DNA from: Planctomycetota bacterium | GTDB lineage: Bacteria > Planctomycetota > Planctomycetia > JALXBF01 | Assembly (NCBI GenBank): GCA_026991575.1 | Contig: JALXBF010000096.1 | Span: forward strand, 1-58,258 | DNA length: 58,258 nt | Reading direction: 5' to 3' | Shown: piece after piece, positions 1-58,258 of the stretch | How positions within the stretch are numbered: the first letter of the stretch is position 1 | How the letters are laid out: each line of letters starts with the position of its first letter | Notes under the pieces: generated by a model | Seen by the model: the letters and a program-made list of their open reading frames with translations, nothing else | Told to the model about the DNA's origin: nothing | The model's database searches: none | Program-made: the position numbers and the translations under genes

Positions 1-3000
1 AGCTCGTGCCAGTGCGCCAGGGTTCGGCGGAATCGCTCGCTTGTGATCGGTAGCGGTTGGTTACACAGGTCGTAGAGCGCCACCACGGCATCGGTCGATC
101 CTACGAATGCCCATGGCCAGCGCAGGTAGCACTCTTCGACACAGGCCAGCGCCGCTCGGTTCGGCACATGTGCTGCGGCAACAAGCAGCGCGAACGGGCT
201 AGCTGGCGTGCACTCCTCCGGAAGGGATCGCAGAAGCTTGACCGCTTCAGGAGCCCGGTCGGTGCGCAGGTAGATGAGTGCGAGGGTCAGGGCAGGTTCA
301 GCATCTACCTGATTTTGGTCGCGGCCTGCTTCAAGTTCCTGGAGCAGCGTTTGCTCCAGTTCAGCCAATTTCCCCGCGCGCCGAAGCGCGTCGATCGCCT
401 CCAGGTAGAGTTCCATCGGGCGGAATCTCAGCAGCATGCCGTCGAACCGTCCGCTGGCTCCGGCCGACGGCCAACGAAGCGCGCGGCGAAAGTGGTCAAT
501 GGCTGCGGCTGGATTGTTTCTGGCTTCCAGTTCGCTGTACGCCAGCAGATAGTCCAGACGCTCGATGGGGCCGATTACCGGGACGTAGCTGTAGAGAGCG
601 GGCGGACGGCTCTGCTGCTGGGCGGTGCGGAGCGACTGCAGCGTCGCCACGTCTCCTGCCAGGGCGGCTGCTTCATCGACCCAGCTTGTCATGTACCTGC
701 CTGCGACGTACACGGTTAGCGTGCGTGGGAGCGACGGCTGGGCGACGTTGAGCGTGCGCAGGAAGTCTTTCCTGAGAAGGGGGGCTGCCGCCACGACGGA
801 ACGCCAGAACGACTGAGCGACGGCCGGCAGCTTGGCAGTCTCTTCAAGCAAGCTGCGCAGCTCGCGTTCCGCCGTGTCCCGGTCACCGTGGGCCAGGGCT
901 GCAGCGAAGCGCGCGTAGCGTTTTGTCGGGTTCAGCAGCGGGTCGCTCTGGCTGCGCCGGTGCAGGATCTCGAGCAGTTCTTCCAGGCGACCATCGTACG
1001 CGGCGTGCGCCGCGACCGTTGCCAGGAATGGGGTGCCGTGTCGGAACTCGAGCAGCGCCGCGGCGTTAAGGGTGCGTCCCGCTCGGGTCGAGCCGATCAG
1101 CTCGAACGCCCTCTGTAACGCTTCGTGCCGCCGGCCAAGCCACAGGAGCGCGTGCACCTGTTCCATGGCAGCCAGGGCCGAAAGAGACGGCCCGGGTCTC
1201 GGGCCGGCCATGGTGCCGGCGGAGCTGCCTGCAGCGAGAACCGTCTCAAACGTCTCCAGCACTTTGCGAGTGTATTCCGGGGTCCATAACAGTCTCCGGC
1301 CGGTCGGCGCCAACCAGCGATCGAGTATCCATGAGCCGCCAAAGGTGCTCAGCACCGGCAGCAGCGCCGCGCGCTCCCGGATGAGCGTGCTGAGCTTGCG
1401 GTAGAAGTAGGGGGTGCGTGGCGGCGGGCTAGTTGGCCAGCGGATGGCCCGTGCCGACAGCGTCTGGAGGGTGCGCACGTACAGGTCCGCCGCGAGGTCG
1501 TCTTCGCCGGCGGCCAAGAGCACGTTCGTGTAAAGCCGCAAGTTATCTGCACTCACGACAAAGGCCGGGTTCTCGGCGGCAGTTCGCACCAGCCGCTGCA
1601 GTCGGTCGGTATCGGCTAGGGCGATTAGCAGTGCGCGCAGCGCGTCGACCTGCGGTCCCTGTAGCTGTCTTGTCTGCTGCAGCCGTTGCCACATGCGCTC
1701 GGCGACGGCTTCAACGGCCGCGCGGTTCTCGGGTTTGGTCGCCACAAGCTGCAGCAGCTGGTTGGCGTAGTCGGCCATCCGACTAGCGCTGCGCGATCCC
1801 GCGCCGGTGATTTCTTCCAAGAGCCTGTCCACGACCGGCTCGACGATGCCGTCCTCGGCCGCCCATTGCAAGAACGAGCCAATCGTGCGCAGCGTCGACG
1901 CGTACGCGCTGACGCTGTCATGGCGGATCGAGGCAAGCGCCCTGTAGTGCTCCAGTGCCAGCTTGCGGTCCCCGCGGCGAGCGTGGTAGCGGCCCAGTAC
2001 GGCATACACCACGGCTTGTTGCCTGTAACGGAATCGCAACTCGACCGCTTGGAACATTTCCTGGCAGAGTTTCGCCAGGCGGTACAGGTCTTCGCTGACC
2101 TCCGTGTGGAGGTCGCGCGCGTCGATGAGTTCTTCCAGCAGGCCGCATGCCGCCAGGAGCACCAGCCTGCGGTCGCCAACTTCCGCTGCCGACACTTCCT
2201 TCAGGGCGTTCCTCATTAGATTGATCGCGGCCGAACGGCTCTGTCGGGTGCCGTCTTGGGCCAGCCAGTATGCGTACAACAGCCGGCCGACGAGTTGCGT
2301 ACGTGGGTCGTCTGCCTGTCGCAGGCGCTCGAGCAACGGCTCGACGCGGGGCGCGGTGCCGGCGTCGTGCAGCAGTGTGAACATGCGACCGGTGAGCGTC
2401 TCGTAGTCGGGGAACAGGATCACCTCTCGCCCGAGCCGTCCAGCATAGCGCCCCTGTCTGCTGGGCGTTTCTTCCACTAGGAACACCCTCTCCACCAGCG
2501 CGCGGTTCTCCTTGTCGAGCTCGTTGTCGAGCAGCCACAGCACCCACGATCGCAACTCGGCTTCTACCTCCTTGGGCTTACCCGTTCTAACTGCGACCAC
2601 CAGCATTTGGGTCCGCATCCAGGGGTAGAAGCTGCCGGCCTGCAATGCGAGGCGGTACAGTTCCAGGGCAGCTTCTGGGTCGCGCACGGACAGCGTCGAC
2701 GCGGCGTCGGGGAGCCAACCCAGTGAGCTGGACGTGGAAATGATGGAGAACTGAGTCCGCTGCGCGGCATTCGTGACCAGCTTGCGGAACTCGGTAAGCT
2801 TGCCTGCGTTGCGGAACGCGTCCAGCACGGCCTGCCCGTTGCGGATGGCTTGGGGAGCGGACCGCAGGAGAACAGCGAATTCGCTAGCAGCTTCTTGCCA
2901 GCGCCGTTGGTTGGCCAGGCTGACGGCGTAGGCGTAGCGCAGACCGTAGTCATAGGGACGCCGTTGTAGGATTTCGCGGACAAGCTGCTCTGCCTGTGTC

Positions 3001-6000
3001 TGCTGACCGCTACCGGCGTAGATCAGGTACAACTTTCCGAAGGCATGACGATCGCCCGGCTGTTCGCGAAGCCGTTGTTGTAGTCGGGCGATCTCTTGCT
3101 CGAGGACACCGAGGTTCTTCAGCACGCTGACTACACCGCGCGCCCGCTGCTCGCGCCCCAGGGGGCTACGGGCAAGCCTGGCCAGTTCCCGCCGGGCCAC
3201 GGCCAGAGCCGCGTCGCGTTTGCCTTCAGCCAGCAGTTGCTGAGCTCGCCTGGCACCTTGACCGGCTACGGTGCCGGCGAAGAGAGGGCGGAAGTACGCG
3301 GTGCTGGGGCGACGTGCCAGCGTGGCGAGCTCACGCCGCAAACCGAGTCGCACAAGAATCGCGGCCAGCGCCTCCACTTCCACGTCGGCTGTGACCGTCG
3401 TGCGCACCAGCCGCTGGGCGGCCCCGCGTGCGGTGTCCTCATCGTCAAGGAGCAACGCCAGCCGCAGGATCGCACGCCACTTGAGCCCGTACATGGCCCC
3501 CCATGCAGCACCGATCTGGGCCGCTGCCTCGAGCGCTTCACGGTGTCGACCAAGGTTGGCCAGCACCTGGACCAGGCATAAGCGGAGCCCGTTATCGCCG
3601 CTCTGGTGCACCGCTTCGCGCAGGATCTCTGCGGCCGCCTCCAGATTGCCCCCCTCGGCAGCCCGGATCGCTCGCGCCAGCGCCAGGTACGGCAGACTGG
3701 CCAGGTTCTCTCGTCCCACTCGTGCCAGGTGCTCATCCAGTCGCTTCCTGTTTGACTCATCGCTAAAGGCTTGCCATACCAGCCGCAAGGTGGGAATATG
3801 CGGGTAACGACGCAACGGTAGCCGCTGGGGAAAAGGCGGTATCGGGTCCGATCCGATCAGGAACACGGCGATGCTTCGGTCCGGATAGGACAGGACCCAA
3901 GCCGAGGTGCGGGAGGTTATCCAGCAGGGTCTCAGGGTGAGCTCGATCAACATGGCGCTCAACTCGGCCGCCTCATCCATGCGACCCGCCCGTAACAGGG
4001 CTTCCACGGCACGCAGCAGTTCGTTGGTGTACTCGGACGTAGTCAGCCGCGACGGCGTCAGGCTCATGGTGCTGACGCCCGAGCTCAGCTTGCGACGGAG
4101 TTCATCGCTGGTTGACTTCACCGCGGTTGCAGCCAGGTCAACGAGCTCATCGGGCAGCTGTTCCGCGTTGGCCAGCACGCACACGGCGGCGTTGAGCTGG
4201 TCGCGCGGCCGAGCAGGGCCCTCCAGCGCCGCACGCAGAAGACGTCTGGCAACGGCCTGCTGTTTCGCGTCGAGCAGGTAGACGGCCAGGTCGATGGCAA
4301 AGGGAGCGGCCGTTTCAGGGTGGGCCGAGTGCCGCAGGATCTGCAGCCACCGCTCGTATGTTCCGTCTGCGATGCAGCTTCTTGCAAGCTTCGCGAGCTC
4401 TTTCCTGATGCTAGCTGCGGTGTCGGCTACTGTGGGTTCCGGCCGCAACAGGAACGTTGCGGTGATGTGGCACGCCAACCAGGCTAGCTGGGGAGGGGTT
4501 TGCTGACCGAGCTGGCGGGCCAACTGCAGAAGGGCCTGTTCTTGACCGAGGAGCGTCAGTGCCAGCATGGCGAGTCGAGCGGCCGCCGGATCGGCCGCGA
4601 ACTTCCGCGCATCCACGCTGCGCACCTGCACCGGAGGAGCCTTATCCGTTTCGATCTGCAGCTGGATGCCGGCAGCCCGCGCCAGGCTCTGAACATAGTC
4701 GGCCAACTGGCCGTTTCGCTCGGCCACAAGCAGCCGTGCTGTCAGAGCGCAGGCAAGGCCTTCGCGGGGATCGTCCGGCACGGTCGGGCTGCTGCCGCTG
4801 TAGACCATGCCGGAGTACACGAAGGAACCCGCGTAGATCACCTGGCCGCCGGTCCCTGCCTGCAACTGACCCAGCCATCGGTCGCGCGCCGTGGAAAGCG
4901 TTTCCCAATATGAGTAATCGTCTGGGGGTTGATTCCGAACAGGGGGGCCTTGGCTCGATCGACGTTGCGCTTTCGGGCGCCAGGGAAGGTTCAGCAGAGG
5001 TTCAAGATGGGCAAGTGCTTCCTGGTCGCGTTGCTGGCGGGTCAGGATCGTGGCAGCCAGTAGCCGGGCCCGCCAGTCGGTCGGATCGCGGCGGAGCCGG
5101 GCCTCCAAGAGGGCCAGTGCGTTCGATTCGTAACCGCGCCGGAGCAGCTGGCCGGCCAGGGTCAGAGTCGCTTGGCTTGCCCGTTCGCCGGCGCGCGCAA
5201 CGATGGCCTCCCATCGCGCCTGGGCCTGGTCAACGCGGCCCTGTTGTAGGAGAATCTCCGCGATACGTGCTTCCAGGGACACGTCGCCCGGTCGGAGTCG
5301 TAGCAACTGTTCGGCGTAGGCCTGCGCCTGAGCGTAGCGGCCGCGATCCAGATGGATTGCGACAAGCCGTTCGAGGGCGACTTGGTTACGCGGCTCGTCC
5401 AGCAGGACGCGGCGATACTCACGTTCAGCCAGCTCCAGTCGCTGCTGCGCCTCATAGACGCGTGCTAGCGCCAGTGTCCCTGGGATTCGCCGTTCCGGAT
5501 CCGCGCGCCACTGCTCCAGGCGGCGCACGAACTCATCCTCGACGCCCGCCTCGACGAAAGCACGATACACCGCTGCGAGGGCCGCATGCTGCTGATCATC
5601 CTCTTGCTGGACGAAGGCCTGCCAGAGCTGTTCGATAGCTTCGATCCGGCGGCCGGTCAGCGCAAGGTGTTTCCCGTAATCCAGGCGAAGCAGGGGATCG
5701 TCCTCTACTTGCCGGATAGCGGCCGCATAGGCCATATCGAGCTCATCGAGCCGGCCAAGCCGTTGCAGCAAGTCGATCACGGCTCGGTGTGCCTGTCCGT
5801 CCGCAGGTCTTAGGGCTCGCCATCGTCGGGCAACTGCTAAGGCTTTCTCATACTCGCCGATGCGCCGCAACAGCCTGACCTGCTCTGCCAACCAGCCGGA
5901 GGCTTCACCGGGACGAAGTTCCGCCACGCGTCCCGCTGCCTGAGCGGCAAGATCGTAACGGCCCACGGTTCGGTAAAGCTGGACACTGAGCTGCACCAAC

Positions 6001-7868
6001 CAGACGGACTGAGGGTAGCGCTGCTGCGCGAGCTCCAGTGTCTGGCTCATCGCGTCGTATTCGTTGAGCTGTAGCTGAATGGTGGCGACGACGGCGAAGG
6101 CCAGTTCCGAGGGGGACTGCTGGAGCTGTTGCTGCCAGCGGCGAAGCTCCTCTTCCAGGACGCCCATCCGCGAGCCGTGGCGGACCAGTGCCTCCAGCCA
6201 GGCAATGCGCTGAGCGGTGTCGACCTCCGGAAGCAATGCGCGGAGTTCGTCAAGGTGGTCCCGTACGGCCTGCCAGTCCTCTTGTTCTGCGGCTGCTTCC
6301 AGCTCCAGCCAGCGCAGTTCCCACCGGACGGCCGGCTCGGGCTGGTAGCGTGCCACCAGCTCATCCACCACGCGACCCAGCGCATCACGCGCTCCAAAGG
6401 ACGCCAGCAATTCAGCAATGCGGCGACCGTCGGCAAGGTTGACGTCGCGGTTCAACCGGTCCAGTAGCAGTGCTACCGCCTCCTGCTTGCGGCCGCGATC
6501 GTGCAAGAACCGCGCCAAGTACTCGACGTACTCGAACGCGTCACTCTTTGCCGCAGCCAGGCGGTAGTAGCGCTCGGCTTCTTCGTAAAGCTGCCGGGTT
6601 GCCAGTAGGTCCGCCAGGCGAACAGCGCGCAGCGGGTCCTCGGACTGTCTGGTGTAGATATTCGCCCAGGCATCTACCGCCTGACGACGGCGTTCTTCCT
6701 CGCTCAGGGACGAATCGAGCCAATAGCAGCGTCCGACGGCTTCCCACAGTTCGGCATTGCGCGGTTCTCGCTCGGCCAGTGCCGCATACAGTTGGCGGGC
6801 TTCACGGTAGCGGCCTTCCTGTTCATAGAGCTGGGCGAGGCGGCGAGCGATGCGCGGCTCGTCCGGAGCCCGCTCACGGAGCGATTCATACTGCCGAATC
6901 GCTTCGGCAATGGCTCCGCTGGCCGCCAGTACATCGGCTGCGGTTGTAGCGACGTCAAGGTCGTCGGGGTGCTCTTTGCGCCAGCGTTCCAAGAATGTGT
7001 TGATCTGTTTCGCTTCACCGCGAGCCTGGTACAGCGTTAGGATCTCGCGTAGCGCCTCCTGCCGATACCAGCTGCCGGGCGCGAGCTCCTCGAGTAACTT
7101 GGCCAATACATCGACAGCCTCGCTCAGCCGATCGCTATTGGCCAGGAGATGTGCTTTGCCGACGGCAGCGCGTAGCTTTTGATAGGCAGACCTGGCGTCC
7201 TGTAACAGGATGTCATAAAGCCGGAGGGCATCATCGGCGTAGCCCAGCGCAGCCAGCTCCTCGGCAACTTCCTCCTGTACGAGCCGATCCTGAGCGTACT
7301 GCCTGGCGAACTCTAGCCACAGGGCACGCGCGTCGTCCAACCGACCCAGCGCTGCCAGCAGAGCGCCGAGCCGCCGGTACGCTCGTTCCTGCTGTAGCGG
7401 GGGGACGTCGGGCAAGGACAGCAGCTTGCGGTATGCATCGGCCGCCTTCTGGTACCGCCGCTGCCTGTCCATGACCGTTGCCAGCGCAAGCCATCCGTGC
7501 CAGCGGTTCGGCTCAGAGCGAACTGCTTCGTTTGCCGCTTCTACGGCCCGTGCCGCGCTGCCGTACCGGCTCTCGACGTAGGCCAGAAGCACGGTGGCTG
7601 CCCAGCGTGATCGCTCATCCTGACGCAATTTGCTCAACCGGGCACGCAGCTCACCGATGCGCCCTTCGTCGGCGTACGCCTGAACGTAGCGGTCGAAGGC
7701 AGCGCCGGGTACGGGGTTCCGCAGCAGGACACGCTCGTACCGCTCAAGCAACCGCTGCTGCTGCTGGGCATAGGCAGGCAATGGGCTGCCGAAGCGGAAA
7801 ACGGATAGTGAAACAGCGAGGCCGGCGGGTACTGTCAGCAGCACGAGGCGGAGCACGCGCGCAATCAT
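1..7868 (-). CDS. Giant TPR-repeat protein, exported, C-terminus off the window
   Basis: One uninterrupted minus-strand reading frame runs from an ATG at 7868 to the left edge, at least 2,622 codons with no stop. The first ~35 residues (MIARVLRLVLLTVPAGLAVS, then a hydrophobic stretch ending near PLPAYAQ) look like a signal peptide or N-terminal anchor. The rest is almost entirely helix-turn-helix repeat with TPR-like signatures (for example EAARQLYAALAEREPRNAEL, LYEQEGRYREARQLY, LLQQGRVDQAQARWEAI). A non-repeat interruption occurs around 4.8-5.0 kb (GTGGQVIYAGSFVYSGMVYSG). It lies 228 bp downstream of the 8097-9590 gene on the same strand and may belong to the same transcription unit. TPR solenoids usually scaffold protein contacts, and no enzymatic motif was seen. 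The true C-terminus is not visible. Confidence is high that it is real and TPR-rich; its role is unknown. Confidence 0.9.
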   Translation of the reverse strand, partial: MIARVLRLVLLTVPAGLAVSLSVFRFGSPLPAYAQQQQRLLERYERVLLRNPVPGAAFDRYVQAYADEGRIGELRARLSKLRQDERSRWAATVLLAYVESRYGSAARAVEAANEAVRSEPNRWHGWLALATVMDRQRRYQKAADAYRKLLSLPDVPPLQQERAYRRLGALLAALGRLDDARALWLEFARQYAQDRLVQEEVAEELAALGYADDALRLYDILLQDARSAYQKLRAAVGKAHLLANSDRLSEAVDVLAKLLEELAPGSWYRQEALREILTLYQARGEAKQINTFLERWRKEHPDDLDVATTAADVLAASGAIAEAIRQYESLRERAPDEPRIARRLAQLYEQEGRYREARQLYAALAEREPRNAELWEAVGRCYWLDSSLSEEERRRQAVDAWANIYTRQSEDPLRAVRLADLLATRQLYEEAERYYRLAAAKSDAFEYVEYLARFLHDRGRKQEAVALLLDRLNRDVNLADGRRIAELLASFGARDALGRVVDELVARYQPEPAVRWELRWLELEAAAEQEDWQAVRDHLDELRALLPEVDTAQRIAWLEALVRHGSRMGVLEEELRRWQQQLQQSPSELAFAVVATIQLQLNEYDAMSQTLELAQQRYPQSVWLVQLSVQLYRTVGRYDLAAQAAGRVAELRPGEASGWLAEQVRLLRRIGEYEKALAVARRWRALRPADGQAHRAVIDLLQRLGRLDELDMAYAAAIRQVEDDPLLRLDYGKHLALTGRRIEAIEQLWQAFVQQEDDQQHAALAAVYRAFVEAGVEDEFVRRLEQWRADPERRIPGTLALARVYEAQQRLELAEREYRRVLLDEPRNQVALERLVAIHLDRGRYAQAQAYAEQLLRLRPGDVSLEARIAEILLQQGRVDQAQARWEAIVARAGERASQATLTLAGQLLRRGYESNALALLEARLRRDPTDWRARLLAATILTRQQRDQEALAHLEPLLNLPWRPKAQRRSSQGPPVRNQPPDDYSYWETLSTARDRWLGQLQAGTGGQVIYAGSFVYSGMVYSGSSPTVPDDPREGLACALTARLLVAERNGQLADYVQSLARAAGIQLQIETDKAPPVQVRSVDARKFAADPAAARLAMLALTLLGQEQALLQLARQLGQQTPPQLAWLACHITATFLLRPEPTVADTAASIRKELAKLARSCIADGTYERWLQILRHSAHPETAAPFAIDLAVYLLDAKQQAVARRLLRAALEGPARPRDQLNAAVCVLANAEQLPDELVDLAATAVKSTSDELRRKLSSGVSTMSLTPSRLTTSEYTNELLRAVEALLRAGRMDEAAELSAMLIELTLRPCWITSRTSAWVLSYPDRSIAVFLIGSDPIPPFPQRLPLRRYPHIPTLRLVWQAFSDESNRKRLDEHLARVGRENLASLPYLALARAIRAAEGGNLEAAAEILREAVHQSGDNGLRLCLVQVLANLGRHREALEAAAQIGAAWGAMYGLKWRAILRLALLLDDEDTARGAAQRLVRTTVTADVEVEALAAILVRLGLRRELATLARRPSTAYFRPLFAGTVAGQGARRAQQLLAEGKRDAALAVARRELARLARSPLGREQRARGVVSVLKNLGVLEQEIARLQQRLREQPGDRHAFGKLYLIYAGSGQQTQAEQLVREILQRRPYDYGLRYAYAVSLANQRRWQEAASEFAVLLRSAPQAIRNGQAVLDAFRNAGKLTEFRKLVTNAAQRTQFSIISTSSSLGWLPDAASTLSVRDPEAALELYRLALQAGSFYPWMRTQMLVVAVRTGKPKEVEAELRSWVLWLLDNELDKENRALVERVFLVEETPSRQGRYAGRLGREVILFPDYETLTGRMFTLLHDAGTAPRVEPLLERLRQADDPRTQLVGRLLYAYWLAQDGTRQSRSAAINLMRNALKEVSAAEVGDRRLVLLAACGLLEELIDARDLHTEVSEDLYRLAKLCQEMFQAVELRFRYRQQAVVYAVLGRYHARRGDRKLALEHYRALASIRHDSVSAYASTLRTIGSFLQWAAEDGIVEPVVDRLLEEITGAGSRSASRMADYANQLLQLVATKPENRAAVEAVAERMWQRLQQTRQLQGPQVDALRALLIALADTDRLQRLVRTAAENPAFVVSADNLRLYTNVLLAAGEDDLAADLYVRTLQTLSARAIRWPTSPPPRTPYFYRKLSTLIRERAALLPVLSTFGGSWILDRWLAPTGRRLLWTPEYTRKVLETFETVLAAGSSAGTMAGPRPGPSLSALAAMEQVHALLWLGRRHEALQRAFELIGSTRAGRTLNAAALLEFRHGTPFLATVAAHAAYDGRLEELLEILHRRSQSDPLLNPTKRYARFAAALAHGDRDTAERELRSLLEETAKLPAVAQSFWRSVVAAAPLLRKDFLRTLNVAQPSLPRTLTVYVAGRYMTSWVDEAAALAGDVATLQSLRTAQQQSRPPALYSYVPVIGPIERLDYLLAYSELEARNNPAAAIDHFRRALRWPSAGASGRFDGMLLRFRPMELYLEAIDALRRAGKLAELEQTLLQELEAGRDQNQVDAEPALTLALIYLRTDRAPEAVKLLRSLPEECTPASPFALLVAAAHVPNRAALACVEECYLRWPWAFVGSTDAVVALYDLCNQPLPITSERFRRTLAHWHE

Positions 7869-8096
7869 TTCACTACGCCTCCCGTCCCCGGTGGATTCTG
7901 GCGGCTGGCGACTGGTGGCCCCTCACGTAACCTGCCCGGATAGCTTATCAAGCGTCCGGTGCGATTGCAATTGCCCGGCGGGACCGGACAATCTCTTAGA
8001 GAAGGCGTGCGCCGGATGGTCTCGATCGCACCGATACCCGTAGCCGAGGACGGTCACACGCACTCGGTCCGCTCGGTTGTGCGCGTGCGTGCTGAG

Positions 8097-9590
8097 TTAG
8101 TCCCGAGGCTGGCTGGCCGGAGCCGGCGGTCTGATTAGCTCGAAGTAACGACGAATCAGTTCACGCTGGCCCAGTGGGATCGGTTCGGATTCCAGCACTT
8201 CTTGGGACAGCCGAAGGTACTGCTCGTACACCTCACCGTAGCTGCGCGTCGCCTTCTGTCGACCTTCCGGGCTGCTGGTCAGCTCCCGCTGTGACGGCCC
8301 TTCTGCTTGCATGCCCGTGAGTAACTCCAGCTGTTTGGCGGCATCCAGTGCGGTGGGATCGCCTAGCGTGTTTCCGGCGACGCCCCGACCCCACGAACTG
8401 GACGGCCTGTCGCTTTTTCCGCCACGCTGCGTCTGGCCGCCGCCCCCTTTTCCTGAACAGTTCGACTTACATAGCCCAATGGCCCGCTGGGCAGCGGACA
8501 GCGCCGAACACAGCCGGCTCAGCGCGGCGCGTCGCCTGAGAGCCTTGCCCAGCCGCTTGCAGGCAGAACAGAAGGCTTCGTTATCGGTTGAGGCCGTGTC
8601 GAGCAGCGATTCGGAAAGCTCTGTCAGGGCCCCTTCTAGGTCGACGGCGCCTTGCTCAGCAGCTGATGAGGCGACCCTGCGCAGCCGCTTCGCCAGCTGG
8701 CGACGTCCGTGCTGAGGAGGCTGCGTCTGCTTGTCGAATTCGCGGGCAGCCCGCTCGTAGTCCTTGTTCTTCAACGCTGCCGCGGCTGCCTGAAACTGGG
8801 GCATATCGCCAACGGCCTCGGCTAGCTCTGCCAGAACCGGTTCTGCTAGCTTCTGCACATACCGGGCACGCTGCTTGGCCAGGGCTTGCTGCAGTTCGCT
8901 CAGCGTTGCCAGGGCTGTACGGAGGTCGACGCCGGGTCGCTGCAACCGGTCAACTCGGGCTCGGAGCTCATCGATCAGTTCCTCCAGTTCTCGTTCACGG
9001 TATTCCCTGGCAGCGCGCCAGAGCTTATGGAGTTCGGTATGGACATCGGCGGCTGCTCGGATCACCTCCGGTGGTGGCGGCTCGGACTTGGCCGAGGCCT
9101 GCTCCGTGCGTGACGAAAGTGACAGCAATGTCAGGAACGCCACTGTGGCCGCGAAGGACAGTGGGGCTATGCGGGGCAGTCGAAACGGCAGCACTTGCCG
9201 GGCAACAACCTGTTCCAGTGCCGTTACCGCATCGGCCAGCTCCAGCTCTTCGCATGGTGTGCGCTGCTTCTTGCGCGCGAATGCCAGCGCACTGATCGTG
9301 CGGTCCTTCAGACCAGCCCGTTCGTCCACGGTACGCGCAAGCGCGGGCAAGTCCGGGTCGCGGATCAGTCCGGCGATGATCCACGCGAGGGTGATGCTGG
9401 AGAATGCGAGCACGGCAAGCGGTCGCAGCGTGTCACCGACGACGGTTTCGGTACCGATCAAGAAGGCCGCCACGACGGCTCCGATGGTCATGCCCCAACA
9501 ACCGGCTCGAACCGCGTTCTGCCAGCGGACGCGGCGTGCCAGCCGCTGCAGCCGACGTGTTAGTGGTGAAGCGAGACCGTGGCTGCTCAT
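8097..9590 (-). CDS. Membrane-anchored coiled-coil protein of unknown function
   Basis: A 497-residue protein starting MSSHGLASPL. This start is preferred because AGGAG lies 8 nt upstream of the ATG. An ATG at 9614 overlaps the stop of the upstream VWA gene as ATGA and is the alternative. Hydrophobic segments lie near residues 31-50, 57-76 and 142-160. A long charged helical region rich in E, R, L and A follows (about 170-330), typical of a coiled coil, and then a Gly/Ser-rich linker. The C-terminal part is again helical. I do not recognise the family with certainty. It resembles the large membrane/coiled-coil proteins that often accompany VWA proteins in planctomycetes. The close spacing to the VWA gene suggests co-expression and a shared cell-envelope role. 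Confidence 0.85.
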   Translation of the reverse strand: MSSHGLASPLTRRLQRLARRVRWQNAVRAGCWGMTIGAVVAAFLIGTETVVGDTLRPLAVLAFSSITLAWIIAGLIRDPDLPALARTVDERAGLKDRTISALAFARKKQRTPCEELELADAVTALEQVVARQVLPFRLPRIAPLSFAATVAFLTLLSLSSRTEQASAKSEPPPPEVIRAAADVHTELHKLWRAAREYRERELEELIDELRARVDRLQRPGVDLRTALATLSELQQALAKQRARYVQKLAEPVLAELAEAVGDMPQFQAAAAALKNKDYERAAREFDKQTQPPQHGRRQLAKRLRRVASSAAEQGAVDLEGALTELSESLLDTASTDNEAFCSACKRLGKALRRRAALSRLCSALSAAQRAIGLCKSNCSGKGGGGQTQRGGKSDRPSSSWGRGVAGNTLGDPTALDAAKQLELLTGMQAEGPSQRELTSSPEGRQKATRSYGEVYEQYLRLSQEVLESEPIPLGQRELIRRYFELIRPPAPASQPRD

Positions 9591-9610
9591 GTCAGGTTCT
9601 CCTCTGGGCG

Positions 9611-12139
9611 TCATCGCCCCCTGCCCCATTCGATCCGACGCAGTGCCACGTCCAGAACCAGAAGCACCATCGCTGCTGCTAGCAACCAGGGCCAGAGTGC
9701 CACGGGACGCTGGGCTGTACGACCGTCAGCGCGAAACGCTTCTTCAGGCCGTAGTCCGGCCCTGCCTCCGGACAGTCGCGCAATGGCTTGCATGAGCTGC
9801 TGGTCCGGTGGACCAACGCGAAGCTCCTCAGGGTAGCCTCTGGTCAGGACCCGGCTCAGGACACGTTCGGTCCCATCCGCCAGCCGTTGACGCACGCGCA
9901 ACTGATAGCTGCCCGGTTCACTGGCTTCAAACGTCGCCTCGAAGCGTCCCGGTGCTTTCGGGACCATGTCCACCTGCCGGCTGCTACCGTCAGGTGCGAG
10001 GACCAAGAGCTCGGTGTCGGCCTCGTTGACGAATTCGCCGTTGGTGGTCAGGGCATCCATGCGCACGGTAACCGTCTGCTCGTCCAGGTGCAAGGAGAGG
10101 CTTGTTCCTAGTGCTTCCGATTGACGCATGGCAAAGCGGAGCACCTGAGCCCAGAACGCGCCGAACTCCGGCCACTGCAGCCACTCCGCGGCCCACCGGC
10201 TGTGCACATCCGACGTGAAGGCCACGGTGATCCCCAGGCCGAACCGCCAGTAGGCCAAAAGCGGATGGCCGGGACCGGCCGTCAGGACCACCTCTGCAGT
10301 GGGTTTCGGCCGCGTGATCACGTAGCCGAGCAACAAGGGGGCGGCCTCGAAATCGATGCCTTCGGTCATCGGTGATGGCCGAACGACATCAATCAGAGTG
10401 GGTTCTTCGTTCAGTGCGGACTTAGTGGCCTGAGCCGTTTCCTTCGCGAAGATCTGTGGCAGGACCGTCGGGTCGTCGGTGCGGTAGTAGCGGCCGCGTC
10501 CCAGTTCCGCGATGCGCTGCAGCAATCCGGCGTCATGGTCGGGGCCGACACCGACCGTGGAGACGGTAATCCGCTCAGCTGCCATCTGGGTGGTGATTCC
10601 CTCGAAGTCACCCGGTGCAGAGATGCCATCGGTCAGCAGAATAACGTGCTTGACTTTCGCAGGCGTTCTGCTGAGCTGCTCATAGGCGGCAACCATCGGT
10701 GGGTACATCGCCGTGCCACCCCCGGCCTCCAGCCGCGCAACCGCATCTATCAGGAACGCACGATTTGCGGCCGACTGCAGCTCTGCAATCCAGAAGTATT
10801 CACTCTCGAAAGCGATCACACCTACCAGGTCACGTGGCCCTAGCAGTTCGATAGCGTTCCGTGCCGCCTCCTTGGCCATCTCGATCTTGATGCCCCCCAT
10901 CGAGCCGGACTTGTCGATGATCAGCACCATGGCCGTTACGGGTCGGTCCCGCTCGCGCTGGATGTCGCAACGCACGGGTAGCAATTGCTCGAGCACCGTC
11001 CGATAGTAGCCTCCTAACCCGAACGACTCATCGCCGCCAACCATCACCAGCCCGCCGCCAAACCGTTCCACGTACGTGCGAAGCTGTTCCATCTGTCGCG
11101 TGCTCAGCATCGTCGCGGGCACGTTCGACAGGACGACAGCATCGAATTCCAGCAGCTCTGCCAGGGTGTCCGGTAGACCGCGAGGGGGCCGAACCTCGAC
11201 ATTCATGCCGTTCCGCCGTAAAGCCCGGGCCAGATGACGGCCGAGATCGACACGTTGCTCGACGATGAGCACACGCGGGCGGCCTCGGCTATAGACGATC
11301 GTGCCGAGCTGATTGTTATCCAGAAACGTGTCGTGCTCCGCGCGGACGGCTGCTTCGTACCGTGCGAACTTCTCATCGTTGAGCCGATCGCGAAAGCGCA
11401 GGCGTTCGGTGCCCGGCTTCAACGTGAGACGGCGTTCGGCGACCTTCAGACCGTTCCGGTACAGTCGCACCGTAGCCGGCATCTGGCGATTGGCCGTCAC
11501 TTCGACGTCAACGTAAAAGGGTTCCTCCGGGGGAACCTGCGTCGGGCCAGATACTGCAGCAACCTGTACCTCCGGTTCGTCGCGTCCGGGCAAGGTGAGT
11601 GTGTCGACGGGAATACCAAGCGATGCCGCAGCCTGGCGCGCACGGCCCCGTGTCTGGCGGCCGTCACTCAGCAGCACGATCCGCGGCACGTAGCCGGGCG
11701 GGATCCGGGCTCTCGCGGTGAGCAACGCTTGTTCAATGTCCGTGTCCTTCTGGTCCGCTTCACCCAACGGCTCCCTGGCAGGCCACTCGGTCATTGTGTC
11801 GCCGGCGCGGGCGGCGAAGAACATGATGGCCGCACGGTGCGAACCTTTCTGTTTCAGTGCCTCGCGCACGAACGTTTCTGCTTCCTCGGTGGCACGTTGT
11901 CCGACACTCTGGCTGGCATCCACCAGAAACAGGACAAACTGTTGCGTGTTGCTACGGAGCAGCACGACGCGCGCAAGGGCGGCGGTCACCAGCAGCAGGA
12001 TCAAGGCGCGAACCACGGCCGAAGCGATGCGCTGGGCCAAGGAAAAATCCGAAAGGCTGCGCCAGAACCAGAGGCCGACCCAGGGCAAAAGCACGAGGAC
12101 TAACAACAGCCACCCGGGTTCTACCACTTCCAGGGCCAT
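9611..12139 (-). CDS. Double VWA-domain membrane protein with glutamine-amidotransferase-like middle
   Basis: An 842-residue protein starting MALEVVEPGW. The start is chosen because AGGAGGACA sits directly before this ATG; an ATG 10 codons upstream has no such site. Two membrane helices come first (about 9-30 and 40-65). A first VWA-like domain (FLVDASQSVGQ near residue 75) and an immunoglobulin-like stretch follow. Next comes an amidotransferase-like fold (LIVEQRVDLGRHLARAL to GGGLVMVGGDESFGLGG), then a second VWA domain with a full MIDAS motif (DKSGSMGG) and a later SDG/TDGIS element. A final helix (WPWLLAAAMVLLVLDVAL) anchors the C-terminus. Such proteins are metal-dependent protein-binding modules in the envelope. 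The layout parallels the two VWA genes at 48.7-53.3 kb. It is followed with near-overlap by the 8097-9590 gene. Confidence 0.92.
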   Translation of the reverse strand: MALEVVEPGWLLLVLVLLPWVGLWFWRSLSDFSLAQRIASAVVRALILLLVTAALARVVLLRSNTQQFVLFLVDASQSVGQRATEEAETFVREALKQKGSHRAAIMFFAARAGDTMTEWPAREPLGEADQKDTDIEQALLTARARIPPGYVPRIVLLSDGRQTRGRARQAAASLGIPVDTLTLPGRDEPEVQVAAVSGPTQVPPEEPFYVDVEVTANRQMPATVRLYRNGLKVAERRLTLKPGTERLRFRDRLNDEKFARYEAAVRAEHDTFLDNNQLGTIVYSRGRPRVLIVEQRVDLGRHLARALRRNGMNVEVRPPRGLPDTLAELLEFDAVVLSNVPATMLSTRQMEQLRTYVERFGGGLVMVGGDESFGLGGYYRTVLEQLLPVRCDIQRERDRPVTAMVLIIDKSGSMGGIKIEMAKEAARNAIELLGPRDLVGVIAFESEYFWIAELQSAANRAFLIDAVARLEAGGGTAMYPPMVAAYEQLSRTPAKVKHVILLTDGISAPGDFEGITTQMAAERITVSTVGVGPDHDAGLLQRIAELGRGRYYRTDDPTVLPQIFAKETAQATKSALNEEPTLIDVVRPSPMTEGIDFEAAPLLLGYVITRPKPTAEVVLTAGPGHPLLAYWRFGLGITVAFTSDVHSRWAAEWLQWPEFGAFWAQVLRFAMRQSEALGTSLSLHLDEQTVTVRMDALTTNGEFVNEADTELLVLAPDGSSRQVDMVPKAPGRFEATFEASEPGSYQLRVRQRLADGTERVLSRVLTRGYPEELRVGPPDQQLMQAIARLSGGRAGLRPEEAFRADGRTAQRPVALWPWLLAAAMVLLVLDVALRRIEWGRGR

Positions 12140-12358
12140 TGTCCTCCTCGACCCGAGACTTGCCGCCAACGCGCGAACGTGACGCGCCGCCTAATTCTAG
12201 CCGAATCACGCGCTTCGTAACCGCCCCGTAGGCCGAATGGTAGAAGCATCCCCTCTTCGTCGCCCCTGCTCGCGTCTCCTGTTGGTGGCTGTGCGGCCTG
12301 TGACTATCCCCGACCGGCGCCGGCGGACCGCCGCAAATGGTCAAGCGTGACACGAGCG

Positions 12359-13498
12359 TCACGGCGCGGTTCCGCTCTGGCCCGTCCTGCTGCCGCGCTG
12401 GTGCGTTTCGCTGATGACGCCGCGTAACAGGACCGTAGCACTGACGGTCGGCTGACGAGGATGGTCCAACCGGAATACGACCTGGACCAGCTGGTCGGAA
12501 CGAGCGGACTCAGGCGCCGGGGACCAGGTCAGGCGAACACGGGGCGGGGTGTCGGACAGGGAACGTTCGACCAGCAGCCCCGGAGGCTGCCGATCGACGA
12601 CGACGGACCGCACGGGCGGTCTGGAGTCTCGATTTGCACTGAGCAATTCGATGTCGACGTGCCTACCGGGTATCAGCACAGCGGCTCTCGGCTTGGCGCG
12701 CCAGGGTGCTATAGCGTGCCAGGAGACGCGGACGTAGACGTGTCGAGAAGGGGAATCCCAGTGGGTCAGACGCACGGGTCTACTAAAAGTAATGGAAATC
12801 GTGTCGGATCGGGAGCCCGGCGTCGGGCCGGTTCGCACCAACACGTTCACCGGCGTGGTCCACTCTACGAAAGCATGCCAGCGACCCGTCCGGCGCGGCT
12901 TGCCAAGCACGACGGATACCCGATTGCTGAGGGAACGGGCCGCGGTTACTCTCAGGCTAGGGCGCCGGTGTGCCTGCTCGCGGATTACGACCCGAACCTG
13001 CGCCTGGAGCTCGGTCGAAAGCGGTACGGTTCCCAGATTGAGGGAGCGGGGCGCGATGCTCAGGCGAGGTGCTGCTCGGACACGAAACGTGTACCGCAAC
13101 AGGTGCTCGCGCTTGCCGATCAGCACCACCGGAACCGTGTGCCTGATGTCGGCCGGTTCCGGGAAGTCCCACCGGAACTGCACCCGCAGGGTTGCCTCTC
13201 CGCGCGGCGCCAGCTTGGTCGGGGAGACCGTGGCCGTGACGTAGCCAAGCACGGGGGCGACTTCAGCTACGTCGAGCGGCTCGTCGGAAGGGTTGGTGAT
13301 AACGGTCGTAGCCTCGACAACGAACGGCCGGTCGCCGCCAACCAGGGCTGGTGGCACCTTGATTTCCGGCTCCGGTCCCGTCCAGATCGGGGCGCAGCCG
13401 GCTGCCGGTATCATGAGCGCAAAGGCCAGCAGTGACAGGAGCACGCGGGGTCGCCGCAAATGGGCCCTGTGCTGCCTGACAGCCCAGACCACAGCCAT
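12359..13498 (-). CDS. DUF1573-like lipoprotein
   Basis: A 379-residue protein starting MAVVWAVRQH, with AGAGG a few bases upstream of the ATG. It has a basic n-region and a hydrophobic core, and ends in a lipobox-like IPAAGC (Cys35), so it is probably a lipoprotein. The mature part reads as repeated Ig-like beta domains: ITNPSDEPLDVAEV, TVSPTKLAPRGEATLRVQF and LNLGTVPLS match the DUF1573 style in which an N-terminal-edge strand is followed by a 'falls on the level of' pattern. DUF1573 proteins are abundant in planctomycetes and Bacteroidetes and lack an assigned enzymatic role. It lies 219 bp upstream of the VWA gene on the same strand, so co-transcription is possible. The upstream gene at 13713 is divergent. 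Confidence 0.82.
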   Translation of the reverse strand: MAVVWAVRQHRAHLRRPRVLLSLLAFALMIPAAGCAPIWTGPEPEIKVPPALVGGDRPFVVEATTVITNPSDEPLDVAEVAPVLGYVTATVSPTKLAPRGEATLRVQFRWDFPEPADIRHTVPVVLIGKREHLLRYTFRVRAAPRLSIAPRSLNLGTVPLSTELQAQVRVVIREQAHRRPSLRVTAARSLSNRVSVVLGKPRRTGRWHAFVEWTTPVNVLVRTGPTPGSRSDTISITFSRPVRLTHWDSPSRHVYVRVSWHAIAPWRAKPRAAVLIPGRHVDIELLSANRDSRPPVRSVVVDRQPPGLLVERSLSDTPPRVRLTWSPAPESARSDQLVQVVFRLDHPRQPTVSATVLLRGVISETHQRGSRTGQSGTAP

Positions 13499-13712
13499 CG
13501 CCTGCCTCTCACGCGCCTGGCCCCCGATCGATTCTACCGTCCGTCAGGATCGACTCTGGCCGCATCGAACGGACTGGTCTTGACGGCTTCTAAGTCAATG
13601 TCTCCAATCCAGCTGGCGGCGACGCCAACGCGACTCCACGGTTGCCTTAAGCCCGTTGCTGACGGTTGTTGAAGCGGCCATCAGGGGCAGGGAACGTACG
13701 TGAGACAGTGTC

Positions 13713-14444
13713 GTGCGACTCGTACGTGGCCCCCAGGACAAGTCGTCCGTAGTCAGTCCCACACGACTGCCGGAGACAGTCTGGGTCGTGGTTGCCGCCT
13801 TTCGGGAAGCGGAGCGATTAGGCCCGGTCCTGAATGAACTGCTGACGGTGGCTTCCAACGTTGTCGTCGTTGACGACGGATCGGATGATGGGACGTCCGA
13901 CGTTGCGCTGCGGTTTCCAGTCTGGGTACTGCGGCATGTGCTGAACCTGGGCCAAGGGGCCGCGCTGCAGACAGGTATACATTTCGCACTTCGGCAGGGA
14001 GCTAAGTACGTTGCAACATTCGATGCGGACGGCCAGCACGATCCGAGGGATCTACCACGGCTCTATCGCGCTCTTATCGACAACGACGCCGACTTTGCAC
14101 TTGGCTCCCGTTTCATCGGCGCGTCTCCCGGCATACCGCGATCGCGTCGCCTTGTGCTTCGCGCGGGCGTGTGGTTCACACGCCTGGTCTCCGGCATCAA
14201 AGTAACCGACACACACAACGGTATCAGGATGTTCACGCGAAGAGGGGCTGAGCGGATCCGGATCACGTTGAACCGCATGGCCCACGCTAGCGAGATCCTG
14301 GACCAGATCGCTCAATCGGGCCTGCGCTACGTGGAAGTGCCGGTGACGGTCCGCTACAGCTTGGAGACCCTCTCTAAGGGCCAGCGCAACCGGCACGCTC
14401 TGGCCATCGCAGCGGCTATCCTGGGGGATCGCCTGGCAACATGA
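13713..14444 (+). CDS. Family 2 glycosyltransferase (polyprenyl-phosphate sugar transferase type)
   Basis: A 243-residue protein with a GTG start. GT2 motifs are in order: VWVVVAAFREAERLGPVL near the N-terminus, VVVDDGSDDGT at 51-61, LNLGQGAALQTG at 78-88, and the DxD metal/sugar-nucleotide site ATFDADGQHD at 101-110. GSRF (131-134) and THNGIRMF further on are typical of the dolichol-phosphate-mannose synthase branch. No membrane helices are obvious, so it is probably cytoplasmic or peripheral. Its stop overlaps the start of the following DUF2304 gene as ATGA, a pairing seen in many glycan clusters. The likely role is transfer of a nucleotide-sugar to a lipid carrier for a surface polymer; the donor cannot be told from sequence. 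Confidence 0.93.
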   Translation: MRLVRGPQDKSSVVSPTRLPETVWVVVAAFREAERLGPVLNELLTVASNVVVVDDGSDDGTSDVALRFPVWVLRHVLNLGQGAALQTGIHFALRQGAKYVATFDADGQHDPRDLPRLYRALIDNDADFALGSRFIGASPGIPRSRRLVLRAGVWFTRLVSGIKVTDTHNGIRMFTRRGAERIRITLNRMAHASEILDQIAQSGLRYVEVPVTVRYSLETLSKGQRNRHALAIAAAILGDRLAT

Positions 14445-14818
14445 CCGTGTTCCAATGGATTGTCGTTCCACTGGCGACCTTGCTCGCGGTATACCAGGTC
14501 CGCATCGCGTTCCGCCAGCGCGCGCGACTGGTGCCGGGCATGGTGTGGGCGTCTGTGTTCGGCGCCATAGCGGTATGTGTCGGCAGACCTGGCATCCCGA
14601 ACCAGCTTGCCCACTGGCTTGGCATCGGACGTGGTGCCGACCTGGTCCTGTACAGCACAGCTGTGTTGCTCATCCTGGCACTTCGCTGGTCGTATGCCCG
14701 CTACCGTTACCTGGAGCAAGTGCACACGGCGTTGGTCCGCGAGTTGGCTCTGGAAAGGGCACGCTTCGGAGGTCAGGTTGCTCGCGACGCTCAGCCCCAG
14801 GCGCGAAAGTCAGCCTGA
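14441..14818 (+). CDS. DUF2304 membrane protein
   Basis: A 125-residue protein starting MTVFQWIVVPLATLLAVYQV. Three hydrophobic helices (about 3-20, 34-52, 68-85) are followed by a charged helical tail. This matches DUF2304, small membrane proteins commonly encoded directly after a GT2 gene. The ATGA overlap with the upstream GT2 stop implies translational coupling. By family association it may anchor or assist the glycosyltransferase at the membrane, which is an inference. Confidence 0.85.
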   Translation: MTVFQWIVVPLATLLAVYQVRIAFRQRARLVPGMVWASVFGAIAVCVGRPGIPNQLAHWLGIGRGADLVLYSTAVLLILALRWSYARYRYLEQVHTALVRELALERARFGGQVARDAQPQARKSA

Positions 14819-15096
14819 GGCGATGCGCCGTAGGTAGGACGACTGGCAACTTCGGGTACCCGACAGCATATCGACCCGCGGAATTGCCTGATCCGTGTGT
14901 ACGCCAGCCAGGCCCATCGGCAGAGACCTCGATGATGCGGCCGATTGCCCTCAATCGTGGAATTCGCGTGACGAGCGGCGAAGACGCGCACTGGTTCTTG
15001 CGTGATGGGTCACGCCCAACCTGTACACGGCCAAACACAGCGCGGTCTGTTGGAGTGGTTGACCGCGATGGATCGAACACAGGAGGCTAGACACGC

Positions 15097-16734
15097 ATGA
15101 GTCGCAAGCGCCCGTACGGCGCCATACGAGCCCTGGGAAAGCGCGCGCGGCACCCCGTGGGTCGCGTGTTCCTCCTTGCCCTGGCGATTCGTGTCGCATT
15201 CTGGGCTGCAGTGGCTACGCTCGGGGCTAATCGCCTGGGCAAGCCGGGGGCGGACAGCTACTGTTACGACCTTCTTGGTCGATCGCTCGCAAACGGCAAC
15301 GGGTTCGTCTGGATCTGCCGGCAGGTTCGGCCGGACCAACACCCTGTGCAACTCCACCTACTCTGGCATGCGCGTCCCGAGGGTGCGATTGAAACGGTAA
15401 CTGAACTGGGCGACGCCGTCGATTTCTCGCGCTTTCGCAATTGGCTTTGCCACGGCTCTGGACTGGGAACCGTCCGAGCTACGGCGCTGCCCAGCATGAA
15501 GGCGGCCTACCCGGCACCTGGATACCCGCTAATTCTCGCGGCGGCCTACTGGCTCCTGCCGTCAGCGGCAATTGCCGCTGTCACGCTGCTGCAGTGTTTG
15601 ATCGATGCGCTGACCGCTGCGCTGATCAGCGTCGCGATCCGCTGCTACGCGCCACGAGCGCCATCGTGGCTCCATTATGCCTGGGTTGCGTATTTGCCAG
15701 CCGTGACGGTGGCCAACGAAGTGCTGACGGAGAGCTTCTCCGTGGGGCTTGCGTTAGCTGCGGTCGTTGCAGTGCTGGCATTCGAAGCGCGCTGGCACGT
15801 GCTTGCGGTTGCTGCCATGGCACTTGCGTGCGCCGTACTCATCCGCCCACAGTTCGTGCTTCTTTCCGTGGTGGTTGCTGCGGTGTACGTTGCCCGGCTG
15901 CGCCGCCGAAGTGCCGCTGCGTTGGCTTGGGCCGTCCTGCCGGTGCTGTTAAGCGGTGCGGTCCTCGTCTCGTGGGCGACCAGAAACTGGTACCATTTTG
16001 GCCGCTTTGCCGTGGCTCCATCGGGAGGGGGCTTGCTGTTCTATTCGCTCGCCGCGCCGGCATGGGCCGACTGGTACGGCGACGGACGGCTGCGCACCGG
16101 GGTGCGCGAACTGCTCCGTCAGTATGCGGATCGGCTCTTCGATCGACCTCGGAACGTGTTCGACTTTTCCGATCAGCTCAGAGTATGCGGCAAGGACTGG
16201 CTGCGGCGGCACTGGCCCGCGTCTATTCGATTTGCCCTGAAGGCTGTAGGACGTAAACTCGTGGGGGTGCGTCACATTGCCGATCCAGCGCGACGTCTTC
16301 TTGGCGAGGAGCGACACGGTCGGTTACTGGCGTTCTGGCACACCTGGGGCCGGCGCGGCACAACCAGTATCACGCTGTTTGTTGCCCTGTGGGCGGTCGT
16401 ATCGGCCATGACGGCCGTGGCCGTTACCGCCCGCTGTGCGTTGGCCGTATTGCTCACACGTGCCTTCCGTGACCCGATACGACTTGCCCTCCTTGCCTGC
16501 TGCGTGCTGACCGCTTTGCCCGTCTTGCCCCTGGCAAACCGTCGCTACGTCGTACACTTCCTGCCCTTCTGGATCATGGCCGCTGGCATCCTGCTGGCAC
16601 CGGCCAACCCGGCACACTGTGCCAGAGACAACCGACCCAGGAAAGACGCCTCGGGTGATCGGTCGCCGGGTGCGGCTGCGGGGCCATCGGGCGGACAGCA
16701 CCTCGGCGGGCCGGCACGGCGGACGGCTGCGTAG
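15097..16734 (+). CDS. GT-C-like integral membrane glycosyltransferase (ArnT/PMT-like)
   Basis: A 545-residue protein starting MSRKRPYGAI. AGGAGG lies 10 nt upstream of the ATG. The first membrane helix (VGRVFLLALAIRVAFWAAVA) is followed by a loop with acidic residues (KPGADSYCYDLLGRSLANG), the typical catalytic-loop position of GT-C enzymes that use polyprenyl-phosphate sugars. About 10-12 hydrophobic helices follow, concentrated at residues 140-320 and 425-520. The C-terminal ~40 residues are hydrophilic and low-complexity. It probably transfers a sugar from a lipid carrier outside the cytoplasmic membrane, complementing the GT2 at 13713. The exact acceptor is unknown. Confidence 0.82.
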   Translation: MSRKRPYGAIRALGKRARHPVGRVFLLALAIRVAFWAAVATLGANRLGKPGADSYCYDLLGRSLANGNGFVWICRQVRPDQHPVQLHLLWHARPEGAIETVTELGDAVDFSRFRNWLCHGSGLGTVRATALPSMKAAYPAPGYPLILAAAYWLLPSAAIAAVTLLQCLIDALTAALISVAIRCYAPRAPSWLHYAWVAYLPAVTVANEVLTESFSVGLALAAVVAVLAFEARWHVLAVAAMALACAVLIRPQFVLLSVVVAAVYVARLRRRSAAALAWAVLPVLLSGAVLVSWATRNWYHFGRFAVAPSGGGLLFYSLAAPAWADWYGDGRLRTGVRELLRQYADRLFDRPRNVFDFSDQLRVCGKDWLRRHWPASIRFALKAVGRKLVGVRHIADPARRLLGEERHGRLLAFWHTWGRRGTTSITLFVALWAVVSAMTAVAVTARCALAVLLTRAFRDPIRLALLACCVLTALPVLPLANRRYVVHFLPFWIMAAGILLAPANPAHCARDNRPRKDASGDRSPGAAAGPSGGQHLGGPARRTAA

Positions 16735-16962
16735 ACATGCTCCAACGCTTGCCGGCTACTGCCGCGTGCCCATTGCGCCACCGGACCGTGCAAGGGGAAC
16801 GGCTACAAGCGGGCGGAGGCTGGCAGGGTCAAGCAGTCGCGAGCGTGCTGTGGGGTGAAGCTTGAGCAAAGAGCGGGAGGCTTGAGCCTACGAACCACCC
16901 GGCGGACCGCGTGACGGAAGCAGCCTGCTTCTCAGATAGCGCCCTGCTCATGCTATTGGCCT

Positions 16963-17784
16963 TCACGGATTGCTGGGCCCGTTGCGCAAGGTGGTTCTCT
17001 TCCACAGCCAGTACACAAGTCGTGGCGGCGCGGCCTGGGCTGCCGTTTCTACCAGGCACCGGACCGATGCGCCGCGCGGCCGTTGGCCCGGCAACTGCCG
17101 CTTGATCCAAGTGGTGGCCCGGAGGGTTGAGCGGACCCGGTTGCTTTTTACCGAGCTATCGTGCAAACGGTACCGCACCAAAGGTACCGGCACGTTGGCA
17201 AGCGAGTAGCCGGCCAGCGCGACGCGGCACCACAGCCAGTAGTCCTCCGCGCCCAGTCCCACGGGGGTATCCACGTAGCCGCCCAGCGCCATCGCAACCT
17301 CCCGACGGAACATGGCCGTAGGGTGGGCGATCGGGTTGTAGTATCGGAGAGTGCGGCGAACTTGCTCAGGTTCCGTCGGATAACGACGGAAACCGCGCGA
17401 TTGCCCACAGGCGTCGATGATCTCAAGCCACGAGCCGACGACCGCCACCGACCGGTGCTCGTCTAGGAATCCCAACTGTCGTTCGATCCGGTCCGGCAGG
17501 CTCACGTCATCGGCATCCTGGCGTGCCACCACGGGAGCCTGGCACCGTTCCAGTCCGAAGTTGAGCTGCTCGGCAAGGCATGTCGCATCCGGTGTCGTGT
17601 AGTGCCGGATTCTGCTGTCCTGGAACGAGCGCAGCAGGGCGTCGACTGCGACGTGCGACGGCCGCTCGACAACAACAAGCTCCCAGTCGGGAAACGACTG
17701 GTTCACGATGCTGGCGACTGCCTCCCGCAGCCACTCCAGATTGGGACGCCATACAGGCAGCAAGACGGAGACGGTGGGTGCCAT
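16963..17784 (-). CDS. Family 2 glycosyltransferase
   Basis: A 273-residue protein starting MAPTVSVLLPVWRP. The reading frame extends about 118 codons further upstream without family similarity, so this ATG is preferred because GT2 homology begins there. Motifs: VSVLLPVWRPNLEWLREAV at 5-23, SFPDWELVVVE at 30-40, and the DxDD-type metal site ARQDADDVSLPDRI at 87-100. After that come GSWLEII and the acceptor-side AEDYWLWCRVAL (ED-W signature). The C-terminus (RLVYWLWKRTTL) may touch the membrane. It is transcribed against its neighbours, which suggests an independent unit within the glycan region. No strong ribosome binding site was seen. Confidence 0.9.
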   Translation of the reverse strand: MAPTVSVLLPVWRPNLEWLREAVASIVNQSFPDWELVVVERPSHVAVDALLRSFQDSRIRHYTTPDATCLAEQLNFGLERCQAPVVARQDADDVSLPDRIERQLGFLDEHRSVAVVGSWLEIIDACGQSRGFRRYPTEPEQVRRTLRYYNPIAHPTAMFRREVAMALGGYVDTPVGLGAEDYWLWCRVALAGYSLANVPVPLVRYRLHDSSVKSNRVRSTLRATTWIKRQLPGQRPRGASVRCLVETAAQAAPPRLVYWLWKRTTLRNGPSNP

Positions 17785-18233
17785 GTTGTTGCCCCGGGGA
17801 GGTACCGGGTTGCTACCGCGCGTGAGCACTGCCGCACCCGAAGCATTGGCCAGGCGGTGCCTGGCGCGCGCCGGGGACCCAAGGCCTGTTGTGCCGGCTT
17901 GGCCGACTGTTGTCCAGCGGAAAAGCCGCCGCGGGCCCGGCTCTGAGAACCGGCGCCGCAGCGGAACCGGTTCCTTGGGCACGGCCTGGTAACCGGGCGC
18001 TCTAGCGGCGGATTGGCGGCGGCCAGGTGGAACTGCGGCTGCTTCGGGCTTGCGTCCGAGTGTTCGTTTCGGAACACTGCGTGCGCACGAAGCGATTGCC
18101 ACGATGGTGGTCCAGCCGGGGAGAGTGCACCGAGACACAGACGGGCTCGGAACCGCACGTAGAACCGACGCCCGCGGGGCCGCGTCCCGAGAAGAGCTAT
18201 TGATGCAGGCCTGATACAGAGTGTTGACCGGTC
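17785..18233. other. Intergenic region between divergent glycan genes (449 bp)
   Basis: It lies between a minus-strand GT2 gene and a plus-strand methyltransferase gene. Open frames here lack coding character. It must hold the two divergent promoters, but no convincing -35/-10 pair or hairpin was identified. Confidence 0.5.
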
Positions 18234-19034
18234 ATGAATGCTGTTCCGGTGCCACAGGCAAGAGGCGAATCGTCGCAGGGGGAGCTGCCCCGCTACGAGG
18301 CAGCGACCGGCAGGATGCGGCGGGAGCGTCTCAGGCTCGGCGCCAACCTGGCCCGGCTTGCGATCTCGATTGCTAACCCCTACCTTCCACGGCCACGGTC
18401 ACAGTGCATCGTGCTCGACTGCGGCTGTGGCTACGGCCAGACCACACTGGGACTGGCTCGCCTATGTGCCCACGTGGTCGGTTGCGACCCGTGCGCGTCA
18501 ATGGTTGAGGAAGCACGCAGGTTGCAGCGAGCCGCAGGGGTGGCCAACGCCGACTTTCTCGTCTGCTCTGCAGACCAGGTGCCGGACCGGGACCGCTACG
18601 ACCTCGTGCTGCTCGATAATGTGCTGGAGCATATCCCGAACCAGGAAGAATCCCTGCGAGCGCTACGGCGCGCGTTGCGTTCCGACGGTGTGCTGCTGAT
18701 CATCGTGCCCAATCGGCTCTGGCCGATTGAGGTGCACTATCGGCTGCCATTCCTGTCGTACCTGCCGCTCCCCCTGGCGAATGCCTATCTTCGGCTCACG
18801 GGCCGAGGCTACGACTACTCCGACGCATCCTATGCGCCAACGTACTGGCGGCTGGAACGCCTGCTTCAGACCACGGGTTTCCGCAGATGGGAGTATGTCA
18901 TCCCTGGTGAATCGACGCTGCAGTGCACGATGGCTGGTGGGCCGTGGCATTACCGAATCGGCGCGCGGTTACTGAAACGCTTTCCCATGTTGTGGGCGAT
19001 CGCAAAGGCGTTTGTCGTGGTGGCGTGGAAGTAG
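18234..19034 (+). CDS. Class I SAM-dependent methyltransferase
   Basis: A 266-residue protein starting MNAVPVPQAR. It has a Rossmann-type methyltransferase core: motif I VLDCGCGYGQTT at 60-71, an acidic end of strand 2 (VGCDPCASM, 82-90), then SADQVPD, and motif IV DLVLLDNVLEHIPNQ, followed by LRRALRSDGVLLIIVPN. The C-terminal part (WRLERLLQTTGFRRWEYVIPG) is typical of methyltransferase_11/23-like enzymes acting on small molecules or sugars. With glycosyltransferases and a sulfotransferase around it, a glycan or lipid substrate is likely, though this is inferred from context. Confidence 0.9.
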   Translation: MNAVPVPQARGESSQGELPRYEAATGRMRRERLRLGANLARLAISIANPYLPRPRSQCIVLDCGCGYGQTTLGLARLCAHVVGCDPCASMVEEARRLQRAAGVANADFLVCSADQVPDRDRYDLVLLDNVLEHIPNQEESLRALRRALRSDGVLLIIVPNRLWPIEVHYRLPFLSYLPLPLANAYLRLTGRGYDYSDASYAPTYWRLERLLQTTGFRRWEYVIPGESTLQCTMAGGPWHYRIGARLLKRFPMLWAIAKAFVVVAWK

Positions 19035-19388
19035 CCATTGAGTCGCAACGCGTGTGCGCATCACCGGAGACGGCCGATGGTGGCGTCCGTGTTACTTGTT
19101 CGGACACGTTGCCTGTGCCAGGTCGCCCGGGTGGGCCACCAAGCTCCGGCACATGGGTGTGTGCGGGTCGCTGCGGGGGTAGGCCCTGTGCAGACCTGCG
19201 GGCATTGACTGGAAAGGACGGGCCCCTTCGGCACTCTGGCACTCGTGCTCCGACGCGAGTATCCGGGACAGGGGTAGGGCCTGTTGCCGGCCCGCTCGCC
19301 AGCCCACTCGAGCGACAGGCGCGTAGATGGCCGTTCGATCAGGTGGCTCTGTAGCCGGGCAAGGGAGGATCCACACCAGGAGCAGGCC
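19035..19388. other. Intergenic region (354 bp)
   Basis: It separates the methyltransferase from the sulfotransferase. The sulfotransferase frame opens at 19284, but the first 35 codons look non-coding. AGGAGC lies close upstream of the ATG at 19389. Nothing else was recognised. Confidence 0.5.
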
Positions 19389-20375
19389 ATGGACGGGGAC
19401 CGTTCCGTCGTTGCCACATGCAACCGTGCGGCAAGCGTCCGGTGGTTGTTCATTGTCGGATGCCCAAAGTGCGGCACTACCGCCCTGCACACGCTTCTTT
19501 CGCGACATCCTCTTATCGATGGCTCCCGCCCGAAGGAGCCACACTACTGGTGCGTGGACTTCCACCGGCTAAGCGACGACTACCACGGCGACCGCGTCTT
19601 TTTCTCCGTCCGGCGGTGGGACCAATACATGGCATGTTTTCGCGCCCTGGGGCCCGAGCGGCTGGCACTGGATAGCAGCACGTCGTACCTGCGTTCGGAG
19701 CGCGCCCCGGTGTTGGTCGCGGAGCGATGCCCGGACGCCCGGGTTATCATCTGCCTGCGCGATCCAAAACGGGTACTCGTATCACTGCATAAGGAGTTCT
19801 TAAGAGACGGCTATGAGTCGATCCCGGAGCCGATAGCGGCGATTGAAGCATCGTCGATCAGAGCCAGAGGAGAGCAGGCATCGGAGGCTGCCCCGTTCCC
19901 CGCATGGCTCGACTATTGGGCGTGGGTCGACTGGCCGGCGCAGATCCAGCGCTGGATGGACGCAGTTGGTCCGGACCGTGTGTACGTGGTCATCCAGGAG
20001 GAGTTTGCCGGTGAGAACGCTTGCACCGTGCGCCGGCTCCTGGCATGGCTGGGGCTTCCGGAGCTGCGTCTGGACCACGGTCACCGTCCGGTGAACACGT
20101 ACGCAGCCCGACGGCCGGCACGCTGGGCACGGCTGCTGCTGCGACCGCGGGTGCGTGCGATGGTGCGCCAGCTGGTGCCGCCCACAGCATACGACGTCGT
20201 GTGGGCGTGGGCATCGCGACTGCTTACGCGACCGGTCGACGACCGCACCAGGCAACGCGAGCAGCTGGCGGTCGCCGAGGTGGCAAGCGCGTTTGCCACG
20301 CGGATCGGGGACCTCGTTGCCGCAACCTCTGAACTGCTTAAGCGCGACCTCGCGGCGCTGTGGGGGTATCGGTAA
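19389..20375 (+). CDS. PAPS-dependent sulfotransferase
   Basis: A 328-residue protein starting MDGDRSVVAT, with AGGAGC 5 nt upstream. The 5'-phosphosulfate-binding loop is clear: WLFIVGCPKCGTTALHTLL at 19-37 (Lys27 in PKxGTT). The 3'-phosphate-binding element RVIICLRDPKRVLVSLHKEF at 118-137 contains the Arg124 and Ser132 equivalents. KEPHYW after the P-loop is typical of sulfotransferases acting on carbohydrates (Sulfotransfer_1/3 type). No signal peptide was seen, so it is cytoplasmic. In this neighbourhood it probably sulfates a polysaccharide or lipid. Its stop lies 2 nt before a possible GTG start of the next gene, so the two are likely co-expressed. Confidence 0.92.
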   Translation: MDGDRSVVATCNRAASVRWLFIVGCPKCGTTALHTLLSRHPLIDGSRPKEPHYWCVDFHRLSDDYHGDRVFFSVRRWDQYMACFRALGPERLALDSSTSYLRSERAPVLVAERCPDARVIICLRDPKRVLVSLHKEFLRDGYESIPEPIAAIEASSIRARGEQASEAAPFPAWLDYWAWVDWPAQIQRWMDAVGPDRVYVVIQEEFAGENACTVRRLLAWLGLPELRLDHGHRPVNTYAARRPARWARLLLRPRVRAMVRQLVPPTAYDVVWAWASRLLTRPVDDRTRQREQLAVAEVASAFATRIGDLVAATSELLKRDLAALWGYR

Positions 20376-20377
20376 CC

Positions 20378-21382
20378 GTGCCGTCGGAGCTGTCGGCCCG
20401 ACAATGTGGGCTTCCATTGCACCGGCTCGACCGTGGCCGGAGCCGAGCCGCTCAGACCCCACCGCGCCAGGCGGCCCAACCGCCAAGCGAGGAAAACGGT
20501 GCTGCCACCGTCCGCTGCGGGGGGAACGGGTGGAAGTGGGGAAGGCCCTTTCTAAGGTTGTTGTGCGTTGTGGCCGTGTTGACCCTCCTGGTGCAGCTGC
20601 GGCCGGGAAGGGCAATCGATACCGTAAGGCGTGTCGATCTGTCCAGGTGCCTGGCTGCATCCGCCGCGCTGGTTCTGGCCCAGGCGCTAGGGGCCGTCGC
20701 CTGGCACTTCTGCTTCCGCGCAGCGGGTGCATCAAGCCCGGCACCATTAGAGCTTGTCCGATGCTTTTACGTCAGTATCGGATTCGGCGCTGTGACGCCG
20801 GCGTCCGTCGGAGGGGATGCGTACCGGCTTGTAGTCACGCGACGCCTCGGCGCCAGTCTTTCGTCTGGTCTGCGGATCTCGCTCTACCAGCGTGTCTTCA
20901 GCCTGGCGGGGGCTGCCGCAGTAGCCTGCCCGGCGTTGGTGTTCCTGCCGGTAGGTGCGCGGGGCCCGTTGGTTGCCCTGTCGCTTGGCTCGGTGCTAGC
21001 CTTGCCGGTGCTTCTGGTGCTATTGACGCGCGCACCCGGCTTAGGCCGCGGCAAAGCGTTCCTGTTGGCAACACTGGCTGCGGTCGCCTCCGTTGTGCAC
21101 CACGCTGCGTGCACCTTTAGCCTGGGGGTGGTGGCAGCGGCCGTCATGCCCGATGCGCCAGCTGCCACATTGTGGTCATGGGTCAGTGTGGCTCGCCTCA
21201 TCGGCATGCTTGCGCCAGTCCCCGGAGCGGCAGGCATTCTCGAGAGCGCCTACGCGTACATGGGGCGATGGGCCGGGGCACCGCTTGAAGCAGGACTTGT
21301 CGTCGCTGCAGCCCAGCGGATCGCCTTGTTCACGATTGCGGTCGTGGCCCTGTTCATCCAGCCTCGAGACGCGTCGCGGTGA
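20378..21382 (+). CDS. LPG_synthase_TM-like (AglD/UPF0104) integral membrane protein
   Basis: About 334 residues from a GTG at 20378, 2 nt after the sulfotransferase stop. An in-frame GTG at 20360 that overlaps the stop is the alternative. The first ~50 residues are hydrophilic and low in homology-like features. Eight or so hydrophobic helices follow, starting FLRLLCVVAVLTLLVQL. FYVSIGFGAVTPASVGGDAYRLV is the hallmark loop of the lysylphosphatidylglycerol-synthase transmembrane/AglD family (N/T-P-x-x-x-G-x-D). These proteins are often found in polysaccharide and glycolipid clusters as putative flippases or lipid-modifying factors; substrate unknown. The start is uncertain. Confidence 0.8.
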   Translation: MPSELSARQCGLPLHRLDRGRSRAAQTPPRQAAQPPSEENGAATVRCGGNGWKWGRPFLRLLCVVAVLTLLVQLRPGRAIDTVRRVDLSRCLAASAALVLAQALGAVAWHFCFRAAGASSPAPLELVRCFYVSIGFGAVTPASVGGDAYRLVVTRRLGASLSSGLRISLYQRVFSLAGAAAVACPALVFLPVGARGPLVALSLGSVLALPVLLVLLTRAPGLGRGKAFLLATLAAVASVVHHAACTFSLGVVAAAVMPDAPAATLWSWVSVARLIGMLAPVPGAAGILESAYAYMGRWAGAPLEAGLVVAAAQRIALFTIAVVALFIQPRDASR

Positions 21383-21945
21383 GTGCAGGCAATCTGTTCG
21401 AGTCCGCCTTCGATGCGGCCCGGGCAAGGCTTCTTGTTCGGCGCTGCTGACTAACGCGACGGTCCAGCCATTTCCTGCCGGATCGAACAACAGCTTCACC
21501 ATTCCTGGCCCGTATCTGCACATCGATTGGGTGCGCGGTAAGGCCGCGGCCGGAGCCGGGACGCTATTCGCAACGTGCCTTGCCGTAACAGGCTGCGTTT
21601 GCCTTTGGGCCAAGTGGATGCTACGGTTGCTTGGTTCGAGGTGGTGGCCCGACCGGGCGCCAGTAAACAGACGGGCCAACTGCCAGCTGCCGCCAGACGC
21701 TGTAGCTGCGGGGACAGGCCGGCGATCTCGCTGGCCGTGGATCCGTGCACGCGATGTGGCGAGGCGGCGTGAACCTGCCCGCCCGACCGTTCCGCGACCG
21801 CACGTCTGGTAGCACGAGTAGCTTGCCCGGAAACGCTCCCCTGGGGACGGCGCCCGGATGCGCTACTGATCTCGGCTGCTGAGAGGGTGAATCGTTCGCC
21901 TTCCGATACGTTGGGTTCCCTTGACAAGCCGGCGGAGGAACAGTC
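21383..21945. other. Intergenic region (563 bp)
   Basis: No gene was recognised. Short frames on both strands have no recognisable domains or ribosome binding sites. The last bases hold GGAGGA six bases before the GTG of the chemoreceptor gene. Confidence 0.5.
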
Positions 21946-23298
21946 GTGAAAGCCACCCCGAAGCATGTGTCCACTGCGCGCGGCCGCCAAGCTCAATCCA
22001 GCCTCTGTGGTCGTGCGCTGCGTAAGTTTGCCTGCCAGATTCTTGAGTTCCTGCCCGTCAACGTCATGATTGCCGATACCAAGTTTCGGCTGCGATACTT
22101 GAACCCCGCTGCGCTGAGAGCCTTTGACCAGATCCGCCACCTGCTGCCAGTTCCGCCGGAACGGATGGTGGGCACGACGATCGATGTCTTCCATCGAGAC
22201 CCGGCTCGGGTGCGCCGGATCCTGGGCGACCCGGCGAATCTGCCATACTCTACTCAGTTCAAGATCGGCGACGAGATCATCGCGCAGACGGTACATCCCC
22301 TGTACGACTCCCTCGGCCGCGTGGCCGGCTACGTGTCGATCTGGCGACTTGCTACTGAGGAGGTGCGGGCCGAACAGTACCGGCAGACGCTCGGGCAAGT
22401 GTTGGAACGAATCGCGCATCTGGCACACATGACGACCGAAGAATTGGGGGCGGTCAGCCGCCAGATGTCCGACAATGCTGCCAAGACCTCGGAACAGGCG
22501 GCTCTTCTGTCGAGTTCCGCGCAAGAAATCAGCGCCAGCACGGATGCCGTGGCCGCGGCCGTTGAGGAGATGCGCACCAGTATCGGCGAAGTGGCACGCA
22601 GCGCGAACGAGTCCACGGAGGTGGCCAAAGAGGCCGTGGAAGTGGTCGAACAAACGGCCCAGACCGTCTCACGACTGGGACAGTCCAGCGGTGAGATCGG
22701 AGAGGTGGTCCGGTTAATCACGTCGATCGCGCAACAGACGAGCCTGCTGGCGCTGAACGCCACCATCGAGGCTGCCCGTGCTGGCGAGGCTGGAAAGGGC
22801 TTTGCCGTGGTGGCCACGGAGGTCAAGGAGCTTGCGAAGGAGACTGCTGAGGCGACCGAGAAGATCGGTGAAAAAGTGCACGGTATCCAACAGGCCGCGC
22901 AGGGAACCGTGCACGCGATGGACCGGATCTGCAGCGTTATCCGCCGCGTGAACGATGCTCTGGTGACCATTGCCAGCGCTGTCGAAGAGCAGAGTGCCAC
23001 GGTCGAAGAGATTAGCCAGAACGTCAGCCAGGCAGCGGCCGGAACGAGTGAGGTTGCCACTCACTCTGCTTCCGTTGCCGAATTGGCCGAGAGCACTAGC
23101 CAGGCGACGGAGAGCGTTCTCAAAGCGGCCGCACGGCTTGCGGACGCCGCTCAAGAAATCGACACGCTGCTACGCAACGGCGAATGGCACACCCACGGTA
23201 CGCAAGCGACCTCGATGAGTCGCCCCGCCATCCAGTCGCGAGGCGATACGGTGCAGTCCACTCCGTCGCAACACGAGTTGACTGCCACGGCCGGCTGA
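21946..23298 (+). CDS. Soluble methyl-accepting chemotaxis-type protein with PAS domain
   Basis: A 450-residue protein with a GTG start behind GGAGGA (6 nt spacing). Residues ~30-135 form a PAS-like sensor ([20 protein letters not shown], then [20 protein letters not shown]). Residues ~150-430 are the heptad-rich signalling antiparallel coiled coil. The conserved hairpin tip reads [19 protein letters not shown] at 272-290. No transmembrane helix is present, so it senses cytoplasmic signals, perhaps via a bound cofactor or ligand in the PAS domain. No cheA, cheW, cheR or other chemotaxis gene lies nearby, so the partner kinase is encoded elsewhere. It could feed motility or a chemosensory pathway controlling surface behaviour. 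Confidence 0.95.
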
Positions 23299-24323
23299 CG
23301 CCAAGGTTCTATCAAACCCCCTGCCGAATTGACGGACAACCGTTCGCAGGATCGCCGGCTGCTCGCGCGTGGGTCGTCTGAACCGAACCAGGCGGCTGGC
23401 CCGAGCCCGGGGATCGCTCTACTGCTACCGTCCCTGCGGCAACGTGCCGCGGTCGCGCTCTTAGCTAGCCAGATGCGTGGCAAGGGGATCGGGCCGGTTG
23501 CCGTGCGCGTGCGGAGGACAGACCCGGCGACGATCCCCGGCGAAGCGTGCCATCGACGCACCGTTTGGCCGCCAACAAGTGTTGCGTCTCCGAACAGGGC
23601 CCGCCACCCCCCGGCTAGGCTATCATGGTGGCTCGGGGACTTGGCAGAGCGAACGGGCGTGGTGTGCGCCAGCAATTCGCATCCGGTTTCTCGCTCCGGT
23701 CGAGTCGTCGTGCAGTGGGGAACCGGCCAATCGTTGACCGCCTCCGCCTTCTGTGCGCGCGGCACTGCTACGAGCGTGCAATGGACATGTGCTCTTCGGC
23801 AACCCGCGAGTGCCGCTCTCAGCGAAGGGGGGCGGGCACGCCAGTACGTTGAGCGGCCGCGCCAGCTTGGTACCAACGCGGCCAAGATCGAACGGCAGCC
23901 ACGCCGGTAGCGGTGCATCAGCCGGTCTTGACCGCCAGGAGCGGCGATCTGGTGCCTGCAGGCGGCAATAATCAGCAAATGCGCGACACCAGCGTACGCG
24001 ACCACCTACCAGCGGAACTGAGGTATGGTCGAGCTGGTGAGCGACACCGTGGGGCCTCAGAGCTAGCTCCATCGGTATCGCTCATCGGCTTGCCGACGAG
24101 CTCGTTAGCACTCAGCGAGCAGTCGAGGCCCGAAAATCTGGCAGAGAATAGTCGTCCGTCGCCTACTTCAGGAGCAGCTTGCCTGTCCCTCCGCCGATGC
24201 TGGTGTCGGGGTGACCTACGGCCACGCTGGTCGACGCAGGGCGGAACGTCCGAACTGGAATCACTCAGCCACTGGTTCGCCGGGCTCGTAATTGCAAAGT
24301 GACTCTGGGGAGGAGCCGGACGG
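23299..24323. other. Long gene-poor region (1.0 kb)
   Basis: Open frames exist on both strands but show no protein-like periodicity, domain or good start. No tRNA, repeat or terminator was recognised. The right end carries GGGGAGGAG eight bases before the ATG at 24324. Confidence 0.5.
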
Positions 24324-25589
24324 ATGAAACGGCTGAATGGGCTGGAAGCTATTGTTGCGGTGGCGTCCATCCACGCGACGCTTACGGCTCTGGCCGCGGC
24401 CGAACCGGCCTGGGGGCCAGGCGTTGCGCCAGGGCCGCCCGCGATTGCAGCCAGTTTCCGTGACGCGTTGCGCCGGGCACTGACGCCGGACGACGTCCGC
24501 TGGCTGCGTCATGCGACGATCAAGCAGTTGAACGGCTGCCAAGTCCGGGCAAAGGGGGGCATTTGGGTCTATACGCCTGACGGTCGTGGACACTACCGGG
24601 CGCTCTGGACGCGGGATTTTGCCTACATGATGCTGTACGCCGGGGAGCTGATTCCGGCGGCCGACGCCCTGGCCTGTATTGAGTACCTGCTGGCTGGCCA
24701 ACGGGCCGATGGCTGTATCCCGGATCGGGTCGACCCGGCAGGGAGACCGATCTACAGCCCCGGGCCGCCCAACGGGCCGCTTGCCGACCACGCGTTGGAC
24801 AACGGACCGTTCATGGCGATTCTCGTGTCCGCTTACGTTGAGAAGACGGGCGATCTGGATTCGTTTCGCCGGTGGCAGCCGGCGCTGCGCCGCGCGCTGG
24901 ACTTCGTCCGCCGTGCAGACAACGGCCTGGTCTACAATCCACCGGATGACCCGCAGTGCCCATACGGCTTTACCGACACCGTTGCTAAGACAGGGCACCT
25001 CTTGTTTTCCTCTTTGCTGTATTACGACGCCTGCCGCCGTCTTGCCCGCCTGTGTCGTGCGGCCAGCTGTGGCGACCCGGACGAATACGAGCGACGAGCT
25101 GCGTTGATTCGCCGCAACGTCCGCATCCTGTGGGACAAGCAGGCGGGCATGTTCTGGGCCGCTGACCAGCACTGCAAGCAGATCGACATCTGGGGCAGTG
25201 CCCTTGCTGTGACCGTTGGCTGCGCTCGACGAGCCCAGGCGGATCGGATCGCCAGTTATCTGGTCCGGCACTACAAAGGAATCATCCAGCACGGCCACGT
25301 CCGCCACCTGCCACCCGACGAGTACTGGCATCGCTTCCTGACGCCCAAGCCGGTGCGGCCGGGCACGTATCACAACGGCGCGTACTGGGCGGTGCCGGTT
25401 GCCTGGGTCGCCCCCGTCGTCGCGCGGCGGGACCCGGCGCTGGCCGCGCGGATGGTACGCGAGGCAATCGCGTACTTCCGCCGGTATGGCATCTACGAGT
25501 GCATCAACGGCCGGTACCGCAAACTGCCCAACTGTGTCGTTAGCGCTACGAACGTGTATGGCCTCGTACGCGATCTCTTCAAACATTAG
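24324..25589 (+). CDS. Secreted six-hairpin (alpha/alpha)6-barrel glycosidase-like protein
   Basis: A 421-residue protein starting MKRLNGLEAIVAVASIHATL. GGGGAGGAG lies 8 nt upstream. The first ~26 residues form a signal peptide ending LAAAE. The mature protein shows the repeated helical-hairpin pattern of six-hairpin glycosidases (GH63/GH15/GH37-like): WTRDFAYMMLYAGELIP at 95-111, PADALACIEYLLAGQRADGCIPD, LDNGPFMAILVSAYVEKTGD, FTDTVAKTGHLLFSSLLYYDA, and IDIWGSALAV. Conserved Asp/Glu in WTRDF and DNGPF are candidate catalytic or substrate residues. It probably hydrolyses a glycan outside the cytoplasm. The substrate class cannot be fixed by eye. Confidence 0.85.
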   Translation: MKRLNGLEAIVAVASIHATLTALAAAEPAWGPGVAPGPPAIAASFRDALRRALTPDDVRWLRHATIKQLNGCQVRAKGGIWVYTPDGRGHYRALWTRDFAYMMLYAGELIPAADALACIEYLLAGQRADGCIPDRVDPAGRPIYSPGPPNGPLADHALDNGPFMAILVSAYVEKTGDLDSFRRWQPALRRALDFVRRADNGLVYNPPDDPQCPYGFTDTVAKTGHLLFSSLLYYDACRRLARLCRAASCGDPDEYERRAALIRRNVRILWDKQAGMFWAADQHCKQIDIWGSALAVTVGCARRAQADRIASYLVRHYKGIIQHGHVRHLPPDEYWHRFLTPKPVRPGTYHNGAYWAVPVAWVAPVVARRDPALAARMVREAIAYFRRYGIYECINGRYRKLPNCVVSATNVYGLVRDLFKH

Positions 25590-26203
25590 CATCTCCTGCT
25601 ACCTGGCGGCCTTCGGACAACCGGCTGCTTTGCGTCATAACGCAGCCAACTCGCGACGGTTGGGACGGATCGAACCCTCAGCTCGTTTGCCGTACCGGTC
25701 TGCACAGATCGACCGCCAAAGGAACGCTGTTCCACCTCCCGGTGGTTTGATCGAGAAGTCCATACGCGTCCTTTGAGGTCCGATCCGGAATTACGGCCGG
25801 CCCGGCTCGTTGCAGGGAAGGCTGCCAACGGACCATGCGCCACTCGTCCGGCTTCGTTGAGGAAACACAGGGGGGGCTAACTCAGGTGCACGCGTGTCCG
25901 GCCGTAACTGCGCCACCCATCCTACCTGCTTACGAACGTTGTTCGGGCGACCCGGATCTTGGTGAGCTTGCCGGGCAACTGCGCCCCGGTGGTCCTTCTG
26001 CTCACTTCAACAAGCTACCCCGTGATCGTTCGCCGCAGATCGGAGCGGTTCATGCGCTCTAGACCCCGCCGACCAGACCGGGCGTCAAGAGCCTGCGCAC
26101 CGCGACCATTGGGCGTTGCCGCATGACCGACCGTGTGTCAGGAAACCGGCTGCTCAGGCGTAGGTCGTATGGAGTGACCAGCTAAACCGTGCCGGAGGCA
26201 AGC
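25590..26203. other. Intergenic region (614 bp)
   Basis: No gene, RNA or repeat was recognised. It ends with GGAGG five bases before the ATG of the first nuclease-like gene. It marks the start of the gene-poor accessory stretch that contains the CRISPR locus. Confidence 0.5.
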
Positions 26204-26974
26204 ATGACGATCACAGCAGGTCGCTGCCAGTATGGGTTGTTGGAAGCGGTGGCACCAAACCATCCGCTTTGTCGGCGGATTCAGATGGGCGGTTTGAGGG
26301 TGGCCGTGGCCCAGCATCTGTTGCCCAGGAACCGAGATGCGGTGTGGGTCACCTGCCGCATCGGTACCGAGTACGCAAGGAATCAGCTGCTTCAGGAAGT
26401 GTTTTACGCCTGGCGGCTCCCCATGTCGTGTCATCCGGACGTTGGCTACCAGGTGGTCATAAGCCGCTACCCGGACCAGCAGGTGCGGCGTACGGCAGAG
26501 CTGCTTCTGCGTGCTCAGCGGGCGGGGCTTCTTGGTGCTTATGCCGTCGAGATGCGCCCCAGCGGCTGGATAGTCCGGGCGCTGCGCGATTGCGCGAGCC
26601 GACGCTACTTCCTCGGGCAGTGGCTCGAGCTGTTTGCACTAATCGTCGCTTCCCGGCTAGTACGTGCTCGCTGCCCTGGGTTACCCGAGCCGCTCACTCG
26701 GGTCGTCGTGGCCGACGAGCTCGGCAACGCGGTGCGTGAGCTGGACGTTGTCGTGCCCCTTCCGGATGGCAAGCTCCTGATTGTGGAGGCCAAGGCGGGG
26801 TTCAACGATGAGGGGGACAGACAGCTTAGCGACGCGGCGACGCGCTGGCGGCTGAAGCGATCGCATGCGGTGTTACTGCAGCCGGGGGGGAGGACCCGCA
26901 TACACGATCAGTACATCGTTATGGGACCGCGCGCCTATGTCCTGCATCTGCGAACTGTTCTGACCACACCCTGA
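26204..26974 (+). CDS. PD-(D/E)XK nuclease-like protein resembling Card1/DUF1887, copy 1
   Basis: A 256-residue protein starting MTITAGRCQY, with GGAGG 5 nt upstream. The C-terminal half has the nuclease-type triad pattern: GQWLE (Glu142), ELDVVV (Asp181), and 14 residues later LLIVEAKAG (Glu195-x-Lys197). This arrangement matches the endonuclease domain of the DUF1887/Card1-Can2 family, where GxWLE, E-x-D-V and ECK occur in the same order. The N-terminal ~130 residues (HPLCRR, DAVWVTCRIGTEYARNQLLQ, YAWRL) are strongly conserved with the next gene, but I see no CARF-type Rossmann signature there. Conserved cysteines occur at 23, 51 and 157. It is soluble. It sits 3.5 kb from the CRISPR array on the opposite strand. 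Nuclease activity is inferred from motifs only; an effector role in defence is inferred from location. Confidence 0.78.
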   Translation: MTITAGRCQYGLLEAVAPNHPLCRRIQMGGLRVAVAQHLLPRNRDAVWVTCRIGTEYARNQLLQEVFYAWRLPMSCHPDVGYQVVISRYPDQQVRRTAELLLRAQRAGLLGAYAVEMRPSGWIVRALRDCASRRYFLGQWLELFALIVASRLVRARCPGLPEPLTRVVVADELGNAVRELDVVVPLPDGKLLIVEAKAGFNDEGDRQLSDAATRWRLKRSHAVLLQPGGRTRIHDQYIVMGPRAYVLHLRTVLTTP

Positions 26975-27153
26975 TCAATCCGTCGTTTGTTGGTCCGTTC
27001 CGAGGCGAACGAGGGGTTGGTGGCCGACGGTGGCCGCCTGGGATCGGGGTGAGCGCGTGGCGGTCTCACCGGTCCCGGGCCGACGCCTGCGGCGTGCTGA
27101 TGCAGCCACCGATTGTCAGAGTTTGCGATCGGAGCGCGTTGATAGGGTGTCGT

Positions 27154-27969
27154 ATGGCGTGGGAAGTAAGTGTGCGACTGTCGAGGTACGCCGTGGCAGG
27201 ACAGCGAGAGTATGGGTTGATCGAGCGGGTTCCGTACGAGCACCCGCTGTGTCGGCGACTGCAGTTGGGGCAGTTGTCCGTCTCGGAGGCCTGGCGGTTG
27301 AATCCCAGCAACCGCGCAGCCGTCTCGGTAACCTGTCGGCTAAGCATCGGGTACGAACAGAACAAGCTGCTCCAGGATCTGCTGTATGCCTGGCGCTTGC
27401 TCGCACCGCATGCATCAGATCCAAACGCGGAGATCGTCATTCGCCCAGCCCGCTACCCGCGTGAGCAGGTGGCGCAGGCCTTCCAGCTGCTGGTGCGTGC
27501 CCGACAGGCCCGGCTGATGTCCAAGCAGCCGATCCGGTTCAGGCAGGAGGGTTGGCGTGTCCGACCGATCGCGCACGTCCAAACTCGGTCCTACTTCACG
27601 GGACGATGGCTGGAACTGTTTGCTCTGATCGGGGCGTGGCTTGTGCACCGCGTCCGCTGTCGTGAGCTGCCGGAGCCGTTAGGGCGGGTCGTGATCAATG
27701 GCGCGGGCGGCGAAGCTGCTTGCGAGTTCGACGTCGTGGTGCCAATGCCCAATGGGAAGTTCGTCTTTGTGGAGGCGAAGACGGGGGCGGCTCCTGGTGC
27801 AGGCGGCAAGCTGGCTGAAGCGGCATCGCGTTGGGGAGTTGGCAGGAGGTATGCCGTGTTGCTGAAGCCGAGCGGAGAGCCCCAGATCTACGACAACTAC
27901 ATTGCGATGGGACCACGCCATTACATCGGCTACCTGAAGATGCTCGTCAGCCGAACTTCTAGCCAGTAA
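27154..27969 (+). CDS. PD-(D/E)XK nuclease-like protein resembling Card1/DUF1887, copy 2
   Basis: A 271-residue protein if read from ATG 27154 (MAWEVSVRLS). The frame is open from 27049 and an internal GTG is also possible, so the start is uncertain. It is a paralogue of the preceding gene, with about half of residues identical by eye. Shared blocks: YGL.E.V, HPLCRR.Q, VTCR, NKLLQ/NQLLQ, YAWRL, RWLELFALI and LPEPL.RVV. Nuclease motifs are intact: GRWLE (Glu154), EFDVVV (Asp193), FVEAKTG (Glu207-x-Lys209), with the same 14-residue Asp-Glu spacing as copy 1. The C-terminal IYDNYIAMGPRHYI matches IHDQYIVMGPRAYV of copy 1. The tandem arrangement suggests duplication followed by divergence, perhaps forming a heterodimer. 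Confidence 0.75.
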   Translation: MAWEVSVRLSRYAVAGQREYGLIERVPYEHPLCRRLQLGQLSVSEAWRLNPSNRAAVSVTCRLSIGYEQNKLLQDLLYAWRLLAPHASDPNAEIVIRPARYPREQVAQAFQLLVRARQARLMSKQPIRFRQEGWRVRPIAHVQTRSYFTGRWLELFALIGAWLVHRVRCRELPEPLGRVVINGAGGEAACEFDVVVPMPNGKFVFVEAKTGAAPGAGGKLAEAASRWGVGRRYAVLLKPSGEPQIYDNYIAMGPRHYIGYLKMLVSRTSSQ

Positions 27970-28909
27970 ACGCAGCCCCCAACCCGCGTAGAGCGTGCGG
28001 GCGGTGCCCGGCGCGGCACTGAACCACGCCATAGCGTCCTGCCAGAGGGTGCCGGCGTAACCTGGTCGTTTGCGCCCGCCACCAACGCGGCCCACGGTGT
28101 AACAACGTCCGTGCTCAACCCAGCCAGCGAGGCCGAGGCGAGACGAAATCAGGGTCTCTCTGCACGGTTTGTGCCACGTGGCAATGTGCCTTGGGGTACG
28201 TGTCACACGCACTGCTAGCTCGCTGTCGGTTCGTTTGCCGGCCGTGCGGCTCGTAGAGCGGTCCAGCCAGCGCGCGCGGTCGATATGAGCTCTTGCCAGG
28301 CCGCCCGTGCTGTCCGGCCGACCCTTCGGGCCGGAGGCCGGTGATCTCCTCAATCGCCCATCCCGGCGGAGAGCCGGCATTAACGCGTGTGGACCTCTAT
28401 CCACGCTAGCCGCGCAAGCTTACGCACGATGCCAGCAGCGCTGCCAATGACCAAGCGACGCCACTGGATAACGCGAGGCATGTCCTCAGCTGCCTTGCGC
28501 CGCGCCGGGGGGCTTCTGAACGGTCTGCGGGCCGTGGTCCGTCCGCCTCCCATTGGCGGACTGACGGTTCGTGGGCCGATGCAGGCACGCCGGGCCGGTG
28601 CTTCGTGCGGGGACCGCGGGAACAAATCTGGGAGCTGTGCGTCTTTCCAATAAAGCACAGGGTCGACGTACGGGATCGTTCCGGACAGCGCGATGGTACG
28701 TCGCTTACTTCGCACCAACCAGTGCCCTTCTCACACGGCCCAGCCGACGGTCACGCGTGCTCGTGCCGCCGCCGGCGCCTTCCCAGCGTGGCCTTCGGCC
28801 GCCGCGGCTGACTGAGCCGACCTGCAGCCGCTACGCCTTGCTCTTCCCGGATTCCTTTCGCTGCTGGTTTTCTGAACGTTTACTTGCTACCCGTGGAGCT
28901 GTATCGGTG
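27970..28909. other. Long gene-poor region (940 bp)
   Basis: No convincing gene was seen on either strand. Frames here are rich in Arg, Pro and Ala as expected from random GC-rich DNA. No tRNA or repeat was recognised. The frame of the next gene is open from 28571, but the part before 28910 lacks coding character. Confidence 0.5.
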
Positions 28910-29638
28910 ATGTTGGGCCGTCTGGTGTGTTGGCTAAAGTCGCTTGCTGGTCGTCCGAGCGCTGAACATACAGAGTCGGTGCCGGAGCCGGTACGTTGCG
29001 CGCCGGTTGAGGTGCTTGCCCCACTGGCCGGTGACGACCCCGTTGAGCGGGCCAAGTTGCTCGTGCGGCTCGCTGCCCTGGCCGTGAAGGCGTCCACCCG
29101 GTCGGAAGAGGCTCTAGAAGAGCGGGACCGTGCCTCGCTGACGGCGCTGGTCAGCCTGGCACGCAGCGAGGCGTTGGAGGCCGGGATGGGCTTCGGTGAG
29201 TGGACCGAGGCAGCGTTCGAGGGGGAGGTGCTGCTGGACGGAGAGGATCGCCGCGCTACCGCCGAGCTGCTGGTGGCCCTCGACCTGGTGATCTCAGGCC
29301 TCAAGGACACTGAGGACGTGCCAGCGGGACGAAGTGCGGATGTGGCCGCAGGGCCGGACCTTGAGGACCACTCCCTTGGACCGCTGGCTCGGGTCGGCTG
29401 CGCGCTGGTTGGAGCAGACCGCTGGCCTGAACTAATCGCGGTTCGAAGGGCTGCGGCCCAATGGGAGCCGTGGCAAGCCCTCCGACGCGACGTGCTCTGG
29501 GAGCGGCTATTCATGACAGACGACGACCCGGATCCCTCCACCGGGGGACTCATGCCGCTAGCCGAGCGTGCCGCACGCCGGCGGGCGGCCTCCGGCGACC
29601 ACCCTCTGCCCATCGGTACGTTCGTCGCACACGCGTGA
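28910..29638 (+). CDS. Unknown acidic helical protein near the CRISPR locus
   Basis: A 242-residue protein starting MLGRLVCWLKSLAGRPS. The ATG is chosen because composition becomes protein-like here; GGAG lies 11 nt upstream, rather far. The first ten residues are mildly hydrophobic. The rest is acidic and helical, with blocks GDDPVERAKLLVRLAALAVK (41-60), SEEALEERDRASLTALVSLA (65-84) and RATAELLVALDLVISGLKD (115-133). The C-terminus (ALRRDVLWERLFMTDDDPDP) is also charged. No known domain was recognised. It lies between the nuclease-like pair and the CRISPR array on the same strand as the pair. A role in the same module is possible, but only by location. Confidence 0.6.
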   Translation: MLGRLVCWLKSLAGRPSAEHTESVPEPVRCAPVEVLAPLAGDDPVERAKLLVRLAALAVKASTRSEEALEERDRASLTALVSLARSEALEAGMGFGEWTEAAFEGEVLLDGEDRRATAELLVALDLVISGLKDTEDVPAGRSADVAAGPDLEDHSLGPLARVGCALVGADRWPELIAVRRAAAQWEPWQALRRDVLWERLFMTDDDPDPSTGGLMPLAERAARRRAASGDHPLPIGTFVAHA

Positions 29639-30497
29639 GCGGCGGCGACCGTGCCACACGGGGCTGCGCAGACGACCAACCGCTGACCGACATGCTGCGC
29701 GCACTGAGGTGCAGCCTGCTGGAGCTGGTTCTGGCGGGTCCCCCGGTGGCCAGTTCGGGGGTAGCCCGCCGGAACGGTCCCCGGCTGCGCAGGCCGAACT
29801 GTTGAAGCCAGCGGATGCGTTTACCGTGCTTGCGGAGGACCAGGTGCAATGACCCGCTGGAAAGAAGCCGGAGCTACCGCATTGGGGGGTTCGCATCCGC
29901 TGGATTGCCTGGCCCAGCACGGATCCTGTGCAGGAGGGACTGGTCACTGCAACGCAGGTACGCCGACCCGCACCGCAGCGGAGCGTGTTGTGGCCGCCGG
30001 TGGTGCCACCCAACAGCTTTAGCGGCGGCGCCAGGATGGATGCCGGCCGCGTCGAGAGGCTGCCGGGTGTCACACAGACGTGTCCGTAGATTCGCCCCCC
30101 GCCTCGGAGCTCTGGCTGCAGCGCTAACCGCCTCTGAACCCAACGCGGCGCCATCACACCTGCCACTGGCACCCGGTCCATAGCAGCGGACCTGGTATCG
30201 TTAGCCCTATCGACCTGGTGGGCCGACTGGCGCCAGTCCCTTGTCTCGTCGTCGCATCTCTCTGTCCGGTGGCCGGACACGCTAGACGCCACCCAATCGC
30301 CGGCCTCAGGTTGTGTGCCCTGTCCACGTCGCTCTTGGTTTTTTCCTGTGGACACTCCTTCAGCACACACTGACAGGGCGCGCTGATCGCCCGTAGAGCC
30401 GCGTCCCATTGCTCTGCCCGGGTAGTTCGCCGATCCTGTTGCACCGACCTGCTGCTTCCAGGTCCGTGGCGTGAAGCGTTCCGATCGTGCAGCCTGT
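29639..30497. other. Gene-poor region left of the CRISPR array (859 bp)
   Basis: No gene, terminator or RNA was recognised. It flanks the leader-distal (trailer) end of the array. Frames on both strands look random. Confidence 0.5.
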
Positions 30498-30534
30498 CCT
30501 CCGCTACCACTCTCGTTCGATAGGTGGGTACGGG
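30498..30534 (-). repeat. Degenerate terminal CRISPR repeat
   Basis: It aligns without gaps to the 37-nt repeat at 23 of 37 positions, best over TTCGATaGGTgGGTaCG against TTCGATTGGTCGGTGCG. It lies exactly 38 nt before the first perfect repeat, equal to the usual spacer length. Repeat decay at this end marks it as leader-distal, agreeing with a leader on the right. Confidence 0.7.
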
Positions 30535-30572
30535 CTCAACGTTGTGGTGTACCAATTCGACGGCCGGTCGGG

Positions 30573-31127
30573 GTTTCAATCCCATCGTGGTTCGATTGGT
30601 CGGTGCGAGCTTCATGAAAACTTTGGTTTTGGAGAGGATTTGTATTGGTTTCAATCCCATCGTGGTTCGATTGGTCGGTGCGAGCTTGAGAAGGTGCTCG
30701 ACGAGCTCGAGGGTGCCGGCGGTTTCAATCCCATCGTGGTTCGATTGGTCGGTGCGAGTTTTTGGAGGAGTGCTATGAAGCTCGAAAGTATATTCGTTTC
30801 AATCCCATCGTGGTTCGATTGGTCGGTGCGAGATGTCTACAATGTTTCACACAAGAGATTGTTAGTTACGTTTCAATCCCATCGTGGTTCGATTGGTCGG
30901 TGCGAGGGGGAAGCGGGGTGGCGGAGATTAAGCTCCGAACGGGCGTTTCAATCCCATCGTGGTTCGATTGGTCGGTGCGAGAACGAAAAACCTGTAGTTA
31001 TATTTGGATTGCCTAGGAGTTTCAATCCCATCGTGGTTCGATTGGTCGGTGCGAGGAGGAGAAGCCAGTAATAGTGTTTGGGGCGCCTAGGTTTCAATCC
31101 CATCGTGGTTCGATTGGTCGGTGCGAG
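30573..31127 (-). CRISPR. CRISPR array: 8 perfect 37-nt repeats, 7 spacers of 35-38 nt
   Basis: Identical repeats lie at 30573-30609, 30648-30684, 30722-30758, 30796-30832, 30870-30906, 30945-30981, 31019-31055 and 31091-31127. On the plus strand each begins GTTTCAATCCCATCGTGG and ends GGTCGGTGCGAG. Read on the minus strand the repeat ends in GGGATTGAAAC, and ATTGAAAC is the usual 8-nt crRNA 5' handle of type III and related systems. Transcription is therefore inferred from right to left, the same strand as the cas genes. Spacer lengths left to right are 38, 37, 37, 37, 38, 37 and 35 nt. An eighth spacer-like segment (30535-30572) lies beyond, next to the degenerate repeat. Several spacers are AT-richer than the host. 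Confidence 0.98.
30982..31090 (+). other. Two leader-proximal spacers matching one diverged coding site
   Basis: Spacers 30982-31018 and 31056-31090 agree at about 22 of 32 aligned bases. In the plus frame they read NEKPVVIFGLPR and EEKPVIVFGAPR, starting at the same codon. Most differences are synonymous or conservative. The peptide resembles the strand and start of a P-loop (FGxPRSGK-type). Confidence 0.8.
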
Positions 31128-31607
31128 GCACCTCAGCGCAACTGGCGACGTAGCAATCGGTTGTGATCGGTTTTGCCCGGAGCTCGCGAACCAGCCGCTG
31201 CGAGAGCGCCGGCTGCGCGCGGGCGCCGTCGCATCCTATTGCCAAACAACTGGTTGCGGTTGCCCGCAGGTGGGCCATTTTCGGCCGCGCCAGAGGTGCG
31301 GGCAACAGGGCGCCGGCCGGCCAGCCAGCGGCAGGACAAGGCCGGACGGCGACAACGCACACAGGATCACTTGTCCGGACAAGATGCCGCACCTGCAGCC
31401 TCCACCCATCCTAGCTAGTGCCGCGGGTAGCGACAAGGAGGTCCGAGGTCTCAGAAGCGCGGTCGCTCAAGCCGTGCGACGGGGGCCGGGACAGAGCTGC
31501 CAAGAGGCGGGAGCAGCCGGGGCGGGCGTGCCGCCGCGAAGAGGAGCTGCGGATGCCCAGCAGGCATCCGTTTGGTCCGGGGCGCAGCATCGCGCGCAAC
31601 CACCCGC
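31128..31607 (-). promoter_or_regulatory. Probable CRISPR leader region (480 bp)
   Basis: It lies between the leader-proximal repeat and the end of cas2. Repeat handle orientation, the decayed repeat at the far end and the adjacent adaptation genes all place the leader here. It is GC-rich. No convincing -35/-10 pair was pinned down, and frames on both strands look non-coding. Confidence 0.6.
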
Positions 31608-31958
31608 TCAGCGATCCTCCTCATCGGTGCTGGCACGTGAAGCCGAGCGACCGGGGACGAGCCGCAGGCCGTCAGCCCCGGCCGACGCTATGGCGGCGTC
31701 CGGGCAGAGCCAGCCCGGCAGACCGCGGCATCGTCCGAGAAAGGTTTCTTCCGAACGCAGCTGCCACGCTTGCACGACATCGGCTCTCAGGTCCATCACC
31801 GCGGCAGCACTGTCCAACAGCGCTTCCAGCTCACGTACCGTGCCGCGGAACAAGAACACCGACCGCTGCGTGCGCAACGCGTACCGCTCCATCACACGGG
31901 CAACCCGCTGCAACCGCCTGGGATCGGCGATGTCATAGGCAACCACGAACATTGCCAT
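31608..31958 (-). CDS. cas2: CRISPR-associated endoribonuclease Cas2
   Basis: A 116-residue protein starting MAMFVVAYDIADPRRLQRVA, with GGAG 8 nt upstream of the ATG. A GTG at 31997 overlaps the cas1 stop as GTGA and would add 13 residues. The ferredoxin-fold signature is clear: strand 1 MFVVAYDI with the conserved Asp8, helix RLQRVARVMERYALR, then TQRSVFLFRGTVRELEALL. The last ~45 residues extend past the usual Cas2 core (about 85-95) as a hydrophilic tail ending RASTDEEDR. Cas2 dimers bridge Cas1 dimers in the spacer-integration complex. It is the last gene of the RT-cas1-cas2 unit, 480 bp from the array. Confidence 0.93.
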   Translation of the reverse strand: MAMFVVAYDIADPRRLQRVARVMERYALRTQRSVFLFRGTVRELEALLDSAAAVMDLRADVVQAWQLRSEETFLGRCRGLPGWLCPDAAIASAGADGLRLVPGRSASRASTDEEDR

Positions 31959-31993
31959 CCGCTTGTCTCCGTGCTGTTGACCGGTGGTCTCTG

Positions 31994-33037
31994 TCACGAC
32001 TGAGCCGGCTGAGAATCTGGGCCCCGTGCCGACCGTGCCGGCGGGCGGCGGTCGAGGTGACGGAGAAGTTGGAAAAACCTTTCGATCTCGTTGTTAACAC
32101 GCCGACTGTGGTCGTCGCGACTCCAGGCTGCTTCCCATTGGGCTAGGACTCGAGAGAACGCGGCCGGACTTAGGATTACGCCGCCCTCGGGCCCTCGGCG
32201 AAAATCACCCGGGGCCACGATGCCGGTGTTGCATAGCCTCAAGACCCAGCGATCCACGATGCGCACCCGGAGCGGTTCGATCAGGTCACAGGCCAGTGCG
32301 GGACGGCCAGGTCGCGGCTCGTGCAAGGCGCCCAGAGCTACCTCCAGGCCCGCCGCGCGACAGCGTGCGACCAGACGCGACGTCAGCAGCGTGTACCCAA
32401 GGCTCAGCAGGGCGTTTACGGGGTCCCGCGGCGGCCGGCGATTCCGCCCGTGGAACGACCATGGCCGCTGGAGCCGCTCGCCCAAGATCCGAAACCAGAC
32501 CGCCGCCGCCGATCCCTCGATCCCCAGCAGTTCACCATGACTCGTGGCCCGGTCGGCTGCCTGACGGAACCGCCGTAACTCGCCGACCAACGCCCCGGTT
32601 ACGCCCCCGTGGCGTTGGAAGTAGCGTGCCGCCTCCAGCTGTGAAGCGATCTTGCGGACGACGACGTCCTGAGCAAGCACGAACTTCGCCTCCGGACGGC
32701 CGAGCACTCGGTACTGCATCAGCCTGATCGTGACGCTACCGTCTACCGGGGGCGCCAATAGACCACGAAGCCGAACGCCGCGGTAGGAAAGGAACGCTAC
32801 CAGAACGTCGTTCAACAACAGTTCATGCACCGCTGCGTCCGTTACCCCGACACGGCCGTAGCAGAGCACCAGCTCCAGCGGACGCAGATCGAGCGCAAGC
32901 TGCACTCCCTCTGCCGTCGCAAACGCTACCCGACCGTTAATCACCTTCAGCGTGCCCGGACCGACCAAGTGCGCGACGGGTGTTGCTACCACCTTCGGCC
33001 GACGCCTCGGACCGCTCTGCGTTTCCCGTGCTCTCAT
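31994..33037 (-). CDS. cas1: CRISPR-associated integrase Cas1
   Basis: A 347-residue protein if started at ATG 33037 (MRARETQSGPRRRPKVV); the frame is open to 33136. The N-terminal beta domain begins near KVVATPVAHLVGPGTLKVIN. The helical catalytic domain has the metal-binding residues in order: Glu174 in LLGIEGSAAAVWF, His239 in LGALHEPRPGRPALA, and Glu254 in CDLIEPLR. The length is close to normal. The 5' end overlaps the 3' end of the reverse transcriptase gene by about 100 nt in a different frame, so Cas1 is not fused to it as written. No strong ribosome binding site precedes the ATG, consistent with translational coupling to the RT gene. It catalyses spacer integration with Cas2. Confidence 0.94.
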   Translation of the reverse strand: MRARETQSGPRRRPKVVATPVAHLVGPGTLKVINGRVAFATAEGVQLALDLRPLELVLCYGRVGVTDAAVHELLLNDVLVAFLSYRGVRLRGLLAPPVDGSVTIRLMQYRVLGRPEAKFVLAQDVVVRKIASQLEAARYFQRHGGVTGALVGELRRFRQAADRATSHGELLGIEGSAAAVWFRILGERLQRPWSFHGRNRRPPRDPVNALLSLGYTLLTSRLVARCRAAGLEVALGALHEPRPGRPALACDLIEPLRVRIVDRWVLRLCNTGIVAPGDFRRGPEGGVILSPAAFSRVLAQWEAAWSRDDHSRRVNNEIERFFQLLRHLDRRPPARSARGPDSQPAQS

Positions 33038-34787
33038 GGCCCGTACCCGACTGTTCCTGGCGTTGCCGCTTCTTCCACCGATTGCGGCGCTCCCGCTTAC
33101 GCCGCGACCCGTTGTGCCGTGCCCCTGTGCCTTCATTCCGCTTCGTGTCGGCGGCCTCCTCCTGATCCGGTCGCATCAACGCCGGCGATTCCGGTTTCCG
33201 CTGCCGCGACGCCGGTACGTAACGGATCACCGGATCCGGTACGGCTGGACCGGCCGGCATCGTGGCTTCTGGCGGGGACGGCGGCAGTAACGCGGCCACG
33301 CCGAGGTCGTCGTCTTCCTGCCGTGGCTCGGCAAGCGACCCATCCGCCGTCACCTGCTCGGGGACCATCCAGGCCGGTTTCACGACCACGTTCTCGTAGC
33401 GGTGTGGTCGCAGCGTTCCTAACACCGTAAGCTGCACGCCGTCGACCTCCCAGGTGCGGAACCCGCCCGGAAGTCGTACCAGATGGCGTTTCCGCAGCTC
33501 GGCCCTGCTGAGGCCGAGCACCGTGCGCAGCAGACGCTCCACGCGGCCGAACACGTGATCATCCACGTCCAGGAAGACCTCATGAGCGTTCAGCGTCGTA
33601 CGGTACACACCAGCCCACTGCTTTAGCGTCGTGTTAAGCGACTTGATCCATTGCCCCAGATCAAACGCACTGGCCTCGATCCGTTCGCTCGGAGGCATGG
33701 TCATCTCGTCAATCTGTTCGATCAGTTCCAGGACCCGCTGCTCGGGAACCTCGCACGCGTATCGCGTGCCCTCAAACCACGGTTTCCGCCGCGGCACGAA
33801 CCGCAGCCCGAGCCACTCGAATCCGTTATCCGCCCGGCTGTACCGCCACCACCGCGCCGTCGTTCTGAGCCGTAGCTTCCGCGCAGCCCGGTGCACGGTG
33901 TGCAATGCCCGCCACATTGACCGTCGCGTGCCTGCGATGAGCAGGAGATCGTCAGCGTACCGGAAGAAACTGACGGTGCCTTCCGAGGCGGCCAGCTGGC
34001 CCAATGCTTCGTCCATCGGATGCAGGTACAGATTGCACAGCAAAGGCGACAGCGGGCTTCCCTGCAGAATGCCGACGTGACGAGGGGAGAGCCACCCGAT
34101 TCGCTTCGCCCCGGCGTATAGGACGGTCTTCACTAGTGCCAGGAAGCGACCATCTGAGACGCGATCGCCGAGCATTCCAAGCAGGAGGTCAACGTCGATC
34201 GAGCCAAAGCAGTCCCGCACGTCAACCTTGGCGACCCAGGCAACGTTAGCAGGCGAGAGGTTACGATCGGCCAGCGCACGGCACACCATCGCAGCGGCTC
34301 GGGCTACCCCCTGGCCCGGGCGGTACCCGAAGCTACGCCGATCGAAGGTCGGCTCAAGCACCGGTTCCAGCACCTGCTTCAGCGCCGCATGCACGATTCG
34401 ATCACGCACGTTCAGCAACGTAAGCGTGCGGATGCCACCGGTGCCATCGTCTTTCGGCACGTCGAACTGACGGTACGGGCCGGGGCGGTATTCACCCCGC
34501 ACGAGCTGCTCTGCTAACTCCTCCAGCACGATCCCGATCCGTGACGCTAGCTTCGCGCACGTCTGCCCGTCAGGGCCGGGAGTGTCGGCGCCGTCGGAGC
34601 GTGCGACGCGGTCCCAGGCAGCTAGCAGGTTCCTGCGGTCCGTCAACCGGGCCATCATGTACTTGGCAGGACGACGGCCGTAGTTGGTCTTCAAGAAGAT
34701 TTCGCGCTGCAGGTCAGTAAGGTCCTCTTTCACGTTGCTGCGAGTAACCGGTCTAACCCTTTCCTCAAACAGTGAGACCGTAACCAT
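32937..34787 (-). CDS. CRISPR-associated reverse transcriptase (group II intron-like)
   Basis: A 616-residue protein starting MVTVSLFEER, with AAGGAG 9 nt upstream. RT motifs are in order: RTLTLLNVRDRIVHAALKQV (120-139), FGYRPGQG (153-160), KVDVRDCFGSID (187-198, Asp189), GILQGSPLSPLLCNLYLHPM (239-258), and the active site FRYADDLLLIAG (275-286, Asp279/Asp280), then GFEWLGLRF (322-330). A thumb-like and maturase-like region continues to about 480. No HNH endonuclease or intron RNA is evident, and the gene sits directly before cas1. RTs linked to cas1 can allow spacers to be taken from RNA. Residues 490-616 form a Pro-rich then strongly basic, low-complexity tail (SRRKRERRNRWKKRQRQ at 561-577), part of which overlaps cas1. 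Confidence 0.93.
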   Translation of the reverse strand: MVTVSLFEERVRPVTRSNVKEDLTDLQREIFLKTNYGRRPAKYMMARLTDRRNLLAAWDRVARSDGADTPGPDGQTCAKLASRIGIVLEELAEQLVRGEYRPGPYRQFDVPKDDGTGGIRTLTLLNVRDRIVHAALKQVLEPVLEPTFDRRSFGYRPGQGVARAAAMVCRALADRNLSPANVAWVAKVDVRDCFGSIDVDLLLGMLGDRVSDGRFLALVKTVLYAGAKRIGWLSPRHVGILQGSPLSPLLCNLYLHPMDEALGQLAASEGTVSFFRYADDLLLIAGTRRSMWRALHTVHRAARKLRLRTTARWWRYSRADNGFEWLGLRFVPRRKPWFEGTRYACEVPEQRVLELIEQIDEMTMPPSERIEASAFDLGQWIKSLNTTLKQWAGVYRTTLNAHEVFLDVDDHVFGRVERLLRTVLGLSRAELRKRHLVRLPGGFRTWEVDGVQLTVLGTLRPHRYENVVVKPAWMVPEQVTADGSLAEPRQEDDDLGVAALLPPSPPEATMPAGPAVPDPVIRYVPASRQRKPESPALMRPDQEEAADTKRNEGTGARHNGSRRKRERRNRWKKRQRQEQSGTGHESTGNAERSEASAEGGSNTRRALGRSGHAEGD

Positions 34788-35076
34788 CGGCGCTGGCTCC
34801 TTCTGGTGACGATCCGACCGTTTCTCTCGGCTGGCTGCGGTGCCTGCTCTTGAGGTGGCAGTCCTATTTGATTTACTGTCCTGGGGGTGGAAACCTGACA
34901 GCTTGACGAGAAAATCCGGCAGCCCAGCGAAAGGCGAGCCCGTCGTCGTCCTGACCTGCTGAGGGCAGGATCTGGCCGGCTGGTCTTATGGAACATGGAC
35001 GGATGCGTTCGGACAGGGGCGTCGTCCGGAAGGCTACGGCCTGCGGAGCGGGTTGCCCGGACGTTATTGCTGTTCG

Positions 35077-36318
35077 CTAGCGGACGGGGTCCCAGGGCTT
35101 CCACTGGCCGGTCTTGTCGGGAGCTTCCAGGATGGGACGGCGGCCACGCGCCAGCGCGGCGGAGAGGAGCTCAAGCGGGACGTACGCGACCCCTTGCTCG
35201 CCGACATACGCTTCCACCTCGGCCAGCCGGACCGGCATACCGACCAGCTCCGGTGCGGGATCCCCCGGGGTGACCAGCTCCTCGGCAACGGGGCTGGAAT
35301 CCAGGGCTATGGCAAGCGCGACCCTGCGCAGCTCCAGCGGCAGTCCCCGCCCGAGCCGCGCCAGGTCGTCGCGCCATTGGACAATCGCCACATACTGGCG
35401 GTCCGGGCTGGCCCACTTGACTCCTTCCATGACCTGCGGCGTACCGGCGGGCGCCGCGGCCAGCGCAACTCCCTCAGGGGGCCTGCTGCGAGCCTGCTCT
35501 GCCGCAGCCTGGTACGCGGCCACCAGCTCCTGCAACCGCTGTACGACGACCCTTTGCTCCCACAGGGGCGAGCCAACCAGCAGGTGCGCCGGCGGCGGGG
35601 GGGGCGGTCCGGAAAGGAAACGTTCGCAGCGCACGACCTCTTCCAGCAGCGGTACGAACTTGCCCAGTGTACCGACCAGTTCGTCCCGGTTGGGGTCGGA
35701 CGCTTCAACAACCGCGCGGACATAGCGTTCCAGCGGCAGGAATAGGTCGGACGATTCAGTTAGTGCGTGCCGCGCCAGCTCCAGGGGCTGCTCCACGGCC
35801 GCAAGCTCTCGACCTCCCCCACCTGGGGCCGACCGAGCTACAGCCAAGACCAGCTCGGCATCGTCCAGGTCATCAAGCAGTGTCATTGCCCAGTGCGCGT
35901 CCGCTTCGCCTTGCTCGACCGCCTGCTCGTGCCACTCTTGCCATTCCCGCAGCCAGCCGGTCGGCCGCATCACGTCCAGCGCCATGGTGGCCAGTTCGCC
36001 CAGGCGCTCATGCATGGTTTCTTCGCACCGACGCAAGCCGGCCTCCTTGGCCGCGTCGCTGAACCACTCAAAACCATGCTTCGGTACAGACGTGCCGAAG
36101 GCCGCTGCTATGTACTCGTCACGCGTGCGCCTGAGCCGGGCCCAGGCTGCGAGCAGCTCGTAGGCCACTTGCGGATCCGAGGTGTCAGCAGCGGGCAGCA
36201 ATTCGAAGAACCAGTCGGCCCATTCTGCAACCAGCGGCAGCGGATCGACCGGTTCAGAGAGTTCGGCCAACTGCCGAAGCACACGCTGCAGCCTTTCGGC
36301 GATCGTTTTCGTGTCCAT
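35077..36318 (-). CDS. Unknown acidic helical protein upstream of the CRISPR RT
   Basis: A 413-residue protein starting MDTKTIAERLQRVLRQLAEL. It is acidic and almost wholly helical in appearance: WADWFFELLPAADTSDPQ, GWLREWQEWHEQAVEQGEA, TLLDDLDDAELVLAVARS and ERYVRAVVEASDPNRDELVG. A run of six prolines occurs in LSGPPPPPPAHLLVG. The C-terminal part (PDRQYVAIVQWRDDLARLGR, then GEQGVAYVPLELLSAALARG) may be a separate domain. No family was recognised. It lies 289 bp upstream of the reverse transcriptase on the same strand, so it could belong to the CRISPR transcription unit. That link is positional only. Confidence 0.7.
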   Translation of the reverse strand: MDTKTIAERLQRVLRQLAELSEPVDPLPLVAEWADWFFELLPAADTSDPQVAYELLAAWARLRRTRDEYIAAAFGTSVPKHGFEWFSDAAKEAGLRRCEETMHERLGELATMALDVMRPTGWLREWQEWHEQAVEQGEADAHWAMTLLDDLDDAELVLAVARSAPGGGGRELAAVEQPLELARHALTESSDLFLPLERYVRAVVEASDPNRDELVGTLGKFVPLLEEVVRCERFLSGPPPPPPAHLLVGSPLWEQRVVVQRLQELVAAYQAAAEQARSRPPEGVALAAAPAGTPQVMEGVKWASPDRQYVAIVQWRDDLARLGRGLPLELRRVALAIALDSSPVAEELVTPGDPAPELVGMPVRLAEVEAYVGEQGVAYVPLELLSAALARGRRPILEAPDKTGQWKPWDPVR

Positions 36319-37177
36319 CGCTGTCGTCTCTGCTGAGTCTGCCTTCCCTGGTTACCACCTGGCGGCCGGCGGCATGGCCATTCCACAACCATCAGGCCGC
36401 AGCCTGCCGAACGATCGAGCGACGGGCTACAGGCGATGCCGTGCTCGATCGCGCCGTGTCGGTCCCGTGAAGCCTGGCGCAGCGGGTGCGACCTTGGCGG
36501 ATACGGTCGCCCTGCGGGCCGGACGCGCCGGGCGCCGCAGAGCCCTCAGAGGCAACGGTCCCGCCCGGTGTCCTGCTACGAAAAGGACACAGCGTCCGGA
36601 TTTTTTCTGACGGAACGGGCGGGGGAGAACGTTCGGGAGCGATGCGACCGTGCCGAAAAGCAACCCTCGATGCCGGAAGGCGTGTCTCAGGACCAGGCGA
36701 GGACGTTGCCGCGCGCCGCTGCAGATGCTCGCGCGCACCGGCTCGTCTGCCACCCCTGTTCACCTACAGTTTAGGTTTCCTCGCCTGTCCCGACCACACG
36801 GTGCGTGCGCCCTAATGTCTGTGCCAGACAGCATACGACGGGGGGGCACCGAAGCAGGCGGCCGCCACGCCACCGTAACCGGGCCGGTGAACACGTGCGG
36901 GTAACACCGGTCCACGTCGGTACGCAACGGTATGGGCCTGGTGACCCGACTCGGGCGCGCACGGAAGACGCTACTCGGATTGGCTGATGACTCGGCCTCC
37001 ATGTGCTTCCCGCTGCGGTTAGCAACGCACATGTGCTGCCCGTTAAGCCAACCGGCCCCCCGCCCGCTTCGTTGCCGGATACGCGTCGCAAGTTGACCCA
37101 GGACAATGTCATGTCAGAAAGCGCTAGGGCTCTCATGGTCAGGGGAGGTTCAGAGCCGCGCGGCATGGCGAGTGTCG
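36319..37177. other. Gene-poor region (859 bp)
   Basis: No gene was recognised. A perfect 7-bp inverted repeat (GTGTCCT/AGGACAC, 36568-36590) is followed ten bases later by a run of six T at 36601, too far for a standard terminator. Frames on both strands look random. Confidence 0.5.
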
Positions 37178-38170
37178 CTAAGGTGGTGCCGGGAGTTCAT
37201 CGCGAAAGACCACATGGTACCAGAACGTCCAAGCCATTGCCGACGCAGCGTCCCGGAGCTCATCCGGAGGGAAGTCTTCGTTCACAGTCTCGGCCAGCGC
37301 CTGGCGCATCCTGCGTATCCATTGATACCAGGTGGCCGGCGACGCCTTTGCTTCGGGGACCAGTTGCGTGACCACCGCGGTTACCGTGCGCTGGCCCACC
37401 CGTCCCTGCCGACAGCAGTACCCTTGCCAAGCCCTCCAGACCGTGGCAAGTTGGGGCCAGCCGTCCTTGGGCCGAAGGGCCTCGACGGTGCTGTCCCACG
37501 GTACGGCGTCTGCCACCGTTTGGCCGATGTCGGCATGAAGGACGGTTTCCCGCTGGCAACCGCTGAGCAGCATCTGGTAAAGTCGGGTACGGAAGAACAG
37601 CCAGTAGACGGCGACGTAATCGATGGCACGTCCCCGCCGTTCGCTAAGTTGAGTGGCTGCCCAGCGGTGGCAGTGCGTCAGTTGGCGCACCAGTTGCCGC
37701 CATCGGGCAGACGCGGCCGCCGGCGGCTCGTGTTCGGCGTCGGGTATGACGGAACAGCGGGCGAGGGCAACCTCGGGTGGCACGTTACCGTTGCCCAGTT
37801 CGGACATTCGCCTGGTGCGTTTGCCGCCCCTGCTACGCTGTCGCAGCTGGGTGCGCATCCGGTTTTGGGCCACGGTTACGATCCAGCCTTTGGCATCGTC
37901 GGCGGAGCGCCTGACGTTGGCGGGCAGCTTGCCCAGCCAGATCTGTAGCAGAACGTGGTTGGCTGCGTCAGACACGTATTCCGGGTCGTTTTCCGGTGGC
38001 TGACAGCTGTTCTCGATGTGGCGGTGGACGAGTTGATACAGCTCGAGTAAGGCTGCACCGTCACCCTGCTCGGATCGGGCGACCAACAAGCGGAAGTCGT
38101 CGCCTGACGGCGGTATCCCCTGCGCAACCACGTCCAGACGGCCCCGAACAAGCTCCGGTGGAGGCACCAC
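37178..38170 (-). CDS. Sigma-70 region-2-like protein with unusual C-terminus
   Basis: A 330-residue protein from a GTG (reads VVPPPELVRG), chosen because AGGGG lies 8 nt upstream and a probable promoter is just behind. The open frame continues about 106 codons further upstream without protein character. Residues 25-120 resemble ECF sigma region 2: FRLLVARSEQGDGAALLELYQ, then DAANHVLLQIWLGKLP, and KGWIVTVAQNRMRTQLRQ as the region 2.4-like DNA-contact helix. A basic linker (RSRGGKRTRR) follows. The C-terminal half (AATQLSERRGRAIDYVAVYW onward) does not show a clear region 4 helix-turn-helix, although SPATWYQWIRRMRQALAE could be a degenerate one. It may be a specialised planctomycete ECF sigma factor or a decayed derivative. 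Confidence 0.7.
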   Translation of the reverse strand: MVPPPELVRGRLDVVAQGIPPSGDDFRLLVARSEQGDGAALLELYQLVHRHIENSCQPPENDPEYVSDAANHVLLQIWLGKLPANVRRSADDAKGWIVTVAQNRMRTQLRQRSRGGKRTRRMSELGNGNVPPEVALARCSVIPDAEHEPPAAASARWRQLVRQLTHCHRWAATQLSERRGRAIDYVAVYWLFFRTRLYQMLLSGCQRETVLHADIGQTVADAVPWDSTVEALRPKDGWPQLATVWRAWQGYCCRQGRVGQRTVTAVVTQLVPEAKASPATWYQWIRRMRQALAETVNEDFPPDELRDAASAMAWTFWYHVVFRDELPAPP

Positions 38171-38185
38171 GTGACAGACCCCTGC

Positions 38186-38215
38186 ACTATAGCAGAGTCG
38201 CGCCGCGTTCAGCAA
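38186..38215 (-). promoter_or_regulatory. Probable promoter of the sigma-like gene
   Basis: On the minus strand TTGCTG (38210-38215) and TATAGT (38186-38191) are separated by 18 bp. Transcription would start about 7 bp before the AGGGG site that precedes the GTG at 38170, giving a very short leader. Confidence 0.55.
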
Positions 38216-38397
38216 CCCGCTGTCTGTCTGCGGGTCCGACGGACGGCTTGTCCCGGGAGGCGGCGAGCGGGGTCCCGGGCTAAGAAGTGTAGCCGCGTCG
38301 CCAGGGGGGCAGAGCTTTCGCCGGCCGAACGCCCAACGCGCCGCGCCGGGTAACAGCAGCCTCGAGTCCTGGGCAGCACCCCGATCCAGGTGGCCGA

Positions 38398-39522
38398 TCA
38401 AGCGGTTGTGGCAGGCAGGAGCCAGATGGGCTGCGCTATGCCCGGGTCGCGGCGCAGGGCCATGTCGATCCACAGTCGGAATTCCCAAACCACGCTCACC
38501 AGTTGTCCCTCATAGCTTGCCGGGCCGTCTGGCAAGGTCAACTCGAAGCGGTAGCGGTGCGGGCCAGCCGGGATGGGCCCCTCATGCAGCCGTCGCTGCC
38601 AGAGCTGCTGTTGCTCTGGGTCGGCCTTTCCCTTCGTGTACCAGAGCAGCTCCAGCAGGAGGCCCCTGGCCTGGACCGGCTCGACTGCGTCCACCACGAC
38701 CTCTCCGGCAATCGGCTCGCCGGCCACGTAGTAGCACGGCCGGTCCAGTCGGCCCGGTTCTAGCTTGATTGCCAGCTCGCCGCCGCTCCAGGGTCTGAGC
38801 ACACGCTCCTGCATGGTGGCCGTTGTTGGCAGTGGGCACCCGGGTGGCCGCTCAGGTAGAACCGTCAGTTCGAACTCTTCATGCACGTCCGGCCGGCCCG
38901 GCACAGCGACCTCGTAGGTCAGCAACCACTCGATCCGGCTCCGCTGTCCGCGGAATGAGTGCATAGCGTTTGGGGGAATTTCTAGCTCCGCAATCACTCG
39001 CACCAGTTTGCCATCCTGGGCAGGATTCGGTTCCACGTGTTCCTGTTCGTGGAACACGTGGTCTTCGACACGGACGTGCTTGCCGCTGGCGTAGATTGCC
39101 AGCTCTCGGCCAACGAGCCGCAGGCTGGCCTTAGAGATGGCCGGCGTGTTTCTGAGTTCCTGGCCGGCGACGGCGCGAAATCGGTCACCGGGACGAAGCG
39201 GGTGCCGGGACAGAACGAGCTTCGCGGGACCAAACATACGCGCCAGCATCGTTTGCCGTGCAACCAGGAACACGGCCAGCGCCGGGCCGAGCGCCAGCGA
39301 TACGACGGCAGCCAGCGCGAGGAGCGCCAGGCCCAGGACGCTGTTGCGGAGCAGGTCAGCCAGCAGCGACCGCCACATGGCAACCAGGCCGACGAGGACG
39401 ATCAGGTCCCAGGTGGCGGCAGCGGCAAGCGCGGCGACGACTAGCCGCCGACGATCCTGACGGGGGCTGAGGGGGACATCGAGCTGAGGTGACTGGCGGC
39501 GAGGGAAGTATTCCTGGGTCAT
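38398..39522 (-). CDS. Membrane protein with arrestin-like beta domain
   Basis: A 374-residue protein starting MTQEYFPRRQ; GGAG lies 10 nt upstream. Two membrane helices come first (about 27-50 and 62-88). The rest is beta-rich. The C-terminal ~130 residues match the arrestin-N/Spo0M-like pattern: YVAGEPIAGEVVVDAVEPVQ, ARGLLLELLWYTKGKADPEQ, IPAGPHRYRFELTLPDGPAS, then YEGQLVSVVWEFRLWIDM. Those features (G-x-x-G-x-V strand, TKG, and an LP...P-S-x-x-G turn before a W-x-[FL] strand) recur in bacterial arrestin-fold proteins. Function in bacteria is unclear; it may organise membrane-bound complexes. It lies 227 bp before the promoter region of the sigma-like gene on the same strand. Confidence 0.72.
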   Translation of the reverse strand: MTQEYFPRRQSPQLDVPLSPRQDRRRLVVAALAAAATWDLIVLVGLVAMWRSLLADLLRNSVLGLALLALAAVVSLALGPALAVFLVARQTMLARMFGPAKLVLSRHPLRPGDRFRAVAGQELRNTPAISKASLRLVGRELAIYASGKHVRVEDHVFHEQEHVEPNPAQDGKLVRVIAELEIPPNAMHSFRGQRSRIEWLLTYEVAVPGRPDVHEEFELTVLPERPPGCPLPTTATMQERVLRPWSGGELAIKLEPGRLDRPCYYVAGEPIAGEVVVDAVEPVQARGLLLELLWYTKGKADPEQQQLWQRRLHEGPIPAGPHRYRFELTLPDGPASYEGQLVSVVWEFRLWIDMALRRDPGIAQPIWLLPATTA

Positions 39523-40162
39523 GAGCGTGGTGCTCCGAGTACGTGTCAACGCTTCGCATATGCCGGCGGGCTGCGCCGGTGTCGGGCACGTGCCATTGCC
39601 TGGTCGCGGCATGCGACGTGCGTACAGCATACCAATTCGCGCGGCGCGCTTGCCCGGGGGGATGTCGGAGGATGAGCCCGTTCAGGTTCTGCGCGCACGG
39701 CGATGGCTGGCTTGCCAGAAGCGGCGGTGTTGAGCGGCTGCGTGGACTGCGTTTCAATGGGCGTGCCAGCATTGACGTTGACTCCTCGCACGGCGTCCGC
39801 AGTCGGCGCCCCTTGGCGTTGGGGGACGGGTAGGCCTGTGTCTGCACGTGCCGGAACACCTAGGCAAAGTGGGGGGACGGATCCAAGAGGCTGCGGTACG
39901 GTACGGCGGGTGACAACCCGCTGCCTGGGTCTGGCGAGCAGGGTAGCGGAGCTTGATGTCGGAGCCTGCGGGGGGCGCGCGGAACCGTCCGGGGGGCGTT
40001 GCCAGATGGTCGGGGACCGGGTGATGTCAGCGGACGTGGCGAAGGACGAGCGTTTGTGGGGGGGCATTAGTGGCTCGGTCCAGTGCGTTGTCGCTGCTGG
40101 TTTCAGCGTCGGCGCTTCTCTCGCCCGCTCTGCCACCGGCACAAACGCCAGGGGGGTGGTGG
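39523..40162. other. Intergenic, G-tract-rich region (640 bp)
   Basis: It holds no gene I can support. From about 39860 the plus strand carries many runs of 5-7 G, reaching into the spacer of the promoter at 40163. The riboswitch promoter follows immediately. Confidence 0.5.
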
Positions 40163-40192
40163 TTGACAGTGGTGGAGTGGGGGTGCTAGAAT
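40163..40192 (+). promoter_or_regulatory. Strong sigma-70-type promoter for the cobalamin operon
   Basis: A perfect -35 TTGACA (40163-40168) and a -10 TAGAAT (40187-40192) are separated by 18 bp. The expected start near 40199 is at the 5' edge of the riboswitch. This is the clearest promoter in the window. Confidence 0.75.
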
Positions 40193-40198
40193 CGGTCG

Positions 40199-40405
40199 TT
40201 GCTGTTGGTAGGTGTGGCCCGAAGCGGGTTCCTGCCGGCCGCGTTCCGGCGGCCGGTGGGCTAAGAGGGAAGACGGTGAGAATCCGTCGCGGGGCCGCCG
40301 CTGTGTTCGGCGAGGTCCGGCCCACGATGCCACTGGGAGCCACGCTCCTGGGAAGGCGGGTTCGGACCGCTTGAGCCGTAAGCCAGAAGACCTGCCCGCT
40401 TCGGT
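40199..40405 (+). promoter_or_regulatory. Cobalamin (B12) riboswitch
   Basis: Conserved elements are in the right order: GGGAA then GGTGAGAATCC (40268-40286), the CCGCCGCTGT element near 40296, GCCACTG at 40329-40335, CTGGGAAGG near 40348, and the B12 box AAGCCAGAAGACCTGCCC at 40380-40397. It starts directly after a strong promoter. It is followed by about 165 bp of leader, which would hold the expression platform, before the pseudopilin gene. It should repress the two downstream genes when adenosyl- or methylcobalamin is plentiful. Confidence 0.93.
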
Positions 40406-40572
40406 CGGTTGTCTCCAGGGGTGTCTCGCGCCGGGCGCCCGGAGGCAAGGAGCATGCGCTGCTGCAGGCCGGTCGGATACGCTCCGGCCACGGCCTCTCT
40501 GCGCCCAGGTCCTTACCTTCCGGAGGCCCGGTGCGGCTGCCGTGCCCGCGCCGGCACAGGAGGTAAGCGACC

Positions 40573-41406
40573 GTGAAACCTACTGTCCGCCTTCGTCGCG
40601 CATGCGGCATCACGCTGATCGAATTACTCGTCGTCATTGCCATCATCGCCGTACTGGCCGCTCTACTGTTGCCTGCCGTTCAACACGCTCGGAGCGCTGC
40701 CCGGCGGGCTCAGTGCGCATCCAACCTGCATCAGTTTGGCATCGCCCTCCATAGCTACGCCCAGGTGTGGAACGATCACCTGCCGCCGGTCTCCACCTGG
40801 GACTGGATGGATCCAAAGTCGGAACAGCGCTACTGGTTTGGGCTCGTCTTGGATCCCCCCTGGGTACCGGCGAACGAGCGGCGAGTTGACGTCAGCGAGG
40901 GGTTCCTCTGGCCCTACCTTGGCAAGCACAAGGGCGTGATGCTGTGTCCGGAATTCCAACCGTCCCGGCTGCAGTGGCGGTTCCAAGGGGCCACGGCCGG
41001 CTATGCGTATAACTACATCTATCTGGGACCGGGCATCTGGCGCGACTGGCGCACCGGTCAGCTGACGCGACCGGTTACGGTCCGCCGTGCCCAAATTCGT
41101 CAAACGATGAACACGATCGCCTTTGCCGACAGTGCCCGCGTGCGGTGGTGGGGATTCGGGGCAAGCCCGCAGGAACCGGTTGCTGAGGAAAACTATTTCC
41201 TCGACCCGCCCAGCAGCAATTACTCCACGGTGCACTTTCGCCACGACGGGCTGGCCAACGTGCTGTTCCTGGACGGGCATGTCCGGCCGCTGAAGCCGAC
41301 GATCCGCAAGATGCCTGCCTGGTGGCCCGAACCGGCCGACCGGCTCCGTTACGAATTCAATATCTTCGACATCGGTACGGACGACGAGCTGTGGGACCAG
41401 TACTGA
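40573..41406 (+). CDS. DUF1559-type pseudopilin (H-x9-DG), riboswitch-controlled
   Basis: A 277-residue protein with a GTG start behind AGGAGGT (8 nt spacing). The N-terminus is a type IV prepilin-like signal: [20 protein letters not shown] at 11-30, with the conserved Glu five residues after the processing site. [20 protein letters not shown] follows the helix as in DUF1559 proteins. The C-terminus has the family motif [17 protein letters not shown]. Planctomycetes hold many DUF1559 copies, mostly of unknown role. Here it is the first gene after a cobalamin riboswitch and 61 bp upstream of a DUF6580-like membrane gene, so it probably assists cobalamin capture or uptake at the cell surface, an inference from context. 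Confidence 0.93.
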
Positions 41407-41467
41407 GCGGTACCTGAGCCGGCAGACTAACGTCACGCGCGCTAGTGATCCGGAGCGGAGGAGAACG

Positions 41468-42064
41468 ATGGCAGAAGCGTCGCGCCCTGCACGAACGAGC
41501 CGCTGGGCAACCGCGCTGGCGGTTACCGGCTACACCGTGAGCTTCGTGGCCCGAGTGCTACCACATCCGTGGAATGTGACCCCCCTCGGTGCCTCCGCGG
41601 CCTTTGCCGCGGCGCATCAGGGTCTAGCGCGTTCAACAGCCGGTGTGTTGCTGACGATGGCTGCAAGCGACCTGGTCCTGTGGTTGACGCGGTACCGGGC
41701 GGCCGGCTTCCCGCTCGTGACGACCGTGACCCCGTTTGTGTACGTGGGCTGGTTCGGCTATCTGCTGCTTGGCCGCTGGCTGGCGCGGCGCGCTGGGCTG
41801 CTGGGCCCGGCCGTGGCGCTGCTGGGAGGCAGCGCGTGGTTCTTTCTCGTCTCCAACTTCGGTGTCTGGTTTGCCGGCTACTATCCCGCGACCGCACAGG
41901 GGTTGATGGCCTGCTACGCTGCAGCGATCCCGTTTTGGCGGCAGATGTTGCTGGCGGACCTATTCTTCGGCGTGATTCTTTTCGGCAGTTACGCTGCCGT
42001 GGTGGGCACTGCAGGGCAGGCCGAGGCGCTGTCGGAGCCGGTCCAGCCGGCAAACAACTCTTGA
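41468..42064 (+). CDS. DUF6580-like membrane protein, putative cobalamin-linked transporter subunit
   Basis: A 198-residue protein starting MAEASRPART, with GGAGGAGAACG before the ATG. Five or six hydrophobic helices are present. Motifs resembling DUF6580 are RVLPHPWNVTPLGASAAFAA near the N-terminus, AASDLVLWL, VGWFGYLLLGRWLARR, and SNFGVWFAGYYPATAQGLMA followed by CYAAAIPFWRQMLLADLFFG. The size and helix count resemble S-components of ECF transporters. It is second in a riboswitch-controlled operon, so a cobalamin or precursor uptake role is plausible. No ECF ATPase or T-component gene is nearby. Function has not been shown from sequence. Confidence 0.75.
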   Translation: MAEASRPARTSRWATALAVTGYTVSFVARVLPHPWNVTPLGASAAFAAAHQGLARSTAGVLLTMAASDLVLWLTRYRAAGFPLVTTVTPFVYVGWFGYLLLGRWLARRAGLLGPAVALLGGSAWFFLVSNFGVWFAGYYPATAQGLMACYAAAIPFWRQMLLADLFFGVILFGSYAAVVGTAGQAEALSEPVQPANNS

Positions 42065-42246
42065 CGGTCTAAAGGGTTCTGAAGACGATCGGGTGTCGTC
42101 ACGGACCGTCCATCCAGGGCGGGTGCCTTGGCGCTGCGCACTGTCAGGCGGCGCAGGCCGCGGCGGCCCACGCCGGTAGCTAGAATGGGAGTGGTGTTTT
42201 TCCAACCCGTGCGACGTTGTTGCTTACGGAGAGAGCCGGGCACGTC

Positions 42247-45200
42247 ATGATCAGCCGCAGAGGCGGGCTTCTGCCCCGCATCGCCGCGTTCGTGCTGACC
42301 GCGGTTGCTGTGGCCGGGTTGATCTGGGCACAGTCGGCCGGCACGAGCCGAACCCGTAACGCGTACTTGCCTACCAGTGAGCAGGCGTCCGAACAGCTAC
42401 AAGTGGCACAACGGCTGATCGAACAGGGCCGTTGGGGCGACGCCGTGGCCGCGCTGGAGGACGTCATCGACCGGTACCCGGACCGGGTTGTTGCGCTGCA
42501 GGACGGGTTGTACATCAGCGTGCGGGACTATGCGCATCTGCTGGTTGCGCGCTCCGGCCCGGACGGGCTGGCCGCCTACCGGCTCCGCGTCGATGCTCGC
42601 GCCGAGGCGATGTACCGGCGCGCGATCGATCGGAACGATGTCGCACTGTTGCGCGCGCTGGTCGACCGGTACTTCTGCAGTAGCCGCGGCGATGATGCGC
42701 TGGACTTGCTGGCCGAGCACGCATTTGAGGCTGGTCGTTTTGACGAGGCGGTTGCGCTGTGGCGCCGGCTGCTGCCGGAAGCAGGCGACGGCGACACCGC
42801 ACACGTCGTGCTCTGTTACCCGGACACCGACCTGAACCGCGCCGAACTGGCAGCCAAGCAGGTGATTGCGCTGGCCTTTGGTGGTCATCTCGAGGAAGCG
42901 TACGCGCGATACCGGCAGTTCCGGGAGCGCTATCCGGAAGCCGTGGGCCGGCTGGCCGGTCAGGAGGACCTCTGGGTGCAGCACCTGGGCAAGTTGCTGA
43001 AGCAGTTGGGTCGCGCTACGAAGCCGAGCAGCAGCGATTGGCCCACCTTCGCGCGTACCCCAGCCCGTACCGGCGTTGCGCCCGAGGCGGTTGACATTGG
43101 TAGCGTGCAGTGGAGCGTTACCTTGCCGCCGGTGGTTCAGGCACCTAGGGGATTCATCAGTCGCCAGATGGCGACTCCGCCGGCGTCGGGCCGCGCTGCG
43201 TACCACCCGATTGTTGCGAAGGGTTACGTGATCGTGTGCAATCAGAGCCAGGTGCTAGCGTACCGGTTGCAGGAGGGGCCGGGCGAGGCGGAGCGGCCCG
43301 CGTGGACTTATGAGCTGCGGACTGCGGGTGCCGCCGGCTTCGGTCGCATGCCTTACGGGGTGACGGCGCCGCCACAGTTCACGCTGACCGCCTCCGGGGA
43401 CCGCCTCTACGTTCGTCTGGGGACACCGATGGCCGCGCCGTTGCGGAAGGCGGGGCGGACGTTGGAGAGCTACGTCGTCTGCCTGAGCCTGTCGGCCGAT
43501 GGCAAGCTTCTCTGGCAGCGCAGGATCGATGAGCCGGACACGGTCTTCGAGGGGGCACCGGTTGTGGCAGGCGATCGAGTCTTCATTGCCGCGCGCACCG
43601 GCGGCTCTATGCTCCGCTCAACCGTGTACTGCTTCGACGCCCGCACGGGCCGCAAGCTCTGGTCACGCCTCGTCTGCGAATCCCCCCAGTCGGGCCGCTA
43701 CTACGATCGCCTGGACACGGCACAGAGCCTGATCACGGTGGGCCAGGGACTGGCGTTCTACGCGACCAATCTTGGTGCCGTTGCGGCTCTCGATACCGAA
43801 ACCGGCGAGATCCGCTGGATCTGGACGTACCCGCGCAAGCAGGGGGGCTATTACGCGCGGCAAGCACGGCGGCCCACGGTCCGGGCAGCAATCTACGACA
43901 GGGGCCGCCTGTTCGTCGCGCCGGCCGACGCGGACCGCGTCAGCTGCCTGGACGCCAGCAGCGGCCGGGTGCTGTGGGAGGTGACGGCCGGGACGCTAGA
44001 TGCCACGGGCAGTTTCCAGATGCTCGGCATCCACGACGACTGCCTCATTATCAGCGGCGAGCAGGTCATGGCGTTGGAAGCGACTACGGGTCGCAAACTA
44101 TGGCAGTTCCCGCCGGCAGGCGGTCGGCTCGCGGCACGCGGCCGCGGTGTACTGGCCGGTGACCTGCTCTACGTACCAGACGAGACGCAGATTTACGTGC
44201 TTGACGTGAAGACCGGTCGGCCCGACCGGCCGGCGGTTGAGTTGGTGAACCAGCACCATCAACAGCCCGGCAACTTGATCGTTGCCGATGGCTACCTGAT
44301 CGTGGCCGGCGAGAAGCTGGCCGTGCTGTGCGAGTACGGCCTGCTGATCAGACGTTACCGCGAACAGCTTGCCCGCCGGCCCACCTCCGCAACGCTGCAC
44401 CTGAAGCTGGCCCGCGCGCTGGAGGCCACCGGGCAGGCCGAAGCCGCAGCCAAAGCGTACCGCGCCGCGCTGGAGCACGCTCGCCCCGGCGAGCGGGTCG
44501 ACGGCGTCGAACTGGCAGCCGTCTGCCGCGAGCGGCTCTATCACCTGCTGCTGCGGCAGGCGAAGCAGCTGGTTGAGCAGGACGGGCAACAGCAAACTGC
44601 TCGAGCCGTCGAGCTGTTGAAGGAGGCGGTTGCGGTCGCACCGACTGCGGGAGCCGAATTGGAAGGGCGGCTAACGCTGGCTGCTGTCTGGCAGAAGGCG
44701 GGCAAGCCGCAGGAGGCGCTGGCGGCGTACCAGGAGATTCTCGCCCAGCAGCGGCTTCGGTCGCTGCCGTACGCGGTCTCCACAAACCGCTCCGTTCGTG
44801 CCGACGTGGTCGTGTACGATCGGATCGAGCAACTGCTGCGTGAGCATGGTCGGGAGCTGTACGCGGTTTACGAAGAGCAGGTCAGACGCGGCCACCAGCA
44901 GGCGCTGGAAGAGCGTAACCCGCTGCTTCTGCGCAAGCTGTTGGCTCGTTACCCGAACAGCACGCTGCGCTACCGGCTGTGGCTCGACCTTGGCCGGCTA
45001 CTTGCGGAACAGCAGCGTTGGAGTGAGGCGGCGGATGCGTACCGCATGGCGAGCAGCATCGGGCGCAAGCCGCAGGAGCGGGCGGCGGCGCTGATCGGAC
45101 TGGCACAAGCGTTGGAAGCGCAGCGGCTGTGGCCGGCCGCGGCGCGCGTGCTCATTGAGGCGCGACAGCTTGCACCGGAGGCCAAGCTCCCTGAGGGGGG

Positions 45201-46605
45201 CGTAACCTTAGCCGCTTACGTGGATCGAAAGCTACAAGAGGATGCGTTCCGATGGACGTTGCGCCGCGAGCAAGGCTTGATGCTGCCACTGGGCGTGAAG
45301 TGGCAGCAGGACTGGGGCCAGGGCGCGAAGGTGCTGCTGGCCGAAGGGACACCTCCGGTGGGCATGAAGCCGGTCTTCTTCGTCCAGCGAACCCGCTCGC
45401 TGGCCTGTGTCGATGCGCTGACCGCCAGTGAAATGTGGCGGCTGCCAACGACCACGGCCGTACGCTGGGCCGGTTTCGTGGCCGACAAGCTCGTCGTCAC
45501 CGATGATCGCCGTGTCGTGGCCGTGACCGTTGCCGACGGTACCGTGGCGTGGAGCCATGAGTTTGCGGCGGAACGGTCCGTGGCAGGACCGTTGCCGAGG
45601 GGGTATGAGCTGGATGAAGCCCCAGGCAACCGCCGCTTACAGGCTCGGCTAAGTCCACGACCGGGCCGCGCGCAGTGGGCTGCGGGCGAGCCACCTAGTT
45701 TGCGGGTCTGCGGTTTTGCCGATGATCGGCTCTATGTGTTGAGCCCCGGGGGTGAGCTGGTGGCGCTGTCGGCCGCGAAGGGCACTCAGCTTTGGGCATT
45801 TCGGCCCACGACCGGCCGGCTGGGCGAACACGTGGCCGTCAGCCCGCGGCTCGTGGTGGTCCAGAACGTGGCTGCCAATCGGATCCTCGTACTTGACTCC
45901 GACGGCCGCGTCCGCTGGGAGCTGGACGGCGCCGGTGGCCAGTGGGCACGCGATCCGGTTTGGGTCGATAGTAGACGAGTCTGTGCCGTGACTGCTTCGG
46001 GCACCGCCCAGCTGATCGACGTCGATACCGGACAGCTCGTCTGGGAGTACTCGGCTACAGGGCTGCTGGGCCGCACGCCACGGGTGATTGTCGGCCCAGG
46101 CCGAACGCTGTGTTTGCTTGTGGGGGCGGAGTTGCGGCGGCTTGATCCGGAGACGGGCGATGTGCTCTGGAGCGTGACACTGGCGCATGCCCCGCTGGCA
46201 CGCGACGATCACGTCTGGCTGATCGATCGCTATCGCTTTTACTGCGTGACACGCACCGGCGCACTGAGTGCCCGATCCCTGGACGATGGCCGGCTGTTGT
46301 GGCAATACTTGTTGACGGGGGCATACGGCGGCAGCACTTCGGCCTATGGCCGCACCGCGTGGCGGCTTGCCCGCTCGGGCCAATACCTTGTGGCCTACCC
46401 CGCCCGCGCGCAGCGGCCCCAGACGCTGGTGCCCTTGGTGGTTGTCGTGGCCGACAGCGGAAAGCTCGTGCAGCGTCTGGCGTTGACGGCAACGGGGGCC
46501 CAACTGGAGCTTGCCCTGGCCGGCTCCGTGGCGCTGCTTCGCTCGCCCACCGCCGTACTGCTGGTGGCCCGAGACGACGCATGGTTTCAGCTTGCAGAGG
46601 AGTAG
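42247..46605 (+). CDS. Giant exported protein with two PQQ-like propellers and TPR segments
   Basis: A 1,452-residue protein from ATG 42247 ([20 protein letters not shown]); an upstream TTG at 42217 is the alternative. A signal peptide or anchor occupies residues ~10-28. TPR-like helices follow to ~250 ([20 protein letters not shown]). A first PQQ-type beta-propeller covers about 270-710, with repeats of the form D-x-x-T-G-x-x-W ([38 protein letters not shown]). A second TPR block covers about 715-1020 ([19 protein letters not shown]). A second propeller runs to the end ([36 protein letters not shown]). It is probably periplasmic. No catalytic residues were recognised. Its stop is 4 bp before the MoxR start, so the genes are coupled. 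Confidence 0.9.
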
Positions 46606-46609
46606 CCGT

Positions 46610-47707
46610 ATGAGTTCGGTAGAGCGGAATGAAGCGGCTGATACGCAGGCGGCGAGCGGCAAGGATCTGGAGGCGATTCAGCGGTTGGCCAGGGCGTACG
46701 AGCAGATCCGCTCGGAGCTGAGCCGGGTGATTGTCGGCCAGCACGAGGTCATCGAGCAGCTCATGATCGCGATGATCTCACGTGGCCACGGCTTGCTGGT
46801 CGGCGTGCCCGGCCTGGCCAAGACGCTTATGATCCACACTCTGGCCGACACGTTGAACCTGTCGTTCAACCGAATCCAGTTCACTCCGGACCTGATGCCC
46901 GCCGACATCACCGGCACGGAGATCGTCCAGGAGGACAAGGCGACAGGCCAGCGCGTGTTCCGCTTTCTGCGTGGTCCCATCTTCGCAAACGTCATCCTGG
47001 CGGACGAGATCAACCGCACGCCCCCCAAGACCCAGGCCGCGCTGTTGGAAGCGATGCAGGAGCACTTTGTGACCGTCGGCGGGGAGCGGCATCGATTGCC
47101 CGAACCGTTCTTCGTGCTGGCCACCCAGAACCCGATTGAACAAGAGGGCACCTATCCGCTGCCCGAAGCTCAGCTGGACCGGTTCATGTTCATGATCCAT
47201 GTCGGCTACCCGAGTGAGGAGGAGGAATTCGAGATTGTTCGGTTGACGACGGGCGATCGGGAGGTGAAGCTGACGAAGGTGCTGAATGCGTCCGACATCC
47301 TTGATCTTCAGCATATCGTGCGCCGCGTGCCGGTGGCCGACCATGTGATCCGCTACGCCTTGCGCTTAGTGCGGGCCACGCGGCCAGAACAGCCCGACGC
47401 GCCCGGGTTCATCAAGGAATGGGTTACCTGGGGGGCTGGTCCACGCGGCAGCCAGTACCTTGTGCTGGCCGCAAAGGCGCGCGCGGCATTGTACGGCCGC
47501 TGGCATGCGACAATCGATGACATCCGAGCACTGGCCGGTCCGGTGCTGCGCCACCGCATCATTACCAACTTCAACGCCGAGGCCGAAGGTGTGCGTCCGG
47601 ACGACATCATCCGGCGGCTGATCGAGACGATCTCGGTCGAGTCGGAAAGCAAAGTCGTGGCCGGTCGCATGGGACACGTGGTTGACACCAAAGAAAAAGC
47701 ATCGTAG
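46610..47707 (+). CDS. MoxR-family AAA+ ATPase
   Basis: A 365-residue protein starting [10 protein letters not shown], with AGGAG 7 nt upstream. Walker A is GVPGLAKT (65-72), Walker [14 protein letters not shown] (128-140) and sensor 1 [20 protein letters not shown]. The MoxR-specific insertions are intact. MoxR ATPases act as chaperones that activate or insert VWA proteins. Here MoxR is followed at once by DUF58 and two VWA membrane genes, the standard MoxR-DUF58-Bat arrangement. It starts 4 bp after the PQQ/TPR protein stop, placing that protein in the same unit. Confidence 0.96.
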
Positions 47708-47748
47708 TAGCTGCAACGCAAGCCCACCGACGGGTACCGTAGCAAGTC

Positions 47749-48669
47749 ATGGTCCAGCAGGACGAATACGTCGCGCAACTGAAAAAGTACCTCGATCCCA
47801 AGACCATTGCCCGGATCTCTGGCCTTGGGCTCCAGGCACGGCTCATCGTCGAAGGGTACCTCTCCGGCACGCACCGCAGCCCGTATCATGGGGTTAGCGT
47901 CGAGTTTGTGCAGCACCGCGAGTATGTACCGGGCGACGACATCCGGCACGTCGACTGGAAAGTGTGGAGCCGCACGGACAAGTACTACCTGAAACAATAT
48001 GAAGAAGAAACCAACCTGCGGGCCTACTTTGTGCTGGATGCGTCTGAGTCGATGAGCTACGCGTCCGGGGAGGTGACCAAGTTCGACTACGCGCGCTATG
48101 TGATTGCGGCCCTGTGCTACCTGGTGCTCCAGCAACAGGACTCGGCGGGATTGGTTGTGTTCGACGAGAGGGTGGAGCAGTACATTCGCGCCTCGAACCA
48201 ACCCAGCCACTTGAAGCAGCTGTTGCACATCCTGGAGCAGGCTCAGCCGCAGGGTAAAACTGCCCTGGGCAGCTCACTACATGATGTGGCCGAGCGGGTC
48301 GAGGGTCGCAGCCTGGTGGTGATTCTCAGCGACTTCTTCGGCGACGTCGACAGCCTGCTGAAAGGGCTTCAGCATCTGCGACATCGCAAACACGACGTGA
48401 TCGCTATGCAAGTGCTCGACGGTGCCGAACTGGACTTCCCGTTCCGCGACTCAACCCTGTTCGAAGGGATGGAGGAACTGCCCGACGTGCTGACCGACCC
48501 CCGGGCACTGCGCGCGGCGTACCAGCGCGAGTTCGGTGCGTTCGTCGAGCAGCTCGAACGCGGCTGTCTTGCCCGCCGGGTCGACTACGTCCGCCTCCGT
48601 ACCGACCAGCCGCTGGACGTTGCGCTGTCCAGCTACCTTGCCCATCGGAACAAACGCTTGCGCAGGTGA
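47749..48669 (+). CDS. DUF58 domain protein
   Basis: A 306-residue protein starting MVQQDEYVAQ. The DUF58 signature is HGVSVEFVQHREYVPGDDIR followed by HVDWKVWSRTDKYYLKQYEE, then a VWA-like domain with FVLDASESMSYASGE and LVVILSDFFGD. It is soluble. DUF58 proteins accompany MoxR ATPases and VWA proteins and are thought to mediate complex assembly; no enzymatic activity is established. Its stop is 6 bp before the next gene. Confidence 0.95.
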   Translation: MVQQDEYVAQLKKYLDPKTIARISGLGLQARLIVEGYLSGTHRSPYHGVSVEFVQHREYVPGDDIRHVDWKVWSRTDKYYLKQYEEETNLRAYFVLDASESMSYASGEVTKFDYARYVIAALCYLVLQQQDSAGLVVFDERVEQYIRASNQPSHLKQLLHILEQAQPQGKTALGSSLHDVAERVEGRSLVVILSDFFGDVDSLLKGLQHLRHRKHDVIAMQVLDGAELDFPFRDSTLFEGMEELPDVLTDPRALRAAYQREFGAFVEQLERGCLARRVDYVRLRTDQPLDVALSSYLAHRNKRLRR

Positions 48670-48675
48670 GGCGCA

Positions 48676-50832
48676 ATGGGCCCACTTGGCTTCCTACATC
48701 CCGGTTTGCTCTGGGGCCTGCTGCTGGCAGGTATTCCGATCATCATTCATCTGTTGAGCAAGCGGCGGTACCGCCGAGTGCGGTGGGCTGCGCAGGAGTG
48801 GCTTCTAGCAGCAGTGAAGAAGTCGGCCCGCCGTATGCGGCTCGAACAGCTCCTGCTGCTGGCGATCCGCACGCTCATCCTCCTGCTCGTCGCCCTGGCT
48901 GTTGCTCGGCCCATGGCAGAGCAGGGCCAGCTGGCCGTGTTCAGCACCGTGCGCACGCATCGCATCGTCATGCTCGATGGTTCGCTAAGCATGGGGGTGG
49001 CCGTGGCCGGGACGAGCCGATTCGACCGAGCCGTGCAGCTGGCCGAGTCGATCGTGCGGATGAGCCGGCCCGGGGATGCGATCAGCGTCTTGCTGGTAGC
49101 CAGACCCGTCCGTACCGTCGTGCCCGGCCCGGATACGAATCGCGATGCCGTTATGGCCGAACTGGCCAGCCTGAAGGTGACCTCCGGCGGGGCCGACTTG
49201 AACGAGGCGTTTGCCCGGGCTGCCCAACTGTTCGAACTCTCGCGCTACCCGCGCCGGGAGGTGTACGTCATCAGCGATCTTCAGCGGGCCACCTGGGCCA
49301 GCCAACAGCTGACCCCCGAACAACTCCAGGCCATCGGGCGGGACGTGTCCGTGGTCGTGGTAGACGTCGGTAGCGAGAATGCCCGCACGAACGCGGCTGT
49401 GACCGACGTGGCAATGGAACAGCCGCTTGCCGTCACGTCCCAGCCCGCTGAGGTACGCGTCCGGGTGCGGAACTTCGGGGACCGACCGCTGGACGGACTC
49501 GGCGTCGAAGTGTCGGTCAACGGTCGCACTGCCGGCAGGCAAGCCATTCGACTTGAACCGGGGCAGGAGCGGGAAGTTCGGTTCACCGTGCAGTTCACGG
49601 AGAGCGGATTCCAGCACCTGGTCGCCCGCATCGATGCGGACTTGCTCCCACTGGACGATCGTCGCTGGCTGGCACTTCCGGCCCGAGATCGGATTCGAGT
49701 GCTGCTGGTGGACGGTGAGCCGGCTTCGGGCGGCTTTGAAGCGGAAACCGCCTACCTGAAGGTAGCGCTCGTACCGGACCGTGAGCTGGCTGGTCTCGTG
49801 CCCTTTGAAACCGAGGTCATCAGCGAGTCGGATCTGATCGACACACAGCTAGACCAGTACGACCTGATCTGCCTGTGCAATATCGGCCAGTGGACGGAAG
49901 CGGAGGCAAACCGCATCGAGCAGTACGTCCGGCACGGCGGAAGCGTGCTCATCTTCCTGGGAGACCAGGTTGAGGCGACATCGTACAACGAGCAACTATT
50001 CCGGAACGGACAGGGCCTGTTGCCAATCAGGTTGCTGGATCGAGTGGGCGATCCGGTCCAACGCAGTGATGTCTTTCGGCTCGATCCGGGCGATTACAGC
50101 CATCCGGTCGTAAAGCCGTTCGAAGGCGCGCCGTCGGCCAGCCTGGTGAGCACGATGGTTTATGCCTACGTGCGGGTGGAGCTGGAGCAAGCCACTGAGG
50201 CGGCTGGTCTGGCCGTCGCACTGCGGTACGACTCGGGTGATCCGGCGATCCTAACCGGCCGCTTTGGCCGGGGCAAGGTCGCTGTGGTGACTACCAGCGC
50301 GGATACCGAGTGGACGACTTGGCCGGTGTGGCCCAGCTACGTGCCGGTGATGCAGGAACTGGCACGCTACCTGGTGGCCCCGGACCTGAGCCAGTGGAAC
50401 CTAGAGGTCGGGACTCCGATTGTGCTGGAACCTCAGCCGACGATGGGACAGGTCCGAGTATCGGCAGAGATGCCCGATGGCAGCCGACTGGAGCGGCTCT
50501 GGGAGGCGGACCGTTCCGAGCTTCAGCTGGGCGAAACGTGGCAGGCGGGTATCGTGCGGCTATATCTGGGACCGCCCGATCCGAAGCAACTGATCTACGC
50601 GTTCAATCCGCCGCGTGCCGAGAGCGATCTGACGCGGGTCGATCCCGACGAGCTGCGCGCGCTGTTGGGGGGATTGCCCGTTCGCTACGTGCGCGACCTC
50701 GATACCGACGAGGACGGCAGCCAACAGCCGACGCGGCAGGGTAGTGAGTTGCATCGACCGCTGCTGTACGCGGCCCTAATGCTCTTGGTTATTGAGCTAG
50801 CGTTGGCCTGGCGGCTGAACCGTCCGCATTGA
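48676..50832 (+). CDS. BatA-like membrane VWA protein
   Basis: A 718-residue protein starting MGPLGFLHPGLLWGLLLAGI. The N-terminal BatA module (FLHPGLLWGLLLAGIPIIIH, then LLSKRRYRRVRWAAQEWLL) is followed by a second membrane helix (LLLAIRTLILLLVALAVARP). The VWA domain at about 95-240 has the MIDAS-like DGSLSMG. A CARDB-like beta region follows (VRVRNFGDRPLDGLGVEVSV), then an amidotransferase-like fold (IRVLLVDGEPASG to YVRHGGSVLIFLGDQ). A final helix (LLYAALMLLVIELALAW) anchors the C-terminus. It is probably a substrate of the upstream MoxR and resembles the minus-strand VWA protein at 9.6-12.1 kb. Confidence 0.93.
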   Translation: MGPLGFLHPGLLWGLLLAGIPIIIHLLSKRRYRRVRWAAQEWLLAAVKKSARRMRLEQLLLLAIRTLILLLVALAVARPMAEQGQLAVFSTVRTHRIVMLDGSLSMGVAVAGTSRFDRAVQLAESIVRMSRPGDAISVLLVARPVRTVVPGPDTNRDAVMAELASLKVTSGGADLNEAFARAAQLFELSRYPRREVYVISDLQRATWASQQLTPEQLQAIGRDVSVVVVDVGSENARTNAAVTDVAMEQPLAVTSQPAEVRVRVRNFGDRPLDGLGVEVSVNGRTAGRQAIRLEPGQEREVRFTVQFTESGFQHLVARIDADLLPLDDRRWLALPARDRIRVLLVDGEPASGGFEAETAYLKVALVPDRELAGLVPFETEVISESDLIDTQLDQYDLICLCNIGQWTEAEANRIEQYVRHGGSVLIFLGDQVEATSYNEQLFRNGQGLLPIRLLDRVGDPVQRSDVFRLDPGDYSHPVVKPFEGAPSASLVSTMVYAYVRVELEQATEAAGLAVALRYDSGDPAILTGRFGRGKVAVVTTSADTEWTTWPVWPSYVPVMQELARYLVAPDLSQWNLEVGTPIVLEPQPTMGQVRVSAEMPDGSRLERLWEADRSELQLGETWQAGIVRLYLGPPDPKQLIYAFNPPRAESDLTRVDPDELRALLGGLPVRYVRDLDTDEDGSQQPTRQGSELHRPLLYAALMLLVIELALAWRLNRPH

Positions 50833-50870
50833 CTCGTTTCGGACGCGGCGAGTGTGCCGGCGAGGAAGTG

Positions 50871-53270
50871 ATGGAACGTTGGTTCAGAGAGTGGTTTGAC
50901 ATTGCTGCCCCAGCGCCCGGTGAGGACGTCTCGCTGCGGCTCCGGCTTCCGATGGCCTGGCCCGCTTGGCTGATTCTGCTTGCCACGCTGGCCGCTGTCG
51001 CCTTCGTCTGGTACGTCTATCGCCGCGAACATGCGGAAGCGGGCCGGTGGCGGCGGTTGCTACTGGCACTGTTGCGGCTGTCGGCTTTGGCCAGCCTGCT
51101 GCTGATGCTCTTCGAGCTTGACTTTGTCGTCGATCGGCGTGGGCTGCCCTATCTGCTCGTGATGCTGGATCACTCGCAGAGCATGTCGCTGGGGGATCGG
51201 TATTTGGATCGGCAAGAGCGGCAGCGGGCCGAAGAACTGGCCAGTATTCCTGGCCCGGACGGGCGTGATGAGGGCGGTTTGCCCCAGCGGCTGGCCATTG
51301 CGCGCGGCATTCTGTTGCGGAACGATGCCGAGCTGCTGTTGCAGTTGGCCGAACAATACCGGCTGCGCATCTACGCGGCGGGGGCCAGCGCCACGCTCCT
51401 GGCCGAGATCCAGGACCGCCAGGCCGTGCCCCAGGCGCGAGAGATCCTCGCCCGACTCGAGGCGGATAGTCCGGAGACCAAGCTCGGCGACGCGGTGCGC
51501 AAGGTACTCTCCGAACTTGGTGGTGTGCCCCCAGCAGCCCTGATTGTGCTAACCGATGGGGTGCTGACCGAAGGCACCCCATGGGACGAGGCGGCCCGAC
51601 TCGCCCGTCGTAAGGGCGTGCCACTGCATTTTGTGGGCATCGGCGAACCGACTGCAGCCCTGGACCTGGAACTGCGCGACCTGGTCGCCGACGATGTTGC
51701 CTTCGTCGGGGACACCGTGCGGTTCGAGGCCAAGGTGGTGGCGAGGGGACTGAGCGAACCCCGCGAGGTCCGCGTGCAGTTGTTTCGCCAGGGAGAAGGT
51801 CTGCCGTTGGCCGAGCAGAGGGTGCAGCTACGTGAGGCAGACCGACCCGTGAACGTGCAGCTGCGATACGAGCCCAAGAAGGAAGGAGAGCAGACGTTCG
51901 TAATCCAGGTGCAGCCGATCGCGCGCGAACGGGATACGGCCAACAACAGCATACGCCACGCCATGATCGTGCGCGATCAGCAGCTGAAGGTGCTGCTGGT
52001 CGACACGTTCCCCCGACTTGAGTACCGGTTTCTAAAGCACTACTTGGAACGGGACCGGACTGTAGAGCTACGCACGGTGCTGGTGGCCGCTGACCCCCAA
52101 CATCCTGAGCAGGACCGTACGGCGCTAGCGGCGTTCCCCGTGTCGCCTGAGGAGCTGAACCAGTTCGACGCCGTGATCCTCGGCGACGTCAGCCCGCTGT
52201 ATTTCCAGCCCAGCCAGATCGAGATGCTGGCCCAGTTCGTACTCGAACAGGCCGGAGGTCTGGTGCTGATCGCCGGACGCCAGTTCATGCCGATGCGCTG
52301 GCGAGACACGCCCCTGGACCCGTTGATTCCTTTCGATCTCCAGGAGGTTGAGCCGTCGCCGGGGCTGCGCGACCCGTTCCGCATCCGACTGACGGTCGAA
52401 GGGGAGAGCCTGCCGATTTTCAGCTTCGGCCGCACGCTGCAAGAGAGCCGCTCAATCTGGCGGTCGTTGCCCGGCCACTACTGGTACCTACGCGCCCCGA
52501 AGCTGAAGCCTGGAGCCATGGCACTGGCGGTGCATCCTACGGAACGCGGCGTTGGTGGGCCGCTGCCGCTGATTGCACTCCAGTACGCCGGGGCGGGTAA
52601 AGTGCTGGCGTTGGCGATCGACAGCACCTGGCGCTGGCGCGACATGGCACGGGATCGTTACTTTGGTCGGTTCTGGGTGCAGACGCTGCGGTATGTTACC
52701 CGCAGCCGTCTGCTTGGTCTGTCCCGGCAGGCTGAATTGACCGTGGACCGGCGTCGCTACCTGTTGGGCCAGCCGGTCCGGATCCGCGTGCGGATCCTGG
52801 ACGATTCGGTGCTGGAGCTAGCGTCCGAGGGCGTCACGGTGACGGTCCAGTCCGGTGCGTCGTTGCCGGTTCGGCTTCGGCTGACGCGAGACGAGAGTCT
52901 CCGAGGCGCTGCGGTGTTCCGCACCCGGTGGGTACCGCCGGGCGAGGGCAGTTACCAGGTTGTGCTGGTTACCCCGCCGGTGAAGGGAGAATCACCGCGG
53001 GCAGCGTTCCAGGTGCAGGCGGCGCCGAATGAGTTCCGGCGCGTCGAGATGGCTGAGGCCGAGTTGAAACAGGCTGCCCGCATCAGCGGTGGCAGCTTTC
53101 ACCGCCTCGCCGACTACGAAGCCCTCTTCCGCTCGCTGCCCACGGGCCGCAAGGTACCACTGGAGGTGGAACCGCCCGTATCGCTGTGGGACACGTGGCC
53201 AATGCTCTTGCTCTTTGCAGTGCTGCTGACCCTGGAGTGGTCGCTGCGGAAGCGGTGGAAGATGCTCTAA
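50871..53270 (+). CDS. Membrane VWA protein with amidotransferase-like domain
   Basis: A 799-residue protein starting MERWFREWFDIAAPAPGEDV, with GAGG 5 nt upstream of this ATG. A TTG overlapping the previous stop is the alternative. Two N-terminal membrane helices (PAWLILLATLAAVAFVWYVY and LLLALLRLSALASLLLMLF) are followed by a VWA domain (LLVMLDHSQSMSLGD; later LIVLTDGVLTEG). Next come Ig-like domains and an amidotransferase-like fold (KVLLVDTFPRLEYRFLKHY to FVLEQAGGLVLIAGRQFMPM). The C-terminus has one membrane helix (WPMLLLFAVLLTLEWSL). It closes the PQQ-MoxR-DUF58-VWA-VWA unit. The domain order is nearly that of the 48676 gene, suggesting an ancient duplication. Confidence 0.92.
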   Translation: MERWFREWFDIAAPAPGEDVSLRLRLPMAWPAWLILLATLAAVAFVWYVYRREHAEAGRWRRLLLALLRLSALASLLLMLFELDFVVDRRGLPYLLVMLDHSQSMSLGDRYLDRQERQRAEELASIPGPDGRDEGGLPQRLAIARGILLRNDAELLLQLAEQYRLRIYAAGASATLLAEIQDRQAVPQAREILARLEADSPETKLGDAVRKVLSELGGVPPAALIVLTDGVLTEGTPWDEAARLARRKGVPLHFVGIGEPTAALDLELRDLVADDVAFVGDTVRFEAKVVARGLSEPREVRVQLFRQGEGLPLAEQRVQLREADRPVNVQLRYEPKKEGEQTFVIQVQPIARERDTANNSIRHAMIVRDQQLKVLLVDTFPRLEYRFLKHYLERDRTVELRTVLVAADPQHPEQDRTALAAFPVSPEELNQFDAVILGDVSPLYFQPSQIEMLAQFVLEQAGGLVLIAGRQFMPMRWRDTPLDPLIPFDLQEVEPSPGLRDPFRIRLTVEGESLPIFSFGRTLQESRSIWRSLPGHYWYLRAPKLKPGAMALAVHPTERGVGGPLPLIALQYAGAGKVLALAIDSTWRWRDMARDRYFGRFWVQTLRYVTRSRLLGLSRQAELTVDRRRYLLGQPVRIRVRILDDSVLELASEGVTVTVQSGASLPVRLRLTRDESLRGAAVFRTRWVPPGEGSYQVVLVTPPVKGESPRAAFQVQAAPNEFRRVEMAEAELKQAARISGGSFHRLADYEALFRSLPTGRKVPLEVEPPVSLWDTWPMLLLFAVLLTLEWSLRKRWKML

Positions 53271-53489
53271 GCCGCTAACGCTCTCGGCTTAGCTGCTTGC
53301 CACGGCGAACCGCCCTGACGGCGGCCAGAGCGGGGCGGGCGTTGAGTCACGTGACTCGGAGAGCTGGCCGCTCGGAACAGCCGTGCAACCGATCGCCAAC
53401 TGATGGTGCTTCCGGTCAGTCCCACCCGTGACGTCTGAGTAGCGGCCCGGTGCTCTTCCGGGCAAGCCCACCTTGCGGAAACATGGTCG

Positions 53490-55757
53490 CTAGCTGGGGG
53501 GCACCCACAGTTTCTTCTCTTGCCGCCGTGCGGCCGTGTCTTTCGTCCTGTCGGGTGTCCACAGTTCGCGCTTGGGGTGCTCGGGTGGCCCTGTGGGCAC
53601 GACCACGACTCCGGTTGCTGCCGAATTGAGCCAATGGTGCAACAGCCCGAAATCCAACAAGTACTCGTCTTCGTCTGACTCTTCCCGTTGTGCCACGTTG
53701 GCCACCCCTGCCCGTGCCAGCTCGCGCCGTGACCAGTCCTTCTCGATCCGCCGCACAAGCCCGATGCGTAGGAACAGGTCCAGGATGCGGCTGCCGAGCA
53801 CGCCCATGCAGGCAATCACCCGGTTGGAGCACTGCTTGTCGCCGGCCAGTTTCATGGGGGCAGTGACGAGGTATTCCACGAACGACTTGAGATCGTTGCC
53901 GGCGTGGTCGCGCACCAGGAGCTGAATCCGGTTCGCCGCGTCTCGGCTGTTCTGCACCGTTGGCTCACTCATGAACCGCAGCAGGGCGAGCTCCGCCTGG
54001 CACAACCGCGGCAGTACCGTGGGCACGACCCCGGCGCGCTCGGCCCGTTGCAGCACCTGGAGCGCAGGCTCGATAATGGCAACCCGGTCTTGCATCTCGT
54101 TGACGTGCGAGGCGACGGCAAGGGCGAATTTTTCCTGAAGCGACGCGTCTAGCTGGTCAAATCGCGCCTGCAGCCATTCCAACAGGTCGGCCATAATGTC
54201 GTGGCCTGGATATCCACTAAGCACGACGACGTTGGCCAGGCTTTCCGGATTGGAACGCTCCAGGTCAAGTACGGCAAGCCAGGGCGGGGCCAGCGAGTCC
54301 TTGGTTAGCGCGAACTTTGGCGGCGGTACCTCAAACCACTCGAACCAGATCCCTGCCTTCTCCACCGGACCATGGCTACTGATGTACATGCGCTGTAGGA
54401 CGAGTGCGAACGCCTGACGGATCTCCGTGCAGTTTCCCGCGAGATCGACCAGTGGGAGGAGAACCAGCTCACGCTTCGCGTAACTGAGGAACGCATTAGC
54501 TGCTCTCACACCCGTCTCTTCGCCCGTTCGCAGCGCATCGGCAACCGTGCGCGCCAGCACGCGCTCGTAGCGATCGAAAAGGGGGAGCACCACGTAGTCT
54601 TCGCGCCCGATGAGAGGCTTGATGAGCTCACGGGCAGACTCGTAATTACCCGTCACAACCCAGGATACCTGCTCGGGGCCGATCTCACTCCAGTAGACCA
54701 GGCCGGCAAGTGGCAGGTCGCCGTCTTTGGACCATTCGCGGCGGACCACGCCGAGGTAACCGCTCGGCGCGACCTTTCCAATCGGTACCACGAACTGACG
54801 AATCATCCGGTACAGTTCCCGCGCGCCATCTTCACGCGTGGGTTGGAACCGGAGGGCGTGGTACGTTCCTTGGTAGACGCCCATGCACATGGTGGCGATG
54901 ATGGCTGCCGCCATCCTGATCTCCTTGGCGCGGTTCTCATCGCGCACTAGCACCATCAGTCCTAGCAAGGACCCTGTGCCACGCCAGCCCATGGCCGCGT
55001 CAGTAAGCGCCAACAGCAGGTGGGCTTCCGGTAGGTCGGCTGCTACCGCGCTGAGCAGCTGATGGGCCTTCCGGAGCTCGAACCGCTTGTAGCAATCTGC
55101 GGCCTCGTCAATCCGCCCCGCGAAGCTCGGATCATCGGTTAACCGATTGCCCGGAGGCAGGTACGGGGGACAGTTGCTGATCCCCGGAAGGCTACTCGTC
55201 ACCGCGTCCAGCAACGGAAGGAAGTCACTCACGCCATGCTCCGACTGGAGGTGCCGTAGCACCATGCCGATATCTGTGAAGGACAACCAGGCGAGCGCGT
55301 CGGGGGGATTGTCCTCGAAGAGGTGTTTCAGATAGCCCGTAAAGATCTGGACGTGCAGAGGCCAACCGCTCCGCTGTGCCTGCTCAATGTAGTCCTGCAA
55401 TGCGGCAGGGATCTGACTCAGCAACCCCGTTCGCGCCAGAAGCGTCGCGAAACACTCATGTGCATGGGCAGAGAACGGTCGCTTCCGCACCAGCGCAGCA
55501 GCGTAGTTCAGTAGTTCGGCGTCGGATAGATCAAGATTGCACTGATGGTCGATCACGGCCTGCAGGGCCAGCGCCAAGAACAGCGGGTGGTACGGATGCT
55601 CACGCAGCGCCTGCTTCAGCGCCCGCTCCGCGTGGGTGTACTGCTCAGCTTCCAACAACCGCACGATCTTGCCAGCCTGCGGCAGCAGGTCAACGCAGCA
55701 CCACTTGATCTTCTTGCCGCTACCGCAAGGACAGTAGCTGTAGAGGTCCAAAGCCAT
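53490..55757 (-). CDS. SEC-C motif protein with long helical C-terminus
   Basis: A 755-residue protein starting MALDLYSYCPCGSGKKIKWC. The start is chosen because the SEC-C zinc motif (CPCGSGKKIKWCC, 9-21) begins here; GGAGGA lies unusually close to the ATG (1-2 nt). SEC-C binds one zinc and in SecA contacts SecB or ribosomes, but it also occurs in many other proteins. Residues ~28-130 look TPR-like (LLEAEQYTHAERALKQALRE). The remaining ~600 residues are helical and unrecognised. The C-terminal tail is Lys/Arg-rich (RQEKKLWVPPS). It is soluble and monocistronic by position. Confidence 0.85.
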   Translation of the reverse strand: MALDLYSYCPCGSGKKIKWCCVDLLPQAGKIVRLLEAEQYTHAERALKQALREHPYHPLFLALALQAVIDHQCNLDLSDAELLNYAAALVRKRPFSAHAHECFATLLARTGLLSQIPAALQDYIEQAQRSGWPLHVQIFTGYLKHLFEDNPPDALAWLSFTDIGMVLRHLQSEHGVSDFLPLLDAVTSSLPGISNCPPYLPPGNRLTDDPSFAGRIDEAADCYKRFELRKAHQLLSAVAADLPEAHLLLALTDAAMGWRGTGSLLGLMVLVRDENRAKEIRMAAAIIATMCMGVYQGTYHALRFQPTREDGARELYRMIRQFVVPIGKVAPSGYLGVVRREWSKDGDLPLAGLVYWSEIGPEQVSWVVTGNYESARELIKPLIGREDYVVLPLFDRYERVLARTVADALRTGEETGVRAANAFLSYAKRELVLLPLVDLAGNCTEIRQAFALVLQRMYISSHGPVEKAGIWFEWFEVPPPKFALTKDSLAPPWLAVLDLERSNPESLANVVVLSGYPGHDIMADLLEWLQARFDQLDASLQEKFALAVASHVNEMQDRVAIIEPALQVLQRAERAGVVPTVLPRLCQAELALLRFMSEPTVQNSRDAANRIQLLVRDHAGNDLKSFVEYLVTAPMKLAGDKQCSNRVIACMGVLGSRILDLFLRIGLVRRIEKDWSRRELARAGVANVAQREESDEDEYLLDFGLLHHWLNSAATGVVVVPTGPPEHPKRELWTPDRTKDTAARRQEKKLWVPPS

Positions 55758-56085
55758 TCCTCCGTACGCTAGCTTCCTGTGGCTGTGACCACATCTCCCG
55801 GGGCCGAAGCCGTCGCGGCGATCACGACCGGCCACGCATGCCGCGGCCGCACACCCGGCATGGCTTCCAATCGCACAGGCACACGCAGCTAGCTGCAGCT
55901 GAGCAGCCAACCGGCATCCAACCTGGCACGCGGTGACGGCGGGCCGCGGCGATCGGCTCGGTCACTCAGCACATCCCGGCTGACGGTCCGAACGGCCAGC
56001 ACGATCTTGTACACTGTTCTTCCCGCGACTCGTCGGTTATTCTACAGACCCCGTTTGCCGGCCTGCAGCGAAGCGAGGGCAAGCG
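55758..56085. other. Intergenic region between divergent genes (328 bp)
   Basis: It separates the minus-strand SEC-C gene from the plus-strand membrane-protein pair. No gene or RNA was recognised. Divergent promoters must be here but none stood out. Confidence 0.5.
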
Positions 56086-56766
56086 ATGGCACGAGAAGCC
56101 CACGAGGTCGTCTTCTACACCTACCCCAAGTTGCTGTTTGCCTGGCCCGTGATTCTGCTCGGGTTCCTCTTCTATCCGCTGGCCGCTTACGAACTGGTCT
56201 CCAGCACGCTGCTGGGCTGGATCTACGTCATCACCCTGGTCACCGTGATCCTGACGATGGGGATCGACGTGAACCGCGAGGTCGCCGTCTTCTGGATCGT
56301 CACGCTGATCGCGATCGCTGCTGCGTCCGCGTACCTGCGCACGCAGGGGGTTGATTTCTTCAAGCCACTGGTCCATCTGCTCGGCTACATGCACCCTGTG
56401 TATGCACCCGGCACCGGCCTGGCGGTCTCCGTCTTCCTTGCCGTGCCCTACGCCGTGATGCTGGTCTGGGCCCGGCTTAACGATCGCTGGCGCATCACGC
56501 ACAACGAGTTCGAGCATTATGCGTTCGGTAAGGTGGATCGGGCGTTGGCCCGCGGGGCCAAGACCGTGCGCACCGCGTACCCCGACCTGTTCGAATTCCT
56601 GCTCTGCCTTGCAGGGGAACTGATCATCTACGATTCGAAGGGGGAGAAGGAGCTTGCCCGCATCGAGCACGTGCCCCTGCTGCCGCTGGTCCGCCGCCGA
56701 ATCCAGCGGATCCTGGAGTACACCGCGGTCGTCACGACAACCGACGAAGGCAACCACAAGAGCTGA
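56086..56766 (+). CDS. Conserved membrane protein, paralogue 1
   Basis: A 226-residue protein starting MAREAHEVVFYTYPKLLFAW. There are two or three N-terminal hydrophobic helices (PKLLFAWPVILLGFLFYPLA; LGWIYVITLVTVILTMGID; AVFWIVTLIAIAAASAYL) and a further hydrophobic stretch (GLAVSVFLAVPYAVMLVWAR). A soluble C-terminal domain follows with RWRITHNEFEHYAFGKVDRA and GAKTVRTAYPDLFEFLLCLA, ending LARIEHVPLLPLVRRRIQRI. I do not recognise the family. The next gene is a close paralogue. Function unknown. Confidence 0.85.
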   Translation: MAREAHEVVFYTYPKLLFAWPVILLGFLFYPLAAYELVSSTLLGWIYVITLVTVILTMGIDVNREVAVFWIVTLIAIAAASAYLRTQGVDFFKPLVHLLGYMHPVYAPGTGLAVSVFLAVPYAVMLVWARLNDRWRITHNEFEHYAFGKVDRALARGAKTVRTAYPDLFEFLLCLAGELIIYDSKGEKELARIEHVPLLPLVRRRIQRILEYTAVVTTTDEGNHKS

Positions 56767-57281
56767 AAAAGCCGCACGGTCCCAGTACCACGCGCCATGG
56801 ACCTCGCCAGGTCGCCAGGCTCGTTACCCCCTGGGGACTATGCCTGAGATCACCAGCTTGCCGGTCCGGCTCGCCGGGAGCCGGCACGTTCGGCCTGCAG
56901 ACCTGTTGTGTCCGGAAGGCGCTACGATTTCGTTGTGCCAGACACGGGCCGGCAGGCTGTCGGCAATGAGCTTATGACCCAAGGATGACCGGGCGGCGGG
57001 CGAATAGGCCGTTAGCCGCTGCAGTGCCCGCATGCCCGAGCGGTGCCTAGCCGACGGCCCGGCCGACGCCCGCATCCGGAAGAGGGCGCGGTCGTAACCA
57101 GCCGCCGGCCGACCTGTCGCGAGCCGGCGGAGAGACACGCTTCCGGGGGAGTCGGCCGCGGCGGCCGGCGTCGACGCGGGCTGTAGACCGGTTGGCAGTT
57201 CGACGTGGGACTGCCCGCCGGCAATCTCAGCGGTATGGGACGGGGTGACAGTACCTTCAACCGACGTGGCAGGGAGAAATA
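56767..57281. other. Intergenic region between the paralogues (515 bp)
   Basis: No gene was recognised. A minus-strand frame is open but has no domain or good start. AGGGAG lies just upstream of the ATG at 57282. Confidence 0.5.
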
Positions 57282-57980
57282 ATGGCACGCGAAGTTCACG
57301 AGGTAGTCTTCTACTCCTACCCGAAGCTGCTGTTTGCCTGGCCGTTGATCGTGCTCGGAGTGCTGTTCTATCCGCTAGCTCACTGGGAACTGGTCTCCGA
57401 AGTAACGCTTGGCTGGATCTACGTCATCGTTCTGACCACCGTCATCCTGACAATGGGGATCGACGTCAACCGCGAAGCGGCCGTGTTCTGGATCATCACG
57501 CTGATAGCGATCGCGTTTGGATCGGCCTGGCTGCAGGCTAAAGGATACGACTTTGCCCGTCCACTGACGGCAGCACTCTCCTACATCGAGCCGCGGTACA
57601 GCCCTGGTGCCGGACTCGCAGTCTCGGTGTTCCTGGCCGTGCCCTACGCGGTCATGCTGTTCTGGGCGCGTGTCAACGACAAGTGGCGTTTTACGCACAA
57701 TGAGTTTGAGCATTACTCGCTGGGCAAGGTCGACAAGTCATTCGCCCGCGGCGCCAAGACGGTGCGCACTGCGTATCCGGACCTGTTCGAATTCATCCTG
57801 GCTCTGGCCGGTGAGGTGATCATTGCCGACTCCCGCGGCGACAAGGTGCTGGCTCGCATTCCCCACGTGCCGTTTTTGCCCTTCGTGCGCAGTAAGATCC
57901 AACGTTTGCTGGAGGTCAAAGCGGTGACTGCCGACTGGGTCGAGGCCGAAGAGGAAGAAGAAGGGGAACAGGATCTCTAG
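57282..57980 (+). CDS. Conserved membrane protein, paralogue 2
   Basis: A 232-residue protein starting MAREVHEVVFYSYPKLLFAW, with AGGGAG upstream. It is collinear with the gene at 56086 along its whole length and most residues are the same. Shared blocks include GWIYVI, TVILTMGIDVNRE, FWI.TLIAIA, PG.GLAVSVFLAVPYAVML, THNEFEHY..GKVD, and GAKTVRTAYPDLFEF. The divergent parts are the loop after the third helix and the C-terminus, which here ends in an acidic tail (EAEEEEEGEQDL). The pair arose by tandem duplication. No family was recognised and no neighbouring gene suggests a function. Confidence 0.85.
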   Translation: MAREVHEVVFYSYPKLLFAWPLIVLGVLFYPLAHWELVSEVTLGWIYVIVLTTVILTMGIDVNREAAVFWIITLIAIAFGSAWLQAKGYDFARPLTAALSYIEPRYSPGAGLAVSVFLAVPYAVMLFWARVNDKWRFTHNEFEHYSLGKVDKSFARGAKTVRTAYPDLFEFILALAGEVIIADSRGDKVLARIPHVPFLPFVRSKIQRLLEVKAVTADWVEAEEEEEGEQDL

Positions 57981-58258
57981 AGCTATCCGCTCTGGTGGAA
58001 CGACGCTGCGGAGCGCCGGTCGAGCGCGTGCCATCTGGTCGCGCAGCGGGCCAACGGTCCGCCGGTCGAGGTACGACGCCAGAGTGCCGGCTGTCTAAGG
58101 GACCGATCCAGCTCGATAGCCCATACACCTTCGAACGCTCCGTCGACGCGTCGGCAGACGTTTCCCCGCAGAAACTGCAGCGGCGATCCATCCGACGACT
58201 GGCCATGAGGGGGATCCGGGTACGGCCAGACCGATGGCGTGTTGGGGCAGGCGGCATG
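57981..58258. other. Right-edge region without a recognised gene (278 bp)
   Basis: A minus-strand frame is open across it to the window edge but reads as Arg/Pro/Ser-rich random sequence. Nothing can be supported. Confidence 0.4.

What the first reader, a model, noticed from the sequence alone, without database searches (positions are those of the whole stretch)
30982..31090. Two adjacent spacers hit the same P-loop-like coding site in two diverged targets
Spacers 6 and 7 share about 22 of 32 bases and read NEKPVVIFGLPR and EEKPVIVFGAPR in the same frame, starting at the same codon. Differences are mostly synonymous or conservative, as expected from two homologous genes. The sequence resembles the start of a P-loop (FGxPRSGK-type), so an ATPase gene of a plasmid or virus is a likely target. 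They are the two spacers nearest the inferred leader, so probably the newest. Repeated sampling of one site suggests hot-spot acquisition or selection for targeting a slowly evolving motif.
Basis: seen in the sequence. Interest (0 to 1): 0.7.

Follow-up and report, generated by a model that had tools for sequence, protein, structure and literature searches.

The report
CRISPR spacers repeatedly hit same sites
The two newest spacers in this bacterial CRISPR array do target the same protein-coding spot in two diverged relatives of one gene, and they are the tip of a pattern: about half of the genome's 48 spacers pile up on a few such spots of some small, fast-changing, still unidentified invader, probably one sampled as RNA by the reverse transcriptase encoded next to the array.

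Summary
Spacers 6 and 7 (30982-31018, 31056-31090) match at 23 of 35 bases in register; no shuffle reaches that. They read xEKPVVIFGLPR and xEKPVIVFGAP on the strand complementary to the crRNA. Other arrays of the same genome hold a third copy of the site (SEKPMLVFGSPR, newest spacer of contig C187) and a probable fourth. About 25 of 48 spacers fall on seven recurrent coding sites: 14 sense-peptide pairs against 0-1 in shuffles, mismatches 48/26/75 by codon position. The third copy settles the strand, which two spacers alone did not. The array lies beside cas2, cas1 and a YADD reverse transcriptase; the genome has Cmr (III-B) effectors. The studied RT III-B system does not orient new spacers, so uniform antisense orientation suggests selection for working guides. 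Pair density implies an effective target of about 1-2 kb. No protospacer was found in phages, plasmids, viral contigs, relatives or host. The P-loop ATPase reading is weak: the motif best fits sulfotransferase-type loops, but the third copy continues K/N instead of S/T. Best reading: RT-CRISPR immunity against a small, diverse RNA replicon; the target remains unidentified.

The parts
30573..31127 (-). CRISPR array: 8 repeats of 37 nt, 7 spacers; repeat in transcript direction CTCGCACCGACCAATCGAACCACGATGGGATTGAAAC, which ends in the ATTGAAAC crRNA 5' tag
   Evidence: strand from the repeat 3' end and conserved leader
30982..31018 (+). Spacer 6, target-sense reading NEKPVVIFGLPR plus one base A (site F)
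31056..31090 (+). Spacer 7 (newest), target-sense reading EEKPVIVFGAP plus AG (site F)
30759..30795 (+). Spacer 3: contains GGAGGAG-TGCT-ATG AAG CTC GAA AGT ATA TTC, i.e. a Shine-Dalgarno-like stretch and a start codon (MKLESIF) in the same target-sense direction
   Evidence: read directly
31128..31290 (-). Leader, conserved next to all four arrays of the genome (TTTTGCCCGGACCTCGC... block)
31608..31997 (-). cas2
   Evidence: Pfam CRISPR_Cas2 2.2e-11
31994..33136 (-). cas1
   Evidence: Pfam Cas_Cas1 1.6e-68; GALHEPRPGRPALACDLIEP conserved stretch
32937..34787 (-). Reverse transcriptase of group II intron type, separate gene upstream of cas1, catalytic YADD present
   Evidence: RVT_1 6.9e-26, TIGR04416 5e-64 below its cut-off, PADLOC RT 6e-61, YADD at residue 277

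Best explanation
This is the newest end of an RT-associated type III-B CRISPR array. Shown: spacers 6 and 7 and one spacer of array C187 (a fourth in C182 is probable) come from the same codon stretch of diverged homologues of one gene; about half of the genome's 48 spacers behave this way at seven sites; matched pairs read better on the strand complementary to the crRNA in 13 of 14 cases. Inferred: an RT-Cas1-Cas2 module captured pieces of transcripts or RNA genomes of a small, abundant, rapidly diverging replicon, most likely an RNA phage or RNA replicon; spacers in the useful antisense orientation were kept because Cmr complexes with these crRNAs bind the coding RNA; the site recurs because the target is small and the site slowly evolving, perhaps also because capture favours certain positions.
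For: Sense-peptide pairs scoring 30 or more among the 48 spacers: 14, against 0, 1, 0 in shuffles. Mismatch by codon position 48/26/75 over 127 codons. Sense beats antisense in 13 of those 14 pairs. RT, Cas1 and Cas2 beside the array and Cmr2/Cmr3/RAMP genes on C183, C32 and C27. Simulated sampling needs an effective target of about 1 kb (61% identity) to 2 kb (72%) to give so many pairs; a 39-kb target gives fewer than 1. The three site-F spacers with full motif sit at leader ranks 0, 1 and 0 (P = 0.0017 for three random spacers). The Marinomonas RT III-B system acquires in either orientation and needs antisense spacers for interference (PMC5576922), so uniform orientation implies selection. 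RT III-B spacers matching RNA phage and Obelisk RNAs are on record (PMC7508674; PMC13096302). No DNA match in phages, plasmids, host genome outside the arrays, or relatives.
Against: No protospacer was found, so the RNA nature of the target is not shown. No recurrent site carries a recognisable RdRp motif B or C, nor the Obelisk GYxDxG motif. Absence from DNA collections also fits an unsampled DNA phage; whether the viral contig collection holds RNA viruses was not tested. The size estimate assumes uniform sampling and would be too small if capture has strong hot spots. RT-associated spacers elsewhere mostly match DNA phages where they match at all (PMC5513706).
Confidence: 0.5

Rival explanations
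1. The target is a family of DNA phages or plasmids; the recurrent sites are transcripts of a few conserved, highly expressed genes, and type III-B interference selects antisense spacers. The RT may help but the invader has a DNA genome.
For: Known matches of RT-associated spacers are mostly DNA phages (PMC5513706). A Shine-Dalgarno plus ATG stretch in spacer 3 fits any bacterial-type mRNA. Type III-B interference against transcribed DNA is established (PMC5576922).
Against: No match of any spacer in 50,697 phage records or of the recurrent ones in 72,556 plasmid records, and no IMG/VR contig carries two sites. A 40-kb genome sampled uniformly would give fewer than one recurrent pair.
Confidence: 0.35
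2. Site F is the phosphate-binding loop of a sulfotransferase-like P-loop protein, encoded by a phage or plasmid. This concerns which protein is hit and can hold together with either reading of the genome type.
For: EKPVVIFGLPR against EKPVFVFGIPR of cellular sulfotransferase-like proteins scores 49, above all shuffles (maximum 37). All 51 codon-pattern hits in species genomes are that family. Phage proteins start MKPFFIFGLPRSRTAWLS. The base after R in spacer 6 is A, compatible with T or S.
Against: The third spacer continues CGA AA (K or N), the probable fourth reads FGKPRN, where the loop needs S/T. Spacers have V/I/L where the cellular family has F. The hits were found with a pattern made from the spacers, so the match is partly by construction. 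Other recurrent sites do not match these proteins.
Confidence: 0.25
3. The resemblance is due to duplication of an array unit followed by mutation, or to repeated modules inside one target gene, not to two homologous targets.
For: Array C187 does contain adjacent spacers differing by one base (8548 and 8621), which may be such a duplication.
Against: Spacers 6 and 7 differ at 12 of 35 positions in a codon-aware pattern while their flanking repeats are identical, and the same site recurs in another array. Repeated modules within one gene are not excluded for the other sites.
Confidence: 0.05
4. Chance similarity of two spacers.
For: Spacers are short; no tool result supports it.
Against: 0 of 20,000 and 0 of 5,000 shuffles, and a third spacer at the same site.
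Confidence: 0.01

Closest known systems
RT-associated type III-B CRISPR-Cas adaptation modules (Marinomonas mediterranea RT-Cas1; Arthrospira platensis III-B)
   Same: group II intron type RT next to cas1 and cas2, type III-B (Cmr) effectors in the genome, spacers without database matches
   Different: RT is a separate gene, not fused to Cas1; arrays lie on at least four contigs; [quoted passage not shown]
CRISPR spacers matching RNA phages or viroid-like RNAs (levi-like contig and Accumulibacter III-B spacer, PMC7508674; Obelisk-matching spacers, PMC13096302)
   Same: type III-B / RT-linked setting; small, diverse coding RNA as the inferred target
   Different: here the target sequence is unknown and inferred only from spacers resembling each other; no Obelisk or RdRp signature was seen
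Sulfotransferase-type P-loop proteins (EKPLFVFGLPRTGTT family; phage KPFFIFGLPRSRTAWLS proteins)
   Same: most of 11 residues at the motif identical or similar
   Different: third and probable fourth spacer break the S/T after PR; no other shared segment

Membership tests
RT-associated type III CRISPR adaptation module | RT of group II intron lineage fused or adjacent to cas1 | tested here: met
   adjacent and overlapping genes, RVT_1 6.9e-26, YADD present
RT-associated type III CRISPR adaptation module | Cas1 and Cas2 beside a CRISPR array | tested here: met
RT-associated type III CRISPR adaptation module | type III effector available in the genome | tested here: met
   Cmr2/Cas10, Cmr3 and RAMP genes on C183; further Cmr2-like genes on C32 and C27; none tested positive beside the array in the window
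RT-associated type III CRISPR adaptation module | spacers acquired from RNA | not testable with these tools
   needs an acquisition assay with an intron-interrupted reporter
P-loop (sulfotransferase-type) target for site F | hydrophobic strand then PR(S/T)x(S/T) | tested here: not met
   strand and PR met; residue after PR is K/N in the C187 spacer and N in the C182 spacer; only a first base A in spacer 6
P-loop (sulfotransferase-type) target for site F | other spacers fall in the same protein | tested here: not met
   no spacer outside site F scores above shuffles against these proteins
RNA virus target | RdRp motifs B/C (GDD) among recurrent peptides | tested here: inconclusive
   none seen by eye in the translations; VNVFSVDFKTL resembles a motif A only loosely; 12-residue pieces cannot decide
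Obelisk target | GYxDxG motif of Oblin-1 | tested here: inconclusive
   not seen in the peptides, but hot-spring Oblins lack it too (PMC13096302); circular RNA form not testable

The most novel reading that the evidence does not exclude
The 48 spacers are a fossil record of an undescribed, small RNA phage or RNA replicon lineage of this deep-branching bacterium: seven peptide segments (for example RGTLVRPFWALLERPIWVGDE, WELGLALRDEKWRWVSISIF, YVNVFSVDFKTL, (K/R)WVDGKxVGLLTLKD, EKPVVIFGLPR) belong to its one or few proteins, recovered from recurrence among spacers without any protospacer.
Probability: 0.4. Interest if true: 0.85.

Novelty: new member of a known kind. Interest (0 to 1): 0.6.

Why it matters
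The source of spacers in RT-carrying CRISPR systems is an open question: about 2.5 million such spacer sequences from Arthrospira found almost no match (PMC5513706). Here spacers can be matched to each other at the protein level instead of to databases, which shows coding strand, selection on orientation and a small effective target, and yields 12-23 residue peptide segments that can be searched for directly in metatranscriptomes. If the target proves to be an RNA replicon, it would tie a lineage of RNA phages to a bacterial host and show what RT-CRISPR is for in nature.

Tried and rejected
Degenerate DNA patterns for sites F, W, V and D, and a concatenated pseudo-protein, scanned over IMG/VR (8 scans): only chance hits, a phage P-loop family, and no contig with two sites. 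blastn of all spacers against phages and of recurrent spacers against plasmids: nothing. tblastn of two assembled peptides against phages: no match and one chance hit. Pfam, PHROGs and PDB searches of assembled peptides: nothing. Self-targeting of the host: only the arrays match. Relatives: site W and site D patterns occur in no other of about 400 genomes each. Site F pattern in 84,980 species genomes: only sulfotransferase-like proteins, no arrays. The order contains no other genome, so no near relatives' arrays could be added. Arrays of class relatives with RT (L065, L067) do not show the same strength of recurrence. A tmRNA family search was uninformative.

Full report
What is there. The window holds a CRISPR array of eight identical 37-nt repeats and seven spacers of 35-38 nt at 30573-31127. 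At the leader end, spacers 6 (30982-31018) and 7 (31056-31090) agree at 23 of 35 bases without a shift; none of 20,000 shuffles does better than 20. In the + frame they read NEKPVVIFGLPR and EEKPVIVFGAP(R/S). The last residue of spacer 7 and the S that would follow R in spacer 6 are made with repeat bases, so 'PRS' is not evidence. The repeat read on the - strand ends in ATTGAAAC, the usual type III crRNA tag (general knowledge), and four arrays of the genome share a conserved leader on the right with degenerate repeats on the far side in two of them. Transcription is therefore from the right, the two spacers are the newest, and the + reading is the strand that the crRNAs would bind.

Which strand codes. 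With two spacers the question was open: the opposite strand in the wobble-aligned frame reads LGNPNITTGFS and LGAPNTITGFS, score 40 against 45. The genome settles it. It has three further arrays with the same or nearly the same repeat, on contigs C182, C187 and C47, and 48 spacers in all. The newest spacer of C187 (9806-9844) reads SEKPMLVFGSPR and scores 45 and 44 with spacers 6 and 7 in sense, 27 and 29 in antisense. A C182 spacer (5185-5221) reads EGALIFGKPRN and probably hits the same place (score 31, at the edge of chance).

The wider pattern. Seven sites recur: F (FGxPR, 4 spacers), W (RGTLVRPFWALLE, RGTLIEPFWALL, ALLERPIWVGDE), D (WELGEALKDEK, WELGLALRDEKW, LDQALEDEKW, NEIISDEKW and others), V (KWVDGLQV, RWVDGKKV, DGKHIGLLTLKD), H (TWIKLHNN, WIKLNNN), Y (HVNVF, YVNVF and YVNVFSVDFKTL) and C (CVQYVGSF, CIQKVGVF). 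That is about 25 of 48 spacers; the weaker assignments within D, C and the fourth F spacer are judgement. At a peptide score of 30 or more there are 14 sense pairs against 0, 1 and 0 in shuffled sets. Mismatches fall 48/26/75 on codon positions 1/2/3, as expected of purifying selection on protein. Sense exceeds antisense in 13 of the 14 pairs. Spacer 3 of the window carries a Shine-Dalgarno-like stretch and ATG in the same direction.

The machinery. On the - strand beside the array lie cas2, cas1 and a separate group II intron type reverse transcriptase with YADD. Three Cas10/Cmr2-like genes with RAMP neighbours lie elsewhere in the genome, including Cmr2-Cmr3 on C183. This meets the testable features of an RT-associated type III-B system. 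In the studied Marinomonas system new spacers enter in either orientation and only antisense ones work (PMC5576922). The uniform antisense orientation seen here is therefore best read as selection for working guides against coding RNA; that is an inference.

How big is the target. Simulating 48 random 37-nt draws from diverged homologues, 14 detectable pairs need a target of about 1 kb at 61% or 2 kb at 72% pairwise identity; a 39-kb genome yields fewer than one. Strong hot spots in a larger genome would mimic this. Start positions agree within 1 nt for all three F spacers, the W pair and one D pair (5 of 13 pairs, against a simulated fraction of about 0.15), which hints at positional preference, but the pairs are not independent. 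The three full F spacers sit at leader ranks 0, 1 and 0 (P = 0.0017), so the encounter looks recent and repeated.

What is the target. No spacer matches phages, and no recurrent spacer matches plasmids or the host outside the arrays. Patterns for the sites find no viral contig with two sites and no relative. For site F the only cellular proteins with the codon-level motif are sulfotransferase-like loops EKPxFVFGLPRTGTT (51 of 51), and some phage proteins begin KPFFIFGLPRSRTAWLS. A small RNA replicon is my leading reading because of the RT, the small effective size, the lack of DNA matches and precedents of III-B spacers against RNA phage and Obelisk RNAs (PMC7508674, PMC13096302). It is not shown.

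Verdict. Observation confirmed and extended; homologous-site reading supported; P-loop ATPase target doubtful; RNA replicon target likely but open. The system is a known kind; the recurrence of sites as a way to see an unseen target is the interesting part.

Noticed in passing
L010 (G000 contig C187) 8548-8583 and 8621-8656: Adjacent spacers identical but for one base (CAT/TAT): either duplication of an array unit with a mutation or two captures from a virus population. A third spacer on C47 (675-711) overlaps them almost identically in DNA (TAYGTAAATGTRTTTTC).
   Followed up: partly
L065 and L070 (class relative G184): Arrays of another genome show milder recurrence in the same sense: LSEDDKLLVGQY / EDDRLLVGQYSG / VGQYTGPRLPEG and SSDWSLVWDK / ASDWVMVWDQS / IIWDQSARTV, plus Shine-Dalgarno and ATG spacers (GGAGGGAGCCATG, GGAGATCTATG).
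   Followed up: partly
window 26189-26974 and 27049-27969, + strand: Two tandem, similar-looking proteins with weak PADLOC hits to the nuclease part of CARF-PDDEXK / Csx1 models (E 5e-5 and 4e-4), no Pfam or NCBIfam hit: possible type III accessory nucleases.
   Followed up: partly
window 35077-36318, - strand: 413-residue protein just upstream of the CRISPR reverse transcriptase with no Pfam or PADLOC match.
   Followed up: no
L072 (C32) 4971-6620 and L073 (C27) 8708-10366: Two compact (about 550 residues) Cmr2/Cas10-like genes with RAMP neighbours in addition to the standard-size Cmr2 on C183.
   Followed up: partly
L081, L083, L085, L087, L089, L097 (IMG/VR): Phage proteins of about 200 residues beginning with a conserved KPFxxFGLPRSRTAWLS loop, sulfotransferase-like P-loop family, found through the site F pattern.
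   Followed up: no
L047 (G113 contig C115, 131783-132772): cas1 of a relative carries one in-frame TGA.
   Followed up: no
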